Shown piece by piece: positions 1 to 64,000 of a DNA stretch of 64,000 nucleotides (position 1 is the stretch's first letter; every line of letters begins with the position of its first letter). Location of the stretch: contig UBTY01000021.1 of the NCBI GenBank assembly GCA_900468535.1, positions 62,001 to 126,000 of the forward strand, written 5' to 3'. This stretch comes from Hyphomicrobiales bacterium. GTDB lineage: Bacteria; Pseudomonadota; Alphaproteobacteria; Rhizobiales; Rhizobiaceae. The notes beneath the pieces are model-generated. The model was not told where the DNA came from and did not search any database. It saw nothing but the letters and a program-made list of their open reading frames with translations. Both the position numbers and the translations under genes were made by a program.

Positions 1-1293
1 GGCAAAGCCTATCCCCGCCCCGCCGCTGACACCGATAACCTCAGGGCTCGCCATCGGATTGGCAGTGAGCCGCTGCAGGATGGTGCCGGCGATTGCGAGC
101 AATGCCCCGGCGCCGGACGAAGCCAGCAGTCTTGGCCATCGCAGAGGAAAAAGGTCCCATATGTCGGCAGTCGCGAGCCAATCGAAGCCGTTGGGCGTTC
201 GTGCCACGCCCAGCGCGACCACGAGGGCCAGAGGCAGCAGGGCGCAGACCGAGAGCAAGGACCGTGTCGATCGACGGACTGGCGGCGGTTCGGTCACCGG
301 CAGCGGCTCGGTCTGCCTTACGCGATTGACGAGCCACAACAGGAGCGGGCCGCCGAAGATGCCTGTTACCGCCCCGGTCGGAAAAGCCTCGCTCAATGAA
401 GACGCCAGGAGCGCGACGAGACCATCGCAGAACCAGAGGAGGAGCCCGCCGATGAGAGAGGATAAGACGAGGAATGCCGCCGGTCGACGCGCGCCTATAC
501 CTCTGGCAATGGCGGGCCCAGCCAATCCGACAAAGCTTACGAGGCCGACATTGGCGGCAACGCCGGCGGCAAGGGCGACCGCCAACGCGGCTACAAGAAC
601 ACGAACACCGGCAAGCCCGACGCCCAAAGCACGCGCGCCATTATCCCCAAGCGCAAGCACGGAGAGTGGGCGAACCAACAGAAGGGCGCACGGCAGTCCA
701 ATCAGGAGCTGAAGTGCAAGTGAGCCCGCAGCGGACCAATCCTGCTGGCTGAGGGATCCGCCGTTCCAGGTCACGAGCGACATCAGGTACTCCCCTTGCG
801 AAAGCACCAGGGCTGCCGACAGAGCAGCGCACGTAACCCCTATCAGAAGACCGGAGATCACCATCGTCACCGGCTCGAAATTGCGGCGCCAGCCAAGCAG
901 AAACACAAGCAGAGCGGCAGCCGCCCCGCCGGCCAGTGCGACGAGAACCCGGTTGCCGTCGAGTACGGATGGAAACAGTATTGTCGCGGCTACGATGGCG
1001 AGCTGGGCACCAGCCGACACGCCGAGCGTGGCTGGGTCCGCCATCGGATTACGCAGCAGCCGTTGCAGCAAGGCACCGGCAAGGCCAAGTGCGGCGCCGG
1101 CAAGAAGCGCGACCGCAGCACGCGGCAGCACACCGTAAATCAGAATGATCTGACGCGTGGTCATCGCTTCAGGAACGAATGGGAAGGAGGGCCATGTCGC
1201 AATCGGCGACTGCGACAAGACCTGGAGTGAGAAGAGCGCCGCCGCCGACATTGCCCAGATGCTTAGCCCGAGCCAGGCCCTAGCCGGAATCAC
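1..1293 (-). CDS. fhuB: FhuB-like double-length iron-siderophore ABC permease, 3' end cut by window edge
   Basis: Inner-membrane permease of an iron-hydroxamate importer (FecCD family). The reading frame stays open from a GTG at 1293 to base 1, giving 431 residues without a stop. The GTG overlaps the stop of the upstream FhuD-like gene (GTGA) and is preceded by GGAGG. The N-terminal half has several long hydrophobic segments and the typical FecCD sequences LQRLLRNPMADPATLG near residue 80 and NVGLVSFVGLAGP near residue 250. A second copy of the first motif, LQRLTANPMASPEVIG, begins near residue 408, so two FecCD domains are fused, as in FhuB of enterobacteria (about 660 residues). The rest of the second domain, and probably the ATPase gene fhuC, lie outside the window. 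Confidence is high for family and moderate for ferrichrome-type substrate. Confidence 0.9.
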   Translation of the reverse strand, partial: MIPARAWLGLSIWAMSAAALFSLQVLSQSPIATWPSFPFVPEAMTTRQIILIYGVLPRAAVALLAGAALGLAGALLQRLLRNPMADPATLGVSAGAQLAIVAATILFPSVLDGNRVLVALAGGAAAALLVFLLGWRRNFEPVTMVISGLLIGVTCAALSAALVLSQGEYLMSLVTWNGGSLSQQDWSAAGSLALQLLIGLPCALLLVRPLSVLALGDNGARALGVGLAGVRVLVAALAVALAAGVAANVGLVSFVGLAGPAIARGIGARRPAAFLVLSSLIGGLLLWFCDGLVALLASSLSEAFPTGAVTGIFGGPLLLWLVNRVRQTEPLPVTEPPPVRRSTRSLLSVCALLPLALVVALGVARTPNGFDWLATADIWDLFPLRWPRLLASSGAGALLAIAGTILQRLTANPMASPEVIGVSGGAGIGFA

Positions 1294-2192
1294 GGTTCGC
1301 CTCCGTTCAACGTCAACGCATCGCTCAACAATCTGGCAAAGCGAAGCCCGGCAACGATGCCGCCATAGGGATTGACGTTACCGATATTGACGACGCGCCC
1401 GGCGCGCACCTGGTCCAGCGACCGCCAGATCATACTGTCCTTCAGTGTCGTGCGCGCTTCTACCGGGATGTCGGATACGATCACGATCCGCGCCTCGGGA
1501 TTTTCTGCGAGGGTCTCGATCGGCACGGGAGCCGCGAAGGTGAACCTTGACCGATCCGTCCAGGCATTCGGCAACCCCAGACGCTGCAGGATATCGCCGA
1601 ACATGCTGTCGGCTCCGAAAGCGCGGAAGTGGCGCGCGTCGCCGATATTGATGACATAGGTGGGCCGGTCCGCGAACGGCTTCAGTCGAGCCCGAAGATT
1701 GTCGAGGAGCTGAGCTTGTTGAGCCAGCACATTCTCGCCTTCACGTTGCCGGTCGAGAGTCTCGGCAAGCGCCGAAACTGCCGCCAGCGCTTTGCTATAG
1801 GGCGGCTCGCCCCTGACATAGAAGGGCAGAGACAGCACAGGTGCTATGGCCTGAAGCGCGGGTTGGTGGCGCGCGTAGAACGGCGAAATGAGGATGAGGT
1901 CGGGCCTTAAAAGGTGCAGCAGTTCGAAATTCGGTGAGCCTCTGAGGCCGAGATCAACAACCGAGCTCGGTATATCAGGCTCCACTGCATCCTTGCGAAA
2001 TTGAATCAGTTCCGTTGCAGCGATCGGCATCGAGCCCAGAGCAATCATCGTTTCGAGCATCGCCCAATCGATGGCTGCGACGCGCCTGGGGCCATCGGCC
2101 TTTGCACGCATCGGCACCGCGAGAGCCGCCAGCATGCAGAGGATGTCCCTGCGTCTTGCCCCACCACGCGAGCTGTCGAAGCTGTTCGTCAT
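1290..2192 (-). CDS. fhuD: FhuD-like periplasmic iron-siderophore-binding protein
   Basis: Solute-binding protein of the same importer, 300 residues, the usual size for FhuD. The N-terminus carries an RRRD pair followed by a hydrophobic stretch ending AKA at about residue 32, which looks like a twin-arginine type signal as in FhuD proteins. The mature part shows the class III binding-protein pattern: LLRPDLILISPFY near residue 100, and C-terminal segments ending in GLRFARLLSDAL. It starts 19 bases after the TonB receptor gene and overlaps the permease start by four bases, so the three genes form one operon. The ribosome site is weak (GGTGAC about 14 bases upstream). Substrate (hydroxamate siderophore) is inferred from the FhuB-like permease. 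Confidence 0.85.
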   Translation of the reverse strand: MTNSFDSSRGGARRRDILCMLAALAVPMRAKADGPRRVAAIDWAMLETMIALGSMPIAATELIQFRKDAVEPDIPSSVVDLGLRGSPNFELLHLLRPDLILISPFYARHQPALQAIAPVLSLPFYVRGEPPYSKALAAVSALAETLDRQREGENVLAQQAQLLDNLRARLKPFADRPTYVINIGDARHFRAFGADSMFGDILQRLGLPNAWTDRSRFTFAAPVPIETLAENPEARIVIVSDIPVEARTTLKDSMIWRSLDQVRAGRVVNIGNVNPYGGIVAGLRFARLLSDALTLNGGEP

Positions 2193-2211
2193 GTCGATCG
2201 AGATCTGTCAC

Positions 2212-4356
2212 CTACCAGGCGAATGTCAGCCGCGCCATCACCGTACGCCCGTCCCCATAGTTGCAGCCGAAGGACGAGCATGTGGCGACATACTCCTTGT
2301 CGGCGATGTTCTTCAAGTTCAGGGAGGCCCGGATACCATCCTTTTGGTAGTGGATCGACGCATCAAGTAGCGCGACGGCGTCCAGATCCAGCGTGTTCTT
2401 TGTATCGCCATACCGCTGGCCCACATAGCGCACGCCGCCGCCGACGCCGAACCCATCAAGCGCGCTGCCGTCCTGGACGGTATAGTCAAGCCAGAGGCTG
2501 GCGGCATGTTCCGGGAGATTGTCGTGACGATTTCCGTTGTCGGTTTTCCCGCTGATTTCGGCATCCGTATAGGTATAGGCGGCCCGCAGATCGAGGCCAT
2601 CGCTGAGACTGGTCACGGCTTCGAGTTCGAGGCCCTTCACATGGACCTCGCCGATCTGCTCGATGGTGGTGCCGCCGCCGGGCAGTGCTACCGTATTCGA
2701 GACATTCTGCTGCCTGAGATCATAGGCGGCTACAGAGAAAAACCCATCCCATCCTTCGGGTTGATACTTCACGCCAACTTCAAGCTGCTTCCCGGTTGTT
2801 GGCTCGAGGAGCTGTCCGCTTGTCGGCACAGGAACCGGCTCGAAAGAGGTCGCGTAGCTGATATAGGGTGCGATGCCATTGTCGAAGACGTACCCCAGAC
2901 CGGCTCTTCCCGTGAGCTTCTGGTCGTCCTTATCGAGCGGGCGTGACGCGTTTGATATCCCGTTGAACGATGTCCCGCTTGTGCTTGCCCAGTCCTGCCG
3001 GAGCCCCAGTGTCGCCCGCCAGTTCTCATAGGCAAGCTCGTCCTGCACGTAGATACCAACCTGACTCAGATCAGAATCAACGGTCGTATCCGTTGTCCGC
3101 GATATTAGTGAAATTGGCCCTCCGTACGTCGGGTTGAACGCATCGAGCGGCGTCGCTCTCCAGAATTGCGTGCTGACATTGTTCGAGAAATAGCGGTAGT
3201 CGAGACCGATCAGGACCTTGTGGTCCACGTCACCGGTATCGAATTCCGCAAGAAGATTGTTGTCGACATTGAACGTGTTCAGCAACTCATCCTGGAACGT
3301 CGCATTGCGATTGATCGTGCGCCCGTCTGCCGCCAGGCCCAGGGTCGACATGCCGAGCGCCCGGTAGTTCCAGTCGAAGTTGGAATAGCGCAGGTTCTGG
3401 CGGAAGCTCCATACATCGTTGAAGCGATGTTCCAGTTCGTAACCGAGATTAGTAAGTGTGCGGCTGGACCTGTCGAAGCTAGGGTCACCGACATAGAAGT
3501 CGCGCGGCAGTTTGTAGCCCGTCGCGTTCAGTGTCAGCTGCGACGGCAAACCGGATGGCGAACTGGGATTGTCGTGCTGAACGCTGGTCAGGATCGTGAG
3601 TTTGGTGTCCTCGTCAGGCTGCCAGGTTACCGCAGGCGCGACAAAGTAGCGGTCATTGTCAAGTTCGTCGGTCTGCGCGCCTGCCGCGCGAACCAGACCC
3701 GTGATACGATAAGCAAAGTCAGAGCCGTCGGAGACCGGCCCGCCGACATCGAAGAACGTGCCATAGGTGTCGTAGCTCCCGGCTTGCAGACCGACTTCGC
3801 CGAAACGCTCGAAGACGGGTCGCTTGCTGATGAGATTGATCATTCCGCCCGGATTACCCTGGCCGTACATGATCGACGCCGGCCCCCTCAGCACTTCGAT
3901 CCGCTCCAGAAGATAAGGATCGACGGCGGGCGCGCCTGCGGTACGCATCATGCGCAACCCATTCAAAAACTGCGCCTGCCGGCTATCGAAGCCTCTGATC
4001 TTCGGCGCATCAAAGCGTGGATCCGAGCCACCGGGCTCGCCAATAACGCCCGGGGTATAGTCAAGCGCCTGACCGACTGTCTCGGCGTCCTGGGCCTGAA
4101 TCTGGTCGCGCGTGATAACCGAGATAGACTGCTGCGTTTCGAGAATCGGGGTGCCAGTTTTGGTGGCGGTCGAACTGGACCGTGCGACATAGCCCTTGAC
4201 CGGTCCCGTTGGGTCCTCGTCCACCGCACCCTTAACGGTGATCGGCGCGAGCGCCGTTGCCTGCTCTGCATCCTGCGCGAATGCCAGGTTGGGTGCCAGA
4301 GCCCATCCACCGAGGAGAGCAGCGGTTGTCAGCGCATTTTGAAGAGTTCTGTTCAT
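2212..4356 (-). CDS. TonB-dependent siderophore receptor (FhuA/FoxA type)
   Basis: Outer-membrane receptor, 714 residues from the ATG at 4356; an in-frame TTG six bases upstream is less likely. A signal peptide ends at AFA-QDAE (about residue 28). The plug domain follows, with LETQQSISVITRDQIQ, GQALDYTPGV and the hallmark LRGPASIMYGQGNPGG-MINLISKRP near residue 150. The remainder is a 22-strand-type barrel with alternating hydrophobic residues, ending in Phe-Ala-Trp (VMARLTFAW) as outer-membrane barrels do. A cysteine pair CSSFGC near the C-terminus is typical of the ferrichrome/ferrioxamine receptor group. It is the first gene of the operon with the FhuD- and FhuB-like proteins. A divergent LysR gene and palindromic DNA lie upstream; I find no RirA-type TGA-N9-TCA site there, unlike the second iron locus. 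Confidence 0.93.
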   Translation of the reverse strand: MNRTLQNALTTAALLGGWALAPNLAFAQDAEQATALAPITVKGAVDEDPTGPVKGYVARSSSTATKTGTPILETQQSISVITRDQIQAQDAETVGQALDYTPGVIGEPGGSDPRFDAPKIRGFDSRQAQFLNGLRMMRTAGAPAVDPYLLERIEVLRGPASIMYGQGNPGGMINLISKRPVFERFGEVGLQAGSYDTYGTFFDVGGPVSDGSDFAYRITGLVRAAGAQTDELDNDRYFVAPAVTWQPDEDTKLTILTSVQHDNPSSPSGLPSQLTLNATGYKLPRDFYVGDPSFDRSSRTLTNLGYELEHRFNDVWSFRQNLRYSNFDWNYRALGMSTLGLAADGRTINRNATFQDELLNTFNVDNNLLAEFDTGDVDHKVLIGLDYRYFSNNVSTQFWRATPLDAFNPTYGGPISLISRTTDTTVDSDLSQVGIYVQDELAYENWRATLGLRQDWASTSGTSFNGISNASRPLDKDDQKLTGRAGLGYVFDNGIAPYISYATSFEPVPVPTSGQLLEPTTGKQLEVGVKYQPEGWDGFFSVAAYDLRQQNVSNTVALPGGGTTIEQIGEVHVKGLELEAVTSLSDGLDLRAAYTYTDAEISGKTDNGNRHDNLPEHAASLWLDYTVQDGSALDGFGVGGGVRYVGQRYGDTKNTLDLDAVALLDASIHYQKDGIRASLNLKNIADKEYVATCSSFGCNYGDGRTVMARLTFAW

Positions 4357-4423
4357 CGCCAAAGGAGAAGTCGCCCAGAAAATTAAAACTGGACTCTTTT
4401 ATTCATCTTATCGAAATTGTTCC

Positions 4424-4492
4424 AATAACCGGCGCGGGCTATTTTCAGAATTGCGGCTTATGGTAATGAAGAAATTATAGGTACCGGTTATT
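4424..4492. promoter_or_regulatory. Divergent promoter region with palindromic candidate LysR sites
   Basis: The 157-base gap between the TonB receptor and the LysR gene is AT-rich. It holds an imperfect 20-bp palindrome, AATAACCGGCGCGGGCTATT, at 4424-4443, and a second copy of its right half, CCGGTTATT, at 4484-4492. The outer AATAACCGG and CCGGTTATT form a perfect 9-bp inverted repeat 51 bases apart. The position suits binding by the adjacent LysR protein; that assignment is an inference. Confidence 0.5.
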
Positions 4493-4513
4493 CAAACTGA
4501 TCCGTGAGAGTGT

Positions 4514-5437
4514 ATGTCCGATCCAGCAGACCGATCCCCCTCACGCATTCGATCCTTCGAAATGCGCCACCTTCGCTACTATGTGGCGCTGGTCGATGAA
4601 CGAAACTTCGAACGTGCGGCCGGCCGGTTGGGCATAGCCCAGCCAGGGCTCAGCCAGCAAATCATGAACCTTGAAGCCATTGTCGGAACGCCGCTTCTCG
4701 ATCGTTCACGTCGATCGGTGAATCTGACGCAATCCGGTGAGGTCTTCTACGAGGAGGCCAAGAAGATCCTCTCGCAGTCTGAATCGGCGCTGATCGCGAC
4801 GCGTCGTGTCAGTCGGGGCGAATCGGGGCAACTGTCGATCGGCTACGTGGCGTCGGCCGCTTACTCCGGCGCGGTCGTGGAGGCGATCAAGCTATTCCGG
4901 GCCGACCATCCCGGCGTGGAAATCAAGCTCGTCGAGATGGAACTGCGACAGCAGCTGGCTCGGATTGCCGAAGGGCTGCTCGATTTCGGCTTCATACGCT
5001 GGCCGGCACCCATACCGGACGGTATCTCGACACACATCGTCAAGCGGGAACCCCTTAGCATCGTGCTGCCCGCCGATCATCCGCAAGCGATGAAGCGTGA
5101 AGCGGCGCTTTCGACTTTCAAATCGGAAACATTCCTGACGCCTCTGCAACCCCGCGACGTCGGCTTTCACAGCACGACCTATGACGCCTGCCATGAGGCT
5201 GGTTTCGAGCCGGCGATCGCCCCGGCTGGATTCGATTTTACCGGTATCGCCAGCATGGTCGCCATTGGCGCGGGCGTTACGATCGTACCGAAATCGATGG
5301 AACGTGTGGACTTTCCCGGTGTCCGGCACGTGCCCCTTGCAGGCTTGGAAGTGACGTCCGATCTTGCCGTCGCCTATCGCAAGATCGACCCCTCGCCCGC
5401 CGTCAAGGCGTTCGTCGCAATGAGCCGCCGGACTTGA
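4514..5437 (+). CDS. LysR-family transcriptional regulator
   Basis: 307 residues. The N-terminal winged helix-turn-helix starts at MRHLRYYVALVDERNFERAA (residues 17-36) and continues with RLGIAQPGLSQQI and LLDRSRR, the standard LysR DNA-binding region. The remainder is a periplasmic-binding-protein-like effector domain (about residues 105-300) beginning GQLSIGYVASAAY, the CbnR/BenM-type signature. The extra 16 residues before Met17 may be real or Met17 at 4562 may be the start; neither has a convincing ribosome site. The gene is divergent from the siderophore receptor operon, so it most likely controls that operon, possibly with the siderophore or an associated metabolite as ligand. BenM/CatR-like members often respond to aromatic compounds, so control of a distant gene cannot be excluded. 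Confidence 0.88.
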   Translation: MSDPADRSPSRIRSFEMRHLRYYVALVDERNFERAAGRLGIAQPGLSQQIMNLEAIVGTPLLDRSRRSVNLTQSGEVFYEEAKKILSQSESALIATRRVSRGESGQLSIGYVASAAYSGAVVEAIKLFRADHPGVEIKLVEMELRQQLARIAEGLLDFGFIRWPAPIPDGISTHIVKREPLSIVLPADHPQAMKREAALSTFKSETFLTPLQPRDVGFHSTTYDACHEAGFEPAIAPAGFDFTGIASMVAIGAGVTIVPKSMERVDFPGVRHVPLAGLEVTSDLAVAYRKIDPSPAVKAFVAMSRRT

Positions 5438-5495
5438 CGTCGCCTGGCACCGGTAAACCTATTCCATTGATGAGCGGCCTTTGCGGTACCCGCTG

Positions 5496-7583
5496 TCATC
5501 CCCTGTCGCCAAGCGGTGCGGATGGTGCCACGACGATACGAAATCCGTTGCCACGCCAGAAACCATCCGGCTCGAGGCTGCCGCGATACGTGCAACAGGC
5601 TTTCGTCTTGTTGCTCGAAAAGCAGCCGCCACGCAGGACGCGACGAACCGCTGGCCCCGCATCGTCTGCCTCACGCCCATCGTCGTCATAGGGGTATCGG
5701 AAACTTGGCGTCGCCATGTCCTCGCCCCACAGGGTCGTACACCATTCCCACACCTGTCCGGTCATGTCGTGACAGCCAAAGGCAGAGCGCCCCTTGGGAA
5801 ACATGCCGACGGTACAGGTATTGTTGAGCCCTGCTTCTTCGGAATTGGCGGCATCCGCGATCCACTCGTGCCCCCAGGGATAGATGATGGTTTCAACGCC
5901 AAGGTCGGCCTGATCGCCACGGGCAGCCCGCTCCCACTCCGGCTCGGTTGGGAGCCGAACAATGTCTTCCGGGCCGATTTTTCCCTGCGCGCGCCAGCGA
6001 TCGGTCAGCCAGTCGCAATAGGCTCGCGCATCGCGCCACGTCAGATCGGTCGCCGGGGCGTTTCGGCGGCCCTCGGCGAAACCATCAGGGCTGCGCCAGA
6101 GCCGAGCGGTATCGCGCACGAAGGCGGCGTAGGCAGCGTTGGTAACGGGATAGAGGCCGATGCGGAACGCATCGACGTCGACGGCATGCGGCGGCGCGGA
6201 GTTCGGGTGCGTATCGGAACCAAGCACACACACGCCTGCCGGCACTTGCGCCAAGACCTCAAGGTCGCGCGGATCACCCCAGGCCGACAGGATTCGGCCG
6301 GCGCTTTCACGCTCGGGGATCGACAGCGCGCCATGGTCGACAATGTCCAAAAGATGGGCGGCGATACGATCCCTTGATGGTCCGGCCTGCGCTCCCATGC
6401 CAGCCGCGAGCAACGCGCCACGGCGCGTGTCGTCACCATCGCCCGCAATGAGCGCTCGGATGAGTTCGTCTGCGGCTGCCGAACCATTCAGGCGCCTGGC
6501 AAGACCTTGCAGCACCGGTGTCCAAAGCGGCGGTCGCGAGCGGAACGCCTGAACGGCAGTCGCAGCCGGCAACGTGGACAAGTGGCGCGCCGCCAGCAAT
6601 TGACGAACGCGCGTCACCGGGAATAGCCCGTCTTCATCGAGCGTGCCCGAGAGCGCATCGAAGGCGAGCCCGCAAAGGAAGTTGGCTGTTTGCGCGTCGC
6701 CGGCGAGCTTGGCCAGCCAGCGATCCGCAATCGCCTCCGCAGTCTGGCCCTCATCATGGCTATGAAGGGCCATCACGAATTGCGCCGGATTTCCGGCCGC
6801 CATACCAAGAGCCACGGCCTCCTGTTCCAGATCAAGGCCCGCGAGCCTTCGACCGGCTTCAAGCCGTTGCGCCCGGGACAGCGGCAGCAGATCATGGCGC
6901 GCAAAGGCGGGAGGCAATGCCCAGCTCTTCACTGCGGACTGTTCCCCAAGGGCAAGCAGCCGAATGCGCGGAAAACCCGACTGAAAGGCGAGTGCCTGGT
7001 CAAGCAGAACAGGCCCCTCGTCACCGGCGGCCTCGATCCCATCGAGTATCACAAGGAGGGTTGTATCTGATGCCGCCCATACGTCGCCAGACAGCAAGGC
7101 ATCGAGACCGGGCAACGCTTCATCGAGCAAATCCCGGACACCCATTCCCGGCTTGACCGCCAAGTAGAGCGGAAGAACGTGGTCGAGGTCCCAATACTCA
7201 TCGTGCGCGGCGCCGAGTTCGTTGCGCACCACCCGCGGCGGTGCCAGACGATCGCCGGCAAGCGTCAATGCCAAGTGCTGCGCAAAGCTCGTTTTGCCAC
7301 CGCCGGTTTCCGCGGTCAGAACAAGGGACGCATGATCACGCACCATCTCCAGCGCGGAGAAATACACCGCGGGTTCCGGCTCCGACTGGTCCTTGAGCTT
7401 TCGCAGACCTTTGGCCGCCTTGTCCTCGAAACTGAAATTGACGAGCAGCGGAATGTATCCCGTCCGCAAGTCCGCCACGGATCCATCGGGCAAGGTTAGC
7501 AGCGGGCGCTGTCCATACGCACGCGCTCTGGAGAAGAGCGTTTCGCGAAGGCTGGCGGGTGTGTACGTCCCTACTGAGTTCAT
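5496..7583 (-). CDS. P-loop NTPase (NACHT-like) fused to a C-terminal FGE-sulfatase/SUMF1 domain
   Basis: 695 residues, no signal peptide, hence probably cytosolic. A Walker A motif, TAETGGGKTS, lies at about residues 90-99 and a Walker B-like LLVILDGIE at about 176-184, suggesting a STAND/NACHT-type NTPase. A helical middle region (about 230-440) has no motif I recognise. From about residue 450 the sequence is an FGE-sulfatase fold: VPAGVCVLGSD, GLYPVTNAAYAAFV, RLPTEPEWERAARG, GQVWEW and RRVLRGGCFSS to the end. True formylglycine-generating enzymes have two cysteines after RGGS; here the first aligned position is Ser and the cysteines are CC a little further on, so that activity is doubtful. 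It is the last gene of the peptide-importer operon; its ATG overlaps the stop of the VOC gene by one base (TGATG). Function unknown. Confidence 0.8.
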   Translation of the reverse strand: MNSVGTYTPASLRETLFSRARAYGQRPLLTLPDGSVADLRTGYIPLLVNFSFEDKAAKGLRKLKDQSEPEPAVYFSALEMVRDHASLVLTAETGGGKTSFAQHLALTLAGDRLAPPRVVRNELGAAHDEYWDLDHVLPLYLAVKPGMGVRDLLDEALPGLDALLSGDVWAASDTTLLVILDGIEAAGDEGPVLLDQALAFQSGFPRIRLLALGEQSAVKSWALPPAFARHDLLPLSRAQRLEAGRRLAGLDLEQEAVALGMAAGNPAQFVMALHSHDEGQTAEAIADRWLAKLAGDAQTANFLCGLAFDALSGTLDEDGLFPVTRVRQLLAARHLSTLPAATAVQAFRSRPPLWTPVLQGLARRLNGSAAADELIRALIAGDGDDTRRGALLAAGMGAQAGPSRDRIAAHLLDIVDHGALSIPERESAGRILSAWGDPRDLEVLAQVPAGVCVLGSDTHPNSAPPHAVDVDAFRIGLYPVTNAAYAAFVRDTARLWRSPDGFAEGRRNAPATDLTWRDARAYCDWLTDRWRAQGKIGPEDIVRLPTEPEWERAARGDQADLGVETIIYPWGHEWIADAANSEEAGLNNTCTVGMFPKGRSAFGCHDMTGQVWEWCTTLWGEDMATPSFRYPYDDDGREADDAGPAVRRVLRGGCFSSNKTKACCTYRGSLEPDGFWRGNGFRIVVAPSAPLGDRG

Positions 7584-7963
7584 CAGAATAGCTTTGCTAC
7601 ATCGGGATTGTGAAAGCGCTGGATTTCGATGGCGTAACCCGCCGGGTCCTCGAAGAAGAAGTGCTCGCAGTAAGTGCCACGCAATATTTCCGACAGGCCG
7701 GTCACGCCGGCATCGGACATGCGCTTATGCCAACCTTCCACATCCTGCGCGACGATCGTCAACAGGACCGCACTCTTTTGCTGATGCTTGAGGTGCCCGC
7801 GGTTGCCGTCGACGATACCAAAATAGCACTTTCCAGCTATGCGATAGATGCGCGCGAGCCCCTGATCCAATACCAGCTCGAGACCCAACACCTTCTCGTA
7901 GAAGGGTGCGACGGCGTGGATATCTTCATAGTAGAAGAAGGTGATCGAGTAGTCCTTTTCCAT
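7583..7963 (-). CDS. VOC-family (glyoxalase/dioxygenase fold) protein
   Basis: Small vicinal-oxygen-chelate protein, 126 residues from the ATG at 7963, which has AGGA seven bases upstream. An alternative ATG at 7978, overlapping the previous stop as TAATG, would add five residues. Visible VOC features are FYYEDIHAVAPFYEKVLGL at the N-terminus and FFFEDPAGYAIEIQRF near the C-terminus, the Glu of which is a usual metal ligand. Relatives include glyoxalase I-like lyases, extradiol dioxygenases and thiol-transfer resistance proteins. Here it lies between a binding-protein-like gene and the NTPase/FGE fusion, so it is probably an enzyme or ligand-binding protein for the imported compound. The exact reaction cannot be read from the sequence. 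Confidence 0.82.
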   Translation of the reverse strand: MEKDYSITFFYYEDIHAVAPFYEKVLGLELVLDQGLARIYRIAGKCYFGIVDGNRGHLKHQQKSAVLLTIVAQDVEGWHKRMSDAGVTGLSEILRGTYCEHFFFEDPAGYAIEIQRFHNPDVAKLF

Positions 7964-7977
7964 TTTCGCGTCCTGCA

Positions 7978-9363
7978 TTAGTCGATGTTCAGAGTGCCCT
8001 TGTGGTCGATCGTAAGACCGGCGATACCCTTGCGCATGGCAAAGACGTCGATTGGGTGGACCAAGTAGAGCCATGGCGGGTTCTGGTGAAGACGGGTGAG
8101 GCAGCGCGCATAGGCGAGATCCCTGGCACCGTCGTCGACGGCATGGTTTGCAGCCGAAATCAGCTCCTCGGTTTCAGGATCCTCGTAACCCTGCCACCAG
8201 ACCGCCTGTGTCGCGCTTGATATCTTGTCGTTCAGGATGCGGAATGTGCTGTGTGGCGAGGAGTCGAATATCGCCATGTCTCCCATTTCCTTGCGGCCGA
8301 TCTGCCGGGCGTATTCTGGTCGGTCGCGTTCGGTTTCGATCTCGACCTTGAGGCCGACCGCTTCAAGCGCAGCGCCCACGAAACGGCTGACTTCCGGCGC
8401 CCTCTCTGGCATGAACGTCGGTGTGCGCAAGGTCAAGGTAGCACCGGCATCGACGCCATCGAGCAGCCGCCGAGCCTTTTCCGGATCATAGGCGATTGGC
8501 CGCAGGTCGGCGCGCTTCGCACCAAGATGGAATGGGCTGACGATTGTAGAGGACGGGACCGCCAGCCCATGGAAGATCTCGTCGGCGATCAGAGCCGTAT
8601 CGACCGCATGATTGACCGCCAGCCGCGCTTCCGGTGAACGGAACATGCCCTGTTGGCAATTCAGGTAGTACATGACCGACAAGGTGTTGACGGCCTTTCC
8701 CCAGGCAAGGTTCTCATCGAAATCGAAACGCTTCTCGATGCGTTCCAGGTTGAGTGCTGCGTCGACGTCGCCGTGTATCAGGGAGTCGTAGCGCGCTTCA
8801 GCGTGTCGGTCGGCCAACGCGACGATCCGCTGCGGGCCGCTGCCCGAGCCGGCTTTCGCCAGCACCGCGCGCCTGCCCGCCTCGAACTCCTCGACGCGAT
8901 AGCGGCCGGTGCCGAGGACGGGCAAGCCGGCCTCATCCAACCGGCAGATGTAAAACTCCGAGAAAATGTCGAGAATGTCGGCGATCGGCTCGGGGTTCTC
9001 GACCCGAACCACACCGCCGCTCTCAGCGGTAATCCGGGCGTCGGCGAGATAACGCGCATAGGACCACTTCATCCCGAAGGTATCGACCGCCTGCAGGATA
9101 CCATCGATAAAGCCGATGATATCCTCGGCGGTGCACGGCTTCCCGTCATGGAACATCGCGCCATCTCGAATGAAGAATCGCCAGATACGACCGTCATCGG
9201 AATGAGACCAACGCGAGAACAGCGCCGGACGGACAAACCCGTCATCCCATTTCAGGAGCGGTTCGAAAACGAGGTTCTTCAGGGTCAGAACACTGGTGTC
9301 GTCGGTGACACGCGTGGGCGGAAGAAAGTCGACTTTCTCGAGGCTGATCGTCAGTGTGTCCAA
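7978..9363 (-). CDS. Peptide-binding-protein-like (SBP family 5) polypeptide without a signal peptide
   Basis: 461 residues resembling the mature part of DppA/OppA proteins: LVFEPLLKWDDGFVRPAL, WSHSDDGRIWRFFIRDG and FHDGKPCTAEDI near residues 33-85, and a C-terminal KGIAGL segment. It starts at a TTG (9363) with GAGG five bases upstream. An in-frame TAG at 9376-9378 rules out an upstream extension, so no export signal can exist. The protein is therefore expected in the cytosol, unlike the conventional binding protein encoded at 11348-12910 in the same operon. It starts eight bases after the permease stop. It may be a cytosolic ligand sensor or carrier, or an enzyme-like derivative of the fold; SgrR-type regulators also use this domain, but no DNA-binding domain is present. 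Confidence 0.82.
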   Translation of the reverse strand: MDTLTISLEKVDFLPPTRVTDDTSVLTLKNLVFEPLLKWDDGFVRPALFSRWSHSDDGRIWRFFIRDGAMFHDGKPCTAEDIIGFIDGILQAVDTFGMKWSYARYLADARITAESGGVVRVENPEPIADILDIFSEFYICRLDEAGLPVLGTGRYRVEEFEAGRRAVLAKAGSGSGPQRIVALADRHAEARYDSLIHGDVDAALNLERIEKRFDFDENLAWGKAVNTLSVMYYLNCQQGMFRSPEARLAVNHAVDTALIADEIFHGLAVPSSTIVSPFHLGAKRADLRPIAYDPEKARRLLDGVDAGATLTLRTPTFMPERAPEVSRFVGAALEAVGLKVEIETERDRPEYARQIGRKEMGDMAIFDSSPHSTFRILNDKISSATQAVWWQGYEDPETEELISAANHAVDDGARDLAYARCLTRLHQNPPWLYLVHPIDVFAMRKGIAGLTIDHKGTLNID

Positions 9364-9370
9364 GATGACC

Positions 9371-10219
9371 TCAATCTAGTTCGCTGCGGCGACGCGGGTT
9401 GAACCAGTCCGCCAGGGAGTCGCCCACCAGGTTGAAGGACAGGACGGCGAAAAGGATCGCCATGCCGGGCGCCAGTGCTACCCAGGGAGCGCTGCGCACA
9501 TATTGAAGGTTCGCCGACACATCCGCGCCCCACTCGGCCATCGGCGGCTGGGCACCAAGACCCAGGAAGCCGAGGCTGGCGGTCTGCAGGATGGCACTGC
9601 CCAGAGCCAATGTCGATTGAACCAGAAGCGGCCCAAGGCCATTGACGAAGATGTAGCGAAAGAGGATGCGGCTGTTCGGCAGCCCAAGCGAGACGGCGGC
9701 TTCGACATAAGGCTTGACCGAAACGCTGAGCGCCTGGCTGCGCGCGACACGCGCAAACTGAGGAGCAAGCGTAATCGCAACGGCAAGCATAGCATTTTGC
9801 AGGCTTGGACCGAAAGCGGCCGCCAATGCGATGGCGAGCACCAGTGCAGGAAAAGCCAAAATCGCGTCGACGACGCGCATGATGACGCTGTCCGTCCAGC
9901 CCCCCGCGAAACCGGCGATGGTGCCGAAGAACACACCGACGAGAAATGCGATGGCGACGACGCCCACGCCGATCGTCAGTGTGGCTCGCCCGCCATACAT
10001 GATGCGCGTCAACACATCGCGGCCGAAGGCGTCCGTGCCCAGCCAATGACTGACGCTTGGAGCGGCAAGCTTATGGAGAACATCGAGCTTGGTCGGCGAA
10101 TACACGGTGATCATCGGCCCGATTGTGATGAGCACGATCAGCGCGACGAGAATGCCAAGCCCGACAACTGCGAGTGTATTGCGTCTGAGAAACGTTATGA
10201 ATTCGCGCATGACGTTCAC
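9371..10219 (-). CDS. Dipeptide/oligopeptide-type ABC permease, DppC/OppC family
   Basis: 282 residues with an N-terminal membrane segment (VVGLGILVALIVLITIGPM), the DppC-type sequence HWLGTDAFGRDVLTRIMYGG, and the BPD-transport signature around EAAVSLGLPNSRILFRYIF. The C-terminal LAPGMAILFAVLSFNLVGD matches the usual end of this family. It starts with GTG at 10219, overlapping the stop of the DppB-like gene (GTGA); an ATG nine bases later is an alternative. Second membrane subunit of the importer; partner of the DppB-like protein, the secreted binding protein at 11348-12910 and the double ATPase at 14166-15959. The operon continues into the signal-less binding-protein-like gene. Confidence 0.93.
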   Translation of the reverse strand: MNVMREFITFLRRNTLAVVGLGILVALIVLITIGPMITVYSPTKLDVLHKLAAPSVSHWLGTDAFGRDVLTRIMYGGRATLTIGVGVVAIAFLVGVFFGTIAGFAGGWTDSVIMRVVDAILAFPALVLAIALAAAFGPSLQNAMLAVAITLAPQFARVARSQALSVSVKPYVEAAVSLGLPNSRILFRYIFVNGLGPLLVQSTLALGSAILQTASLGFLGLGAQPPMAEWGADVSANLQYVRSAPWVALAPGMAILFAVLSFNLVGDSLADWFNPRRRSELD

Positions 10220-11226
10220 TTCATCTTCTTGCGGACGCGCGGATCGAGAACGCCATAGAGCACGTCCACGATGATCGAGGTGATGACGAAAAGCAGCGCG
10301 AAGACCAGTGTCGTGCCCTGGATAACCGGATAGTCGCGGTTCTTGATCGCCTCGAACATGTAGCGACCGATCCCGGGCCAGGCGAAGATTGTTTCCGTCA
10401 GGATGGCGCCGCCGAGCATCTCGGCGAACTTAAGCCCGATCACCGTGATCGCCGGCAGGAGCGAATTGCGCAGGCCGTGATTGAGCACGACATCAGCGCG
10501 CCGCAGACCTTTTGCCCTGGCGGTACGAATAAAATCCTCACCCATGACATCGAGCATCGTGTTGCGCACGAAGCGTCCGAGCGTGGCGGAGAGGAAGGCG
10601 GCTAACACGGCGGTCGGGAGGATGAGATGCTGCACTGCGCTCCAGGTCGCGACGAGATCGCCTGAGAGCAGGCCATCCAGAATGGCGAAGCCCGTTATGT
10701 GTTCCGCCGTGATGAAGGAGCTCATCCGCCCGGAGACCGGCAGCCAGCCGAGATAGGTCCCGAAGACAAGCTGGAGGATCAGCGCAAGCAGGAAGGCGGG
10801 CATCGAGACCCCGACCAGGGAAACAACGCGCGTGATATGATCGAACAGCGAATTGGGCCTGATGGCGGAAAGAACGCCGATCGGAATGCCGAAAATCACG
10901 GCCACAATGACGGCGAACACGGACAGCTCGATCGTCGCCGGCAGTCGCAGGACGATCTCCTGGGCAACGGGCAGGCCAGTCTTCAGCGACAATCCAAAAT
11001 CGCCCTGCAGGAGCCCGCCGACATAGTGGAGGAACTGAAATACGACAGGCTGATCGAGATCAAGCTGAGCGCGCAGCGCATCGATCTGCGCTTGCGTCGC
11101 GCCGGGACCGAGCAGCGTGACAGCCGGATCGCCCGGGATCAGCCGAACCAGGGAAAAAACGATGACCAGAACGATGCACATGACGGGTATCAGCGCGATC
11201 AGTCGTCGTATGATGAAACTCGCCAT
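10216..11226 (-). CDS. Dipeptide/oligopeptide-type ABC permease, DppB/OppB family
   Basis: 336 residues. The N-terminus MASFIIRRLIALIPVMCIVL and LVRLIPGDPAVTLLGPGA are typical of DppB/GsiC proteins, followed by five more membrane segments. The permease loop reads DFIRTARAKGLRRADVVLNH with HGLRNSLLPAITVIG and the C-terminal GAILTETIFAWPGIGRYMFEAI. First membrane subunit of the peptide-type importer. The gene follows the secreted binding protein after 121 bases that contain a strong hairpin, and overlaps the DppC-like gene by four bases. Substrate specificity cannot be read; in this operon the cargo may be a small amide or glutathione-like compound rather than a peptide. Confidence 0.93.
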   Translation of the reverse strand: MASFIIRRLIALIPVMCIVLVIVFSLVRLIPGDPAVTLLGPGATQAQIDALRAQLDLDQPVVFQFLHYVGGLLQGDFGLSLKTGLPVAQEIVLRLPATIELSVFAVIVAVIFGIPIGVLSAIRPNSLFDHITRVVSLVGVSMPAFLLALILQLVFGTYLGWLPVSGRMSSFITAEHITGFAILDGLLSGDLVATWSAVQHLILPTAVLAAFLSATLGRFVRNTMLDVMGEDFIRTARAKGLRRADVVLNHGLRNSLLPAITVIGLKFAEMLGGAILTETIFAWPGIGRYMFEAIKNRDYPVIQGTTLVFALLFVITSIIVDVLYGVLDPRVRKKMK

Positions 11227-11302
11227 GCCTTTCCACTCATCAATGGTGCCGCCCGCCTCAGCGGGTGGCCACTATTCGATTGCCGGCGCCGCGGCGCGGT
11301 GC

Positions 11303-11331
11303 CACGAGCGAGCCATCAGGGATCGCTCGTG
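11303..11331 (-). terminator. Intercistronic hairpin between binding-protein and permease genes
   Basis: Perfect 9-bp stem CACGAGCGA / TCGCTCGTG with an 11-base loop, 17 bases after the binding-protein stop on the minus strand. No U-tract follows, so it more likely stabilises the upstream mRNA or attenuates than terminates fully. This would favour excess binding protein over membrane subunits. Confidence 0.6.
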
Positions 11332-11347
11332 TTCTAGCGCGGCTTCG

Positions 11348-12910
11348 TCACTTCTTGTAGACGGACCAGTACTCGTTGAGCGGCGGTGCGCTGTTGACGA
11401 CGAGTCCTTCGACATTGGCGCGCGTGAAGACGATCAGCTTCGGGCTGAAAAGATAGGCGCCCGGCACACGCTTGGCGATTTCTTCCTGAACCTCGAAATA
11501 GAGCTTCTTGCGGGCTTCCATATCCGACGTCTGCTGCGCCTTGACGATCAGATCATCGAGGTCCTTGTCTCCGGGCATGCGGAAGGTCATGGCTGTGTCG
11601 GCTAGAGACGACAGGTAGCCGATGGTGATGTGCGCATCCGGATCATTGTACCAGGGCTGGCGGCCATCGAGCGCGACATCGAACTGGCCTGATGTCTGCA
11701 ACGCGCGCAACGCGGGGAATTCGGTCTGCTCGATCGTGGCGTTGATGCCGATGTCGGCTAGGTTCGCCTGAACGAAGGTGGCAACAGCACCCCAGAGCGG
11801 CCCCTGGAAGCTATAGAGCTTCAGGTTGATGCTGGACGGATCGACACCGGCTTCCGCCAGAAGCTTCTTGGCCAGTTCCGGATCATAGGCCGGTGCAAGT
11901 TCCTTCATCTTCGGGTTGAACGCCCAGCTGTTGCTGGTCAGAGGACCATACACGCGCTCGGCAGTGCCGCCGAAGACGCCCTGCAAAAGGCCGTCATAGT
12001 CGATCGCATGTGCGATCGCTTCGCGTGCCTTGACGTTGGCGAAAGGCCCGTCCTTCTTATTGTTGTTGAACTCGAGCTGGCGGATGATCTGGCTCGATGT
12101 TTCGAGCACCTTCACATCCTTGTTGTCCTTCAACGCTTCGATATCCTCGGCAGCGATCGCCGACAGCTGACCCTGCTGCTGAACGATATCCACGCCGCCG
12201 CTTTCAAGCTCGAGCCGGCGCGTCGAGGCGTCTGGAATGACGCGGTAGATGATCTTGGAAAGCTTGGGCGCGCCGCGGAAGTAGTCCGGGTTGGCCTCGA
12301 GAACGACGTTCGTATCGGCCTGCGCGCTCTTGAAGACAAACGGACCGGTGCCGACGGGATTGGCGGCGAACTTGTCACCATATTTCTCCACCGCCGTCGG
12401 GCTGACGATCGCCGATTGCGGCTGCGCCAGAATTGACAGGAATGCCGGATAGGCCGCCGTGAGGGTGATTTTTACCTCGCTCGGCGACACTACGGAGATA
12501 TCCTTGATAAGGTCGAAGGTCGCCTTGACGTAGGAATTTGATGCCTTGGTGCGTTCGAGCGAGAACTTCACGGCAGCCGCATCGAAAGGCGTGCCGTCCT
12601 GGAATTTCACGCCATCACGGAGCTTGAAGTCGAACTCCTTGCCATCCGCGGAAACAGTCCAGCCCGTAGCAAGGCGCCCCTCAAGATCCTTGAAGTCAGG
12701 CGCCGTCCACGCAACCAGCGTGTCGAAGACGTTCAGAATGATCTCGCTGCCGACGGGCTCGGCCTTGTTGGTGCCGGGCTCGAGGCTGACGGGATCCGAG
12801 GGAACGGCAACGACCAGCGTCTTCAACTGTTCCGCACTCTGCGCCATCCCGTGACCCGCAACGAGCGGCAAGGCCACCATCGCTGCGAAAAATCCCTTCC
12901 AGACTTTCAT
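11348..12910 (-). CDS. Periplasmic substrate-binding protein of a peptide-type importer (SBP family 5)
   Basis: 520 residues from the ATG at 12910, chosen because AGGGG lies about eight bases upstream and the signal peptide starts there (MKVWKGFFAAMVALPLVAGH, cleavage after GMA-QSA). An upstream in-frame start at 12970 would place 20 charged residues before the signal. Family 5 features are LVVAVPSDPVSLEPGTNKAE, the DFKLRDGVKFQDGTPFDAAA block near residue 90, and AREAIAHAIDYD near residue 300. First gene of the operon that encodes both permeases, a signal-less paralogue, a VOC protein and the NTPase/FGE fusion. A candidate GntR operator lies 77 bases upstream of the start. Confidence 0.92.
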   Translation of the reverse strand: MKVWKGFFAAMVALPLVAGHGMAQSAEQLKTLVVAVPSDPVSLEPGTNKAEPVGSEIILNVFDTLVAWTAPDFKDLEGRLATGWTVSADGKEFDFKLRDGVKFQDGTPFDAAAVKFSLERTKASNSYVKATFDLIKDISVVSPSEVKITLTAAYPAFLSILAQPQSAIVSPTAVEKYGDKFAANPVGTGPFVFKSAQADTNVVLEANPDYFRGAPKLSKIIYRVIPDASTRRLELESGGVDIVQQQGQLSAIAAEDIEALKDNKDVKVLETSSQIIRQLEFNNNKKDGPFANVKAREAIAHAIDYDGLLQGVFGGTAERVYGPLTSNSWAFNPKMKELAPAYDPELAKKLLAEAGVDPSSINLKLYSFQGPLWGAVATFVQANLADIGINATIEQTEFPALRALQTSGQFDVALDGRQPWYNDPDAHITIGYLSSLADTAMTFRMPGDKDLDDLIVKAQQTSDMEARKKLYFEVQEEIAKRVPGAYLFSPKLIVFTRANVEGLVVNSAPPLNEYWSVYKK

Positions 12911-12986
12911 TCTACGCCCCTTTCGTAGTCGCGGCTTTCGTTCAAAAGCCGGCTTCATCAATACCGGCACTTCTTAGCCAATCCGT

Positions 12987-13006
12987 GATATACTACGAAA
13001 TATATC
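12987..13006. promoter_or_regulatory. Candidate GntR operator, copy A
   Basis: GATATACTACGAAATATATC, a near-palindrome whose half-sites agree at 8 of 10 positions. It lies 77 bases upstream of the binding-protein start in an AT-rich stretch. The same motif, in the other orientation, recurs at 14088 and 16807, upstream of the other units of the presumed regulon. Confidence 0.65.
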
Positions 13007-13160
13007 ATCAGAAATGAGGCTGTAAAGCATGCTTGGCGACTGTTTAGACAATCGCCAAAATCGCACATTCTTTATGCAATATAAGAAAAAATATGCCGAT
13101 TATTCGCGCATTATGAGAACAGAAACAGGGGATAGGGTGGAGAATAGGCCAAGCGCCGAT

Positions 13161-14018
13161 TCAAAGCGGATCCGCGCCCGTTATCACCGGACGTGTCGGA
13201 TCGCTGATCCAGGCAGACCAGGAACCGGGGTACATGGCTGCCTCGACGCCGATCGAGGCAAGCGCCAGAACGGTATGCGCGGCCGACATGCCGGCCCCGC
13301 AATAGACACCGACCGGGCACGATCCATCCGCGCCGAGCGCACGATACATTTCCGCCAGCGTGGCTGCATCTGTGAAATTGCCATAGTCGGTGAGGTTATC
13401 AGGCGCCGGCGCGCTGATTGCATAAGGAATATGCCCTCGTGCCGGCTGCCCTGGCGCCACCGCGCCGCCGATGTAATTGGGCCTGATGCGCGCATCGAGC
13501 AACACCGCTTCCTTGCCGAGGCGCAAGGCAGCATTCGCGTCAAGCTCGGGCATATGGCCGACGGACAGTGTGATTTCGCTTGGCTGTGGCGTCGCCACCT
13601 TGTCCGTCACAGGAAGTCCGGCAGACCGCCACGCCGGCATGGCACCGTCAAGCACCCGAACATCTGGCAGGCCTGCCCATCGCAGCACCCACCACGCTCT
13701 CGCTGCCGTCATGCTGCGATCGCCGTCATAAACGACGACAGTGCTCTCCTTGCGCAGCCCCCAGCGGCGAGCCTTCTCCTGCAGAACAAGAATATCGGGC
13801 AAGGGTCGCTGCCCACCCTCGAAGGAGGCAGGCGCCTGAAAGTCAGTATAGGCTTCCGTGTCGATTGCCCCATCGATACGCGACCCGTTAAAGGACGGGG
13901 CACCGGTATAGGGATTGATCGAATGAACAGCGAGCAAGGTGATATCCGCACCGGATCTGCGGAGCTCATCCAATTCGACGGGTGTCAGAAGAACTTTTTT
14001 TCGGACGTCGTCGATCAT
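13161..14018 (-). CDS. Two-domain rhodanese/3-mercaptopyruvate sulfurtransferase
   Basis: 285 residues from the ATG at 14018, the usual length of tandem rhodanese sulfurtransferases; a TTG at 14069 would add 17 residues. The first, inactive domain shows FNGSRIDGAIDTEAYTDF and VVVYDGDRSMTAARAWWVLR. The second domain carries ARGHIPYAI and the active-site loop YCGAGMSAAH, with the catalytic Cys in a CGAGMSA context, closer to the CGSGVTA of mercaptopyruvate sulfurtransferase than to the CRKGVTA of thiosulfate enzymes. It would move a sulfane sulfur from a thiol compound to an acceptor, matching the PatB-type C-S lyase downstream. It is divergent from the double ATPase, with GntR operator copy B between them. 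Its 3' side faces the importer operon with no clear terminator. Confidence 0.88.
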   Translation of the reverse strand: MIDDVRKKVLLTPVELDELRRSGADITLLAVHSINPYTGAPSFNGSRIDGAIDTEAYTDFQAPASFEGGQRPLPDILVLQEKARRWGLRKESTVVVYDGDRSMTAARAWWVLRWAGLPDVRVLDGAMPAWRSAGLPVTDKVATPQPSEITLSVGHMPELDANAALRLGKEAVLLDARIRPNYIGGAVAPGQPARGHIPYAISAPAPDNLTDYGNFTDAATLAEMYRALGADGSCPVGVYCGAGMSAAHTVLALASIGVEAAMYPGSWSAWISDPTRPVITGADPL

Positions 14019-14087
14019 GGCGCCAACTTCTTTACAAGCTGAGGAATTTGACCATCCTCCTTCATCCAATGCAGCTTGGCAAGCTGA

Positions 14088-14107
14088 AATATCTTACGTA
14101 GTATATC
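14088..14107. promoter_or_regulatory. Candidate GntR operator, copy B
   Basis: AATATCTTACGTAGTATATC, near-palindromic, in the divergent region between the sulfurtransferase (minus) and the double ATPase (plus). Its right half, CGTAGTATATCAC, is identical to the reverse complement of copy A. The site is placed to act on both genes. Confidence 0.65.
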
Positions 14108-14165
14108 ACGACCTTTCGTATCCTGTATGAAAGGCGACAGCCCTACCGCCACAGGAGCGTCCTGC

Positions 14166-15959
14166 GTGACCATCTTATCCGTTGAGCATCTGACAACGTC
14201 CTTTCGTCGAGGCGGAGAATGGACGCCCGTCGTCAACGATGTCAGCCTGACGGTGGCAGCCGGCGAGACGGTGGCGATCGTTGGCGAGTCCGGCTCCGGA
14301 AAGAGCGTGACGGCAATGTCGATCATGCGCCTGCTTCCGGAAAAGACCTCTCGGATCGAGGGTAGCGTCAAGCTCGGCGGCAGGGAACTTTTGACTGTAC
14401 CCGAGCGCGAGATGCAGGACATCCGGGGCAACGAGGTCGCGATGATCTTTCAGGAGCCGATGACCTCCCTCAATCCGGTCCTCACTGTAGGTCGTCAGAT
14501 CGCGGAGGCAATCCGGCGCCATCGCGGGGTTAGCGCTAGTGAGGCCCGCGCGCAGACAATCGCCTTGCTGGACCGCGTGCGCATTCCGGCGGCCACAAAA
14601 CGTTTCGATGAATATCCGCACGAGCTTTCCGGCGGCACGCTGCAACGTGTGATGATCGCCATGGCGCTGGCCTGCAGACCGAAGCTTCTGATCGCAGACG
14701 AGCCGACCACCGCGCTTGACGTGACCGTTCAGGCCGAAATCCTTGGACTCATCAAGAGCCTCCAGGATGAAGAGCAAATGGGCGTGCTCTTCATCACCCA
14801 TGACATGGGCGTTGTCGCCGAGATCGCCGACCGGACTGTGGTGATGTTCCGCTCGCGCGCGCTGGAAAGCGGTCCCACAGATGCGATCTTTGCCGACCCC
14901 GAGAACGCCTATACGAAGGCCCTGCTCTCAGCCGTGCCGAAACTCGGCTCGATGACTGGCCGCTCGAATCCCGCGACCTTTCCGCTGGTCGACGTCCAAA
15001 GCGGCCTTGCGCTTGGAGAGCGCGAAGTCGCTCGGGCCGGCGAGCGCAACGTTCTTGAGGTCAGCAACCTCGTCGCACGGTTCGACATCAAGAGCGGCGT
15101 ACTCGGTCGCGTAACCGGTCGCGTGCACGCGGTTGAGGACGTCTCGTTCGACCTGAAGGAGGGCGAAACCCTTTCGCTGGTCGGAGAATCCGGTTGCGGC
15201 AAGTCAACGACCGGCCGCGCGGTGCTCCGGCTCATCGAACCCGTCAGCGGCAACATCCGCATCAATGGCGAGGACATCGGCGCGATGACGTCGGGCATGC
15301 TGACGCGCCAGCGCCGCCAGATGCAGATGATCTTTCAGGACCCCTATTCCAGCCTCAACCCGCGTATGCGCGTGGGCGACGCCATTGCCGAGCCATTGAT
15401 CGCTCATGGATTGGCCTCGCGGACGGAAGCCCAGGCAAAGGCCGTCGATCTCCTCGAACGGGTTGGCCTCAAGCCCGATATGGCGCGACGCTTTCCGCAC
15501 GAATTTTCCGGTGGCCAGCGCCAGCGCATCAGCATCGCGCGCGCATTGACGCTGAACCCGAACCTGATTGTCGCTGACGAGGCGGTCTCCGCGCTTGACG
15601 TCTCGATCAAGGCGCAGGTGGTGAACCTGATGCTGGAGCTTCAGGAAAACCTGAAGATCGCCTATCTTTTCATCAGCCACGACATGGCAGTCGTCGAGCG
15701 CGTGAGCCACCGCGTCGCGGTCATGTATCTCGGCGAGATTGTCGAAATTGGTTCGCGCGAGCAGATTTTTGCCAGCCCGCAGCATGCCTATACCAAGCGG
15801 CTACTGGATGCCGTGCCGATTGCCGACCCAAGCCGCCGCCACGTCCGCGCGCGCCAACCCGGCGTCGAACTCGGAAGCGCCGTCAGGCCGGCGGACTACC
15901 TCCCCCCGAAGGCAAGCTATCGCGAAGCGGCACCCGGCCACCTCGTCAAGCAAGGCTAG
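14166..15959 (+). CDS. Fused double ATP-binding subunit of a peptide-type ABC importer (DppD-DppF / GsiA-like)
   Basis: 597 residues from a GTG at 14166 that has GGAG eight bases upstream and gives the usual N-terminus (VTILSVEHL); an ATG at 14127 lacks a ribosome site. Two complete ATPase domains are visible: Walker A GESGSGKS near residue 42, signature ELSGGTLQR, Walker B LLIADEPTTALD; then Walker A GESGCGKST near residue 340, FQDPYSSLNPRMRV, signature EFSGGQRQR and LIVADEAVSALD. Each domain ends with the oligopeptide extension (AYTKALLSAVP, AYTKRLLDAVP). This is the only ATPase gene near the DppBC-like permeases, so it should energise that importer although it lies on the other strand, beyond the sulfurtransferase. 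GntR operator copy B lies 58 bases before the start. Confidence 0.92.
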   Translation: MTILSVEHLTTSFRRGGEWTPVVNDVSLTVAAGETVAIVGESGSGKSVTAMSIMRLLPEKTSRIEGSVKLGGRELLTVPEREMQDIRGNEVAMIFQEPMTSLNPVLTVGRQIAEAIRRHRGVSASEARAQTIALLDRVRIPAATKRFDEYPHELSGGTLQRVMIAMALACRPKLLIADEPTTALDVTVQAEILGLIKSLQDEEQMGVLFITHDMGVVAEIADRTVVMFRSRALESGPTDAIFADPENAYTKALLSAVPKLGSMTGRSNPATFPLVDVQSGLALGEREVARAGERNVLEVSNLVARFDIKSGVLGRVTGRVHAVEDVSFDLKEGETLSLVGESGCGKSTTGRAVLRLIEPVSGNIRINGEDIGAMTSGMLTRQRRQMQMIFQDPYSSLNPRMRVGDAIAEPLIAHGLASRTEAQAKAVDLLERVGLKPDMARRFPHEFSGGQRQRISIARALTLNPNLIVADEAVSALDVSIKAQVVNLMLELQENLKIAYLFISHDMAVVERVSHRVAVMYLGEIVEIGSREQIFASPQHAYTKRLLDAVPIADPSRRHVRARQPGVELGSAVRPADYLPPKASYREAAPGHLVKQG

Positions 15960-15973
15960 TGCAGAGCGCCTGA

Positions 15974-16675
15974 TCAGAGAGTAAAGCTGCCGTGGGCGTT
16001 TGAAATCAGCGCGTTGAGCAATCCCTGGAGCGTATTTTCGTTGTGCTCGACCATCGCGGCGCGTGCCTTGTCACTGTCGCGCTCGCGCAGCACACCAACG
16101 ATCCGATGATGGTCGTTGGCCGTCTCCGGATTAATGTCGCGAACTCTCGTCCCCATGTAGAATAGGCGCGCGCACTCCTCGAGATGGCTCATCACCAGCG
16201 AGTGCAGGCGTGGGTTACGCGAACCGCGCGCGATCGCCGAATGGAACTCCTCGTTGGAGTCGACGAAGGTTTTCGTGCTGACATTTTCGCCCACGACGTA
16301 GCTAGCGTTGGCCAGCTGATCGAGCGCATCCAGTTCGGCATCAGTGAGGTTCTTCGCGGCAAGTGCTGCAGCAGTTCCCTCGAGCACGCCGCGAACAGCG
16401 AAAAGGTCGTTCATGTCCTTGACCGTAACCGGCGTCACGCGATAGCCGCGCCGCGGGAAGGCTTCCATGAACCCTTCGACGCACAGACGTGCCAATGCTT
16501 CGCGCACCGGCGTCTTGCTCATTTCCAGCTTTTCGGCGAGCTCGGGTTCGGAAACCGCCATGCCCGGCGCCAACTGCCCGACGATGATCCGCTCGCGCAA
16601 TATCATGTAGGCTTGCTCCGTCAGCGATTTCGCCCGTCTTTCCGACGTCGGCCCCGACCTGTCAGTCCTGTTCAA
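15974..16675 (-). CDS. GntR-family regulator, FadR/FCD subfamily
   Basis: 233 residues. The winged helix at residues 15-80 includes AYMILRERIIVGQLAPG, ELAEKLEMSKTPVREALARL and GFMEAFPRRGYRVTPV, the GntR signature. The C-terminal all-helical FCD domain (about 95-225) has the metal- and ligand-binding pattern DSNEEFHSAIARGSRNPRL and NDHHRIVGVL, where Asp and His residues usually hold a metal ion. The gene converges on the double ATPase with only 14 bases between stops, and diverges from the racemase operon. Three copies of one palindrome in the divergent or upstream regions make it the likely repressor of the whole 5.5-21.7 kb block. Confidence 0.92.
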   Translation of the reverse strand: MNRTDRSGPTSERRAKSLTEQAYMILRERIIVGQLAPGMAVSEPELAEKLEMSKTPVREALARLCVEGFMEAFPRRGYRVTPVTVKDMNDLFAVRGVLEGTAAALAAKNLTDAELDALDQLANASYVVGENVSTKTFVDSNEEFHSAIARGSRNPRLHSLVMSHLEECARLFYMGTRVRDINPETANDHHRIVGVLRERDSDKARAAMVEHNENTLQGLLNALISNAHGSFTL

Positions 16676-16806
16676 AACCCATCTCCCATCCGACCACAGC
16701 AGGCCGACGCTGCTTTCTCGCCATACATCGCCGGCAAGTCAAAGCCTTTTGATATTACGAACATTCGCGTCCCGGGCAAACTGGACTTTGACACCACCCG
16801 ACCCAT

Positions 16807-16826
16807 AATATATTACGTGGTATATC
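16807..16826. promoter_or_regulatory. Candidate GntR operator, copy C
   Basis: AATATATTACGTGGTATATC, near-palindromic, 46 bases upstream of the racemase start and about 130 bases upstream of the GntR gene, so positioned for control of the catabolic operon and for autoregulation. Confidence 0.65.
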
Positions 16827-16872
16827 TTGCCTGCGCAATCACCATGGCTGCGCGTAAACCCAAGGGTGCGTC

Positions 16873-17535
16873 GTGTCCGACATTCTTGTCATCAACCCCA
16901 ACAGCTCTGCCTCGGTCACCCGTTCCATGGAAGCGTGCTTGAGCCCCATCCGGGCTGCGACATCGCACCGGATCGAATGCGTCGAACTTGCGAAATCACC
17001 GCCGGGGATCGAGACGGACGCGCACGTGAGCGAGGTGATTCCAAATATCGTCGAGGCAATTTCGGCCTCATCGGCCGATGCCTTCGTACTTGCCTGCTTC
17101 TCCGACCCCGGCATCGCGCATGTGCGGAAGCTGTCGGACCGTCCGGTTCTCGGTATCGCCGAATCCGCCTACCTAGCCGCCATCGGCCTCGGGGCACGAT
17201 TTGGGATCATCTCACTCGGTCCCTCCTCGATCGCCCGCCACCTGCGCTACCTCAAGGAACTGCAACTCGAGCGCCGCCTCGCCGGCGATCGCTCGATCGA
17301 CATGACGGTCGTCGAATTGATGTCCGGCAATGTCGTCGAGACGGTATCGCGAACCGGCCGTCTGTTGCGCGATGAAGATGGCGCCGATGTCGTTATTCTC
17401 GGGTGCGCCGGCCTCGGCGCTTATAGAACTGCCCTGCAGGACAGCCTGGGCATTCCCGTCGTCGATCCGGTTCAGGCCGGCGTCGCGCTTGCCTGCACCA
17501 ATCTGGACCTCGCTTACGGAAAGACGAAGCAATGA
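16873..17535 (+). CDS. Asp/Glu/hydantoin racemase family protein
   Basis: 220 residues from a GTG start. The N-terminus DILVINPNSSASVTRSM is characteristic of hydantoin racemases. The two catalytic cysteines of the family are present, in VLACFSDPG (about residue 74) and VILGCAGLG (about residue 176). In the family these residues exchange the proton at C5 of a hydantoin or at the alpha carbon of an amino acid. First gene of a five-gene operon; it overlaps the hydantoinase-like gene by four bases (ATGA). That pairing supports a substrate with a 5-substituted hydantoin or similar cyclic amide ring. Confidence 0.9.
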   Translation: MSDILVINPNSSASVTRSMEACLSPIRAATSHRIECVELAKSPPGIETDAHVSEVIPNIVEAISASSADAFVLACFSDPGIAHVRKLSDRPVLGIAESAYLAAIGLGARFGIISLGPSSIARHLRYLKELQLERRLAGDRSIDMTVVELMSGNVVETVSRTGRLLRDEDGADVVILGCAGLGAYRTALQDSLGIPVVDPVQAGVALACTNLDLAYGKTKQ

Positions 17536-18896
17536 CGTTTGATCTTGTAGTACGCGGCACTGTCGTCCTTCCGGAAGGGCCGGCTGAAAACGCTTGGGTC
17601 GCGGTCAGTGACGGAAAGATCGCAGCCATCGGAACCGGGAATGCACCCGCGGCGAAGGAAATCTTCGACGCCGGCGACGATCTGGTCATACCTGGCGTCG
17701 TTGATGGCCAGACGCACGCCTGCAGCTATGGCGGCCTTCCCGGCATCCGGTCAACGACGCGCTCGGCGATCGCCGGCGGCGTGACGACGATCGTCGACAT
17801 GCCCTATGACAACCCGGCTCCACTGAACACGCTGGAGCGCCTCGACGACAAGATCGCCGCCATCAACGAGCACGCCCATGCGGATGTCGCACTCTACGGC
17901 ACGATCCTGCCCGGCCAGACGACCGACGATATTGAGCCGCTGATCGAAGGCGGTGTGGTTGCCTTCAAGATTTCCACCTTCGAGAGCAGCCCGACGCGCT
18001 TTCCCCGCATCGCCTCCGACCAGATTCTCGCAACGTTTCTCGCGCTTCGCGACACGAGCATTCCGCTCGGCGTGCATAATGAGGATCAGGAGATCGTCAG
18101 GGCTTACATCGCTGCGGCGAAAGCCTCAAGCCGCAACGGTATCGAGGCGCACTCCGGCAGCCGGCCACCGGCCGCCGAACTGGCGGCAACGGCCCAGTTT
18201 CTTGAACTCGGGGCCGCTTCTGGAGCGCATGCGCACATCGTTCACCTAACGACACCGCGCGGCTTCCAACTCGTCGACAACTACCTTGCCGACGGTTTCC
18301 GGGCGACGGGCGAGCTCTGCGTTCACTACCTCTGGTTCGACCCGGATCGCGACGGCGCCGAGCTTGGCGCCCGCATGAAGGTCAACCCGCCGATCCGTCC
18401 CGGCCAGATCGATGCCCTGTGGGACGAGATCCTTTCCGGTCGAGTGGCCTTTGTCAGCTCCGACCATTCGAGCTGGCCCGTGGACAACAAGTTCACGCCG
18501 TCGATCTTCGACGCGGGCGCCGGTGTGCCGGGGCTGGAAACACTGCTTCCGGCTTTCTACACGGCGGCCGACAACCGTGACCTTGATGCCGCGACTGTTA
18601 CCGTCGAGCAGCTTTGCGAGCGCCCCGCGAAATTCTTTGGCCTCTGGCCGAGGAAGGGCGCGATCCGGTTAGGTGCGGATGCAGACCTCGCGGTTCTCTC
18701 ACGCAGACCGCAGATATGGGACTCATCCCGGGCTCATGACGAACTCTGCTGGAGCCCGTTTGATGGCCGCGCATTCTGCGTGACCGTCACCCGCACCTAT
18801 CTCGGCGGGCAACTCGCATGGGACGGCGTCGCCGTCGTCAACAATCCCGGAGCCGGGCGCTTTGTTCGCCGTGGCAGCTCTCACTGGTTTGAATAA
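17532..18896 (+). CDS. Hydantoinase/dihydropyrimidinase/allantoinase-like cyclic amidohydrolase
   Basis: 454 residues, the length of allantoinases and D-hydantoinases. The amidohydrolase landmarks are present: VIPGVVDGQTHACSYGG (about residues 55-71), the lysine that is carbamylated in the family in GVVAFKIS, the histidines in LGVHNED and AHIVHLTTPRGF, and the aspartate in FVSSDHSSW. One feature is odd: the usual metal-binding VDxHxH reads VDGQTH, so Gln replaces the first His ligand. The protein may bind one metal or act on an unusual ring. Other family traits such as the C-terminal DADLAVL are intact. It should open a cyclic amide made available by the racemase. Translation is coupled to the racemase gene. 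Confidence 0.88.
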   Translation: MTFDLVVRGTVVLPEGPAENAWVAVSDGKIAAIGTGNAPAAKEIFDAGDDLVIPGVVDGQTHACSYGGLPGIRSTTRSAIAGGVTTIVDMPYDNPAPLNTLERLDDKIAAINEHAHADVALYGTILPGQTTDDIEPLIEGGVVAFKISTFESSPTRFPRIASDQILATFLALRDTSIPLGVHNEDQEIVRAYIAAAKASSRNGIEAHSGSRPPAAELAATAQFLELGAASGAHAHIVHLTTPRGFQLVDNYLADGFRATGELCVHYLWFDPDRDGAELGARMKVNPPIRPGQIDALWDEILSGRVAFVSSDHSSWPVDNKFTPSIFDAGAGVPGLETLLPAFYTAADNRDLDAATVTVEQLCERPAKFFGLWPRKGAIRLGADADLAVLSRRPQIWDSSRAHDELCWSPFDGRAFCVTVTRTYLGGQLAWDGVAVVNNPGAGRFVRRGSSHWFE

Positions 18897-18911
18897 GATC
18901 GGATAGTCATC

Positions 18912-19838
18912 ATGCCGCTCATCACATCGGACAGCCAAGGCGTCTTCGTCATTGCCGTCACGCCGTTCAACGAAGACGGATCGCTCGACCCTGCCAGCAT
19001 CGACCGCATGGTCGACTTCTATTATGAGAAAGGTGCCGATGGCCTCACCATTCTCGGCATGATGGGCGAAGCGCCGAAGCTGACCCAGGCGGAGTCGATC
19101 GAAGTCGCGCGCCAAACGCTGAAGCGCTCGGGCAACCGCCCCGTCGTCGTCGGCGTTTCCGCGCCGGGACTTGCCGCAATCAGCGAACTGACGAAAGCGG
19201 TGATGGATATCGGCGCAGCCGGCGTCATGGTGGCTCCTCCCTCATTGCTGCGCACCGACGACCAGATCATCGGTTATTACCGCAATGTCGTCGAAACCGT
19301 CGGCAGCGATGTTCCGGTCGTGCTTCAGGACTTCCCGCTTTCGACAGGTGTCCAGATCAGCTCAAAGACGCTCGGCGCCATCATCGAAGGGCATCCGAGC
19401 ATTGTCATGGTCAAGCACGAAGACTGGCCGGGCCTCCAGAAGATAACCGATCTGCGCGAGGCCGAAGCAAAGGGTCGCCGGCGCGTTTCGATCCTTTGCG
19501 GCAATGCCGGGATCTTTCTGCCGGAGGAAATGCAACGCGGCGCTGATGGCGCAATGACGGGCTTCCCCTACCCGGAGATGATGGTGGACGTTTGCCGTCT
19601 CAGCCGCGACGGCAGGTATGAAGAGGCACAGGATGTCTTCGACGCCTACCTGCCGCTGATGCGATACGAACAGCAGCCGGGTCTTGGCCTCGCAGTACGC
19701 AAATATGTGCTTGCCAAGCGAGGCGCGATCGCGAGCGCAGCGCAGCGGCGTCCGGGAATGGCGCTGAGCGCCCAGGCGGTTGCGGAAGTCGAAAAACTCA
19801 TCGAACGACAGGAACGCAAGTTGGAGGCGTTGGCATAA
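18912..19838 (+). CDS. Dihydrodipicolinate synthase/N-acetylneuraminate lyase family protein
   Basis: 308 residues, class I aldolase TIM barrel. Visible landmarks are GVFVIAVTPFNEDGSLD, GADGLTILGMMGEAPKL and the Schiff-base lysine in IVMVKHEDWPG (about residue 166). The tyrosine that normally acts in catalysis (motif YNxP) is replaced: the segment reads VVLQDFPLSTG, with Gln-Asp where Tyr-Asn is usual. The enzyme may therefore catalyse a lyase, dehydratase or hydrolase reaction different from DHDPS. It probably acts on a 2-oxo acid or Schiff-base intermediate from the ring-opened substrate. The stop overlaps the SDR start by one base (TAATG). Confidence 0.88.
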   Translation: MPLITSDSQGVFVIAVTPFNEDGSLDPASIDRMVDFYYEKGADGLTILGMMGEAPKLTQAESIEVARQTLKRSGNRPVVVGVSAPGLAAISELTKAVMDIGAAGVMVAPPSLLRTDDQIIGYYRNVVETVGSDVPVVLQDFPLSTGVQISSKTLGAIIEGHPSIVMVKHEDWPGLQKITDLREAEAKGRRRVSILCGNAGIFLPEEMQRGADGAMTGFPYPEMMVDVCRLSRDGRYEEAQDVFDAYLPLMRYEQQPGLGLAVRKYVLAKRGAIASAAQRRPGMALSAQAVAEVEKLIERQERKLEALA

Positions 19839-20596
19839 TGGATCTGCAGATTTCCGGAAAGAAGGCGCTCGTTCTTGGCGCAAGCCGCGGCCTTGGCGCA
19901 GCAATTGCAAAGGGTCTGGCCGATGAAGGCGTGCAGGTATTCGCGGCAGCCCGCAGCGTCGACAAGATCCCGCCTCACGCCAACGTCACGCCCGTCGCCG
20001 TTGATCTCTCCGACCAGTCCTCCGTCGCAGCTCTGATCGCGACCCTTTCCGACCAGAGCGGCATCGACATTCTCGTCAACAATTCCGGAGGTCCGAAGGC
20101 AGGTCCGGCGCTCGGCCAGCCACGCGACGGCTGGCGTTCGGCGTTCGACGCGATGGCCACATCGATCTTCGAGATCTCCAACGCGATGCTTGCCGGCATG
20201 ATCGAGCGCAAGTGGGGCCGCATCATTACGATCGGCAGCTCCGGCATCGAACAGCCGATCCCCAATCTTGCCCTGTCCAACGGCGTACGCGCTGCCATCG
20301 CCGGATGGTCGAAGACACTGGCGAGCGAAGTCGCGCAACATGGCGTTACCGTCAACATGATCTTGCCGGGACGGATCGACACCGACCGCGTGCGCGAACT
20401 CGACGGCATCAAGGCGCAAAACACCGGCGCTAGCGTGGAAGCCGTGCGGGAAGCATCCCGCAACGACATCCCCGCCCGTCGCTACGGCAAGCCGGAAGAA
20501 TTCGCCGCTGTCGCCGTGTTTTTGGCAAGCGCCCAGGCAAGTTATGTGACAGGCTCTGCCATCCGCGTTGACGGCGGCATGATCAAGGGGTTGTGA
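19838..20596 (+). CDS. Short-chain dehydrogenase/reductase, divergent active site
   Basis: 252 residues. The nucleotide-binding start LVLGASRGLGAAIAKGLA and ILVNNSGGPKAGP (the NNAG-type motif) are clear, and the C-terminal SAQASYVTGSAIRVDGGM is standard. The catalytic YxxxK is missing: the region after the conserved Ser reads PNLALSNGVRAAIAGWSK, with Ser/Asn and Arg in its place. This agrees with a known divergent SDR subgroup, whose chemistry may differ from a simple alcohol dehydrogenase. It is the fourth gene of the racemase operon and is coupled on both sides. Confidence 0.86.
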   Translation: MDLQISGKKALVLGASRGLGAAIAKGLADEGVQVFAAARSVDKIPPHANVTPVAVDLSDQSSVAALIATLSDQSGIDILVNNSGGPKAGPALGQPRDGWRSAFDAMATSIFEISNAMLAGMIERKWGRIITIGSSGIEQPIPNLALSNGVRAAIAGWSKTLASEVAQHGVTVNMILPGRIDTDRVRELDGIKAQNTGASVEAVREASRNDIPARRYGKPEEFAAVAVFLASAQASYVTGSAIRVDGGMIKGL

Positions 20597-20601
20597 CACG
20601 C

Positions 20602-21741
20602 ATGACCGATTTCGATGTCGTTCACGAGCGCCGTGGCACCGGCAGCTCCAAATGGAGCAAATACCCCGGTGATGTTCTGCCCATGTGGGTTGCCGACATG
20701 GATTTCCCGGCAGCTCCGGAGATCGTGGACGCGATCCGCAATCGGCTTGAGCATCCGCTTCTCGGCTACGGCGTGGCGCGGGATGAGCTGCGCGCGCAAA
20801 TCGTCGCTGACATGCAAAGCAAATACGGCTGGACAGTTTCACCTGATGAGATTGTCTTCTTGCCGGGCGTGGAGCCTGGCTTCAACATGGCGCTGAAGGC
20901 GATGCTTCGTCCCGGCGACGGCGTGCTGGTCCAGCCACCCGTCTACCGCCCGATCCTCAACGCGCCCGCCCATTGGGGCCTGCAGCGCATCGATGCGCCC
21001 CTGATCGCGACCGAGGGCGGGTATGCGATGGACATTGAGGCCTTCGCCGACAGGATCGCTGAAGCACAGGCGTTCCTGTTCTGCAATCCCCAGAACCCGA
21101 CCGGCAAGGTGTTCACGCGCGAAGAGCTCGAGAGCATTGCTGCGCTTTGCCGCAAGAACGATACGCTCATCATCTCCGACGAGATCCACTGTGATCTTCT
21201 CTTTGATGGCCGCCGCCACATTCCGATCGCCAGCCTGTCGGAGGACGCCGCGGAGCGGACAATCACGCTGATGGCGGCCAGCAAGAGCTACAACATCGCC
21301 GGCCTGAAGACCGCATTCGCCATCATCCGCAACAAGGCCACGCGTGACGCTTTCATGCAGTCGCGGCTTGGAATGGTCGACAGCGTCAACATCCTCGGCC
21401 TGGAAGCAACGCTTGCGGCGTTCTCGAAAGCCTATGGCTGGAAGGCGGATATGCTCGCATATCTCGCAGGCAACCGTGATTATCTCACTGCCGAGGTCGC
21501 CAGGCGTTTTCCCGCGATCCGCCTGATCCCCGCCGAGGCTACATTCCTTGCTTGGCTGGACTGCTCGGCAATGAAGCTTCGTCCGGACCCGCAAACACAC
21601 TTCCTGCAGCATGGAAAAGTCGGCTTCAGTGCCGGGTCGGAATTTGGCCAAGACTACGGCCAGTTCATCCGCATCAACTTCGGATGCCCTCGCGTTCTTT
21701 TGGACGACGCGCTCGACCGCATGGAGCGATCGCTGGCGTAA
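20602..21741 (+). CDS. PatB/MalY-type PLP-dependent C-S lyase (aminotransferase class I/II fold)
   Basis: 379 residues from the ATG at 20602, which gives the usual N-terminus (MTDFDVVHERRGTGSSKW). A GTG at 20593 is possible but AGGGG is only two bases from it. PatB/MalY marks are PMWVADMDFPAAPEI near residue 30, CNPQNPTGKVF near 160, the SDEIHCDL motif near 193, and the PLP lysine in AASKSYNIAGLKTAF near 225. Family members cleave cystathionine, cysteine or cysteine S-conjugates to pyruvate, ammonia and a thiol. With the sulfurtransferase at 13161 this argues that the imported compound contains a thioether or cysteine-derived part. Last gene of the operon; a strong hairpin follows. Confidence 0.9.
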   Translation: MTDFDVVHERRGTGSSKWSKYPGDVLPMWVADMDFPAAPEIVDAIRNRLEHPLLGYGVARDELRAQIVADMQSKYGWTVSPDEIVFLPGVEPGFNMALKAMLRPGDGVLVQPPVYRPILNAPAHWGLQRIDAPLIATEGGYAMDIEAFADRIAEAQAFLFCNPQNPTGKVFTREELESIAALCRKNDTLIISDEIHCDLLFDGRRHIPIASLSEDAAERTITLMAASKSYNIAGLKTAFAIIRNKATRDAFMQSRLGMVDSVNILGLEATLAAFSKAYGWKADMLAYLAGNRDYLTAEVARRFPAIRLIPAEATFLAWLDCSAMKLRPDPQTHFLQHGKVGFSAGSEFGQDYGQFIRINFGCPRVLLDDALDRMERSLA

Positions 21742-21749
21742 ACTTAAAT

Positions 21750-21768
21750 GGGCCGCCCTAGGCGGCCC
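21750..21768. terminator. Bidirectional hairpin between convergent genes
   Basis: GGGCCGCC-CTA-GGCGGCCC, a perfect 8-bp GC stem nine bases after the PatB stop and 27 bases from the stop of the convergent L,D-transpeptidase gene. The U-tract is short. Confidence 0.75.
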
Positions 21769-21795
21769 GTCTCGCGCAAACCGGCCAGAGCACGA

Positions 21796-22524
21796 CTATT
21801 GGACGATAAGCTGCGACTTACCGCGGACGCGATCGTAGAGATCGATGACATCCTGATTGAACATCCGCACACAGCCGGACGAGGCATTCTTTCCGATCGA
21901 CTGCCATTCGGGCGAGCCGTGGATGCGGTAAAGCGTATCCACACCATCCTGGTAGATATACAGCGCGCGGGCACCAAGCGGGTTCGTCAGGCCCGGCGGC
22001 ATGCCCTGCTTCCAGGTTTCAAGCTTCGGATTGCGCGCGATCATGGCCGGCGTCGGTGTCCAGGATGGCCATTTCCTCTTCCACTGGATCACAGCTCGCC
22101 CTTTCCAGCCGCGCCCTTGAGCCCCGAGGCTGACGCCGTAGCGCATCGCGCGACCGTCGCCGAGCACGAAGTAGAGGAACTTCTGGCTGGTATCGACGAT
22201 GATCGTACCCGCCGGCTCGTCGGTCGCGTAGTCCACTTCCTGGCGCAGATAGGTTGGATCGACTCGAGCATGGTCGATTCCAGGCAGACGATACTCGCCG
22301 TCCTCAAGCGCAGCATAGGTCTGCGCATAATCTGGCCTCTTCGGCTCTCGTTCCGGCGCTTGCGCAAGTTCGGCTCGCGCCACTTCAGACGAAACGGGTG
22401 GCTTCGCCGTTGGACGCGGGATGGCGTTTGCGTCGATGGGTATCGATCCGGATTGGGTACAGGCGGCAAGAAGAGCCGTCACGACCGCCACTGCGAACGC
22501 GCGGATCAAGGTGGTGGGATGCAA
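21796..22524 (-). CDS. L,D-transpeptidase (YkuD domain) lipoprotein
   Basis: Cell-wall enzyme, 242 residues from a TTG at 22524 with GGA about ten bases upstream. This start gives a clean lipoprotein signal, MHPTTLIRAFAVAVVTALLA, with lipobox LLAAC. A linker rich in Pro, Glu and Arg follows. The catalytic YkuD motif is near the C-terminus: HGSPEWQSIG and NASSGCVRMFNQD, with the His and Cys needed for 3-3 peptidoglycan cross-linking. Upstream in-frame codons would bury the signal. Rhizobiales, which grow by polar extension, carry many such enzymes. It is a stand-alone gene without obvious ties to its neighbours. Confidence 0.85.
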   Translation of the reverse strand: MHPTTLIRAFAVAVVTALLAACTQSGSIPIDANAIPRPTAKPPVSSEVARAELAQAPEREPKRPDYAQTYAALEDGEYRLPGIDHARVDPTYLRQEVDYATDEPAGTIIVDTSQKFLYFVLGDGRAMRYGVSLGAQGRGWKGRAVIQWKRKWPSWTPTPAMIARNPKLETWKQGMPPGLTNPLGARALYIYQDGVDTLYRIHGSPEWQSIGKNASSGCVRMFNQDVIDLYDRVRGKSQLIVQ

Positions 22525-22863
22525 TTTCAGATTTTCCGATTCGGTTGGGCGGGATTGATACCTGCCAGCCCCTAGTCCGATCCGTGGCCGAATTGTGATG
22601 AATACGCCCGAAGCGCTCCAGACGTATGCAGCATCCGTGGCTCGTGTTGAGCAAATGCAACAGGCTGCCACCTATGGCTACACATTTCGAATGGAAACAA
22701 CGATATGTTATGTGCGCACAGATTTTTCTTTCATTGCATTTCTTTATAATTTGACATGCGTAAATTTTAGTGATGTATGAAGCGGCGATCGGGTTTCGGG
22801 AGGGCCTACTCGATCGCGCTATGACAGATGAAGGCCCAAGCCGAGTCCTACTCGGGAGGAAAC
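22525..22863. promoter_or_regulatory. 339-bp divergent intergenic region with candidate operator
   Basis: No convincing gene. It separates the L,D-transpeptidase from the sugar importer. An AT-rich stretch at 22700-22780 includes a perfect 10-bp palindrome with central CG, TGTGCGCACA, at 22711-22720, suiting a LacI-type operator, and TTGACA at 22753-22758 as a possible -35 element. A GGGAGG ribosome site ends a few bases before the ATG at 22864. Confidence 0.4.
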
Positions 22864-23754
22864 ATGACAATCAAAACATTCATGGCGTCGCTCGCACTGG
22901 GCACTGCACTCACCCTGTCGGCAGTTGCTGCACATGCGGATGGCATTGGTGCATCGCTGCTTACGCAACAGCACCCCTTCTACATCGAGCTCGCCAACGC
23001 GATGACGACGGAAGCCAAGGCAAAGAACGTGCCTTTGGAAATCTCCATCGCAAACCAGGACCTGAACAAGCAGCTCGCCGATGTTGAAGACTTCATCGTC
23101 AAGGGCGTCAGCGTCATCGTCATCTCGCCGGTCGACAGCCAGGGCGTCGTCGCTGCGATCGCCAAGGCAGAAAAGGCCGGAATCAAGGTCATCACGGTTG
23201 ACGTCCCCGCCGCGGGTGCGAAGGTCACCTCCCACATCGGAACCGACAACTTCACCGGTGGCGTCAAGGCTGGCGACCTCATGGCAAAGGAAATCGGCGA
23301 CAAGGGCAACGTTGCCATCATCGACTACCCGACGGTCCAGTCGGTTGTGAACCGTATCGACGGCTTCAAGAAGTCGATCTCCGGTCACCCGGATATCAAG
23401 ATCGTTGCACAGCAGACCGGCATCACCCGTGCCGAAGCTCTTGCCGCTGCACAGAACATGCTGCAGGCAAATCCCGACATCACCGGCATCTTCGGCTTCG
23501 GCGACGACGCTGCTCTCGCTGCAGCCGTGGCTGTGAAGGCTGCAGGTCTCGAAAACCAGGTCAAGGTCATCGGCTTTGACGGCATGGAAGAAGCCCGCAA
23601 GGCAGTCGACACCAACCCTGTCATGGTCGGCGTAATCCAGCAGTTCCCTGATCAGATGGGCAAAACAGCCGTCGACACGGCCGTGAAGGTCATCGCCGGC
23701 GAAGAAGTCCCGGCCGAGCAGCCGATCGTGCCCGGCGTCTACGTCAAGAAGTGA
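22864..23754 (+). CDS. Periplasmic sugar-binding protein, RbsB-like
   Basis: 296 residues from the ATG at 22864, preceded by GGGAGGAAAC; the signal peptide ends at AAHA-DG (about residue 24). The type I sugar-binding fold is clear: GASLLTQQHPFYIELANAMT, NQDLNKQLADVEDFIVKGV, VISPVDSQGV, GIFGFGDDAALAAA and KVIGFDGMEEA. This is the CUT2 class that carries monosaccharides such as ribose, galactose, fructose or polyols. First gene of the six-gene locus with ATPase, permease, PfkB kinase, GatZ-like protein and LacI regulator. A strong hairpin follows the stop. Confidence 0.93.
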   Translation: MTIKTFMASLALGTALTLSAVAAHADGIGASLLTQQHPFYIELANAMTTEAKAKNVPLEISIANQDLNKQLADVEDFIVKGVSVIVISPVDSQGVVAAIAKAEKAGIKVITVDVPAAGAKVTSHIGTDNFTGGVKAGDLMAKEIGDKGNVAIIDYPTVQSVVNRIDGFKKSISGHPDIKIVAQQTGITRAEALAAAQNMLQANPDITGIFGFGDDAALAAAVAVKAAGLENQVKVIGFDGMEEARKAVDTNPVMVGVIQQFPDQMGKTAVDTAVKVIAGEEVPAEQPIVPGVYVKK

Positions 23755-23799
23755 TCTGCTCCAGGACGGTCCTTCTCCCAGGACGGGGCCGCTCCGTGC

Positions 23800-23836
23800 C
23801 AGATGGCTCCGCGCAAATACAGCGTGGAGCCATCTG
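23800..23836 (+). terminator. Intercistronic hairpin after the sugar-binding-protein gene
   Basis: Perfect 11-bp stem CAGATGGCTCC / GGAGCCATCTG with a 15-base loop, in the 105 bases between the binding-protein stop and the ATPase start. No U-tract. Probably an mRNA-stabilising or attenuating structure. Confidence 0.7.
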
Positions 23837-23859
23837 CAAAGATTGACAAGGAGGCCGCC

Positions 23860-25374
23860 ATGAATGCGCCCACCGCAGATACCATTCTCAAAATCAATAA
23901 CATCTCCAAGACGTTTGGACCCGTTGCCGCGCTGAAGTCGATGCAGCTGGACGTCAGACGGGGTCGCGTCCACACGCTTCTCGGCGAAAACGGCGCAGGC
24001 AAGTCGACGCTGATGAAGATCCTCGCCGGCGTCTACCAGCCGTCATCGGGCGATATCACTCTGGATGGGCAGCCCTACCATCCCACAGATCCGCAGCAGG
24101 CAGCCGCACTTGGCCTGACGATCGTGTTTCAGGAACTCAGCCTCTGCAACAACATGACGGTCGCCGAGAATATCCTTGCGACACGCGAGCCAGCGACAGC
24201 CGGCTTCATCAACGATCGAAAGCTCGCCAGGGATGCCGCGCGGATTGTCGCGGAATTGGGCTTGCCGATCGCCGTTGACGAAAAGGTCGGCAATCTGTCG
24301 ATCGCCCAGCGGCAGCTCGTCGAGATCGCCAAGGGGCTCAGCATCGAAGCAAAGGTCGTCATTCTCGACGAACCGACGTCATCGCTCAGCGACAGCGAAG
24401 CCGAAATCCTGTTCCAGATTATCGACCGTCTCAAGGCGCGGGGCGCAGCCGTCATCTACATCTCGCATCGCATGGAAGAGATCATGCGGCTCAGCGATGA
24501 TATCACTGTCATCCGCGACGGCGAGTACATCACTACGCGTCAGCGCGAGAGCGTGACCATTGAAGAGCTGATCGCGCTTATGGTCGGGCGACGGATGGAA
24601 GAGATCTATCCGCCGCGCGAAGAGGCGGCACCAGAGCTCTCCGTGCCACCTGTCTTGGCCGTCGAAAACCTCACTCGCGAGGGCGAATTCGACAACGTCT
24701 CTTTTGCCGTTCGCCCGGGCGAGATCCTCGGTTTCTTCGGACTGATCGGCTCCGGTCGCTCGGAAATCATGAACGCCTTGTTCGGCATGAAACGCGCGGG
24801 CGGCACCGTGCGTCTCAACGGCGCGGTGATAGATCTCGATTCTCCTGTCCGCGCGATCGAGAACGGACTGGGTTTCGTCACCGAGAACCGGAAGGAAGAA
24901 GGTCTCGTCCTCAGCCAGAGCGTCGAGACGAATATTTCGATGGTGGCGCTGAAGCACTTCGCCAACAAGCTCGGCTTCCTGCGTCGCCGTTCGGAGCGAG
25001 ACTCTGCCGTTGCCCAGGTTTCCCGCCTTTCGATCAAGACGGGATCATTGGATACGCCGGCCGGCGCGCTGTCGGGCGGCAACCAACAGAAGATCGTACT
25101 CGCCAAGTGGCTTCTGATGAAGCCCAAGGTTCTGATCCTCGACGAGCCCACGCGCGGCGTCGACGTCGGTGCGAAGTTCGAAATCTACAAGATCATACGC
25201 CAGCTTGCCGCTGATGGAACGGCGATCCTGCTTATTTCGTCGGAGCTACCCGAAGTGCTCGGCATGAGCGACCGGGTGGCGGTCATGCACGAAGGCAAGC
25301 TCAGCGGCATCGCCACCGACGGCGACCTGACACCCGAAAAGATTATGGCTTTTGCGACAGGGATGACATCATGA
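23860..25374 (+). CDS. Sugar ABC importer ATP-binding protein, double domain (RbsA/MglA type)
   Basis: 504 residues from the ATG at 23860, which has AAGGAGG seven bases upstream. Domain 1: Walker A GENGAGKST near residue 45, NLSIAQRQLVEIAKGL, Walker B VVILDEPTSSLSDSE. Domain 2: degenerate Walker A GLIGSGRSE, signature LSGGNQQKIVLAKWL and VLILDEPTRGVDVGAK. The degenerate second Walker A is normal for CUT2 ATPases. It ends four bases inside the permease gene (ATGA overlap), so translation is coupled. Confidence 0.94.
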   Translation: MNAPTADTILKINNISKTFGPVAALKSMQLDVRRGRVHTLLGENGAGKSTLMKILAGVYQPSSGDITLDGQPYHPTDPQQAAALGLTIVFQELSLCNNMTVAENILATREPATAGFINDRKLARDAARIVAELGLPIAVDEKVGNLSIAQRQLVEIAKGLSIEAKVVILDEPTSSLSDSEAEILFQIIDRLKARGAAVIYISHRMEEIMRLSDDITVIRDGEYITTRQRESVTIEELIALMVGRRMEEIYPPREEAAPELSVPPVLAVENLTREGEFDNVSFAVRPGEILGFFGLIGSGRSEIMNALFGMKRAGGTVRLNGAVIDLDSPVRAIENGLGFVTENRKEEGLVLSQSVETNISMVALKHFANKLGFLRRRSERDSAVAQVSRLSIKTGSLDTPAGALSGGNQQKIVLAKWLLMKPKVLILDEPTRGVDVGAKFEIYKIIRQLAADGTAILLISSELPEVLGMSDRVAVMHEGKLSGIATDGDLTPEKIMAFATGMTS

Positions 25375-26333
25375 GCCAGACCCAGACCTCCAATGCAGCG
25401 CTCTTGAAGATCTTCAAGCAGTACGGCGGCATTTTCCTTTCTCTCATCATTCTCTGTGCCATCTTTTCGGTCATGAACCCGCGGTTCATGTCGGTGGCCA
25501 ACTTCATGAACGTGCTCCAGCAGGTCGCCGTTATCGCCATCGCTGCCTTCGGTATGACGTGGGTCATTCTGCTTGGCGAGATCGACCTGTCGATCGGCTC
25601 GATCATCGCCGTGGCCGGCATGGTCGGCGCGCAGTGTTTCGCCTATGGCATGGGGTTCGCCCCGGCGCTGGTCCTGACATTGGTTGCCGGTGCCCTAATG
25701 GGCCTGATCAACGGCGTGCTGACTGCCAAGCTGCTGCTGCCGTCCTTCATTGTGACCGTAGCAACGATGGGCATCTATCGCGGCCTTGTCAGCCTGCCGA
25801 CCAATGGCGCGCCGGCGATGATCATGAACGAGACGTGGACGGCGATCGGAACGGAAAGCTTCCTCGGATTGCCGATCATCATCTGGATCGTCCTCGTGCT
25901 CTTCGTCTTCAACCAGGTTCTGCTTGGAAAGACGACCTTTGGTCGCCGCGCCTACCTGACCGGCGGCAACCGTGAAGCGGCACTGTACTCCGGTATCAAG
26001 GTCGATCGCCTGAAGATCATCATCTTCGTCATTTCCGGGATCATGGCGGCAATCAGCGGCATTCTCCTCTCGTCGCGCCTGTTCTCTGCCCAGACGAATG
26101 CCGGCGTGAGCTACGAACTCGATGCCATTGCGGCGGCTGTCTTGGGAGGCACGAGCCTCGCAGGCGGTGTCGGCACCATGGTCGGTACGTTGATCGGTGC
26201 ACTGATCATCGGCGTCATGAACAACGGCATGAACATGCTGTCGGTCCCGTACTTCTACCAGCTGATCGTGAAGGGCCTCGTCATTCTCATCGCAGTCTGG
26301 CTCGACGTTCGCGCGAAGCGCGCCAAGCAATAG
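25371..26333 (+). CDS. Sugar ABC importer permease, RbsC type
   Basis: 320 residues, eight or more hydrophobic segments. Family signatures are GMTWVILLGEIDLSIGSI near residue 62, AYLTGGNREAALYSGI near residue 196 and the conserved AIAAAVLGGTSLAGGVGT near residue 253. It forms the membrane channel with the ATPase encoded just upstream. Start overlaps the ATPase stop. Confidence 0.94.
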   Translation: MSQTQTSNAALLKIFKQYGGIFLSLIILCAIFSVMNPRFMSVANFMNVLQQVAVIAIAAFGMTWVILLGEIDLSIGSIIAVAGMVGAQCFAYGMGFAPALVLTLVAGALMGLINGVLTAKLLLPSFIVTVATMGIYRGLVSLPTNGAPAMIMNETWTAIGTESFLGLPIIIWIVLVLFVFNQVLLGKTTFGRRAYLTGGNREAALYSGIKVDRLKIIIFVISGIMAAISGILLSSRLFSAQTNAGVSYELDAIAAAVLGGTSLAGGVGTMVGTLIGALIIGVMNNGMNMLSVPYFYQLIVKGLVILIAVWLDVRAKRAKQ

Positions 26334-26343
26334 GCAGAACACC

Positions 26344-27276
26344 ATGAAAAAAATTCTGACGATCGGTGAAGTTCTCGTCGAGATCATCGCGACGGACCGG
26401 GGCAACGGATTTCGCTCCGCCGTGCCGTTGATCGGCCCATTCCCCTCAGGCGCACCGGCAATCTTCATCGATCAGGTGGGAAAGCTCGGGCATCCCTGCG
26501 CCATCATCTCCGCGGTCGGCGATGATGATTTCGGATGGGTCAACACCGAACGCCTGAAGACCGACGGCGTCGATATTTCCGGCATCAACGTTGTTGCCGG
26601 CGGCACGACCGGAAGCGCATTTGTTCGCTATCGTGAAGACGGAAGCAGAGCGTTCGTCTTCAACATTCGCCACAGCGCCTGCGGCACGATCGAACTCACC
26701 GACGCCGCCAAGCAACTCGTTGCGGAAGCATCGCACCTTCATGTGATGGGAACATCGCTCTACGCGCCGAGCGTGATCGAAACCGTGCTCTCTGCCATGC
26801 GCGCGATCAAGGCAAGAGGCGGCACGGTGTCGTTCGACCCGAACCTTCGACCCGAGATCCTCAACAGCCCCGGCATGCGCGAAGCCCTGCAGTCGGTCAT
26901 CGCGGAGACGGACCTCTTTCTTCCGAGCGGCGACGAACTCTACCTCTTCGCTTCGGCCCGGACCGAGGAAGCCGCCGTTCAGGAGCTGCTTGCAAAGGGT
27001 GTCAAGGCAATCGTGCTCAAGCAGGGTGCCGCCGGCGCGACCTACTACGATGCCAAAGGGAGCCTCACTCGGCCGAGCATGAAGGTCGAGGAAGTTGATC
27101 CGACCGGTGCGGGCGACTGCTTCGGCGCGACCTTCGTAACCCTGTGGCTTGAGGGCGAAACCCCGCAGACCGCGCTTCGATATGCCAACGCAGCAGGCGC
27201 CCTTGCCGTCACCAAGACCGGCCCCATGGAAGGCGCCTCGAGCCGCGCTGAAATCGACACCTTTCTTGCCGCATAG
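26344..27276 (+). CDS. PfkB-family sugar kinase
   Basis: 310 residues. The ribokinase/PfkB fold shows GEVLVEIIATDRG at the start, VSFDPNLRPEILNS near residue 160, and the C-terminal anion-hole and catalytic motif DPTGAGDCFGATF (Asp near residue 257). It probably phosphorylates the imported ketose or another pathway sugar, for example tagatose or fructose. It follows the permease after ten bases, so it belongs to the same operon. The substrate is inferred from the GatZ-like neighbour. Confidence 0.9.
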   Translation: MKKILTIGEVLVEIIATDRGNGFRSAVPLIGPFPSGAPAIFIDQVGKLGHPCAIISAVGDDDFGWVNTERLKTDGVDISGINVVAGGTTGSAFVRYREDGSRAFVFNIRHSACGTIELTDAAKQLVAEASHLHVMGTSLYAPSVIETVLSAMRAIKARGGTVSFDPNLRPEILNSPGMREALQSVIAETDLFLPSGDELYLFASARTEEAAVQELLAKGVKAIVLKQGAAGATYYDAKGSLTRPSMKVEEVDPTGAGDCFGATFVTLWLEGETPQTALRYANAAGALAVTKTGPMEGASSRAEIDTFLAA

Positions 27277-27288
27277 AAAGACAATCGC

Positions 27289-28572
27289 ATGACGCAGAAT
27301 TACCTTCTCGATATCGCAACCTGGCGCGAGCGCAAGATCGGCTTCAAGGGCATTCCGTCGGTCTGCTCGGCACATCCCTTCGTGATCGAAGCCGCGATGC
27401 TGCACGCCTTGCGCGCTCAATCGCCGTTGCTCATCGAAGCGACCTGCAACCAGGTTAACCAGGATGGCGGTTACACTGGAATGACGCCCGCGGACTTCCG
27501 CGCTTTCGTCGAACAGATCGCCGCCAAGACCGGCTTCCCGATGGCTGACGTCATCCTCGGCGGCGACCATCTGGGGCCGAATCCGTGGAAGGCAATGAGC
27601 GCCGAAGCGGCAATGGATAAGGCCGAGACCATGATCCGCGCCTATGCAAAAGCCGGCTTCACCAAGCTGCATCTCGACACCAGCATGGGCTGCGCCGGCG
27701 AGCCGGTGGCCCTCAGCGACGAAGTAACGGCAGCCCGGGCAGCACGGCTTGCCAGAGCGGCCGAAGAGGCGATTTCCGGCACCGCCGGCCCGCAACCCGT
27801 CTACATCATCGGAACCGAAGTCCCGATCCCGGGCGGCGCGATGGAGGAGATCGAAGGACTGGAGCCGACGAAGCCCGAGGCAGCGGCGGAAACCGTTCGG
27901 ATCCACGCACGCGCCTTCGAAGAGGCTGGCGCGAAGGATGCTTTCCAGAGAGCCGTCGGCGTCGTCGTTCAGCCCGGTGTCGAGTTCGGCAATCACAACG
28001 TGATTGCCTACGATCGACAGAAGGCGAAATCCCTTAGCGAAAGACTGTCGAGCCTTCCCGGCCTCGTTTTCGAGGCACATTCGACCGACTACCAGACGCG
28101 CGACGCGCTGCGCGATTTGGTCGCTGACGGCTTTGCGATCCTGAAGGTCGGCCCAGGCCTGACCTTCGCTTTGCGGGAGGCGCTCTACGGTCTTGACCAG
28201 ATTGCAGCGTTCCTCTTCTCCGGCAGTCGAACGGCAACGCTTATGCAAGTGGCCGAGGACATCATGGTTTCTGATCCAGGCAACTGGAACAAGTACTACC
28301 ATGGCTCCGGCGAGGAGCAGCATCTGCAGCGTCATTTCTCCTACAGCGATCGTATCCGCTACTACTGGCCGCAGCCGAAGATCTCGGCGGCCGTTTCGAA
28401 TTTGCTCGAGCTTTTCGGCGACACCACAATTCCCGAGACGATGATCAGCCAGTACCTGCAGCGGCTCTACCCGCTGGTGCGCGACGGCAAGGTCGCGCCG
28501 ACAGCCACGGGGCTGATCATCGGAGCGATCGATCTGGTGCTCGAAGACTATTTCGAAGCCTGCAAGGCATAA
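27289..28572 (+). CDS. GatZ/KbaZ-family protein (tagatose-bisphosphate aldolase non-catalytic subunit or tagatose-6-P kinase)
   Basis: 427 residues, full length for the family. The sequence contains IPSVCSAHPFVIEAAM, EATCNQVNQDGGYTGM, VILGGDHLGPNPW, KLHLDTSMGCAGEP and FEAHSTDYQT, all typical of GatZ/KbaZ. In enterobacteria this protein accompanies the catalytic aldolase GatY/KbaY, but no such aldolase gene is visible here. From memory, an Agrobacterium member of this family has been described as a D-tagatose-6-phosphate kinase; that would fit an operon that already has a PfkB kinase. A Rho-independent-like hairpin follows 30 bases downstream. Confidence 0.88.
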   Translation: MTQNYLLDIATWRERKIGFKGIPSVCSAHPFVIEAAMLHALRAQSPLLIEATCNQVNQDGGYTGMTPADFRAFVEQIAAKTGFPMADVILGGDHLGPNPWKAMSAEAAMDKAETMIRAYAKAGFTKLHLDTSMGCAGEPVALSDEVTAARAARLARAAEEAISGTAGPQPVYIIGTEVPIPGGAMEEIEGLEPTKPEAAAETVRIHARAFEEAGAKDAFQRAVGVVVQPGVEFGNHNVIAYDRQKAKSLSERLSSLPGLVFEAHSTDYQTRDALRDLVADGFAILKVGPGLTFALREALYGLDQIAAFLFSGSRTATLMQVAEDIMVSDPGNWNKYYHGSGEEQHLQRHFSYSDRIRYYWPQPKISAAVSNLLELFGDTTIPETMISQYLQRLYPLVRDGKVAPTATGLIIGAIDLVLEDYFEACKA

Positions 28573-28601
28573 CCGTATCGACTTCCTCGCCATTGGGGAT
28601 G

Positions 28602-28635
28602 GCGTCGCCTTTTCGGTTGACAGGCGACGCTCTTT
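28602..28635 (+). terminator. Terminator-like hairpin after the GatZ-like gene
   Basis: GCGTCGCC / GGCGACGC, 8-bp stem, 13-base loop, followed by TCTTT. It may end most transcripts before the LacI gene. Confidence 0.65.
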
Positions 28636-28671
28636 CCAACGGATATGACGATCGAGCTGCGGGAGAGAAAA

Positions 28672-29709
28672 TTGGATAAACCAATCAAGACGATGGAAGA
28701 CTTCGCGGAATTCGTTGGCCTGTCCAGGCCGACGGTCTCGAAGTATTTCAACGATCCCAAGTCGGTTCGCGGCAAGACACGTGATCTGATTGAAATTGCC
28801 ATCAAGCAATCAGGCTTCAGACCGAACATCTTCGCCGTGAATCTCAACCGGCGCCGCACGAACATCCTCGGGGTCATCATCCCGAATTCCACCGATCCCT
28901 TCTACATGGCTCTGACGCGACGGATCGAACTGATCGCCAACGAGGCTGGATTTCTTGCCTTCGTTCTGTCCTCCGACGGAAATCCCGAAATGGAAGACCG
29001 CGCCATCGAGACGTTCAAGTCGATGAACGTGGCCGGCGCCATCATCGCGCCGCTTGGCGTCAACTCCCATCATGACACGCTCGCAGCCCTTGGCGACAGC
29101 ATACCACTCGTCTACGTGGATTCTCCGCTCGACGAGAGCTCGTCCTTCGTTGGCACCGATAACGAGCAGAGCTTCCAGCTGATCGTCGACTATCTGTCGC
29201 GCTCAGGCGAGCAGCCCTGCTACTTTCCGATGCCCTCGGTCAACAACAATGCCCGAACGCGTGAGCATGCCTTCCGTCGCTCCATGGCGCTCCTGAAGCT
29301 CGAGCCTATCGTCCTTGAACTCGAACCTCAGCGCTCCTGGGACTTCGAACGCTTCGGCTTCGAACAGACGCAGCGTATCCTTCGCGAAGGCGGCTTTCCG
29401 ACGCGGACGGTGTTGTGCGCAAACGATCGCATGGCATTCGGCGTTATTTCCGCCGCCTATCAGGCGGGCCTGAAGGTCGGGCACGCACCGGGTTGCGATA
29501 TAAGGGTGGCCGGCCACGACGACCATCCACTTTCCCGTTACGCCTGTCCCCCGATCACGACGGTTGCACAGAATTACAACGATATCGGACGACTGGCGAT
29601 CGAGCTGCTGCTGCACAAGCTCGGAGAGCCGACAGGGCCGCGAAGCGATTTCCCGTCGGATGGGCGCATTCTTCTCAAGGCCGAGCTTCAATTGAGAGAA
29701 TCTGCCTAA
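28672..29709 (+). CDS. LacI-family transcriptional regulator of the sugar locus
   Basis: 345 residues from a TTG at 28672 with GGGAG seven bases upstream; an ATG at 28645 would add nine residues but has no ribosome site. The N-terminal helix-turn-helix is EDFAEFVGLSRPTVSKYFND with a hinge RPNIFAVNLNRRRT. The rest is a type I periplasmic-binding-protein fold, NILGVIIPNSTDPFYMAL onwards, with MAFGVISAAYQAGLKVG and AGHDDHPLSRY near the C-terminus. It closes the sugar locus and probably represses the operon that starts at 22864, by binding near the palindrome at 22711. Confidence 0.9.
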   Translation: MDKPIKTMEDFAEFVGLSRPTVSKYFNDPKSVRGKTRDLIEIAIKQSGFRPNIFAVNLNRRRTNILGVIIPNSTDPFYMALTRRIELIANEAGFLAFVLSSDGNPEMEDRAIETFKSMNVAGAIIAPLGVNSHHDTLAALGDSIPLVYVDSPLDESSSFVGTDNEQSFQLIVDYLSRSGEQPCYFPMPSVNNNARTREHAFRRSMALLKLEPIVLELEPQRSWDFERFGFEQTQRILREGGFPTRTVLCANDRMAFGVISAAYQAGLKVGHAPGCDIRVAGHDDHPLSRYACPPITTVAQNYNDIGRLAIELLLHKLGEPTGPRSDFPSDGRILLKAELQLRESA

Positions 29710-29711
29710 GC

Positions 29712-29740
29712 GCAGGGATACGATCTCGTCGCATCCCTGC
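29712..29740. terminator. Bidirectional hairpin between convergent genes
   Basis: GCAGGGAT / ATCCCTGC, 8-bp stem extended by an inner CGA/TCG after one mismatch, five-base loop, followed by TGTGTTT. It separates the LacI gene from the convergent iron-uptake ATPase gene. Confidence 0.7.
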
Positions 29741-29757
29741 TGTGTTTCAAGGCCGCC

Positions 29758-30513
29758 TTACGGTGCGATACCGTCGACGAGAAGGAACTTCTGGCCCTGC
29801 GAGCAGGTCTCGATCCGGGCCTGAACCTTATAGATCTCCCGCAGCATATCCGAGTTGATGACCTCTTCCGTTTCGCCGCTTACCACCATGTTGCCTCCGG
29901 CAATCACAATGGTCTGCTCGCAATAGCGCAGCGCGTGGTTCAGATCGTGCAAAGCGACGAGGACGATCATGCCGGTCTTGCTGGCCAGATCGCGTACAAA
30001 ACCCAGAACCTCGATCTGGCGATGAAGATCGAGCGCAGAGGTCGGCTCGTCCATCAGCAGAACTTCGGGGTTCCGCACCAGCGCCTGCGCAAGCGAGACA
30101 AGCTGACGCTGCCCGCCGGAGAGTTCGCCTAGGCCGCGGAAAGCCAGATCTTCGATCCGCAATGCCCGCAGAATGGCGTCGATCTCGAAAAGCTCGCCGT
30201 CGTGGACCCGCCAGCTGCCACCCTGCTTCGCTGCCAGAAGAACCGACTCGTAGACAGTCAGCACCGCGTTCGCCCCGGTATCCTGCGGCATGTAGCAGAT
30301 GGCGCGGTCGTTGTTCGCGGAGCCGGAGAGTTCGACCAGCCCCGGACCGGAGATGAGCCCGGCGATCCGCTTGAACAACGTGGATTTGCCGGCCGCGTTC
30401 GGCCCGACAACGGCCGTCAGGCTTCCCGCTTTCAGCGTCTCGATGCCGACATTCGAAAGGACCGTCACACGGCCATATGAGGCGCCGACCTGCTTCAGGC
30501 TAAGAGCTACCAA
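29758..30513 (-). CDS. Iron-siderophore ABC importer ATP-binding protein (FecE/FepC type)
   Basis: 251 residues from a TTG at 30513 that has AGGAGG seven bases upstream and overlaps the permease stop. Walker A is GPNAAGKST near residue 37, the signature GELSGGQRQLVSLAQAL near residue 130, Walker B EVLLMDEPTSALDL, and the H-loop VALHDLNHALRYCEQ. This arrangement is typical of siderophore and haem ATPases. It ends the operon with one FecCD permease and one binding protein. Confidence 0.93.
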   Translation of the reverse strand: MVALSLKQVGASYGRVTVLSNVGIETLKAGSLTAVVGPNAAGKSTLFKRIAGLISGPGLVELSGSANNDRAICYMPQDTGANAVLTVYESVLLAAKQGGSWRVHDGELFEIDAILRALRIEDLAFRGLGELSGGQRQLVSLAQALVRNPEVLLMDEPTSALDLHRQIEVLGFVRDLASKTGMIVLVALHDLNHALRYCEQTIVIAGGNMVVSGETEEVINSDMLREIYKVQARIETCSQGQKFLLVDGIAP

Positions 30514-31571
30514 GCCCGCCTCCTGTTGCTGAAAATGAGAACGAAGAAGAATGGAACGCCAACGACCGCCGTTATAACCCCGATCGGCAGGATCGCGCCT
30601 GGAATGAGGATCTTGCTGACAACGGAGGTGACGGACAGCAGCAATGCGCCCGCAATGACCGCGCCGGGGAGAAAGAACCGCTGATCCTCTCCGACAAGCA
30701 TCCGCGCGATATGAGGACCAACCAGACCGACGAAGCCGATCGTTCCGACGAAGGAAACCGGGATGGCTGCGAGCAGGCTAACCGTCAACATGGTCCGCAG
30801 CCGAAGCCCGCGAACGTTCACGCCCATGCTTGCCGCCTTGTCATCGCCCAACCGAAGCGCCGTCAGCGCCCAGGCATTCCGTATGAAGAGCGGCAGCGTC
30901 ACGACCAGAATGGCGGCAGTGACGTAGACCTTGCTCCATGTCGCCTTCGTCAGGCTGCCCATTGTCCAGAAAACCACGGCAGCAAGCGCCTGCTCGGACG
31001 CGAGGTATTCCAGTAGAGAGAGCGCCGCGTTGAAGGTGAAGACGAGGGCGATGCCGAGAAGAACGATCGTTTCGACGGTCACGCCGCGCATCGTGGAAGC
31101 GAAGTGGATGAAAAGTGCTGCGAGCATAGCCATCAGGAAGGCATTGATCGGCACCATGTACTCGACCGCACCGGGAAAAATCGCAACGCCAGCCACCAGT
31201 GCAAGCGCCGCGCCGAAACCGGCAGCTGCCGAAATGCCCAATGTGAACGGGCTCGCCAGCGGATTGGAGAGGATCGTCTGCATCTGAGCGCCGGCAACGG
31301 ACAGCGAGGCCCCTACCGTGACCGCCATCAAAGCGATGGGCATGCGAATGTCCCAGATGACGACGCGCAACTGGTCGCCGGCTGTCGCCGGATCGAACAG
31401 CGCCGCAAATACCTCTTTGAGGCTGTAGTTTGCGGGACCGAGCGCCATGTCGGCGGCAATGCTGAATGCAAGTGCAGCTGTCAGGAGACAGAGGATCACA
31501 ATACGCCGCAAGGCGAGAGCGCGATAGCGCTCCCGCCCCGTTGCGGTCGGCTGAAGCGCCGCATTCGCCAT
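30507..31571 (-). CDS. Iron-siderophore ABC permease, FecCD family
   Basis: 354 residues from the ATG at 31571 (AAGGA ten bases upstream); a TTG at 31577 is an alternative. Nine to ten hydrophobic segments; family motifs are SLSVAGAQMQTILSNPLASP with FTLGISAAAGFGAAL near residue 100, and GFVGLVGPHIARMLVG near residue 275. It is a single-domain permease that works as a dimer. It is the only FecCD permease in this iron block, while two binding proteins and two ATPases are present, so it may be shared. Confidence 0.93.
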   Translation of the reverse strand: MANAALQPTATGRERYRALALRRIVILCLLTAALAFSIAADMALGPANYSLKEVFAALFDPATAGDQLRVVIWDIRMPIALMAVTVGASLSVAGAQMQTILSNPLASPFTLGISAAAGFGAALALVAGVAIFPGAVEYMVPINAFLMAMLAALFIHFASTMRGVTVETIVLLGIALVFTFNAALSLLEYLASEQALAAVVFWTMGSLTKATWSKVYVTAAILVVTLPLFIRNAWALTALRLGDDKAASMGVNVRGLRLRTMLTVSLLAAIPVSFVGTIGFVGLVGPHIARMLVGEDQRFFLPGAVIAGALLLSVTSVVSKILIPGAILPIGVITAVVGVPFFFVLIFSNRRRAW

Positions 31572-31573
31572 GA

Positions 31574-32704
31574 TCAATTATCCTTCAGCGAAACGAAGTA
31601 GCCGGGCTTGTAGTCCAGCGGCAGGAACCGGGCATGCAGTTCCTTGAACGTCGCTTCCGGGTCGAGATCCTGGAAGAGGTCCGGGTGCAGCCACTTGGCG
31701 ATCTCTTGGATAGCCACGAACTGATAGGGATTGTTGTAGAACTGGTGCCAGATGGCATGGACGTTGCCATCCTTCACGGCCTTGACGCCGGTGAAAGCCG
31801 GACGCTCGGTCAGGCCTTCCAGCTTGCGCCGTGCCTCCTTCAGATCAGCGCCGTAGCCGACACCGACCCACTTGCCGCCGGGAACATATGCATCCCACAT
31901 GCCGCCGGTCACGATGATCTGGTCCGGGTTCGACGCGATGATCTGTTCCGGGTTCACGGTTCCGAATGTGCCGGGAATGATGCCCTTGGCCATGTTACTG
32001 CCGCCGGCGATCTCGACCATCTTGCCGAAGTTCTCGTTGCCGAAGGACATGCAGCAATCATCCGAATAGCCGCCTGCGCGTTCCACGAAAACAACCGGCT
32101 TCGACGGATTTTCTTTCGCGAGCACATCGGTGACGCGCTTGATGCTGTCAGCACGGAAGCTGATGAAGTCCTCGGCAACTTGTTCCTTGCCCATCAGCTG
32201 GCCCATGATCCGCATGCTGGGCTCGGTATTTTCCATCGGCTTCTCGCGGAAGTCGACATACACAAGAGGAATCCCGACCTTGCCGAGCTTTTCGATGTAG
32301 CCGGCCTCTTCGGTCGCCGTCTTGGCGTCGACGTTCATCAGAATGACGTCCGGCTTCAGCGCCACAGCCTGCTCGATATCGAAGGTTCCGTCCTTCATGC
32401 CGCCAAATGTCGGGAGCTTGGCGATTTCGGGATACTTTGCGAGATAGGCACCGTAGGTTTCCGGATCTGCCTTCGGCAGGTCGTCACGCCAGCCGACCAC
32501 GTGCTCGAAGGGATTTGTCTTGTCGAGCGCGGCGAGGAAATAGATCTGCCGGCCCTCTCCGAGAATGATGTGCTTTACAGGAACATCGACCTTGACGTCG
32601 CGGCCGGTGACGTCTTTCAACGTGATGGTATCGGCGAGCGTCGGCCATGCGGCGGACATCAGCATACCGACGGAAACGGCTGCGATTCTAAGGGTCATTC
32701 GCAT
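31574..32704 (-). CDS. Iron-siderophore periplasmic binding protein
   Basis: 376 residues; start ATG at 32704 with CGGAG eight bases upstream. Signal peptide ends at LADT (about residue 25). The mature protein starts TITLKDVTGRDVKVDVPVKH, the usual opening of iron-complex binding proteins, followed by EQAVALKPDVILMNVD and GIPLVYVDFREKP. An unusual adjacent cysteine pair (DDCCMSFGN, about residue 214) recurs in the paralogue at 34604. First gene of the operon with the FecCD permease and FecE ATPase. A TGA-N9-TCA RirA-like box lies 42 bases upstream, so iron-repressed transcription is likely. Confidence 0.91.
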   Translation of the reverse strand: MRMTLRIAAVSVGMLMSAAWPTLADTITLKDVTGRDVKVDVPVKHIILGEGRQIYFLAALDKTNPFEHVVGWRDDLPKADPETYGAYLAKYPEIAKLPTFGGMKDGTFDIEQAVALKPDVILMNVDAKTATEEAGYIEKLGKVGIPLVYVDFREKPMENTEPSMRIMGQLMGKEQVAEDFISFRADSIKRVTDVLAKENPSKPVVFVERAGGYSDDCCMSFGNENFGKMVEIAGGSNMAKGIIPGTFGTVNPEQIIASNPDQIIVTGGMWDAYVPGGKWVGVGYGADLKEARRKLEGLTERPAFTGVKAVKDGNVHAIWHQFYNNPYQFVAIQEIAKWLHPDLFQDLDPEATFKELHARFLPLDYKPGYFVSLKDN

Positions 32705-32745
32705 CGAGAGAACTCCGGTGGAAATTGCGCCCTGTATTTATTTTA

Positions 32746-32760
32746 TGATTGGAATCGTCA
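32746..32760. promoter_or_regulatory. Candidate RirA iron-responsive (IRO) box
   Basis: TGATTGGAATCGTCA matches the TGA-N9-TCA motif reported for RirA in Rhizobiales. It lies in the 114-base divergent region between the iron-binding-protein gene and the methyltransferase gene. A 6-bp inverted repeat, AGCGTT-CGA-AACGCT, lies nearby at 32777-32791. Confidence 0.6.
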
Positions 32761-32818
32761 AGTTTTATCTTTTAGAAGCGTTCGAAACGCTAGCCCGCTT
32801 GAAAAAGGGAATTCGGTA

Positions 32819-33613
32819 ATGCAGGGGCACAATCACGGACTGCGTGACGAGATCAAGGACTACTGGTCGCGACGTGCCGAAACCTTCGACCAATCTCCCG
32901 GTCACGAAATCTTTTCGGAAGAGGAGCGACAGGCCTGGCATGCCTTGCTTCTCAAGCACCTCGGTCAGGGTGAAGGGCGAAAGGCGCTGGATCTCGCCAG
33001 CGGCACCGGCGTCATTTCGCATCTCATGGACGATCTCGGCTACCGGGTAACGGGGATCGACTGGTCCGAAGCCATGCTTGAGCGCGCGCGCGCCAAGGCG
33101 AAGGCTCGCGGCCGCGCCATCAGCTTTTTTGTCGGCGACGCCGAGCGCACGATGGAAGCATCGGAGACATACGACGTCGTCGTCAATCGACACCTTGTCT
33201 GGACGCTGGTGGATCCGGAGGCCTGCTTTCGCGAATGGTTCCGGGTCTTGAAGCCAGGTGGTCGGCTGCTCGTCGTGGATGGTGACTTCGTCAACGTCGG
33301 GCGCGCCGAGCGCGCGGCCAAGCAGTTGGCGACATGGCTGGAACGCGCCGGCATTCTGAAGACCGATCCCATGCATGCTCCCCCTGAACTCGCGCAACAG
33401 CACAAAAGCATCCTCGCGCGCGTCCATTTTTCCGAAGGCGCGAGAGCGGACGCGGTCGCGGTTCTCCTCGAGAAGGCAGGATTTGATCCCGTGACAATCG
33501 ATAGCAATCTCCGCGGGATTCACAGAAGCCAGGCGAAGAACTGGAACTACTTCAAGGCGCTGGCGCGCGGACTGCAGCACCGATACGCGATCGTGGCGGT
33601 GAAGCCCGAGTAG
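32819..33613 (+). CDS. Class I SAM-dependent methyltransferase linked to iron uptake
   Basis: 264 residues from the ATG at 32819, with AAGGGA nine bases upstream. The frame is open for a further 1.2 kb upstream, but that part is antisense to the binding-protein gene. The methyltransferase fold shows motif I ALDLASGTGVISHLM (about residue 59), GYRVTGIDWSEAMLERARAKA, and motif IV-like YDVVVNRHLVWTLVDP, followed by VLKPGGRLLVVDGD. Similar proteins sit in siderophore loci of rhizobia. It is divergent from the binding protein and shares the RirA-like box. A role in modifying or releasing iron from the siderophore is possible but not shown. Confidence 0.87.
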   Translation: MQGHNHGLRDEIKDYWSRRAETFDQSPGHEIFSEEERQAWHALLLKHLGQGEGRKALDLASGTGVISHLMDDLGYRVTGIDWSEAMLERARAKAKARGRAISFFVGDAERTMEASETYDVVVNRHLVWTLVDPEACFREWFRVLKPGGRLLVVDGDFVNVGRAERAAKQLATWLERAGILKTDPMHAPPELAQQHKSILARVHFSEGARADAVAVLLEKAGFDPVTIDSNLRGIHRSQAKNWNYFKALARGLQHRYAIVAVKPE

Positions 33614-33640
33614 AGCGGAAGCGTACTGCTGTCCCGAAAC

Positions 33641-34594
33641 TCAGTCCGACCAGCCCGTCGCAACGAACCGTAGCGCGCGGGTCAGCAAGGTAGTCATGAT
33701 CGTCGCGTGGTCTTCGTCCTCGCCGATCTCAAAACGGACATTTGCGTTCGCGCCGAACGACGCCTCGACCTTACGCGCGAAGTCGCGGGCGTTGTCGACC
33801 ATAAGACGCTGCTTGCGCAGAGCATGATATGAGGTGCTGAGCATTGTCTGGCTTTGCCATGGCGCAAGTTCCTGTTCCCAGCGTCCGGACGCGACATAAA
33901 GCCGAAGATTATTCGTAATCTTGCTGTCGCCGAGGCTAGCAACCAAGCGCTGCTGGTCCCACCAGATGGAGGGGCTGAAGGCGACATAGCCATCGAAGAG
34001 CGACGGCTGTTGTGCCAGAACCTCCAGAACAAAATGGCCGGCGAGCGAGTGCCCAAGCAACGCACGGCGCTTCTGGTGGATCGGGAATCGCGCCGCAATC
34101 ATCGGCATCAACTGCCGACTTATGAACCTGACGTAGGCAGCTTGCCCACCAAACCCGCCTGCCGGAACATCCGTCGAGGCGTTCGCTGCCGGTCCTCGCG
34201 TGAAATCGAAGTAGCGACGGTCGGCGGCATAGCTTGTCGTGTTTGGATAACCGATGCCGACCACGATCGCGGGACAGATTCCTGTCGCGGACGACCGTCG
34301 TGAGACGCGGCGAACAGTTTCGGCGACCGTGGCGAAATCGGCGTTGGCGTCAAGCACGTAGAACACCGGAAAGCCGGCAGGTGGCGCCGGCAGGTCAGGT
34401 ACATAGATGAATATCTCGTACTCAAGACCGGTTTCGTCTGCACGCATGGCAAAGCGGCGACAGTCCGGAAGGAGCAGCGGCATAGTCTCCAGCGACAGCT
34501 CGCCATTGGTATCCGATCGATCACGAGCGCCATCGCTATGCCGCCCCGGCAAGTTCCCGCCTATAGGCATCGCCGCGGATTTATGTTTACCCAT
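33641..34594 (-). CDS. Alpha/beta-hydrolase, esterase-D/IroE-like (siderophore esterase candidate)
   Basis: 317 residues, no obvious signal peptide. The family is the esterase D / IroE-Fes group: LEYEIFIYVPDLPAPPAGFP, FPVFYVLDANADFATVAE, the nucleophile elbow LLGHSLAGHF (about residue 190), FDGYVAFSPSIWWD, and the C-terminal His in GEDEDHATIM. IroE and Fes hydrolyse trilactone or ester siderophores to release iron. The gene lies nine bases after the second binding-protein gene, in the operon TonB receptor - binding protein - esterase. That suggests an ester-containing siderophore as the imported ligand. The first about 35 residues are poorly conserved in appearance and the start could lie later. 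Confidence 0.85.
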   Translation of the reverse strand: MGKHKSAAMPIGGNLPGRHSDGARDRSDTNGELSLETMPLLLPDCRRFAMRADETGLEYEIFIYVPDLPAPPAGFPVFYVLDANADFATVAETVRRVSRRSSATGICPAIVVGIGYPNTTSYAADRRYFDFTRGPAANASTDVPAGGFGGQAAYVRFISRQLMPMIAARFPIHQKRRALLGHSLAGHFVLEVLAQQPSLFDGYVAFSPSIWWDQQRLVASLGDSKITNNLRLYVASGRWEQELAPWQSQTMLSTSYHALRKQRLMVDNARDFARKVEASFGANANVRFEIGEDEDHATIMTTLLTRALRFVATGWSD

Positions 34595-34603
34595 CGTTCG
34601 CCC

Positions 34604-35731
34604 CTATTCCGTCCAATAGAGGCCGTCGAGCGGCACAGCTGACAGAGCATTCAACGATCGCCTAGTCGCCTCGACATCGAGGTCGGCGAAGAGCTTCGGA
34701 TGCGACCATCTGGCAATGAGTTCGAGGGCAAGGATATCGAGCGGCGAATTGAACAGCTGTTGAGAAAAGCCATGAACGGCATGATACTGTGCGGCCGGGA
34801 GAGCGGAGAAACCGGGACGCTCCAACAGTTGCTGCAAGGATAAGCTCGTCGTTTGCGCGTCAAAGCGCGGACCGACCAGAAGCCCACCACGGCTCTTCAT
34901 ATATTCGCCGCCGGTCGCGATGTAGACGTCGGGCTTCGACGCAAGAATGTATTCCGGGCTGAGCTGGCCAGACGGCTTACCCTTCAGGATGTCGCCGATA
35001 TTGCGCGCTCCGGCAAAATCGATGAAGGTTCCGATGCCCGCACCGCCTGGAGAATTACAGCACGCCTCCTGTGTCGACGCGTGTGGTTCCAGGAATACGG
35101 AGGGCTTGTCTGAAACCGCGACATCCTGCACACGTTGCGCGATCAGCGCTCTGTGTTGCTGACGCAGCTCGACGACGCGTTGCGCCTGCTGTTCGCGGCC
35201 GGTAATCGCCCCCAAAATCTGAAGACTGATATCCGTGTTCTTCAGCGGGCTGGTTACGAAATCGACGAAAATAACGGGAATGCCCGCCTTATCGAGCTGC
35301 TTCAGTTGTTCGTCCGCCGGATGCGAGAAGACCGACAGCACCACGGCATCGGGGTGACCGGCCAGAACCTGCTCGACGGCCATATCCTGCGCATTGCTTG
35401 TCGATTTCGGCAAGGTATCGATCTGCGGAAACCGCTTTTGATAGTCGGCGTAAAGCTCGCGCCCGAAGCGATCGACATCGTGAGGCCAGGCAGCAATCAT
35501 CGAAACCGGATCGTCAGTCAGAAACCCCAGTGCGATAATCATCCGACCGTCGTCGATCACAAGGCGTTGAGCCGGCTTTGGCAGGGAAACCTGCCGGCCC
35601 TTCATATCCGTGACGGTGATCGCCGCCGAAGCACCGGAGGCGAAGGTCAACAGAAGCAGCGCAGACGCAACGAGAGCGAAAAGCCTTCCGGACTGATGAT
35701 ACTTGCGGACGAAAATCGCTCTCATGCTCAT
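34604..35731 (-). CDS. Second iron-siderophore periplasmic binding protein
   Basis: 375 residues from the ATG at 35731, whose first base is the last of the TonB receptor stop (TAATG); an ATG at 35725 is equally good for the signal peptide (LFALVASALLLLTFASGASA). The mature part ITVTDMKGRQVSLPKPAQRL and IPVIFVDFVTSPLKN place it in the iron-complex binding family. It is paralogous to the protein at 31574: both have an adjacent cysteine pair at the same place (EACCNSPGG) and a related C-terminus (HPKLFADLDVEAT against HPDLFQDLDPEAT). No permease gene accompanies it; it may deliver to the permease at 30507. Confidence 0.9.
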   Translation of the reverse strand: MSMRAIFVRKYHQSGRLFALVASALLLLTFASGASAAITVTDMKGRQVSLPKPAQRLVIDDGRMIIALGFLTDDPVSMIAAWPHDVDRFGRELYADYQKRFPQIDTLPKSTSNAQDMAVEQVLAGHPDAVVLSVFSHPADEQLKQLDKAGIPVIFVDFVTSPLKNTDISLQILGAITGREQQAQRVVELRQQHRALIAQRVQDVAVSDKPSVFLEPHASTQEACCNSPGGAGIGTFIDFAGARNIGDILKGKPSGQLSPEYILASKPDVYIATGGEYMKSRGGLLVGPRFDAQTTSLSLQQLLERPGFSALPAAQYHAVHGFSQQLFNSPLDILALELIARWSHPKLFADLDVEATRRSLNALSAVPLDGLYWTE

Positions 35732-37962
35732 TACCATTTGTATGTGGCGGTGGCCATGACGACCCGGCCGGTACCATAGAAGCACTGATACATCGATGCG
35801 CAGGATGCGACATACTCTTTGTTGAAGAGGTTGGTCGCGTTGACCGCCAGCTGGAAGCCCTTCATCTTCGGGTCGTAGTTGCCGAAGTCATAGCTGACCG
35901 CCGCATCGAACAGGGTGTAGGCGGGAACCTTCATGGCGGTGGTATTCGCAGCGTCGCCGTTTGTCGACCCCATGTAGCGAACGCCCGCGCCGAAGTTCAG
36001 GCCTTCCAGTGCGCCTTGGCCGACGGTGTAGTCCGCCCAAAGGCTCGCCATATGTGCCGGAGCACCAACCGGAGTCTTGCCCAGCGTCGACGCGACGTTG
36101 CTCTTGGTGACTTCAACATCGGCGTAGGTGTAGGCGGCACTGAGGTTCAGCCCGTCCATGATGGCGAACTTCGCTCCCAGTTCAACCCCGCGCGAGCGCA
36201 CTTCGCCCGTCTGAGTCTGGCAGGTCGTGGAACTGCAGCCGGTAATCGTGGTGTTGGTACTCGTATGCACGGTGTCCGTCGTCAGGACATTCTGTTGCGT
36301 CAGGTCATAAAGTGCGACGGTGAAGAGGCCGTCGAAATTGGTCGGTTGATACTTTACCCCGACTTCATATTGCTGCCCGGTCGTCGGCTTGAAAGGCGTG
36401 CCGCCGTAGCCGGTGCCCATCGTCGGATCAAACGAAGTGGCATAGCTCGCGTAAGGCGCAATTCCATTGTCGAACTCGTATAGGAGGCCAGCTTTCCAGG
36501 TAAACGCGCTGTCGGTCGTATCGACCTCTTTCACCGCACCGCTTGAAAGCGTCGTGGTCGCGCTGTTGATGGAAGACCAGTCGTTACGGCCGGCGAGCAC
36601 GAACGCCCAGTTGTCGACTTTTACCTGATCCTGGATGTAGATGCCGGTCTGGCGACGGGTCTGGTCCTGCTGACCCGTGAAAGCCACGTTCGGCGCGGCC
36701 TCGTAAACAGGATTGAGGTAATTGATGTAAGTCGTGGCGCCGTTTCCATAGGTCGAGCGGGCGTCGACGAGCTGATAATCGAGGCCAAAGAGAACCTTGT
36801 GCTCGAGCGCTCCGGTGTCGAAATCGGCCTCAAGCTGATTGTCGATCGCAAGCGCATTGAACTGTTCGACGTAGTGCGTCGATTGCCGCCCGATGCAAAG
36901 ATAGGCGACGCCGCCGCAACTGGCGGCCGCGGCCCAGGCATTCGCGTTCGGAACGACGGAATAGGCCTTGAACTCGCTTTCGCTGTGCATCAACCGCAGA
37001 TTCTGCCTGGCCGTCCAGACGTCGTTGAAATGATGCTCCAGTTCGTAGCCGATGGTCGCCTGGGTCCGCTCGAACGAATTGTAGTTGGGGTTGCCGCTGA
37101 AGAAGTCGTACGGAATCTGGCCGTTCGGATTGGTCTGCAGGGTTCCGAGAGCGGGCATCCAGTTTGTTAGGGCCGCATTCGGATCGCGGGTATAGCTCGC
37201 CTTGATCGTCAAGGTCGTGTCTTCGTCCGGCGACCATGTCAGCGATGGCGCGATGGCGATCCGCTTGCTGTCGGAATAGTCGAAGCCGAGATCATACAGA
37301 CGTCCGACGCCGGTCAGGCGATAGAGGAGGTCGCCGCTTTCATCGACCGGCCCGGTAAAGTCGAAGCCAGCCTCGGCACGACCATCGTTGCCGAAGCGCG
37401 TGAACACCTCGTTGGCACTTTCCGACTGAGGCTCCTTGCTGACGAGATTGACGATGCCGCCGGGATTTCCCGAGCCGTAGAGCACGGATGCCGGTCCGCG
37501 CGTGATTTCGATGCCATCAAGCAGATAGGGGTCGATCGACGGCACATCGTAATTGATGCCCGTCGGCAGGCGTAGTCCATCCCAATAATGAACGTAGTTG
37601 GCGTTACCGCCGAAGCCACCGAAGCCGCGAATAAAGACGCTGTCGAAGCGATCGCCGGGCCGCGAACCTGTGGTCACGCCGGGTTCATAGCGAAGTGCCG
37701 ACGATACACTGGTCGCGCCCTGCTTCTTGAACTGCTCGCTTGTTACCACCGATACCGACTGGGGAGTCTCGATGATGGCGGTGTCCGTCTTCGTGCCAGC
37801 GCGCGAACGCTTGGCGACAGGGCCGCTGTCCTTACCCTTCTCTCCCGTGATCGTGATCTTCTGCAGGTCCGTTGCAGATTGATCCTCGGCCATGGCGGTC
37901 GTCACCGCAAAGAGGCTCGCCGATCCGGCCAGCAACCCTGCAACGATCTGTCGGTAAGTCAT
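35731..37962 (-). CDS. TonB-dependent siderophore receptor
   Basis: 743 residues. Signal peptide ends at AMA-EDQ (about residue 25). The plug has IIETPQSVSVVTSEQ, ALRYEPGV and LYGSGNPGGIVNLVSKEP near residue 165. The barrel ends in Trp (MATATYKW) as expected. Two cysteine pairs, one in a loop near residue 345 and one near the C-terminus, suggest disulfides in extracellular loops. First gene of the operon with a binding protein and an esterase. Upstream are a RirA-like box and an AraC-type direct repeat, with the PchR-like gene divergent, so regulation by iron and by the incoming siderophore is likely. Confidence 0.93.
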   Translation of the reverse strand: MTYRQIVAGLLAGSASLFAVTTAMAEDQSATDLQKITITGEKGKDSGPVAKRSRAGTKTDTAIIETPQSVSVVTSEQFKKQGATSVSSALRYEPGVTTGSRPGDRFDSVFIRGFGGFGGNANYVHYWDGLRLPTGINYDVPSIDPYLLDGIEITRGPASVLYGSGNPGGIVNLVSKEPQSESANEVFTRFGNDGRAEAGFDFTGPVDESGDLLYRLTGVGRLYDLGFDYSDSKRIAIAPSLTWSPDEDTTLTIKASYTRDPNAALTNWMPALGTLQTNPNGQIPYDFFSGNPNYNSFERTQATIGYELEHHFNDVWTARQNLRLMHSESEFKAYSVVPNANAWAAAASCGGVAYLCIGRQSTHYVEQFNALAIDNQLEADFDTGALEHKVLFGLDYQLVDARSTYGNGATTYINYLNPVYEAAPNVAFTGQQDQTRRQTGIYIQDQVKVDNWAFVLAGRNDWSSINSATTTLSSGAVKEVDTTDSAFTWKAGLLYEFDNGIAPYASYATSFDPTMGTGYGGTPFKPTTGQQYEVGVKYQPTNFDGLFTVALYDLTQQNVLTTDTVHTSTNTTITGCSSTTCQTQTGEVRSRGVELGAKFAIMDGLNLSAAYTYADVEVTKSNVASTLGKTPVGAPAHMASLWADYTVGQGALEGLNFGAGVRYMGSTNGDAANTTAMKVPAYTLFDAAVSYDFGNYDPKMKGFQLAVNATNLFNKEYVASCASMYQCFYGTGRVVMATATYKW

Positions 37963-38016
37963 CTATCCCTCGCGAATACATCTATAGCGGTGCGCATCCA
38001 TCACGATTTAAAAAGA

Positions 38017-38031
38017 TGATGGAAGTTGTCA
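38017..38031. promoter_or_regulatory. Candidate RirA iron-responsive (IRO) box
   Basis: TGATGGAAGTTGTCA matches TGA-N9-TCA and lies 55 bases upstream of the receptor start. It is the second such site in this iron block. Confidence 0.6.
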
Positions 38032-38076
38032 TGTTTTGGCGTTATAGCCATTTGCGACGGCATGGCCATGATGAAG

Positions 38077-38106
38077 TTGTTTGAGAAAACGACAGTTTTG
38101 TTTGAG
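38077..38106. promoter_or_regulatory. Candidate AraC/PchR-type operator: direct repeats two helical turns apart
   Basis: TTGTTTGAG occurs at 38077-38085 and again, identical, at 38098-38106, with starts 21 bases apart. Two direct repeats on one face of the helix are typical for AraC-family dimers. They lie between the TonB receptor and the AraC gene. A small hairpin, GGAACC-GCCC-GGTTCC, follows at 38120-38135 before the AraC start. Confidence 0.6.
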
Positions 38107-38156
38107 TTCGAAAGGGGCGGGAACCGCCCGGTTCCAAAAATGGATAAAGTTGCCCG

Positions 38157-39143
38157 ATGAGCTCTCTTCTAAAAGCGCATGAATTCTTTGGGCAGATGCA
38201 GGCAGGAAACCGTTCCTTCCGGCTGCTGAACTCCAACATCGAGTCCGACAAGGCTCTTTTGAAAGGCAGCTTCAGCAAGACCGCGATCCGGTCGGGCCTC
38301 AGCGTGCATTATTCCGACGTCACGAACCTTTGCGATCTCCACACCGAAACGGAGGCGCCGGCTCACCTCGGGATCAAGCTGTTTTTCCGGGGCGGCGTTT
38401 CTGCGAGTATCGGAGACCAGGACATTCCGATGCCGCGCAGGCACGATCGCGATCGCTGGACGCCCTCGGCCACGCTCTTCCACCAGAAAGGCCCAGAGGT
38501 CTTTCGGCGGCGGGCGGCGATCGGTGACCGGGTGCGCAAACTGACGATCAAGATATTTCCGGAATGGCTGGAGTCGGGAGACATGTTCTCCGATGCAAGC
38601 GCCAACGGGATCAGGCGCTTTACGGCTCAAACGCTGGCAGCGCGCTCGTGGACGCCGAGCGCTGCCCTGCTGGCGCTGGCCGAACAGGTGATCCGCCCTC
38701 CGGCGATCGAACCTTGCCTCAGCCGCCTCTATATCGAGAGCCGGGTGCTCGGCATCATCGGAGAGGCTTTCGGAATGCTCTCCGAGCATCATCAGCCGTC
38801 CGATGGGCGAAGCGACCTCACGGTCGCCGAAAGACGCCGCCTCATTCTGGCTGAAGAGCTGATTGCCGGCACAACCGATCCACTTTCGCTTGAGGAAATC
38901 GCGGCAACCGCTGGGGTCGGCGTCAACACGCTGCAGCGTCTCTTCCATGCCGCCCATGACACAACCGTCTTTCATTACGTCCGCGCCAGAAGACTTGAGC
39001 AGGCTCGGCTCGCGCTCGAGAACGAGGAACTGTCGATCGCACATGCGGCATACATGGCCGGCTATACCAGCGCCGCGAACTTCTCCACGGCCTTCAAACG
39101 GCGCTTTGGCTTTACGCCCAAGGACGCGCGGCGCCCCAAATAG
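38157..39143 (+). CDS. AraC-family regulator, PchR-like
   Basis: 328 residues. The C-terminal 100 residues are the double helix-turn-helix: LSLEEIAATAGVGVNTLQRL, VRARRLEQARLALENEE, and SIAHAAYMAGYTSAANFSTA with FKRRFGFTPKDAR. The N-terminal part (GLSVHYSDVTNLCDLHTETE, GIKLFFRGGVSASIG) resembles the ligand domain of PchR and related siderophore-responsive activators. It is divergent from the TonB receptor operon, with an AraC-type repeat between. It probably activates siderophore uptake when the ferric siderophore is present. Confidence 0.9.
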   Translation: MSSLLKAHEFFGQMQAGNRSFRLLNSNIESDKALLKGSFSKTAIRSGLSVHYSDVTNLCDLHTETEAPAHLGIKLFFRGGVSASIGDQDIPMPRRHDRDRWTPSATLFHQKGPEVFRRRAAIGDRVRKLTIKIFPEWLESGDMFSDASANGIRRFTAQTLAARSWTPSAALLALAEQVIRPPAIEPCLSRLYIESRVLGIIGEAFGMLSEHHQPSDGRSDLTVAERRRLILAEELIAGTTDPLSLEEIAATAGVGVNTLQRLFHAAHDTTVFHYVRARRLEQARLALENEELSIAHAAYMAGYTSAANFSTAFKRRFGFTPKDARRPK

Positions 39144-39267
39144 ACACCCATACACGCTCGGATTCCCATGAAGCACATTGCCGTGTTTCTAAGTTGACAT
39201 ATGCAGTAAGGTTTTGCAGAAGCATTGGCGCATTCAAAGTGCTTTTGCCGAATTCGGAGATGCTCGT

Positions 39268-40047
39268 ATGGCGACCACGTTCCTGTCCATGTCTCAGGTG
39301 CACTACGAAGCCGAGAAGAAACAAATCCTCTCCGGTATCGATCTTTCGCTCGAGAAAGGTCGCGTCTACGGTCTGGTCGGCCAGAATGGCAGCGGCAAGA
39401 GCACCCTTCTAAAAATCATGGCACGGCAGATCTCTCCCACCTCTGGCGATGTCCACCTGCTGGGCGAGACCGCAGCGAGCTGGAAAGCCCGGGCTTTCGC
39501 CCGCGAAGTCGCCTACATGCCGCAATTCACGCCGGCAACAGATGGCATGACGGTGCGCGAACTCGTCGCTCTTGGTCGCTTCCCCTGGCATGGAACGCTT
39601 GGCCGCTTTACGAAGAGCGACCAGCAGCTTGTCGATGATGCCATCGAGAGAACCGATCTCGAGCGTTTTCGGGATAGTCTGGTTGCGAACATGTCGGGCG
39701 GCGAACGCCAACGTGCCTGGATCGCAATGATGCTTGCGCAGAACGCGAGCTGCCTGCTTCTCGACGAACCCACTTCAGCGCTCGACCTGCTGCATCAGGA
39801 TGGCGTCTTGGCCCTTCTGCGCGAACTCAGCCATGAGCGCGGCCTGACCATTGTCGTGGTTCTCCACGACATCAACCTCGCGGCACGCTACTGCGACGAG
39901 ATCGTTGCGCTGAACAACGGCCGGATTTCCGCGCAGGGACGCCCTGGCGAGATCGTTCAGTCCGACGTGCTGAAATCGGTCTTTGGTGTCGAGATGGGCG
40001 TGTTCCCGCACCCCGTCAGCCACGCGCCGATCAGCTATATCCTCTAA
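39268..40047 (+). CDS. Iron-siderophore ABC ATP-binding protein without adjacent permease
   Basis: 259 residues from the ATG at 39268 (GGAG nine to twelve bases upstream); the frame is open 54 bases further upstream with no good site. Walker A GQNGSGKSTL near residue 38, ATPase signature NMSGGERQRAWIAMMLAQ near residue 138, Walker B CLLLDEPTSALDL and H-loop VLHDINLAARYCDE. It follows the AraC gene on the same strand. It has the FecE/FhuC form, but no permease gene is next to it. It may pair with the permease at 30507, or its partner may be elsewhere. A TTGACA at 39194-39199 could be its -35 element. Confidence 0.91.
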   Translation: MATTFLSMSQVHYEAEKKQILSGIDLSLEKGRVYGLVGQNGSGKSTLLKIMARQISPTSGDVHLLGETAASWKARAFAREVAYMPQFTPATDGMTVRELVALGRFPWHGTLGRFTKSDQQLVDDAIERTDLERFRDSLVANMSGGERQRAWIAMMLAQNASCLLLDEPTSALDLLHQDGVLALLRELSHERGLTIVVVLHDINLAARYCDEIVALNNGRISAQGRPGEIVQSDVLKSVFGVEMGVFPHPVSHAPISYIL

Positions 40048-40386
40048 AACACACTAAAACCAAAGTCGGCAGCACGCTCGCATCTGCGATTGCAGGAGTG
40101 TGTCGGCGCAGGCTTGCTCGGTTATCGCGACGTCCGCTGTGTCACGCTGATATACCTCCCAGCCCGATCCATCCCGGCACCTTATTCGCCTTGAAATCGC
40201 TTCTATTCTGCGGGAGCGACGAGCTTCGTCGACCACGCACGGCCTTTGTGTTGATGCGCTGAGTTCTCGATGAATGACCGTTGTCGGAACGTGATCGCGA
40301 GACGCGGTCACTACGGCCTCACTTCGCATTATTGACTTTTGTCAGCATCAGTGAATTATGTCAGAACAGATTCTTGAAGGGCCCCC
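40048..40386. promoter_or_regulatory. 339-bp intergenic region with candidate SorC operator at its 3' end
   Basis: I see no gene in the first 280 bases. At 40333-40345 and 40352-40364 lie TGACTTTTGTCAG and TGAATTATGTCAG, 19 bases apart; the first contains the perfect inverted repeat TGAC-TTTT-GTCA. TTGACT (40332-40337) with ATTATG 17 bases later forms a plausible promoter overlapping these repeats. The motif recurs in the divergent promoter at 47287-47316. Confidence 0.55.
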
Positions 40387-41367
40387 ATGCCGATACGCGC
40401 CACCGACCAGATCATCCACAAGGCCGCCTGGCTCTATTATAATCACGGCCTGCGCCAGGACGAAGTTGCACAGAAACTGGAGATTTCCCGCGCTTCGATC
40501 GCGGCATATCTGCGCCGCGCGCGTGAGATGGGCATCGTCACGATCACCACATCCTCCGAGCTGTTTTCAGACGACGTTCTCGCCCGCGAGCTTGAGGATG
40601 CAACGGGTCTGACGACAGCCTGGATCGTCCCTGAGGACCGGCAGGCTATGGATCCTGCTGCGGAAATGCCAGTCGTGGCAGCCTCTGTTTTCCTCGAACT
40701 GATTGAGAAAGGCGACCGGATCGGCGTGGCGTGGGGCCGTACGGTCTATCATATCGCCGACGTGATGCCGTTCGCGGATCTGCGCGGCGTAACCGTCGTG
40801 CAGCTTTGCGGAAACCTCGGCGCGCCCTATTCCTACCGTCCGGATCAGTGCACGACAGAAATTGCCCGCCGTCTAAATGCCGAAGGCATCAACTTCTACG
40901 CACCACTCGTACTTTCAACCGAACGTCTGGCCGAGGAATTGCGCGGCGAGCCTGTCATCAAGGAGCAGCTTGCGACGATCTCCGATTGCCAGCTGGCTCT
41001 CTATTCGGTCGGCGGCATCGAGGATGACAGTCACCTCGTCAAATGTGGCGCGCTATCCGCTGAAGATATGCATGCTCTTGGAAAGAACGGGGCCGCCGGC
41101 GTCATCGCCGGACAGCTGATCGACCGCGATGGCCAATGGGTGGATTGCGCCCATAACCGGCGCTGCATATCCGCCGATCTGGATTCGATACGCGCCATCA
41201 AGAAACGCATGCTTGTCGTGCAGGAAGACAACAAGTTCGAGCCTCTGATGGCTGCCCTCAGGGGCGGCTTCGCATCGCATCTCATCGTCACCACCTCGAT
41301 GGCGCGCAGGGTCATGGAGCGCTGGAACCGGGAAGGGCTTGGCAAAGGCGCTCCAGGCGCCGCCTAG
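40387..41367 (+). CDS. SorC/DeoR-type sugar-binding transcriptional regulator
   Basis: 326 residues, ATG with AAGGG six bases upstream. The N-terminal helix-turn-helix reads AAWLYYNHGLRQDEVAQKLE and ISRASIAAYLRRAREMGIV, the SorC signature. The effector domain is the phosphosugar-isomerase-like fold of SorC proteins: GDRIGVAWGRTVYHI, VQLCGNLGAPYS, ISDCQLALYSVGGIED and GAAGVIAGQLIDRDG. Family members bind phosphorylated sugars. It precedes the aldolase/dehydrogenase gene by 50 bases and probably forms an operon with it. The shared promoter motif suggests that it also controls the transporter and mtnK operons. Confidence 0.9.
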   Translation: MPIRATDQIIHKAAWLYYNHGLRQDEVAQKLEISRASIAAYLRRAREMGIVTITTSSELFSDDVLARELEDATGLTTAWIVPEDRQAMDPAAEMPVVAASVFLELIEKGDRIGVAWGRTVYHIADVMPFADLRGVTVVQLCGNLGAPYSYRPDQCTTEIARRLNAEGINFYAPLVLSTERLAEELRGEPVIKEQLATISDCQLALYSVGGIEDDSHLVKCGALSAEDMHALGKNGAAGVIAGQLIDRDGQWVDCAHNRRCISADLDSIRAIKKRMLVVQEDNKFEPLMAALRGGFASHLIVTTSMARRVMERWNREGLGKGAPGAA

Positions 41368-41417
41368 GTTTCATCAGGCAGCCCTTAGTGCAGCCGACTT
41401 ATCGGGAGGAACATACA

Positions 41418-43472
41418 ATGGAAAATCTGTGGCGCGACGACACGGCGGAGAAGGTCGTCGCCGATTACGCAGCGAAGGGGATCGGCCGTGACCTTGCGCT
41501 GCGAACCTATACGACCCGGCTTTTGGGCGGTGAACCTCGTCTCGTTCTCCACGGCGGCGGAAACACGTCCGTCAAGACCGAAGCCACCGATATGGTCGGC
41601 GATACGCACGTGGTGTTGTGCGTAAAGGGGAGCGGATGGGACATGGGCACGATAGAGCCGCCCGGCCTGCCTGCGGTGAAGATGGGCCCGCTTCTGAAGA
41701 GCCGCAGGTTCGAGAAGCTATCCGATGAAGACATGGTGACGCTGTTGCGGGCCAATCTCATGGATCCGGCCGCTCCAAATCCGTCGGTTGAGGCGCTGCT
41801 TCATGCCTTCCTGCCGCACAAGTTCGTCGATCATACCCATTCGACCGCGATCCTTGCGATTGCCGACCAGGCCGAAAGCCGAACGATGTCGCAACAGCTA
41901 TTCGGCAAGAAGATGGGCTTCGTGCCTTACATCATGCCCGGCTTTGCCTTGGCCAAGGCCGCCGCAGAGGTCTTCGAGCAGGACCCGACGGTCGAAGGGC
42001 TGATCCTCGACAAGCACGGAATATTCACGTTCGGCGAAACGGCGAAAGAAGCCTATGACCGAATGATCCACTACGTCACGCTTGCGGAGGACTACGTTAC
42101 GCGAAACGGGCGCAATCCCTTTACGCCCGCCCGCCTCCCAGCCGCGATTGCGGACGCGAACGATATTGCGCCAATGCTGCGTGGCGCGGTCGCCGTGAAC
42201 AAAGGTAACGGCCGCTTCGACCGCATGGTGAGCGTCTTCCGGAGTTCCCCTGCTATCCTCGATTTCGTCAACGCGGCGGAGGTCGAGGATATGGCTGCGC
42301 GCGGCGTCTCGACCCCCGACCTCTCGATCCGCATCAAGACAGGCCCGGTCGTACTGCCAGCGCCGGCGCGAGAAGCGCTGGCCGGCTATCGCGACGTCAT
42401 CGATCAGCGCGTTGCATCTTTTGTCGCCGATTACACCGAGTATTTCCGCAGCAATGACGCCCGAACCGACGTAAGGCGCATCATGCTCGATCCGAAGCCG
42501 CGGCTGACCCTAGTGCCCGGCGTCGGCATGTTTGGCCATGGACGCACCTACAAGGATGCCGCGATAGCGGCCGATGTCGGCGAAATGTGGATCGAGGCGG
42601 CGCGAGATGCTGAATCGGTGGGACGTTTCGAACCGGTAAGCCGTTCGGATCTCTTCGATCTCGAATATTGGTCGCTGGAACAGGCAAAGCTCAGCGGCGC
42701 CAAGCCAAAGCCGTTTACGGGCCAGGTTGTTCTTGTGACAGGTGGTGCCGGCGCCATCGGCGCTGCGATCGTGAAAGCCTTCGCCGCCGAGGGTGCCCAT
42801 GCTGTCATTGTCGACCTGGATGGCGAAAAGGCAGCCGCGATCGCGAAGGCCGTTGGCAACAGCGCAATCGGCGTAGGATGTGACATAACGGATCCCGCAT
42901 CTGTCCGTGCCGCTTTTGATGCGGCCGTGTCGAGGTTCGGCGGGGTCGATATCGTCGTCTCCAACGCCGGCGCCGCTTGGGAAAGCCCGATCGCCACGAT
43001 GGACGATGCGCTTCTACGAAAGAGCTTCGAGCTCAACTTCTTCGCTCACCAGAGCGTGGCACAGAATGCCGTGCGCGTCATGAAGGCCCAGGCAACCGGC
43101 GGCGTCCTGCTCTTCAATGCATCGAAGCAGGCGGTCAATCCAGGCGCAAAATTCGGCGCCTATGGTTTGCCGAAGGCAGCAACACTCTTCTTGTCCCGCC
43201 AATACGCGCTCGAGCACGGCGCGGACAACATCCGCGTCAACGCCGTGAACGCCGACCGGATCCGCTCCGGTCTGCTGAACGACGAGATGATTGAGAACCG
43301 ATCGGCTGCACGCGGTGTGTCAACGGACGAGTATATGGCTGGAAACCTTCTCGGCCTCGAGGTGACGGCGGATGACGTGGCGCGAGCCTTCGTCCATCAC
43401 GCGCTGGCGGAACGCACGACAGCAGACGTTACGACAGTCGACGGCGGAAACATCGCAGCGGCAATGCGTTAG
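41418..43472 (+). CDS. Bifunctional class II sugar-phosphate aldolase / short-chain dehydrogenase (RhaD-like fusion)
   Basis: 684 residues from the ATG at 41418, preceded by GGGAGG. Residues 1 to about 400 are a class II (FucA/RhaD-like) aldolase with RLVLHGGGNTSVK, the metal-binding HxH in FVDHTHSTA (residues 139 and 141) and GLILDKHGIFTFG. A dehydrogenase domain follows from about residue 425: VVLVTGGAGAIGAAIVKAF, IVVSNAGAAWE, the Ser-Tyr-Lys set ending YGLPKAATLFL, and TTVDGGNIAAAMR at the end. Fusions of this type in rhizobia split rhamnulose-1-phosphate and oxidise the aldehyde. Here, beside mtnK and mtnA, the likely substrate is 5-methylthio- or 5-deoxyribulose-1-phosphate, giving DHAP and a C2 aldehyde that the dehydrogenase oxidises. 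A strong terminator follows. Confidence 0.88.
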   Translation: MENLWRDDTAEKVVADYAAKGIGRDLALRTYTTRLLGGEPRLVLHGGGNTSVKTEATDMVGDTHVVLCVKGSGWDMGTIEPPGLPAVKMGPLLKSRRFEKLSDEDMVTLLRANLMDPAAPNPSVEALLHAFLPHKFVDHTHSTAILAIADQAESRTMSQQLFGKKMGFVPYIMPGFALAKAAAEVFEQDPTVEGLILDKHGIFTFGETAKEAYDRMIHYVTLAEDYVTRNGRNPFTPARLPAAIADANDIAPMLRGAVAVNKGNGRFDRMVSVFRSSPAILDFVNAAEVEDMAARGVSTPDLSIRIKTGPVVLPAPAREALAGYRDVIDQRVASFVADYTEYFRSNDARTDVRRIMLDPKPRLTLVPGVGMFGHGRTYKDAAIAADVGEMWIEAARDAESVGRFEPVSRSDLFDLEYWSLEQAKLSGAKPKPFTGQVVLVTGGAGAIGAAIVKAFAAEGAHAVIVDLDGEKAAAIAKAVGNSAIGVGCDITDPASVRAAFDAAVSRFGGVDIVVSNAGAAWESPIATMDDALLRKSFELNFFAHQSVAQNAVRVMKAQATGGVLLFNASKQAVNPGAKFGAYGLPKAATLFLSRQYALEHGADNIRVNAVNADRIRSGLLNDEMIENRSAARGVSTDEYMAGNLLGLEVTADDVARAFVHHALAERTTADVTTVDGGNIAAAMR

Positions 43473-43537
43473 GCAAGGCATGGCCTCAGTGGGAAGGAGG
43501 CCAGCTTCCACCTGTTGCAGCTAGAACAAAGAATAAA

Positions 43538-43565
43538 AAAGGGACGACCGACCGGTCGTCCCTTT
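43538..43565. terminator. Strong bidirectional terminator between convergent operons
   Basis: AAAGGGACGACC-GACC-GGTCGTCCCTTT, a perfect 12-bp stem with four-base loop, followed by CTCTTTTGT. It is flanked by A-rich and T-rich tracts, so it can act in both directions. It separates the aldolase/dehydrogenase gene from the convergent binding-protein gene. Confidence 0.9.
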
Positions 43566-43587
43566 CTCTTTTGTCAATGCGATCTGC

Positions 43588-44631
43588 TTAGGGCTTCGGC
43601 ATCCAAGCGGGCATGGCAACGTCGGCATGCGCGAATTGCGGCAGCTTCACGCCGAGTTCTTCCATGTTCTTGATATCCTGATCATTCAGATCTTTCTGAG
43701 TGATCAGCGTTGGCGGCACGATGACCTGGTGGCCCGGGTCTTCGCCGGCAAGAAGCATGGCCAGCGTGCGCACCGAGACCTGACCAACGACAGCCGGATT
43801 CGTTGCAGCCGTCGCAGCCCAGGCAGAACCCGATTCCCGCATCGCCGCGATATCAGGCGTCGAAATGTCTGCGGAGTAGATCTTCACGTTCGACGACAGG
43901 CCAGCCTCATCGACGGCAATTTTCACGCCCTTGGCAAATTCGTCGTAGGGCGCAAACATCACGGTGATGTCAGGGTTGGCGGAGATTACCGAACGAGCCT
44001 GGTTCGCAACGGAGTTGGCAATCGGATTATCCATCGTGCCGAACTGGGCGGCTTCGTTGATGCCGTTGTACTTTGCCTTGAACTGCTTCCAGGTCTCGTC
44101 ACGACGATCGAGCGGCGCAATACCGGCTACGTACACGTAGCCTGCCTTGAAGCTTTCGCCGTTGTCCTTCACCGCCTGCTCCAGAGCCAGGCGAGCAAGG
44201 TCGCGGTCCGACTGCTCGACTTGGGGAATCTTGTCGTTCTCGACATTGACGTCGAAGGCGACAACCTTGATACCGGCATCGATCGCACGCTGTGCGGCTT
44301 CCTTCATGGATTCCGTCAGGCCGTGCTGGATGATGATGCCCTGGACCTTGAGCGCGATCGCCTGGTCGACCATGTCAGCCTGGAGCGCCGCATCCTGTCG
44401 GCTGTCGAAAACCTGCAGCTGGACGCCGAGCGCCTTTGCCTGTGCCTCCACACCGGCAAGGTACGACTGGAAGAAGTCGCCGGTCGACAGATAGCGCACA
44501 AGCGCGATCTTCACGTCGCCCGGTTTGTCGAATGGCTTTGGCATGTCTGCCGCCGCCAATGGACCGGCGAATGCCGTCGCGCCCATCAGCCCGAGCGTTA
44601 ATTTGCCCAGGGTTCTACGTGTTATGTTCAT
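43588..44631 (-). CDS. Periplasmic sugar-binding protein (CUT2 type) of the mtnK-linked importer
   Basis: 347 residues from the ATG at 44631 with GGAGGAG seven bases upstream. The N-terminus MNITRRTLGKLTLGLMGATA with Ala-rich end (PLAAA) could be a twin-arginine or Sec signal. The mature type I fold shows KIALVRYLSTGDFFQSYLAG, DSRQDAALQADMVDQAIALK, GIIIQHGLTESM and VVAFDVNVENDKI. Last gene of a transporter operon read as ATPase - permease - binding protein. The genes divergent from it encode MtnK and MtnA, so the ligand is probably 5-methylthioribose, 5-deoxyribose or a related pentose or nucleoside-derived sugar. Confidence 0.91.
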   Translation of the reverse strand: MNITRRTLGKLTLGLMGATAFAGPLAAADMPKPFDKPGDVKIALVRYLSTGDFFQSYLAGVEAQAKALGVQLQVFDSRQDAALQADMVDQAIALKVQGIIIQHGLTESMKEAAQRAIDAGIKVVAFDVNVENDKIPQVEQSDRDLARLALEQAVKDNGESFKAGYVYVAGIAPLDRRDETWKQFKAKYNGINEAAQFGTMDNPIANSVANQARSVISANPDITVMFAPYDEFAKGVKIAVDEAGLSSNVKIYSADISTPDIAAMRESGSAWAATAATNPAVVGQVSVRTLAMLLAGEDPGHQVIVPPTLITQKDLNDQDIKNMEELGVKLPQFAHADVAMPAWMPKP

Positions 44632-44683
44632 TTCAGTCTCCTCCACTGGTGAACCTTGTCTATCCGCCTGCGGGCTGCGCCCG

Positions 44684-45733
44684 TCAGGGTTTGCCTCTTT
44701 TCGAGAGGGCAAAGGTGAAGATCAGGGCGATCACGAGGACGGCGCCCTTCACGAAATCCTGGGTGTAATAGGGCGCGTTCATCATCGTCAGCCCCTGAAG
44801 AAGAATGCCGACGAAGAGTGCGCCAACCGCGGTGCCGAACGCATTTGGCTTGGCGGCTCCCATGACCGCAAAGCCGATGAGCGCTGCGGCAACGGCATCG
44901 AGTAGAAGATTGTTGCCGGACGCGATGTCCCCGCGGCCGAGACGCGCCGCGAGAAGGATCCCGCCGATCGACGCGAAGACACCGGATATGATGTAAGCCG
45001 AGATCTTGTAGGCATTGACCGGAGCGCCGGCGAGGCTTGCGGCGCGCTCGTTGGAGCCAACCGCATACATCATGCGACCGAAGCGGGTATATTCGAGGAA
45101 GAACCAGATCACGATCGCCAGCACGATCAGCACCACGACCGATACAGGCACGAGATTCGGCAGAATGAAATCGAAACGGTGGCGCCCAAGCGCAAGGAAT
45201 GCCGGGCTGAAGGTACCACTCGCTACGGATCCGTCCGGCAATGTCATCCCGGTCGCGATTGACCGCCCCTCCGTCGGAATTCGCTGAAGGCCGAGCAACA
45301 GGAACATCATCCCCAGCGTCGCAAGAAGATCCGGCACCCGCATGTAGACGATAATGACACCGTTGATCAGCCCGACCAGCACGCCGATCGCCAAGCACAC
45401 CAGCGTAGCGGTGACGGCATCGCCGCCCATCACCACCATCACGTAGGACGAGGCCATCATCGCGGTGGTCGCGACGGAGCCGATCGAGAGATCGAATCCA
45501 CCGACCACCAGCGTCGCCGTCACGCCAAGCGCGAGGATGCCGGTGATCGATACGGATTGGAAGATGAAGACAGCGCTCTGCGGCGAGGCGAAGCCACCGG
45601 TGACGAGCGAGAAGTAGACGACCATACCGGCGAGAAGCACGAGAAACCCGTACTTGATCACCATCTCCCGTAAGCCCGGTGCGGTCGGGACGACGGACGT
45701 CATAGGTGTGGCCTTGCTCTGTTCACTGCTCAT
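44684..45733 (-). CDS. Sugar ABC importer permease (RbsC type) of the mtnK-linked importer
   Basis: 349 residues with eight to ten hydrophobic segments. RbsC marks are ALGVTATLVVGGFDLSIGSV near residue 72, VGSNERAASLAGAPVNAYKI near residue 226 and LLDAVAAALIGFAVMGAAKP near residue 275. It overlaps the ATPase stop by four bases (ATGA). Membrane subunit of the importer. Confidence 0.93.
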   Translation of the reverse strand: MSSEQSKATPMTSVVPTAPGLREMVIKYGFLVLLAGMVVYFSLVTGGFASPQSAVFIFQSVSITGILALGVTATLVVGGFDLSIGSVATTAMMASSYVMVVMGGDAVTATLVCLAIGVLVGLINGVIIVYMRVPDLLATLGMMFLLLGLQRIPTEGRSIATGMTLPDGSVASGTFSPAFLALGRHRFDFILPNLVPVSVVVLIVLAIVIWFFLEYTRFGRMMYAVGSNERAASLAGAPVNAYKISAYIISGVFASIGGILLAARLGRGDIASGNNLLLDAVAAALIGFAVMGAAKPNAFGTAVGALFVGILLQGLTMMNAPYYTQDFVKGAVLVIALIFTFALSKRGKP

Positions 45734-47247
45734 ATTGCGTTGACCTGCTGATAGAATTGACCCGCTATCTCCGACAGCAGGCGCTCGACGTCGATGTCGG
45801 CGTTGCGATGCTCGCCAACGATAGTGTGTTCCGACATGACAAGAATGCGGTCGGCGACCTCCAGGGCTTCGTCGAGCTCCGTGAGGAAAACGATGGTGGC
45901 GCGACCGGCAGCGGTAGCGCGAAGCTTCGCGCCAATGTCACGCCGCGCGGCGATGTCCACACCCTGAAATGGCTCATCGAGGATGAGAAGACGTGATGGC
46001 TCCGAAAGCCATCGCCCGACCATGACCTTCTGCTGATTGCCGCCCGACAATGTCTGCATGTCGTTGCGTTCGCTGCGGCACACGATGCCGAGCGACGCGA
46101 TCTGCCCCCGCGCCTTGGTTCGCTCTGCGCGACGGTTCGAAATGCCGAGGCGCGACAGACGGCGCAGGAACGGAAGGCTCATGTTTTCGTAGATATTGAA
46201 GTCAGGAACAATTCCACTCTCGGAACGATCCTTGGCCACGAGAAACACGCCGCTTGCTATGGCTTGCGCGGTGTTTCTCGGCGCATATCGCTCGCCATGA
46301 AGCACCATCTCGCCGGCGATTGGCGCCCTGGCGCCGAAGAGCGTTTCAGCAAGCGCGGTCTTGCCGACACCCACGAGACCGGTGACCGCAACGACCTCGC
46401 CTTCCCCTAGCTCGATGTCGATCGGGCGCGAGCGTTCGGTAAGCTTGAGGCTACGGACTTCAAGGACGGGAGCATTGGCATCCCGCAGCGCGATGGCGCC
46501 GGCAGCGATCGTTCGACCGAGCATCGCATTGACCGCGCCTTCATAATCGATATCCGGTCCCTCGAAGCGACCGGTAATGCGCCCGTCGCGGAGCGAGACG
46601 ATGCTATCAGCCAGTCGGCGGATGTCCGACATGCGGTGCGAGATATAGAGAATCGCTACTCCCCGCGCCTTCAGACGGTCGACAAGTTCGAACAGCCGTT
46701 CGGCTTCCGCGCTTGAAAGCGAGGACGTCGGCTCGTCGAGAACCAGAACCTTGGGTTCATGCGCCATGGCACGGGCGATCGCCACCATCTGGCGGTCGGC
46801 AAGGGTAAGGTCGCTGACATCAGCGGCGAGATCGATATCCAGCCCCATGCGGGCAGCAACGGCCGCGGCCTCGCGACGCACACGACGCGGGTTGAAAAAT
46901 GTACGCGCGCCACGCCCGTTCAGACGGTCCAGCGTCAGGTTGGTCGCAACATCGAGGTCGGCAACCACGCCGTCATTGATATTCTGGTGAACCGTCACGA
47001 CGCCCGAACGGATAGCCTGTGCAGGCGTTGATGGCTCGAAAGCCTCGCCGGCAAGGTTCATCGAACCGGTGTCAAGCGAGTAGACGCCGCTCAGGATACG
47101 CACGAGCGTCGACTTTCCCGCACCATTCGCGCCCATCAGAACCGTAACGGCTCCGGCATTGAGATCGAGATCGACCCCCTGGAGCACCTGCACGGCTCCA
47201 AAGGATTTGCGCACGCCCTCGATGCGAAACACAGCTCGTTCGCTCAT
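45730..47247 (-). CDS. Sugar ABC importer ATPase, double domain, of the mtnK-linked importer
   Basis: 505 residues, ATG preceded by GGGAGGAGATC. Domain 1: Walker A GANGAGKSTLVRIL near residue 38, SDLTLADRQMVAIARAMAHE, Walker B VLVLDEPTSSLSSAE. Domain 2: GLVGVGKTALAETLFG as the second P-loop, TLSGGNQQKVMVGRWL and LLILDEPFQGVDIAARRD. First gene of the transporter operon. Its promoter faces mtnK across 144 bases containing an 11-bp inverted repeat that overlaps both -35 elements. Confidence 0.93.
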   Translation of the reverse strand: MSERAVFRIEGVRKSFGAVQVLQGVDLDLNAGAVTVLMGANGAGKSTLVRILSGVYSLDTGSMNLAGEAFEPSTPAQAIRSGVVTVHQNINDGVVADLDVATNLTLDRLNGRGARTFFNPRRVRREAAAVAARMGLDIDLAADVSDLTLADRQMVAIARAMAHEPKVLVLDEPTSSLSSAEAERLFELVDRLKARGVAILYISHRMSDIRRLADSIVSLRDGRITGRFEGPDIDYEGAVNAMLGRTIAAGAIALRDANAPVLEVRSLKLTERSRPIDIELGEGEVVAVTGLVGVGKTALAETLFGARAPIAGEMVLHGERYAPRNTAQAIASGVFLVAKDRSESGIVPDFNIYENMSLPFLRRLSRLGISNRRAERTKARGQIASLGIVCRSERNDMQTLSGGNQQKVMVGRWLSEPSRLLILDEPFQGVDIAARRDIGAKLRATAAGRATIVFLTELDEALEVADRILVMSEHTIVGEHRNADIDVERLLSEIAGQFYQQVNAI

Positions 47248-47286
47248 GATCTCCTCCCAATTTCGTCAGGTTAAGATAGGCAATCA

Positions 47287-47313
47287 TCAAATGTCAAGGC
47301 CATTGACATTTGA
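47287..47313. promoter_or_regulatory. Divergent promoter with 11-bp inverted repeat, candidate SorC operator
   Basis: TCAAATGTCAA-GGCCA-TTGACATTTGA is a perfect inverted repeat midway between the transporter ATPase gene and mtnK. A TTGACA (-35) lies in each arm, pointing outwards: towards mtnK with TTACCT 17 bases on, and towards the transporter with TTAACC 17 bases on. TTGACATTTGACAG at 47303-47316 matches TTGACTTTTGTCAG at 40332 in 12 of 14 positions. Confidence 0.65.
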
Positions 47314-47391
47314 CAGAATGACGCCTTACCTAGCATCAAGGACATGGCGATGTGCGGTTGGAGGCCGCGCCATGTGCAGGAGGAGAACTAC

Positions 47392-48663
47392 ATGGACAAG
47401 CAAGTCTTCGAGGCGCTGAGCGCCGAGACCTTGCCGAGCCGGCTTGGCAGCAATGATGTGCTCAAAGACAAGATCGGTGCGGATCACACCCACTGGAATG
47501 TTCGGGAAGTTGGCGACGGCAATCTCAACCTCGTCTTTATCGTCACCGGCGACAAGGGCGCCGCCATTGTGAAGCAGGCGCTGCCTTATGTCAGACTGGT
47601 TGGCGAAAGCTGGCCGCTGCCGCTGAAGCGCTCCTTTTTCGAGTATCACGCACTCGTGCGCCAGTCCGCGCGTGATCCCGGCATAATCCCGGAGATCTAT
47701 GTTTTCGACATGGCCCAGGCGATCATCGTCATGGAATACCTGACGCCGCATGTGATCCTGCGCCGGGCACTCATCGAGGGCCGTCAGCTTTCGCGGATCG
47801 GCAGGGATCTTGGCCTGTTCGTTGCCCGCACTCTGTTCCGCGGCTCCGATCTCTCCTTGCCAACCCAGGAGAAGAAGGCCGACATGGCCCTCTTCGCCGA
47901 CAATGTGGAGCTCTGCGACATCACCGAAAACCTGGTGTTCTCGGATCCATACTTCGAAGCTGCGATGAACCGCCACACATCGCCCCAGCTTGATCCGCTG
48001 GTCGCGGAGCTTCGAGCCGATCGGGACCTCAAGGTCGAGGCGCAGAGGTTGAAGCATCTCTTCTCCGCGAAGGCCGAGACCCTTTGCCATGGCGACCTGC
48101 ACACCGGTTCGGTGATGGTCACAGACACCGAAACCAAAGTGATCGATCCTGAATTTGCCTTTTACGGACCGATCAGCTTCGACATCGGCATGCTGCTCGC
48201 CAATTTCTGGATGAGCTACTTTTCCCAGAGCGGTCACGAAACGACGTCAGGCGAACGCGATGCGATGCGTGACTACCTGCTGGAGACCGTCGACACGATC
48301 TGGCACACGTTCCGCGCCGAGTTCGCTACGCTTTGGCGCACCGAGCGCAAGGGCATCCTCTATCAGGCGCGGCTGTTCGAAGAACGCGGCGACCCGCTTG
48401 CGGCCGAACAGGCTCTGAACATCGTGCTCGATGAAATCTATCGGGAGATGCTGGGCTTCGCGGGCATCGAAATTCACCGCCGTATCCTCGGCCTTGCCCA
48501 CAATGCCGATTTCGAAACGATCGCCGACCCCGACCGCCGTGCTTCCTGCGAAGCAAAAGCGCTGAAACTCGGGCGTCATCTCGCCGTCAACCGACACCGT
48601 ATCCACTGCCTGAGCGACATTCGCGAAACCGTGGAACGGCTGCAGAAGGAGACACTCGCGTGA
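47392..48663 (+). CDS. mtnK: S-methyl-5-thioribose kinase (or 5-deoxyribose-type kinase)
   Basis: 423 residues from the ATG at 47392, which has AGGAGGAG six bases upstream. The aminoglycoside-phosphotransferase-like fold of MtnK is clear: [10 protein letters not shown] and [17 protein letters not shown] near residues 45-80, [11 protein letters not shown], the catalytic-loop motif [13 protein letters not shown] near residue 230 and [17 protein letters not shown]. MtnK phosphorylates O1 of 5-methylthioribose, and some relatives accept 5-deoxyribose. It is the first gene of a five-gene operon and is coupled to mtnA (GTGA overlap). No MTA phosphorylase or nucleosidase gene is in the window, so the free sugar, brought in by the divergent importer, is the probable substrate. 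Confidence 0.92.
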
Positions 48664-49754
48664 AAGTCGGAGAACGACACTACCACACGATCTGGCTTAG
48701 CGAAGATGGTCGCTCCGTCGACATCATCGACCAGCGCTGGCTCCCGCATGAATTTCGTGTCGTGACATTGAAGACAGTCGCGGACATTGCAGTCGCAATT
48801 CGCGACATGTGGGTGCGCGGTGCACCGCTGATCGGCGTCACGGCGGCGTACGGCATCGCGATCGCCATGGCGAATGATCCTTCCGATGCGCACCTCAACG
48901 CGGTGTGGGACGAACTGAACGAAACGCGACCGACGGCGATCAACCTGCGTTGGGCGTTGAATGCGATGCGCGATCATCTGCTGCCACTATCGCCCGAGGC
49001 CCGAACCGAAGCCGCATATAGACGAGCAGCGGAAATCGCGGAAGAGGATGTCCAGCTCAACCGCGCGATCGGCGCCAACGGCCTCGAAATCATCCGTGGC
49101 ATCGCCGCGAAGAAGAAGCCCGGCGAGCCGGTTCGCATTCTCACCCATTGCAATGCCGGCTGGCTGGCAACGGTCGACTACGGCACGGCGACGGCGCCGA
49201 TTTACATGGCGGTCGAAGAGGGTATTCCGGTTCACGTTTATGTCGACGAAACGCGCCCGCGTAATCAGGGGGCCTACCTCACGGCTTGGGAGATGAACGG
49301 CCACGGCGTGCCGCATACGCTGATCGTCGACAATGCCGGCGGCCACCTGATGCAGCATGGCGACATCGACATGGTGATCGTCGGCACCGATCGCACCACT
49401 GCTAATGGCGACGTCTGCAACAAGATCGGCACCTATCTCAAGGCGCTTGCCGCGCGCGACAACGGCGTCCCCTTCTATGTCGCCCTTCCTTCGCCAACGA
49501 TCGACTGGACAGTTCACGACGGCATCGCGGAAATCCCGATCGAAGAGCGGGCAAGTGACGAGGTGAGCTTCGTGCAGGGGCGTGCGCCTGATGGGTCGAT
49601 TTCGACCGTGCGTATTTCTCCAGAAGGCAGCCCTGCGGCCAATCCGGCCTTCGACGTAACGCCGGCAAGGCTGATCACCGGCCTCATCACCGAGCGTGGC
49701 GTCGCAACACCGTCGCCCGAAGGCCTCAAGGCACTCTTCCCTGAACGGAGCTGA
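48660..49754 (+). CDS. mtnA: S-methyl-5-thioribose-1-phosphate isomerase
   Basis: 364 residues; GTG start overlaps the mtnK stop, with AAGGAG upstream. MtnA features are [18 protein letters not shown], the catalytic cysteine in [18 protein letters not shown] (about residue 163) and the catalytic Asp in [19 protein letters not shown] (about residue 243). The enzyme turns the aldose-1-phosphate into the ketose 5-methylthioribulose-1-phosphate, or 5-deoxyribulose-1-phosphate from 5-deoxyribose. Its product is the branch point between the aldolase fusion at 41418 and the RuBisCO-like protein at 51696. The gene ends two bases before the transketolase N-terminal subunit gene. Confidence 0.94.
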
Positions 49755-49756
49755 CA

Positions 49757-50692
49757 ATGGCCCTGACCAACCAGAAGACCACCGAGGAATTCGCGCTCGG
49801 CATCCGCCGGCGCGTCTTCTTCCACACGATGAAGAACAACGGCGGTTATCTCAGCCAGGCCTGCTCCGCTGCGGAAAGCCTGGCTATCCTTTACAATGAG
49901 CTTCTCGAGCTTGGCGAGCCGACGCTTCCCAAAGTGCCGCTGCCGTTCGGCGGCGTTCCCTCGGCAAACAACCCGGATGCCTTTACGGGCGCCGGCTACC
50001 ATGGGCCTATCGGCCCCGACTTCGACCGTCTCTTCATCTCGCCTGCTCATTATGCCCTCGTCGTCTACTCGGCCCTGATCGAAGCCGGACGCATGGACGA
50101 GCACGCGCTTGACCATTTCAACAAGGATGGCAGCTCGGTCGAGATGATCGGTGCCGAGCACAGCCCTGGCATGGAAGTGACGACCGGTTCTCTGGCGCAG
50201 GGCCTGTCGATGGCCTCGGGCGTCGCCTGGGCCCGTCAACGAAAAGGCGAAACCGGCAAGGTCTGGGTCTACATGTCGGACGGGGAATTCCAGGAAGGAC
50301 AAACCTGGGAATGCCTGGCGGCCATGGCTCATCATCGCATAGACAACATCAGGGTCATCGTCGACGTAAACAGCCAGCAGTGCGACGGCGCCATGTCGTC
50401 GGTGCTCGACCTTGGCGACCTCGCATCGCGTATCGCCGCGTTCGGCGTCACCTGCCGTTCGGTCGACGGCCACAGCCTGGATGCGTTGCGGGCGGCCGCA
50501 GACAGTGCAGAGCCCGGAAAGCCTTTGGTGATCCTCGCCCAGACATCACCATTCCAGGGCATGAACTATCTGAAGAAGCGATTTCCGCGCCTTCACTACG
50601 TACGCTTCAAGAGCGCCGAAGAGCGGTCGGAAATGCAGGCAGCTCTTGCCGATGAACTCGGAATTGATACGCGCGCGATGGAAGGTGCCTGA
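49757..50692 (+). CDS. Transketolase-like N-terminal (TPP-binding) subunit
   Basis: 311 residues, comparable to the first third to half of transketolase. The TPP/metal motif reads SDGEFQEGQTWECLAAMAHH, ending with the pattern VIVDVNSQQCDG; Ser replaces the usual Gly of GDG. GAEHSPGMEVTTGSLAQGLS is the conserved cofactor-binding stretch. The partner subunit is encoded by the next gene, two bases later. Split transketolases of this kind often act in specialised pathways. In this operon it could cleave or transfer the C2 unit of a 1-substituted xylulose-5-phosphate made by the RuBisCO-like protein; that reaction is an inference. Confidence 0.9.
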   Translation: MALTNQKTTEEFALGIRRRVFFHTMKNNGGYLSQACSAAESLAILYNELLELGEPTLPKVPLPFGGVPSANNPDAFTGAGYHGPIGPDFDRLFISPAHYALVVYSALIEAGRMDEHALDHFNKDGSSVEMIGAEHSPGMEVTTGSLAQGLSMASGVAWARQRKGETGKVWVYMSDGEFQEGQTWECLAAMAHHRIDNIRVIVDVNSQQCDGAMSSVLDLGDLASRIAAFGVTCRSVDGHSLDALRAAADSAEPGKPLVILAQTSPFQGMNYLKKRFPRLHYVRFKSAEERSEMQAALADELGIDTRAMEGA

Positions 50693-50694
50693 CC

Positions 50695-51696
50695 ATGGTC
50701 GAAATCGTCAATCGTCCCTATGCACGCGCCTTCGAGGCTTTTGCCAGCGCACGCGCCGACGTGCTCTGCTTGTCGGCCGACCTTACCTCGTCTTGCGAGG
50801 TCGACGGTTTCAGGGATCGCTACCCGGACCAGTTTCTGTCGCTCGGCATGGCCGAACAGAACATGCTCTCTTTTGCCGGCGGCCTGGCCATGCAGGGCTT
50901 TCGGCCGTTTATTCATACGTTCTCGGTCTTCCTCTATCGCCGCCCTTACGACCAGCTGATCAACTCCATAGCCTATTCAAACCGGAAAGTGCGCTTGATG
51001 GGTTTCCTGCCAGGGATCACCACACCGGGCGGCATCACGCACCAGGCCATCGAAGATATCGCGGTCATGCGCGCGATCCCCAACATGACCGTGATTGAAA
51101 CGGGCGACGCGACGGAAGTCGAAACGGTGCTGGAAGTGGCCGACAAGATAGACGGTCCAGTCTATGTGCGCGTCCTTCGTGGTGAAGTGCCGCGGCTCTT
51201 TTCGACGCCGTTCGAATTCAACCGGCTTCGCACCCTTTCAAAGGGAGACGACATTCTCGTTGTCAGTTCCGGTGTCTGCACCGAGGAGGCGCTTCGCGCC
51301 AGCCGGCCATTAAGCGCTCGCGGCATTGGCGTCCATCACCTGCATGCCTCCACGCTCAAGCCTTTCGACCGCGATACGCTTCTGGATGCAGCCCGCGGCA
51401 AGAAGGGGATCGTCACCCTCGAAAATCACACGGTCGTCGGTGGTTTGGGCTCACTGGTCGCCGAATTGCTGGCAGAGGAAGGACTTGGCATCCGCCTCAG
51501 ACGCCTCGGACTGAATGATACCTTCGCACACGGCGCTTCAAAGCCGTATCTCATGAAGAAGTATGGTCTCGACGCCGGCGCCCTTGTTACCACAATCGAG
51601 CAACTGCTTGGCAAATCACTCGATATCGGGGAAGAGGAACTGGCCGAGGTGCGCCTCGACCATGTGCATTCAGCGCAGAAGGCCGAGGCGCTCTGA
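50695..51696 (+). CDS. Transketolase-like C-terminal subunit
   Basis: 333 residues with the pyrimidine-binding domain and the C-terminal transketolase domain. The catalytic Glu is in FLSLGMAEQNMLSFAGGLAM (about residue 65), a form closer to DXS and other split transketolases (AEQ) than to yeast transketolase (REH). Further marks are GITTPGGITHQAIEDIAVMR and VLRGEVPRLF. It pairs with the protein encoded just upstream, and its stop overlaps the RuBisCO-like gene by one base (TGATG). The tight coupling suggests that the two transketolase subunits and the RuBisCO-like protein act in sequence. Confidence 0.9.
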   Translation: MVEIVNRPYARAFEAFASARADVLCLSADLTSSCEVDGFRDRYPDQFLSLGMAEQNMLSFAGGLAMQGFRPFIHTFSVFLYRRPYDQLINSIAYSNRKVRLMGFLPGITTPGGITHQAIEDIAVMRAIPNMTVIETGDATEVETVLEVADKIDGPVYVRVLRGEVPRLFSTPFEFNRLRTLSKGDDILVVSSGVCTEEALRASRPLSARGIGVHHLHASTLKPFDRDTLLDAARGKKGIVTLENHTVVGGLGSLVAELLAEEGLGIRLRRLGLNDTFAHGASKPYLMKKYGLDAGALVTTIEQLLGKSLDIGEEELAEVRLDHVHSAQKAEAL

Positions 51697-52814
51697 TGGC
51701 TGACCGCTTCACGGTGACCTACTTCGTTGCGGCTGATGATGCCATCGAAGCGAAGACGCGTGCGCTCGACATCGCTCTCGAGCAGACGGTGGAGATTCCG
51801 CGAAACGCCGTTCCGACTGGATATGTCGAGGACGAGATCCTCGGCAGATTGGAAGCGCTTGAAAAGGACAACGCGGGCCGGCGCGGTTATCTCGCGACGA
51901 TTTCCTATTCGGAGGATGACGTCGGCGACGACTTTCCGCAGTTCCTCAACATCGTGTTTGGCAACAGTTCGATCAAGCCGGGCCTGCGCGTCGAAGCGAT
52001 CTCGCCCTCGCCCGGAATTATCGAGATGTTCCCGGGGCCACGCCACGGCATCGCTGGGCTGCGGACACGTGCTGGAATTGATGCCGGCCCGCTCGTCATG
52101 TCTGCGATCAAGCCGGTCGGTCTCTCGACCGCAGCCCTTGCCAGCCTCGCACATGACTTTGCCCTTGGGGGCATGCACTACGTGAAAGACGACCACGGCC
52201 TCGTCAATCAGCGGACCGCGCCTTTTGACGAGCGATTGAAAGCGTGTATCGAAGCGGTCGGCGAGGCCAATGCGACAAGCGGGCGAAACACCAGTTTTGT
52301 GCCGAATGTCACGGGGCCGGCTACGGCTGTGATCGAACGCGCAAAACAGGCCGAAGAGGCCGGCGCGGGCGCGGTGATGATCGCCCCTGCTTTGACCGGC
52401 TACGACGTCATACGAACGCTCGCGGCCGATCCAAGCTTCACTCTCCCCATTGTCTCGCACCCCGCTTTCAGCGGCGCGAATGTGGTCTCGGCAGGGGCAG
52501 GCTTTGCGCACGGTGTATTCTTCGGAACGCTGCATCGGCTGATGGGCGCCGACGCGGTCGTCTATCCGAATTTTGGCGGTCGTTTTGGTTTCACGCGGGA
52601 CGAATGCCTCTCGATCGCCAATGCGTGTAGCGTTGAACTCTCGGGGCTGAAAGCGATCGCCGTTGCCCCGGGCGGCGGGATGACGTTGAACCGCGTCCCG
52701 GAGATGCGTGAGGCTTACGGCAATGACGTCATGTATCTTGTCGGTGGCGCGTTGCTTCAGGAGCCGAACCTTGTCGACGCCTGCCAGAGGCTCGTCGCTT
52801 CGATCCACGAGTGA
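51696..52814 (+). CDS. Form IV RuBisCO-like protein
   Basis: 372 residues, shorter than RuBisCO large subunit (about 470) and of the size of form IV proteins. The N-terminal FTVTYFVAADDAIEAKTRAL and EDDVGDDFPQFLNIVFGN match the RuBisCO N-domain. In the barrel, SAIKPVGLS contains the counterpart of Lys175 (residue 139). The metal-binding motif KDDE (Lys201, Asp203, Glu204 in RuBisCO) reads KDDHG at residues 164-168, with His for Glu204. NVTGPATAVIERAKQAEEAG and YPNFGGRFGF are later conserved blocks. Bona fide carboxylation is unlikely. A relative in Rhodospirillum isomerises 5-methylthioribulose-1-phosphate to 1-methylthioxylulose-5-phosphate; the presence of mtnK and mtnA makes a similar reaction attractive. 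Enolase- or apionate-type RuBisCO-like activities remain possible. Confidence 0.9.
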   Translation: MADRFTVTYFVAADDAIEAKTRALDIALEQTVEIPRNAVPTGYVEDEILGRLEALEKDNAGRRGYLATISYSEDDVGDDFPQFLNIVFGNSSIKPGLRVEAISPSPGIIEMFPGPRHGIAGLRTRAGIDAGPLVMSAIKPVGLSTAALASLAHDFALGGMHYVKDDHGLVNQRTAPFDERLKACIEAVGEANATSGRNTSFVPNVTGPATAVIERAKQAEEAGAGAVMIAPALTGYDVIRTLAADPSFTLPIVSHPAFSGANVVSAGAGFAHGVFFGTLHRLMGADAVVYPNFGGRFGFTRDECLSIANACSVELSGLKAIAVAPGGGMTLNRVPEMREAYGNDVMYLVGGALLQEPNLVDACQRLVASIHE

Positions 52815-52840
52815 AGCTCGTCGGCAGATATGCCGACCCT

Positions 52841-53860
52841 TCAGGCGCTGCCGCGAAGCTCTACGTGTGGCTCTATCAACAGATGCCGCGCTTCCTGACG
52901 CCCGTCGATGCGCCCCATTAGAACTTCGGATGCGGTTCGGCCAAGCTGAACCGCATTCTGGTCCACGCTGGTGAGGCCCACGAGCGGAATGGCGGCCATC
53001 GGCGAGTTGTCGTAACCGATGATCGCGAGATCCTCCGGAACCCGGATCCCGCTGGTTCTGGCAGCGTTGATCAACGGTACGGCGTCGAGGTCCGACCAGA
53101 CAAAAACCGCTCTCGGGCGATCCGTCGTCGCAAGAAAATCCCTGATCGCTGCCTCGCGGTTTTCGGCAACGGGCGGCAATCGGATGATACGGCTTTCCAG
53201 CCCCGCCTGTTTCATAGCCTCCACGTATCCCATCTCGCGTTGAAGCGCGACGACCGTCGACGGGGAATCGAGAAAGTCGTAACCGAGCATCGCTATGTCC
53301 CGGTAGCCTTGCTTCACTGCGACCTCAACCGCGAGAGCGGCCCCCTTGCGATCGTCGGAATTCACGGTGTCGTAGGTTTGGGCATGTGGTTCGTGATGGG
53401 CGATGACGGCGATTGGAATTTGGCGGGCATAGCGCTCCAGCACCTTGCCGGAGATGCGTGGCGCGATGATCAACACGCCATCCATCCGGTTGTCGATCAT
53501 CGACTCGATCATCGATGCCTCGATCGGGCTTGCCGAACGACCGATACCGATCAGCGACTTGTATCCATTGTCAGACAGCATCGTATTGGCGCTCTCGATC
53601 ACACCCGCAAGGAACGGATTCGACAGTTCGATGACGAGGATGCCGATCGTGTAGGTTCGCCCGCGCATCCCGCGCGCGGCGACCGAAGGCCGGTAGTTCA
53701 GTTTCTCGATCGAGGCTTCCACCTTGTTCCGCAGGACCTCGCTGACGCCGTACGCGTTACGAAGGACCTTGGACACCGCCGCAACGGAAACGCCGGCGTC
53801 TTGTGCCACATGGCGGATCGTGACCCGCTCCTGTGTCGCGGTAACAATTTGATTTTTCAT
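52841..53860 (-). CDS. LacI-family regulator of the rhamnosidase locus
   Basis: 339 residues from the ATG at 53860; the frame continues upstream but the LacI-type DNA-binding domain starts just after this Met. Helix-turn-helix: VTIRHVAQDAGVSVAAVSKV, with LNYRPSVAARGMRGRT as hinge. The effector domain begins YTIGILVIELSNPFLAGV and shows VFVWSDLDAVPLINAA and IIGYDNSPMAAIPLVG. It is divergent from the alpha-L-rhamnosidase gene, with a tandem repeat in the 143-base gap, and converges on the RuBisCO-like gene with 26 bases between stops. Probably senses a product of rhamnoside breakdown. Confidence 0.9.
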   Translation of the reverse strand: MKNQIVTATQERVTIRHVAQDAGVSVAAVSKVLRNAYGVSEVLRNKVEASIEKLNYRPSVAARGMRGRTYTIGILVIELSNPFLAGVIESANTMLSDNGYKSLIGIGRSASPIEASMIESMIDNRMDGVLIIAPRISGKVLERYARQIPIAVIAHHEPHAQTYDTVNSDDRKGAALAVEVAVKQGYRDIAMLGYDFLDSPSTVVALQREMGYVEAMKQAGLESRIIRLPPVAENREAAIRDFLATTDRPRAVFVWSDLDAVPLINAARTSGIRVPEDLAIIGYDNSPMAAIPLVGLTSVDQNAVQLGRTASEVLMGRIDGRQEARHLLIEPHVELRGSA

Positions 53861-53929
53861 TCTTAAATGTCTCAATCCCCGGTTCCGAAAAATTATACGC
53901 ACAAAATGCTTGCGCGGCAATCTGGAATG

Positions 53930-53957
53930 TAGAATGATATACATAGAACGATACACA
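53930..53957. repeat. Tandem 14-bp direct repeat in the LacI/rhamnosidase divergent promoter
   Basis: TAGAATGATATACA at 53930-53943 is followed immediately by TAGAACGATACACA at 53944-53957, two mismatches. It lies 47-74 bases upstream of the rhamnosidase start and 70 bases upstream of the LacI start. Candidate operator for LacI or another regulator. Confidence 0.55.
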
Positions 53958-54003
53958 AAAGGATAGATCTGCTGGTTGACCGGCGATCGAGGGAGGTTTC
54001 GTG

Positions 54004-56337
54004 ATGAAGATTGTGACTGGCCACAGCGATGCTGTGGACAACGGCGCTGGCGGCTCGCTATTTCAGTTTTCTGCATCGATGATTGCGCCGCAGTGCGATG
54101 CCGGCCAAGGCACCGCCGGCACGTTCGTTGCCCGCGAATTTGAACTCGACGCCGTGCCGTCTTCGGCTACTGTGCGCATTTCCGCACTTGGCCTCTACCG
54201 CGCCTACGTCAACGGACAGCGCATCGGCGATGATCTGCTGACCCCCGGCTGGACCTGCTATGACGACCGGATCGCCTACCAGACTTATGACATCGCCAAA
54301 GCACTGCGACCTGGCAGCAACCGGATCGAAATCTGGCTCGGCGATGGATGGTATCGCAGCCAGCTGATGTGGGCATTGAACCCCGTATTCAACTGCTGGG
54401 GCGACCGCACGGCAGGGATCGCCGAAATCAGCGCAGACGGAATGACACTACTGAAGACGGACGAACGTTGGACCAGCGGATTTACGCCGGTCACGCAAAA
54501 CGGCATTTATTTCGGTGAGAACTTCGACGCCCGGATCCGCCCGCAAGATACCAGCGGCGTCGAGATCCTTGCCTTCGACAGGCAGTTGCTTGTCCCCCAT
54601 GAGACGAAGGGCGTCAAGGAACTTGCCGGGCGCGCACCTGTGGATCAGTGGGTCGAAACCGATGGCCGTACCGTTTACGACTTCGGACAGAACGCCGGGG
54701 CTTACATTCGACTTCGCCTGAAAGGCGACGCCGGTGCCACCGTCCGGGTTGAACATTCCGAGGTTCTTGGACCCGACCGCTTTTTCGACAACCGCAACTA
54801 TCGCAGCGCCCGCGCCGAACTCATCTACACGCTGGCCGGCGAAGGCGAGGAAGTTTACGCTCCTGTCTTCACCTTCATGGGCTTCCGCTACGCACGCATC
54901 ACCGTCACCGGACGGGCTGAGCTCGTCAGCATCGCCATGGTGCCAATCTCATCCGTGCCGGTCGCGGCAGGCGGGTTCACGTCCGGGGTTGCCGCCGTCA
55001 ACAAGCTCGTCGAGAATACGATCTGGTCGCAGCGATCGAACTTCATCGAAATCCCGACGGATTGCCCGCAGCGTGACGAGCGGCTTGGTTGGACCGGCGA
55101 CGCACAGGTCTTTGCCGGCACTGCATGCTGGCTGGCCGACAGTGGTTCGTTCCTGAAGAAATACCTTCGCGACGTCATGCACGACCAGCGCGCGGATGGT
55201 GCGGTCCCGCATTTCTCTCCAGACCCGACCCGGCTTCATCCGATCGATGGACGGGGCGACTGGGCAGGTTCAACAGGCTGGGGCGATGCGATCGTCATCA
55301 TCCCGTGGCAGCTCTACCTGCACTACGGCGACGTGTCTGTTTTGGAAGAGTGCTTCCCGGCCATGCTGCGGTGGCTAGACTACCTCTGGGGCATCTCCGA
55401 CGGTCCGATCATCCGCCCGCCTGCGGTATGGGGTGATCACGGCTTTACCTTCGGTGACTGGCTGCAACCCGTTGGCGACAACCGCAAGCCACGACCGACC
55501 GTTGCCGACGATTGCGCCGCAACGCTCTATCACTTCATTTCGACCGAACTGACGGCGAAGATTGCCGGCATTCTCGGCAAGAAATCCGACGCCTCTCGTC
55601 TCGATGGTCGCGCCCAGGACATCAGGTCGGCGTTCAAGAACGAGTTCTTCTCGCCGTCTGGCCGTATCGCCCACAACGACCAGACCTCGTGGGCTCTCGC
55701 GTTCCTCTACGGTTTGGTTCCAGCTGAATACGAAGAGGCAGGACGCGCCTATTTCCGCCGGGTCTCCGAGGAGACCGACGGCGTCATCGGGACCGGCTTC
55801 ATCGGCACTCCGGCCCTGCTGCCGGCCCTGACCCGGCTTGGCATGCTGGACCTGGCGGAGAAGATGTTCCTCAACCGCAAGGTTCCCGGCTGGCTCTATC
55901 AGGTCGAGCGCGGCGCTACCTCCATCTGGGAGCGATGGGACGCGCTTGCCGAGGACGGCACGATCTACGATCCCGACATGAACAGCTACAACCACTATGC
56001 CTACGGCGCAGTCTGCCAGTGGTTGTTCGAGGATGTCGCCGGCATCAAGCCGCTGGAGGACAAGCCGGGCTTCGAAGAGATCGCTTTCGATCCGGCAATC
56101 CTGCCGACGCTCTCGCCGGTCTCGGCATGGCACGATACGCGCTTCGGGCGGATCGAGGCGGGATGGTCGTTGGAAGGCAGCAATGTAACCTGCCGCCTTT
56201 CCTTGCCCGAAGGCGTCACCGCGCGCTTGAAGGGCAGCGATGACCGCAAGCAGTTGACAGCAGACGGTAGAGTGGTCGAACCAGCACAAGAGCTCAAGCT
56301 CGGCCAGGGAGAGCATACGATCACGTTTTCGATTTGA
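54004..56337 (+). CDS. GH78 alpha-L-rhamnosidase
   Basis: 777 residues from the ATG at 54004, with GGGAGG seven bases upstream (a GTG directly before it is an alternative). No signal peptide, so the enzyme is probably cytosolic and acts on imported rhamnosides. The N-terminal beta domain has ISALGLYRAYVNGQRIGDDL and TPGWTCYDDRIAYQTYDI. The catalytic (alpha/alpha)6 barrel has the GH78 block PTDCPQRDERLGWTGDAQ (about residues 352-369) with acidic residues, and GATSIWERWDAL near residue 640. The C-terminal beta domain ends in LGQGEHTITFSI. It leads the operon with a CUT1 sugar importer, so rhamnose-containing plant glycosides or pectin fragments are the likely substrates. Confidence 0.93.
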   Translation: MKIVTGHSDAVDNGAGGSLFQFSASMIAPQCDAGQGTAGTFVAREFELDAVPSSATVRISALGLYRAYVNGQRIGDDLLTPGWTCYDDRIAYQTYDIAKALRPGSNRIEIWLGDGWYRSQLMWALNPVFNCWGDRTAGIAEISADGMTLLKTDERWTSGFTPVTQNGIYFGENFDARIRPQDTSGVEILAFDRQLLVPHETKGVKELAGRAPVDQWVETDGRTVYDFGQNAGAYIRLRLKGDAGATVRVEHSEVLGPDRFFDNRNYRSARAELIYTLAGEGEEVYAPVFTFMGFRYARITVTGRAELVSIAMVPISSVPVAAGGFTSGVAAVNKLVENTIWSQRSNFIEIPTDCPQRDERLGWTGDAQVFAGTACWLADSGSFLKKYLRDVMHDQRADGAVPHFSPDPTRLHPIDGRGDWAGSTGWGDAIVIIPWQLYLHYGDVSVLEECFPAMLRWLDYLWGISDGPIIRPPAVWGDHGFTFGDWLQPVGDNRKPRPTVADDCAATLYHFISTELTAKIAGILGKKSDASRLDGRAQDIRSAFKNEFFSPSGRIAHNDQTSWALAFLYGLVPAEYEEAGRAYFRRVSEETDGVIGTGFIGTPALLPALTRLGMLDLAEKMFLNRKVPGWLYQVERGATSIWERWDALAEDGTIYDPDMNSYNHYAYGAVCQWLFEDVAGIKPLEDKPGFEEIAFDPAILPTLSPVSAWHDTRFGRIEAGWSLEGSNVTCRLSLPEGVTARLKGSDDRKQLTADGRVVEPAQELKLGQGEHTITFSI

Positions 56338-56343
56338 CAGGTA

Positions 56344-56365
56344 GCCTGCGGACCCGTCCGCAGGC
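56344..56365 (+). terminator. Hairpin between rhamnosidase and binding-protein genes
   Basis: GCCTGCGGA-CCCG-TCCGCAGGC, perfect 9-bp stem, four-base loop, six bases after the rhamnosidase stop. No U-tract, so partial termination or mRNA protection is more likely than a full stop. Confidence 0.65.
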
Positions 56366-56407
56366 GCGCAGCCCCATCATTCCGGTCTTCAAGAGGAGGA
56401 AACGACT

Positions 56408-57682
56408 ATGAGAATGACGAAGTGCAGCATCCTTGCCGCAACCATGGTTTCGCTCGCAGCCAGCGTCGCCCATGCCGACGTGACGCTCAGCGTCCTGATT
56501 GACACCAATCCCGAGACGATCGCCTCGTTCGACGCCGTCTCCAAGGCCTACACGGAGAAGCATCCCGATGTGACCTTCGACGTCGAGCAGCGCGCCGGCG
56601 GATCGGAAGGCGACAACATCGTCAAGACGCGCCTCGCAACCGGCGAAATGGCCGACATCTTCCAGTACAACAGCGGCTCGCTCTTTCAGGCGCTGAAGCC
56701 GCAGGAAACGATGGCCGACCTCTCCGACCTCCCTTCCGAGGCGGGCATTCTCGATAGCTTCAAAAAGGTCGTTACGGGTCCGGACGGCCATGTGCGCGGG
56801 ATTCCGTTCGGTCCGGCCATGGGTGGCGGCATCTTCTACAATCGCAAGATCTACGCCGAGCTCGGCCTGACCCCGCCCAAGACCTGGGCCGAGTTCATGG
56901 CCAACAACGAGAAGATCAAGGCAGCCGGCAAGGTCGCTGTCGCCCAGACTTACGGGACGACGTGGACATCGCAATTGTTCGTCCTTGCCGACTTCTACAA
57001 TGTCCAGGCGGAAGTCCCGAATTTTGCGGCCGATTACACCGCAAACAAGATCAAGTATGCCAACACACCGGCTGCCCTCAACGGCTTCGAACACCTCGAA
57101 GAGGTAGCCAAAGCAGGTCTGTTCAACGCCGATTTCGGTGCTGCAACCTTCGATGACGGCATGCGCATGGTCGCGACCGGCGAAGCTGCGCACTATCCGA
57201 ACCTGACTTTCGGGATCGGCAACGTTCAGCAGAACTTCCCCGACAACCTCAAGGATCTGGGCTTCTTTGCCCAGCCCGGAGCCGACGCCAGCAAGAACGG
57301 CCTGACGGTCTGGATGCCGGCAGCACTCTACGTCTCGTCTAAGTCGCAGAATGTCGAAGAGGCAAAGAAATTCCTGGACTTCATCGCCTCCAAGGAAGCC
57401 TGCGATCTGATGGCCAAGGCCGTTCCGTCGGGCCCGTATCTGGTCAAGGGATGCGAACTTCCGAAGGACATTCCGCCTGTTGTGGCTGACATGCTCCCCT
57501 ACTTCGAGACGGAAGGCCGCACCGGACCCGCGCTTGAATTCCTGTCGCCGGTCAAGGGACCCGCACTGGAACAGATCACCGTAGAAGTCGGAACGGGCAT
57601 TCGCTCGGCGAAGGACGCCGCCGCCCTCTACGACCAGGATGTCGAGAAGCAGGCCAAGCAGCTCGGCCTGCCGAACTGGTAA
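56408..57682 (+). CDS. Periplasmic oligosaccharide-binding protein (SBP family 1)
   Basis: 424 residues; ATG preceded by GAGGAGGAAACG. Signal peptide ends at VAHA-DVT (about residue 23). The family 1 (MalE-like) pattern is visible: DVTLSVLIDTNPETIASFDA, GDNIVKTRLATGEMADIFQY, IPFGPAMGGGIFYNRKIYAE and NGLTVWMPAALYVSSKSQN. It supplies the MalFG-type permeases encoded next. Ligand is likely a rhamnose-containing oligosaccharide, inferred from the GH78 gene upstream. A strong hairpin follows the stop. Confidence 0.92.
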   Translation: MRMTKCSILAATMVSLAASVAHADVTLSVLIDTNPETIASFDAVSKAYTEKHPDVTFDVEQRAGGSEGDNIVKTRLATGEMADIFQYNSGSLFQALKPQETMADLSDLPSEAGILDSFKKVVTGPDGHVRGIPFGPAMGGGIFYNRKIYAELGLTPPKTWAEFMANNEKIKAAGKVAVAQTYGTTWTSQLFVLADFYNVQAEVPNFAADYTANKIKYANTPAALNGFEHLEEVAKAGLFNADFGAATFDDGMRMVATGEAAHYPNLTFGIGNVQQNFPDNLKDLGFFAQPGADASKNGLTVWMPAALYVSSKSQNVEEAKKFLDFIASKEACDLMAKAVPSGPYLVKGCELPKDIPPVVADMLPYFETEGRTGPALEFLSPVKGPALEQITVEVGTGIRSAKDAAALYDQDVEKQAKQLGLPNW

Positions 57683-57695
57683 CCTCCCAGCCGGT

Positions 57696-57723
57696 CCCCC
57701 GCCTGACCTCAGTCAGGTGGGGG
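57696..57723 (+). terminator. Intercistronic hairpin after the binding-protein gene
   Basis: CCCCCGCCTGAC-CTCA-GTCAGGTGGGGG, a 12-bp stem with one G-U pair, 14 bases after the binding-protein stop. No U-tract. The same layout is seen in the other importers of this window. Confidence 0.7.
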
Positions 57724-57741
57724 AAGCTTCAAGGTATCCCC

Positions 57742-58602
57742 ATGACCCGCAAATCGCCTTATCCCTACTGGTTCGTGTTGCCGGCCGCGGTCGTATTCAC
57801 GGTCCTCTTTCTCGCCCCGACGATTGCCTCGTTCTGGTTCAGCTTGACCCGCTGGGACCTTTTCAGCACGCAGTTCATCGGGTTTGAGAACTACCGACAG
57901 TTCTTTCGCGAACCCTTCCTGATCCAGGGGCTTATAAACACGGTCATCTACGCGATCCTGACCTCAGGCACGAAGACGGTCCTTGGACTGCTTCTGGCAG
58001 TGCTGTTGACGTCAGGAATATGGGCGCAAGGCCTGCTTCGGACGGTAATCTTCTTTCCCGTGCTCGTCTCGACGATCGGCGTCGGGATCACCTTTTCCGT
58101 GCTCATGCACCCAACCCGCGGGATCATCAATGTCGCCCTGGCCGCGATCGGGATACATGGCCCGGGCTGGCTCACCGATCCGGCGCTGGCGCTCTACTCG
58201 ATCGTATTCGTCGATCTCTGGAAAGGGATCGGACTGGCCGCGGTCATCTTTATCGCCGGACTTGCGTCGATCAGCCCCGATTACTACGAGGCCGCAAGGA
58301 TCGACGGCGCGACCCGCCGACAAATGTTCTTCCGGGTTACCGTGCCGCTGGTGAAACCGGCCACCGTGACCGTTGTCACACTGTCGCTTATCGGCGGGCT
58401 GCGCAGTTTCGACCTGATATGGGCGATGACCCGCGGCGGTCCGGGTTTTTCCTCGGACGTGCTGGCGAGCGTGATCTACAAGCAGTATCAGGCTGGCTTC
58501 TACGGCCTCTCGACGGCCGGCAACGTCATCCTGTTTCTCCTGATCGCCTTGATCGTGCTGCCGATGACGGCATGGTTCAATCGCAAGGAGGTGGACCTAT
58601 GA
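57742..58602 (+). CDS. Sugar ABC permease, MalF/UgpA type
   Basis: 286 residues, six hydrophobic segments: YWFVLPAAVVFTVLFLAP at the start, ENYRQFFREPFLIQGLINTV, and the permease loop YYEAARIDGATRRQMFFRVT near residue 185 with PLVKPATVTVVTLSLIGG. The C-terminus ends NRKEVDL. CUT1 importer membrane subunit 1. Its stop overlaps the start of the next permease (ATGA). Confidence 0.93.
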   Translation: MTRKSPYPYWFVLPAAVVFTVLFLAPTIASFWFSLTRWDLFSTQFIGFENYRQFFREPFLIQGLINTVIYAILTSGTKTVLGLLLAVLLTSGIWAQGLLRTVIFFPVLVSTIGVGITFSVLMHPTRGIINVALAAIGIHGPGWLTDPALALYSIVFVDLWKGIGLAAVIFIAGLASISPDYYEAARIDGATRRQMFFRVTVPLVKPATVTVVTLSLIGGLRSFDLIWAMTRGGPGFSSDVLASVIYKQYQAGFYGLSTAGNVILFLLIALIVLPMTAWFNRKEVDL

Positions 58603-59423
58603 ACCGCCGTCAGCTTTACACCGGCATCACGGCGCTGCTTGCCTCCGGCGTGATCTTCGTGCTGCCGTTCCTTTTCATCTTCGTCACGGCTGCCAAGACC
58701 AAGCAGGACGCAGCGACGCTGACCTTCAGCCTGCCCCGCGAATGGCATCTCTGGCAGAATTTCATGGAGGTTGTGCAGACTCGCAACTATATGCTTCTGC
58801 TCGCCTACTTCAACTCGACCGTCATCACGGTGGTCGCGGTCACGCTGCTCGTGCTGTTCGGCGCCATGGTTGGCTACGTCCTGCAACGCCGTCCTTCGCG
58901 CTGGAATACCGTGATCTACGGGGCCGTTCTTGCTGGCCTCATGATCCCTCCGGCCGTTGTCCCGACCATCTGGGTCCTGCAATCGCTCGGACTGTTCAAG
59001 ACGATCTCGGGGATGATCCTCATTCAGGTCGCCTATGGCCTTGCTTTTACCGTGCTGCTGTTTCGCAGTTTCATCGCCACCATTCCACGTGACCTCGATG
59101 AAGCCGCCATCATCGACGGCGCAAAGCCTCTGCAGATCTTCTTCCGGGTCGTCCTGCCACTTCTGAAACCGGTCACGGTGACAGTCATCGTCGTGCAGTC
59201 CATCGCGATCTTCAACGATTTCACGAACCCGCTCTACTACCTGCCGGGTCGCGAGAACGTGACGGTGCAGTTGACGCTCTATAACTTCCAGGGGCAGTTC
59301 CAGACCCAGTTCAATCTCCTCTTCATGAACATCCTGCTGGTCACCATTCCGCCCCTCATCGTTTTCGTATTTTTCAACCGGCAGATCGTGGCAGGCATGA
59401 CTGCCGGCGCCGTGAAGGGATAA
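58599..59423 (+). CDS. Sugar ABC permease, MalG/UgpE type
   Basis: 274 residues from the ATG at 58599, coupled to the previous stop; the same frame stays open to 58020 only as an alternative frame of the preceding gene. Six hydrophobic segments, AAKTKQDAATLTFSLPREWH near the N-terminus, and the permease loop DLDEAAIIDGAKPLQIFFRV near residue 165 with VLPLLKPVTVTVIVVQSIAI. Second membrane subunit of the importer. The ATPase gene follows three bases after the stop. Confidence 0.93.
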   Translation: MNRRQLYTGITALLASGVIFVLPFLFIFVTAAKTKQDAATLTFSLPREWHLWQNFMEVVQTRNYMLLLAYFNSTVITVVAVTLLVLFGAMVGYVLQRRPSRWNTVIYGAVLAGLMIPPAVVPTIWVLQSLGLFKTISGMILIQVAYGLAFTVLLFRSFIATIPRDLDEAAIIDGAKPLQIFFRVVLPLLKPVTVTVIVVQSIAIFNDFTNPLYYLPGRENVTVQLTLYNFQGQFQTQFNLLFMNILLVTIPPLIVFVFFNRQIVAGMTAGAVKG

Positions 59424-59426
59424 GTC

Positions 59427-60410
59427 ATGACATCAGTCGTTCTTGAAGATGTCCGCAAAAGCTTTGGCAGCCTCGACGTGATAAAGGGCGTCGATCTGAC
59501 GATCGAGGCTGGCGAGTTCTGCGTGTTTGTCGGTCCTTCCGGCTGCGGAAAATCAACGCTGCTGCGCATCATCTCCGGCCTCGAAACGTCCACCTCGGGC
59601 AAGATCCTTATTGGTGGCAAGGATGTCACGGAAGCCGAGCCTTCCCAGCGCGGCATCGCCATGGTCTTTCAGTCCTATGCACTTTATCCGCATCTGACCG
59701 TGGCCGAGAATATCGGTTTCGGCCTGTCGCTCGCACGCCGCCCGAAGGCCGAAATCGCCGAGAAGGTGAAGCAGACCGCAGACATCCTGCAGCTCTCGCA
59801 TCTGCTCGATCGCAAGCCGAAGGCTCTCTCCGGCGGCCAGCGCCAGCGCGTAGCGATCGGCCGTGCCATCATCCGCAATCCACAGGTGTTCCTGTTCGAC
59901 GAACCGCTTTCGAACCTCGACGCCTCGTTGCGTTCGCAGATGCGCCTCGAGCTCACGGAACTGCACGCGAAGCTCGGAGCCACGATGATCTATGTCACGC
60001 ACGACCAGGTCGAGGCGATGACGATGGCCGACAAGATCGTTGTCCTGAACGGCGGCAAGGTCGAGCAGGTCGGCAGTCCGATGACGCTCTACAACAACCC
60101 CGCTTCGCCCTTCGTCGCCGGCTTTATCGGCTCACCGAAGATGAACCTCTTCGATGGCGAGATCGCGGAAAAAGAGGGCTGCAAGACCTACGGCATCAGG
60201 CCTGAGCACATTACGCTTTCGGAAAACGAGGGGAAATGGCGCGGAAAGGTCAGGCATATCGAAAGGCTCGGCGCCGACACGGTGGTTTTTCTGGACGCCG
60301 ATCGGCTGCCGTCTCTCGTCGCCAGAACGGATGGAGATCGGCCGCTGTCGATCGGCCAGACGCTCTTTGCCTCGCCAGTTCAAGGAAAAGAACACCGGTT
60401 CTCTCAATAG
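59427..60410 (+). CDS. Sugar ABC importer ATPase, MalK/UgpC/MsmX type
   Basis: 327 residues; Walker [10 protein letters not shown] near residue 36, [20 protein letters not shown], signature [16 protein letters not shown] near residue 133, Walker [17 protein letters not shown], and H-loop [15 protein letters not shown]. The family's usual C-terminal regulatory domain starts normally ([19 protein letters not shown]) but the protein ends about 25 to 40 residues earlier than typical UgpC-like ATPases. Last gene of the rhamnoside operon, followed by a convergent-gene terminator. Confidence 0.92.
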
Positions 60411-60426
60411 CATCCACTGCTGGCGC

Positions 60427-60457
60427 CAAGGCTCCCAAAACTTGTTTGGGAGCCTTG
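60427..60457. terminator. Bidirectional terminator between convergent operons
   Basis: CAAGGCTCCCAAA-ACTTG-TTTGGGAGCCTTG, perfect 13-bp stem and five-base loop, 16 bases after the ATPase stop and 23 bases from the stop of the convergent RidA gene. Confidence 0.85.
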
Positions 60458-60480
60458 ATACCGCCCGGCATCGAAGATCG

Positions 60481-60852
60481 TCAGATGACGGCTGTCGCGA
60501 GGATTTCGAGCCGGATGCCCGCGGACAAAAGGTTGGTGACTACGGTCGCCCGGACCGGGAATTTCTCTTTGAAAAACTCCCGGTACACCGCGTTGAAACC
60601 CGGCGCGTCGGTGCGATCGATCAGATAGACCTGAACCTGTACGACATCGGATAGACCTCCCCCGGTAGCTTCAAGAGCCTGACGCAGGTTCAGAAGGGCT
60701 TGCCGCGTTTGCTCTTCGATACTGCCCGTCACCAGTTCGCCGGTTTCCGGTATTTTGGCGATATGGGCGGAGCGCACGATGCGACCAGCCTTGACGGTGC
60801 CGCTGAGAGGCGCTTTCGATGCAGTGATACCGGTTTGGACTTTCTCGAACAT
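60481..60852 (-). CDS. RidA-family (YjgF/UK114) protein, copy 2
   Basis: 123 residues from the ATG at 60852, four bases after the previous gene; a longer frame upstream only overlaps the neighbouring RidA gene. The RidA pattern includes SGTVKAGRIVRSAHIAKIPE, GSIEEQTRQALLNLRQALEA and DVVQVQVYLIDRTDAPGFNA, with the conserved Arg-Ala-Thr in EKFPVRATVVTNLL. RidA proteins hydrolyse reactive enamine/imine intermediates, such as those made by PLP enzymes and amine oxidation. It is a tandem paralogue of the next gene and probably part of the amine catabolic operon. Confidence 0.9.
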   Translation of the reverse strand: MFEKVQTGITASKAPLSGTVKAGRIVRSAHIAKIPETGELVTGSIEEQTRQALLNLRQALEATGGGLSDVVQVQVYLIDRTDAPGFNAVYREFFKEKFPVRATVVTNLLSAGIRLEILATAVI

Positions 60853-60856
60853 CTGA

Positions 60857-61258
60857 TCAATTTCCCGACGGCTGGCCGGCGTTACCGAGCACCGCGTGAG
60901 CGAGAATTTCGATGCGAAGCCCCTCCGACAGGAGTTCCTTGACGACGACTGTCGCGCGTACGGGATAAGGCTCCTTGAAGAACTCGGCATAGACCTTGTT
61001 CATTCCCGCTGAATCCGTCTTCTCGACGAGAAAGACCTGGACCTGCACGACATCCGCCAGCGTACCACCGGCCGCACGGATCGCGATATCGAGGTTCTGC
61101 AGCGTGCGGCGCGTCTGCATTTCAATATCGCCGAGCACAAGCTCACCGGTAACTGGATGCTCGGAAATATGAACCGACCAGACGAGATTACCGGCGCGAA
61201 CCACTTCGCTGACCGGAATATCCGCCGGTTCTGACCCGGTATCGATGACGTCAAACAT
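60857..61258 (-). CDS. RidA-family (YjgF/UK114) protein, copy 1
   Basis: 133 residues, ATG preceded by AAGGAG. Pattern VVRAGNLVWSVHISEHPVTG, GDIEMQTRRTLQNLDIAIRA and DVVQVQVFLVEKTDSAGMNK, with EPYPVRATVVVKELL; the Arg expected to bind the substrate carboxylate is present. It differs clearly from copy 2 (roughly half identical by eye), so the two are old paralogues, possibly acting on different imines or as a hetero-oligomer. It starts twelve bases after the deacetylase-like gene. Confidence 0.91.
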   Translation of the reverse strand: MFDVIDTGSEPADIPVSEVVRAGNLVWSVHISEHPVTGELVLGDIEMQTRRTLQNLDIAIRAAGGTLADVVQVQVFLVEKTDSAGMNKVYAEFFKEPYPVRATVVVKELLSEGLRIEILAHAVLGNAGQPSGN

Positions 61259-61270
61259 TATCTATTCTCC

Positions 61271-62308
61271 TTATCGTTCGCGCTCGAAGCCGCTGAAAAA
61301 CGCGGCAAGCGACGTGCCTATACTATCAAGGTTATAGCCGCCCTCCTGCACGATCACCGTCGGCAGGTTCATGGCGGCAAAGAGACCGCCGATCGCACGG
61401 AAGCCGTCATCCGTCACCTTGAAGGGTGAAAGTGGATCGCACCCGTGTGCGTCCCAGCCAGCGGAAAGCACCAGCGCCTCGGCGCCAAAAGCGCATAGTG
61501 CGTTCGCCAAGACAGTGTTGGCTGCGGCGAAAGCCGCGTCGTTGGCGCCAGCTTCGAGTGCTATGTTCAGGGTCGTATCGAGACCGGCACCTTTGCCGCG
61601 CTCGTGCGCAAATCCGCTGAAATATGGATAGCAGCCAGCAGGATCTGCATGAACCGATCCAAAGAAGACTTCGGGCCGCTCCACGAAAATCGATTGTGTT
61701 CCATCGCCATGGTGCATGTCGAAATCGATGACCGCGACGCGTTTGAAGCCCTTCAGGAGCGTCTCTGCCGCGATCGCTGCGTTGTTGAAGTAGCAGAAAC
61801 CATTGGCGCGATCGCGATAGGCGTGATGTCCCGGCGGCCTGGACAAGGCGAAGGCATGTCCTTTCCCCTCCAGGACGGCTGCGGCAGCGCTGACGGCCGC
61901 TTGCGCGCTCCAGTATGCGGCCTCGTATGTTCCTTCTGCCACCGGACAGGAGAGGTCACCGAGATAGAGGCCCGCCTGCGCGTTGACCTTACCTTTCTCG
62001 ATCAGGTCGCGGCTCACCGACGCGCGATCGTGCGGAAACACGTTCGGCATGACGTCGTGCGCGAACCCTGCCTCGCGCCAACGACGATGCGCCTCGCGCA
62101 ACCAGGCGACATAGTCCGCATCATGCACGGCGAGGATCGGCGCCAATCCGTGATCGTCAGGTGCGAGAACGTCGGCTCCGGCATCGATCAGCGCTGCCGT
62201 CAGTCGCTCGGTGCGCGCTGCGGTTTCCTGGGGCGGGATGAACGCACCATTATAGAACGAACGCTCTGGCCGATGTGCGGCCTGACGCGGCGAGAAATAG
62301 GCTTTCAT
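61271..62308 (-). CDS. Histone-deacetylase-family protein, acetylpolyamine amidohydrolase-like
   Basis: 345 residues, the length of bacterial acetylpolyamine amidohydrolases. The arginase/deacetylase fold has its zinc and catalytic residues: RPPGHHAYRD (tandem His, about residue 158), VAVIDFDMHHGDGTQSIF (Asp and His ligands near residue 195), FGSVHADPAGCYPYFSGF and LSAGWDAHGCDPLS (last Asp near residue 283). N-terminal MKAYFSPRQAAHRPERSFYN is typical of this subgroup. It would remove acetyl groups from acetylated polyamines or similar amines. In the operon with an aldehyde dehydrogenase and class III aminotransferase this supports polyamine or acyl-amine catabolism. Confidence 0.89.
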   Translation of the reverse strand: MKAYFSPRQAAHRPERSFYNGAFIPPQETAARTERLTAALIDAGADVLAPDDHGLAPILAVHDADYVAWLREAHRRWREAGFAHDVMPNVFPHDRASVSRDLIEKGKVNAQAGLYLGDLSCPVAEGTYEAAYWSAQAAVSAAAAVLEGKGHAFALSRPPGHHAYRDRANGFCYFNNAAIAAETLLKGFKRVAVIDFDMHHGDGTQSIFVERPEVFFGSVHADPAGCYPYFSGFAHERGKGAGLDTTLNIALEAGANDAAFAAANTVLANALCAFGAEALVLSAGWDAHGCDPLSPFKVTDDGFRAIGGLFAAMNLPTVIVQEGGYNLDSIGTSLAAFFSGFERER

Positions 62309-62315
62309 TGCATTC

Positions 62316-63776
62316 TCATTGCGGCCGGTTGTCGAAGCGGGTCACGAATTTCGTGTTGAGATAGCCGTCGAACGTTTCCGTGCCGCCCTCGCTGCCATGG
62401 CCACTGTCGTTGATCCCGCCGAACGGCGTTTCAGGCAGGGCCAGACCGAAGTGGTTGATGCTGACCATGCCAGCGGCAAGCGCCTGCGATGCGTGCTGCG
62501 CCCGGCTGCTGGAACCGGTGAAGACGTAGGAGGCGAGACCGAAAGGCAGGCCGTTGGCGCGCCGGATGACCTCTTCGAAATCGTTGAACGGTGTCACGGC
62601 GGCGATCGGGCCGAAAGGCTCGTCGTTCATCAGCTTCAGCGCATCGGTGCCACCCGCGACAACCGTGGGAGCGTAGAAGAAGCCGGCATTGCCGATGCGT
62701 TCCCCACCCGTCACGATTTCGGCGCCCTGTTCACGGGCGTCGCGAACGAAATCCTCCATGCTGGTCACCCGTCTGCCATGGCAGAGCGGCCCCATCTGGA
62801 CGCCCTCGTCGAAGCCGTTTCCGACCTTGGTGGCGGCGATCTTCTCGGCGAACCGAGCGAGAAAACGATCGTGCGCCTTCGCCTGCACATAGAAACGGGT
62901 CGGTGAAATGCAGACCTGGCCGGCATTGCGCACCTTCTGCGCAGCGAGTGCGTCCGCCGAGGCATCGATATCAGCATCGTCGAAGACGATGACCGGAGCG
63001 TGTCCACCAAGCTCCATCGTTGAACGCTTCATGTGCCGCCCAGCAAGGGCGGCGAGCACCTTTCCGACCTCTACCGACCCGGTGAAGGAAATCTTCTTGA
63101 CGTCAGGGGCAGCCAGAAGTGTCTCGGAAATATGCGCGGACGAACCCCAGACGATGTTGAGGCAACCGTCGGGCAAGCCCGCCTCCTGCATGAGCCTTGC
63201 GATCGAGACCGTCGAAGACGGCGATTCCGCCGGGCCTTTCAGGATGATGGTGCAACCGCTCGCCAAGGCCGCCACGACCTTGCGCAAAGCCTGGCTGAAG
63301 GGGAAGTTCCAGGGCGTGAAGGCGATGCAGACGCCGACAGGCTCCCGCGTCACAAGCTGCTGCACACGCGGATCGCGAGAGGGGATGATCCGGCCATAGA
63401 TGCGGCGTGCTTCTTCGGCGTGCCAGTCGGCATGATCAGCCGCGAAGCGGATTTCACCGACAGCTTCGGCCAGCGGCTTGCCCTGATCGCGCGTCATGCT
63501 GGCGCCGATTTCCTCGGCATGCTCGCGCGCGAGCTCGGCAAAGCGCCGCAGGATTCGGCCGCGATCAAGCGGCGAACGGTCCTTCCAGCTCTCGAATGCG
63601 CGTTGCGCCGAACTTACGGCCTGCGAGAGATCTGCGTCGGTTGCATGCGGCAGATGACCGATGATCTGGCCCGTGGCGGGATCGCAGACATCCTGGCTCC
63701 GTTCCCTTTCATAGATCCAGCGTTCATCGATGAGCATGCCCAGTCGCTCGTAGCCGAAGTTGCTCGTACCTGACAT
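62316..63776 (-). CDS. NAD(P)-dependent aldehyde dehydrogenase (succinate-semialdehyde/aminoaldehyde type)
   Basis: 486 residues, ATG preceded by GGGAG. Rossmann and catalytic features: TPWNFPFSQALRKVVAALAS with GCTIILKGPAESPSST, FTGSVEVGKVLA, the catalytic Glu in STMELGGHAPVIVFDDAD (about residue 255) and catalytic Cys in NAGQVCISPTRFYV (about residue 289), NDEPFGPIAAVTPF near the C-terminus. It resembles GabD/NAD-dependent succinate-semialdehyde dehydrogenases. Next to the aminotransferase, it would oxidise the aminoaldehyde made by transamination. Confidence 0.91.
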   Translation of the reverse strand: MSGTSNFGYERLGMLIDERWIYERERSQDVCDPATGQIIGHLPHATDADLSQAVSSAQRAFESWKDRSPLDRGRILRRFAELAREHAEEIGASMTRDQGKPLAEAVGEIRFAADHADWHAEEARRIYGRIIPSRDPRVQQLVTREPVGVCIAFTPWNFPFSQALRKVVAALASGCTIILKGPAESPSSTVSIARLMQEAGLPDGCLNIVWGSSAHISETLLAAPDVKKISFTGSVEVGKVLAALAGRHMKRSTMELGGHAPVIVFDDADIDASADALAAQKVRNAGQVCISPTRFYVQAKAHDRFLARFAEKIAATKVGNGFDEGVQMGPLCHGRRVTSMEDFVRDAREQGAEIVTGGERIGNAGFFYAPTVVAGGTDALKLMNDEPFGPIAAVTPFNDFEEVIRRANGLPFGLASYVFTGSSSRAQHASQALAAGMVSINHFGLALPETPFGGINDSGHGSEGGTETFDGYLNTKFVTRFDNRPQ

Positions 63777-63788
63777 CTTGGCTCTCCC

Positions 63789-64000
63789 TCAGGCTACGTA
63801 GCCCTGCGCCCGCGCCCAGACGAGAGTATCGTCAAGCGCCGACTTCATACGTCCGATCAGATCATCGACCTGCTCTTCGGTGATGATCATCGCCGGGCAG
63901 AGGCTGACCATGTCGCCGAGGCCACGGGTGATGACGCCGCGCTCGGTCGCGAACTTGCCAGCATGGTTGGCCACCGCCCAGGCAGGCGGGAAGCTTTCCT
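63789..64000 (-). CDS. Class III aminotransferase, C-terminal part (5' end outside window)
   Basis: The frame is open from the stop at 63789 through base 64000, about 70 residues. The visible C-terminus is typical of class III (omega) aminotransferases: a NHAGKFATERGVITRGLGDM segment, then SLCPAMIITEEQVDDLIGRM and KSALDDTLVWARAQGYVA. The PLP lysine lies outside. A GTG at 63974 could mimic a start but the homology continues upstream of it. Probably the first enzyme of the amine catabolic operon, followed twelve bases later by the aldehyde dehydrogenase gene. Confidence 0.85.
   Translation of the reverse strand, partial: ESFPPAWAVANHAGKFATERGVITRGLGDMVSLCPAMIITEEQVDDLIGRMKSALDDTLVWARAQGYVA

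Follow-up and report, generated by a model that had tools for sequence, protein, structure and literature searches.

A NACHT-FGE fusion protein with an NLR-like fold and invariant cysteines holds a fixed place in a bacterial uptake and catabolic locus

The window, a stretch of 64,000 nucleotides from a soil bacterium of the Hyphomicrobiales, encodes a 695-residue protein that combines a NACHT/HD1/WHD/HD2-like part (residues ~2-435) with a C-terminal domain of the FGE/SUMF1 fold (residues 446-684), and whose gene keeps a constant set of neighbors in distant relatives. The most far-reaching interpretation, to which we give well under an even chance, is that a protein of NLR architecture has been taken into metabolism, where its FGE fold, with three invariant cysteines, would bind or convert one particular sulfur metabolite from a dedicated transporter, with a solute-binding protein that lacks a signal peptide and a VOC protein as its cytoplasmic partners. 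If true, the protein would be either an NLR that is gated by a metabolite or an FGE-fold enzyme that is gated by ATP and carries out new chemistry. The fusion of a NACHT-like NTPase to an FGE domain at positions 5496-7583 had been noted in the original prediction, and this observation is confirmed and goes beyond chance, although the strand had been omitted. The open reading frame runs from an ATG start at 7583 to 5496 on the minus strand, whereas the same frame on the plus strand is interrupted by stops; the assignment of its parts is based on the open reading frame call, Pfam and AlphaFold2 (AF2) models.

The neighboring genes on the minus strand encode a VOC protein of the glyoxalase/dioxygenase superfamily (7583-7963, 126 residues from the conserved start), a family-5 solute-binding protein with no room for a signal peptide (7978-9363), an OppC-type permease (9371-10219), an OppB-type permease (10216-11226), a family-5 solute-binding protein with an N terminus that by eye resembles a signal peptide (11348-12970) and a rhodanese or 3-mercaptopyruvate-sulfurtransferase-like protein (13161-14069), which scores 94 bits and thus falls under the MST equivalog cut-off of 250. 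A fused Opp-type ABC ATPase with two ABC_tran stretches follows on the plus strand (14127-15959; best NCBIfam match GsiA, 778 bits, under the cut-off of 1077), and then a GntR/FCD-family regulator on the minus strand (15974-16675). The remaining genes are on the plus strand and encode a member of the Asp/Glu/hydantoin racemase family (16873-17535), a cyclic amidohydrolase (17532-18896), a DapA/DHDPS-family protein (18912-19838), an SDR oxidoreductase (19838-20596) and a PatB-family C-S lyase (20593-21741; TIGR04350, 416 bits, above the cut-off of 340). The best NCBIfam match of the amidohydrolase is the hydantoin-5-propionate amidohydrolase ErtD of ergothioneine utilisation, at ~500 bits against a cut-off of 600. 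The earlier description of the surroundings as a transport operon is too narrow, since they form a larger uptake and catabolic locus that includes C-S lyase, sulfurtransferase-like and hydantoin-type genes. The rhodanese/MST-like protein, PatB, the ErtD-nearest amidohydrolase, the hydantoin-type racemase, the DapA-like protein and the SDR oxidoreductase together suggest that a compound containing sulfur, and perhaps resembling hydantoin, is taken up and broken down. An ErtD/ergothioneine locus was considered and rejected, since the amidohydrolase is below the cut-off and no ergothionase is present among the locus genes scanned.

The gene order rhodanese/MST, solute-binding protein, OppB, OppC, signal-less solute-binding protein, VOC and NACHT-FGE, all on the same strand, was recovered in 20 of the 20 other loci examined. 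Random placement of the homologs, which the original prediction had named as a refutation, is therefore not what is seen, and all 20 loci keep the family-5 binding-protein genes. These loci consist of 14 genome-contig loci (50-88% identity in the best segment, Rhizobium sp. Root708 being the 88% relative), one locus from a further genome of the same genus (G022), three that a profile search of 397 genomes of the order brought up and two on plasmid records with annotation, and range from the Rhizobiaceae to a Rhodobacterales plasmid from outside the order of the window, with identities down to ~40%. They are phylogenetically non-independent: apart from one Microvirga, the genome-contig records all bear the name Rhizobium, Neorhizobium, Agrobacterium or Rhizobiales bacterium (13 of 14). 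L004 and L006, whose contigs have the same lengths as those of L025 and L035, were not counted separately from these, and L005 was left out of one comparison, its context being read from the same genome as L188. Inspection of two of the plasmid hits H1-H6, H2 and H5, showed unannotated stretches, which were not counted. The LysR gene that comes next in the window has no ortholog at the corresponding position in any of L023-L036, the genome-contig loci (L036 shows only 1.2 kb there), the sole LysR match being 25% identical and 4 kb off, in L024. A FhuD-like siderophore-binding protein and a TonB-dependent receptor adjoin the locus in the window (1290-4362), and matches to these among L023-L036 were found only in L035 (32% and 37%), 2-7 kb past NACHT-FGE.

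The divergent arm of the locus is looser than the NACHT-FGE arm, though usually adjacent to it. A full-length ABC ATPase is adjacent in 14 of the 20 loci (8 of the 14 genome-contig loci, G022, all three profile-found loci and both plasmids). Beside the other six, only remnants were found in L024 (2260-2361) and L026 (1846-2367), and none in L029, L031, L032 and L034, so that transport there needs an ATPase from elsewhere. All six nevertheless keep the rest of the transport arm. In L031, the ATPase site between GntR and rhodanese holds an AAA_21/AbiLi-like ATPase and an RloB/AbiLii-like gene, a possible defence pair (480-2272). The racemase and the amidohydrolase are adjacent in 18 of the 20 loci, the exceptions being L024 and L026, for which the best copy is on another contig, and the PatB C-S lyase is adjacent in 16, but not in L024, L026, L034 and Terrarubrum; in L082 it is located directly downstream of NACHT-FGE. 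The two Neorhizobium loci L024 and L026 thus retain NACHT-FGE without the arm of racemase, amidohydrolase and PatB. Two Neorhizobium genomes carry a racemase-amidohydrolase-DapA set (54-65%) on another contig (L075:8305-11268 and L076:1792-4743), followed by what by eye appear to be amino-acid transporter genes. On the Alloyangia plasmid (L184:226-1488), the amidohydrolase match is split into three pieces, of which the first and second coincide with annotated hypothetical-protein genes, and this amidohydrolase may therefore be broken.

The proposed translational coupling of the NACHT-FGE gene to the VOC gene agrees with the one-base overlap of the VOC stop with the NACHT-FGE start in the window, and with an overlap in 8 of 14 orthologs, the other six having 12-14 bases from stop to start. 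The VOC start is probably at 7963 rather than 8074, and the VOC proteins of the orthologs are 72-98% identical. Upstream of the second solute-binding protein, the frame is open for four codons in the window and in L033, and for seven codons before residue 4 in L031 and L032, which leaves no room for a signal peptide in these four. Elsewhere the frame is open further upstream, yet in each of the 18 sequences the homologous region starts within residues 1-6, which suggests that the protein is signal-less in the remaining loci as well. The gene overlap and the constant adjacency of three cytoplasmic proteins are points in favor of a structural scaffold, in which NACHT-FGE would hold the VOC and signal-less binding proteins in a complex without itself sensing or catalyzing anything. 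We consider such a role quite unlikely, as it leaves unexplained both the retained Walker residues and the loop RGSLEPxGxWRGNGFR, which is identical in pattern across all 18 aligned sequences.

We also examined how NACHT-FGE and its partners are distributed, with profile searches of the order and phylum that scored two candidates per genome. Among the 397 genomes of the order, five match NACHT-FGE at E 1e-30, of which the fifth (G443, L086:280-3138) is a different protein, a NACHT-FGE of 952 residues with a weak trypsin-like N-terminal match. A VOC ortholog of at least 72% identity is present in exactly 4 of the 397 genomes, and these are the same four that carry NACHT-FGE; the next VOC match has 44% identity. 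Within the genus, presence is patchy, with a full-length copy in 4 of 37 genomes, the genome of the window included. The search of 398 genomes of the phylum gave two further matches (G730 and G610) that carry just the FGE Pfam domain, and no other locus genes were found within 16-20 kb of them. A related operon in G426 (L175:8026-16188) encodes VOC, a solute-binding protein, OppB, OppC, two ATPases, a second solute-binding protein and GntR, without any NACHT-FGE match in 17 kb, which indicates that a related system can do without this protein. The frame of its second solute-binding protein is open upstream, with homology starting near the N terminus. Judging from this one case, VOC together with a double-binding-protein transporter may be a wider unit to which NACHT-FGE is an addition.

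The predicted positions of Walker A near residue 90 and Walker B near residue 180 were borne out by the motifs AETGGGKT at 91-98 and LLVILD at 176-181. The Walker residues [AG]xxxxGK[ST], Asp181 and Asp/Glu184 are retained in 18 of 18 aligned sequences, the window among them, and the motifs are also readable in L180 and L181. By Pfam, the window protein reaches 14.0 bits for NACHT against a cut-off of 26.7 and a likewise sub-threshold 19.8 bits for nSTAND3, while the Terrarubrum ortholog is above the NACHT threshold with 30.9 bits; for L082 and L181 no NACHT match was obtained at E 0.001. In the first AF2 model, in which residues ~70-410 mostly have pLDDT >70, residues 2-426 superimpose on NLRC4 with a Z of 19.4 over 346 residues at 5.0 A, and give Z values of up to 18.7 for NOD2 and up to 18.0 for NLRP3, the top non-NLR structure being MuB with a Z of 12.4. 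According to this model, the N-terminal part is a NACHT-type module with the NLR fold. The module is a putative ATPase. No Pfam match was obtained ahead of residue 74, and the protein thus has no recognizable effector; nor was a recognizable output domain found in it.

A complete FGE fold had been predicted from about residue 450, in agreement with the Pfam FGE-sulfatase match at 446-684 (E 1.8e-40), encoded at 5532-6248 on the minus strand. Residues 556-679 of the first AF2 model have pLDDT <50 and were left unread, and a model of the domain folded alone (pLDDT 89.7) was used instead. This model supports the fold and matches ToxD, FGE, EgtB, OvsA, PvdO and PorK, with a Z of ~26 for human FGE. 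The original prediction also held that the cysteines of genuine formylglycine-generating enzymes are not in their expected positions, and named an alignment restoring the pair as a further refutation. In the profile alignment to the FGE of T. curvata (6s07), the GGS-x-x-C motif corresponds to GGC-F-S-S in the window protein, with the motif serine aligned to Cys654 and the first catalytic cysteine to Ser657, while the second catalytic cysteine falls inside a three-residue deletion of the window protein. The pair is thus not restored. Position 657 is serine in 17 of the 18 aligned sequences and glycine in L082. A true formylglycine-generating enzyme was therefore rejected, as the fold is present but the copper-binding catalytic pair is missing.

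Four other cysteines, Cys523, Cys590, Cys604 and Cys654, occur without exception in the 18 aligned sequences and are readable in L180 and L181 as well. Cys663 and Cys664 were considered as a replacement pair and rejected, since one or both are altered in six loci (L029, L031, L032, L082, L084 and L085) and the pair is thus not essential. We compared the domain with 48 FGE domains from viral contigs, in an alignment of 45 rows out of 80 loci (48 of which were chosen by eye for coverage; L102, L106 and L114 were excluded because of an internal stop) plus L087, L088 and L090. None of these domains has a cysteine at the position of Cys604 and only two have one at that of Cys654, while at the position of Cys590 cysteine is not among the six commonest residues.

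The known members of the FGE fold act on thiols with oxygen, a chemistry that fits both a ligand-operated switch and an enzyme. The top NCBIfam matches of the NACHT-FGE protein, SenA (67.7 of 420 bits) and EgtB (66.4 of 360 bits), are enzymes that form C-Se and C-S bonds, and both are far under the cut-off. EgtB and SenA have a second, DinB-like domain with iron ligands. A sulfoxide or selenoxide synthase of the EgtB/SenA type was rejected on these scores, and because no second iron-ligand domain was found by Pfam up to E 1 and the N-terminal part is instead NACHT-like.

Within the NACHT-FGE protein, constraint is strongest at the FGE end. Identities of the window protein to L082, L084 and L085 are 59, 63 and 63% in the FGE domain, as compared to 33, 31 and 25% in residues 40-300. 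Nei-Gojobori dN/dS ratios for the five finite pairs are 0.050-0.083 for the FGE domain and 0.125-0.224 for residues 40-435, with the FGE value lower in each pair; a further pair yielded no finite ratio for the FGE domain, and L031 and L032 are separated by very few changes. L032 is near-identical to L031 and was omitted from some comparisons, but kept in the 18-sequence alignment. Such a constant end is as expected for one fixed small ligand or for a substrate, and the possibility raised in the original prediction, of ligand binding or of catalysis of some other reaction that depends on oxygen, is compatible with such strong purifying selection.

The main rival interpretation is that the FGE-fold domain is a pathway enzyme that acts on the imported sulfur compound in a reaction dependent on oxygen and metal, with a site other than the FGE cysteine pair, for example around Cys654, Cys604 and Cys590, and with the NACHT part regulating or assembling the enzyme. 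It deserves serious weight, although we regard it as somewhat less likely than not. From the window to L085, the FGE domain (63%) is as constant as the locus enzymes and transporter (VOC 75%, SBP1 67%, rhodanese 59% and amidohydrolase 57%, of which only part was seen), and the weak NACHT conservation in distant orthologs would likewise be compatible with a NACHT part that does no more than tether a conserved enzyme. The C-S lyase and sulfurtransferase-like genes of the same locus, the distant resemblance to SenA and EgtB and the three invariant cysteines that are uncommon or absent at the same positions in the viral-contig domains point in the same direction. However, the copper pair of FGE is missing, no DinB-type iron domain was found, no catalytic residue set was identified in the FGE domain, and a full NLR-like module is not obviously needed by such an enzyme.

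The constraint on the FGE end also bears on a third interpretation, that of an anti-phage or DGR-type conflict sensor which adjoins a transport operon by chance. Passages in PMC10907252 describe NACHT/nSTAND1 proteins with FGE-type CLec domains as putative conflict proteins, parts of PMC7159879 place FGS domains in ternary conflict systems, and the NACHT-FGE of L086, from another family within the same order, has the architecture of a conflict protein in its weak trypsin-like N-terminal match. In the present protein, the FGE end is constrained rather than diversified, no effector domain is present, PADLOC gave 0 families up to E 0.1 and the placement is fixed in all loci examined. Among the genes scanned, no reverse transcriptase or template repeat was seen. 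A conflict function was rejected on the PADLOC result, the missing effector and the constrained sensor, and we regard it as very improbable.

The explanation that we favor, at only slightly less than an even chance, is that NACHT-FGE is a cytoplasmic, effector-less, NLR-like STAND ATPase that acts as a ligand-gated switch of the pathway, with an FGE domain that recognizes one fixed small ligand. The ligand would most likely be a sulfur-containing compound handled by the locus, which would be imported by the Opp-type transporter and broken down by the amidohydrolase, the racemase, the PatB C-S lyase and the sulfurtransferase-like protein. Once the FGE domain binds this ligand, the NACHT module would change its nucleotide state, and the VOC protein and the signal-less solute-binding protein, as putative operon partners in the cytoplasm, would relay the output. 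In favor of this explanation are the modeled NACHT and FGE folds, the retained Walker residues, the fixed gene order, the co-occurrence with VOC and the constant FGE end. Points against it are the poor conservation of the NACHT part in distant orthologs, the lack of a recognizable output domain, the NACHT scores under the Pfam cut-off, the loci with no adjacent full-length ATPase or without the racemase, amidohydrolase and PatB arm, and the G426 operon, which has no NACHT-FGE match. In the NACHT-FGE family the sensor is constant, the set of partners fixed and the metabolic neighborhood defined, which opens a direct route to the ligand of an NLR-like protein. The unusual constancy of the sensing end, in a protein built like an animal or bacterial immune receptor, suggests that this receptor design also serves to handle one particular small molecule, and not defence. 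The FGE fold already makes formylglycine, ergothioneine and selenoneine, and the domain would be a new member for the fold if it is catalytic.

Several known systems share parts of this architecture. The metazoan NLRs NLRC4, NOD2 and NLRP3 are related through the NACHT arrangement that residues 2-426 of the model share with NLRC4, but the locus protein has an FGE domain instead of LRRs, and no CARD or PYD. The WHD histidine usual in NLRs was not seen by eye in the aligned sequences, at what we take to be its position in the alignment. With the formylglycine-generating enzyme (SUMF1), the locus domain has the fold and core motifs in common, but not the catalytic cysteines. EgtB, SenA and OvsA have an FGE-like C-terminal domain, as does the locus protein, which is however without their second (iron) domain; the GC and GGC motifs are common to OvsA and the locus domain. 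ToxD of Burkholderia glumae (7spq) is the best PDB match both by sequence and by Foldseek, and PorK has the highest VIA-align Z (27.4, tied with others), but the matches to ToxD, PvdO and PorK cover the FGE domain only. These three proteins belong to biosynthetic or secretion contexts, not uptake. By title, nothing on the locus was found in the literature on ergothioneine or thiohydantoin catabolism or on the gene combination, and the protein is a known STAND-FGE architecture in a metabolic setting for which the literature searches gave no report. In the DGR-linked STAND/FGE proteins covered in parts of PMC10907252 and PMC7159879, the lectin-fold domain is the diversified part, and a passage of PMC10907252 states that STAND-linked lectin-fold domains are so far without experimental characterization. 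The putative conflict proteins of the NACHT/nSTAND-FGE (CLec) type that are described in passages of PMC10907252, DGR targets among them, and to which FGS proteins in PMC7159879 are related, likewise have an N-terminal STAND NTPase and a C-terminal FGE-type domain. The locus protein differs from them in having neither an effector domain nor hypervariability, and in its constant position within a locus for uptake and catabolism.
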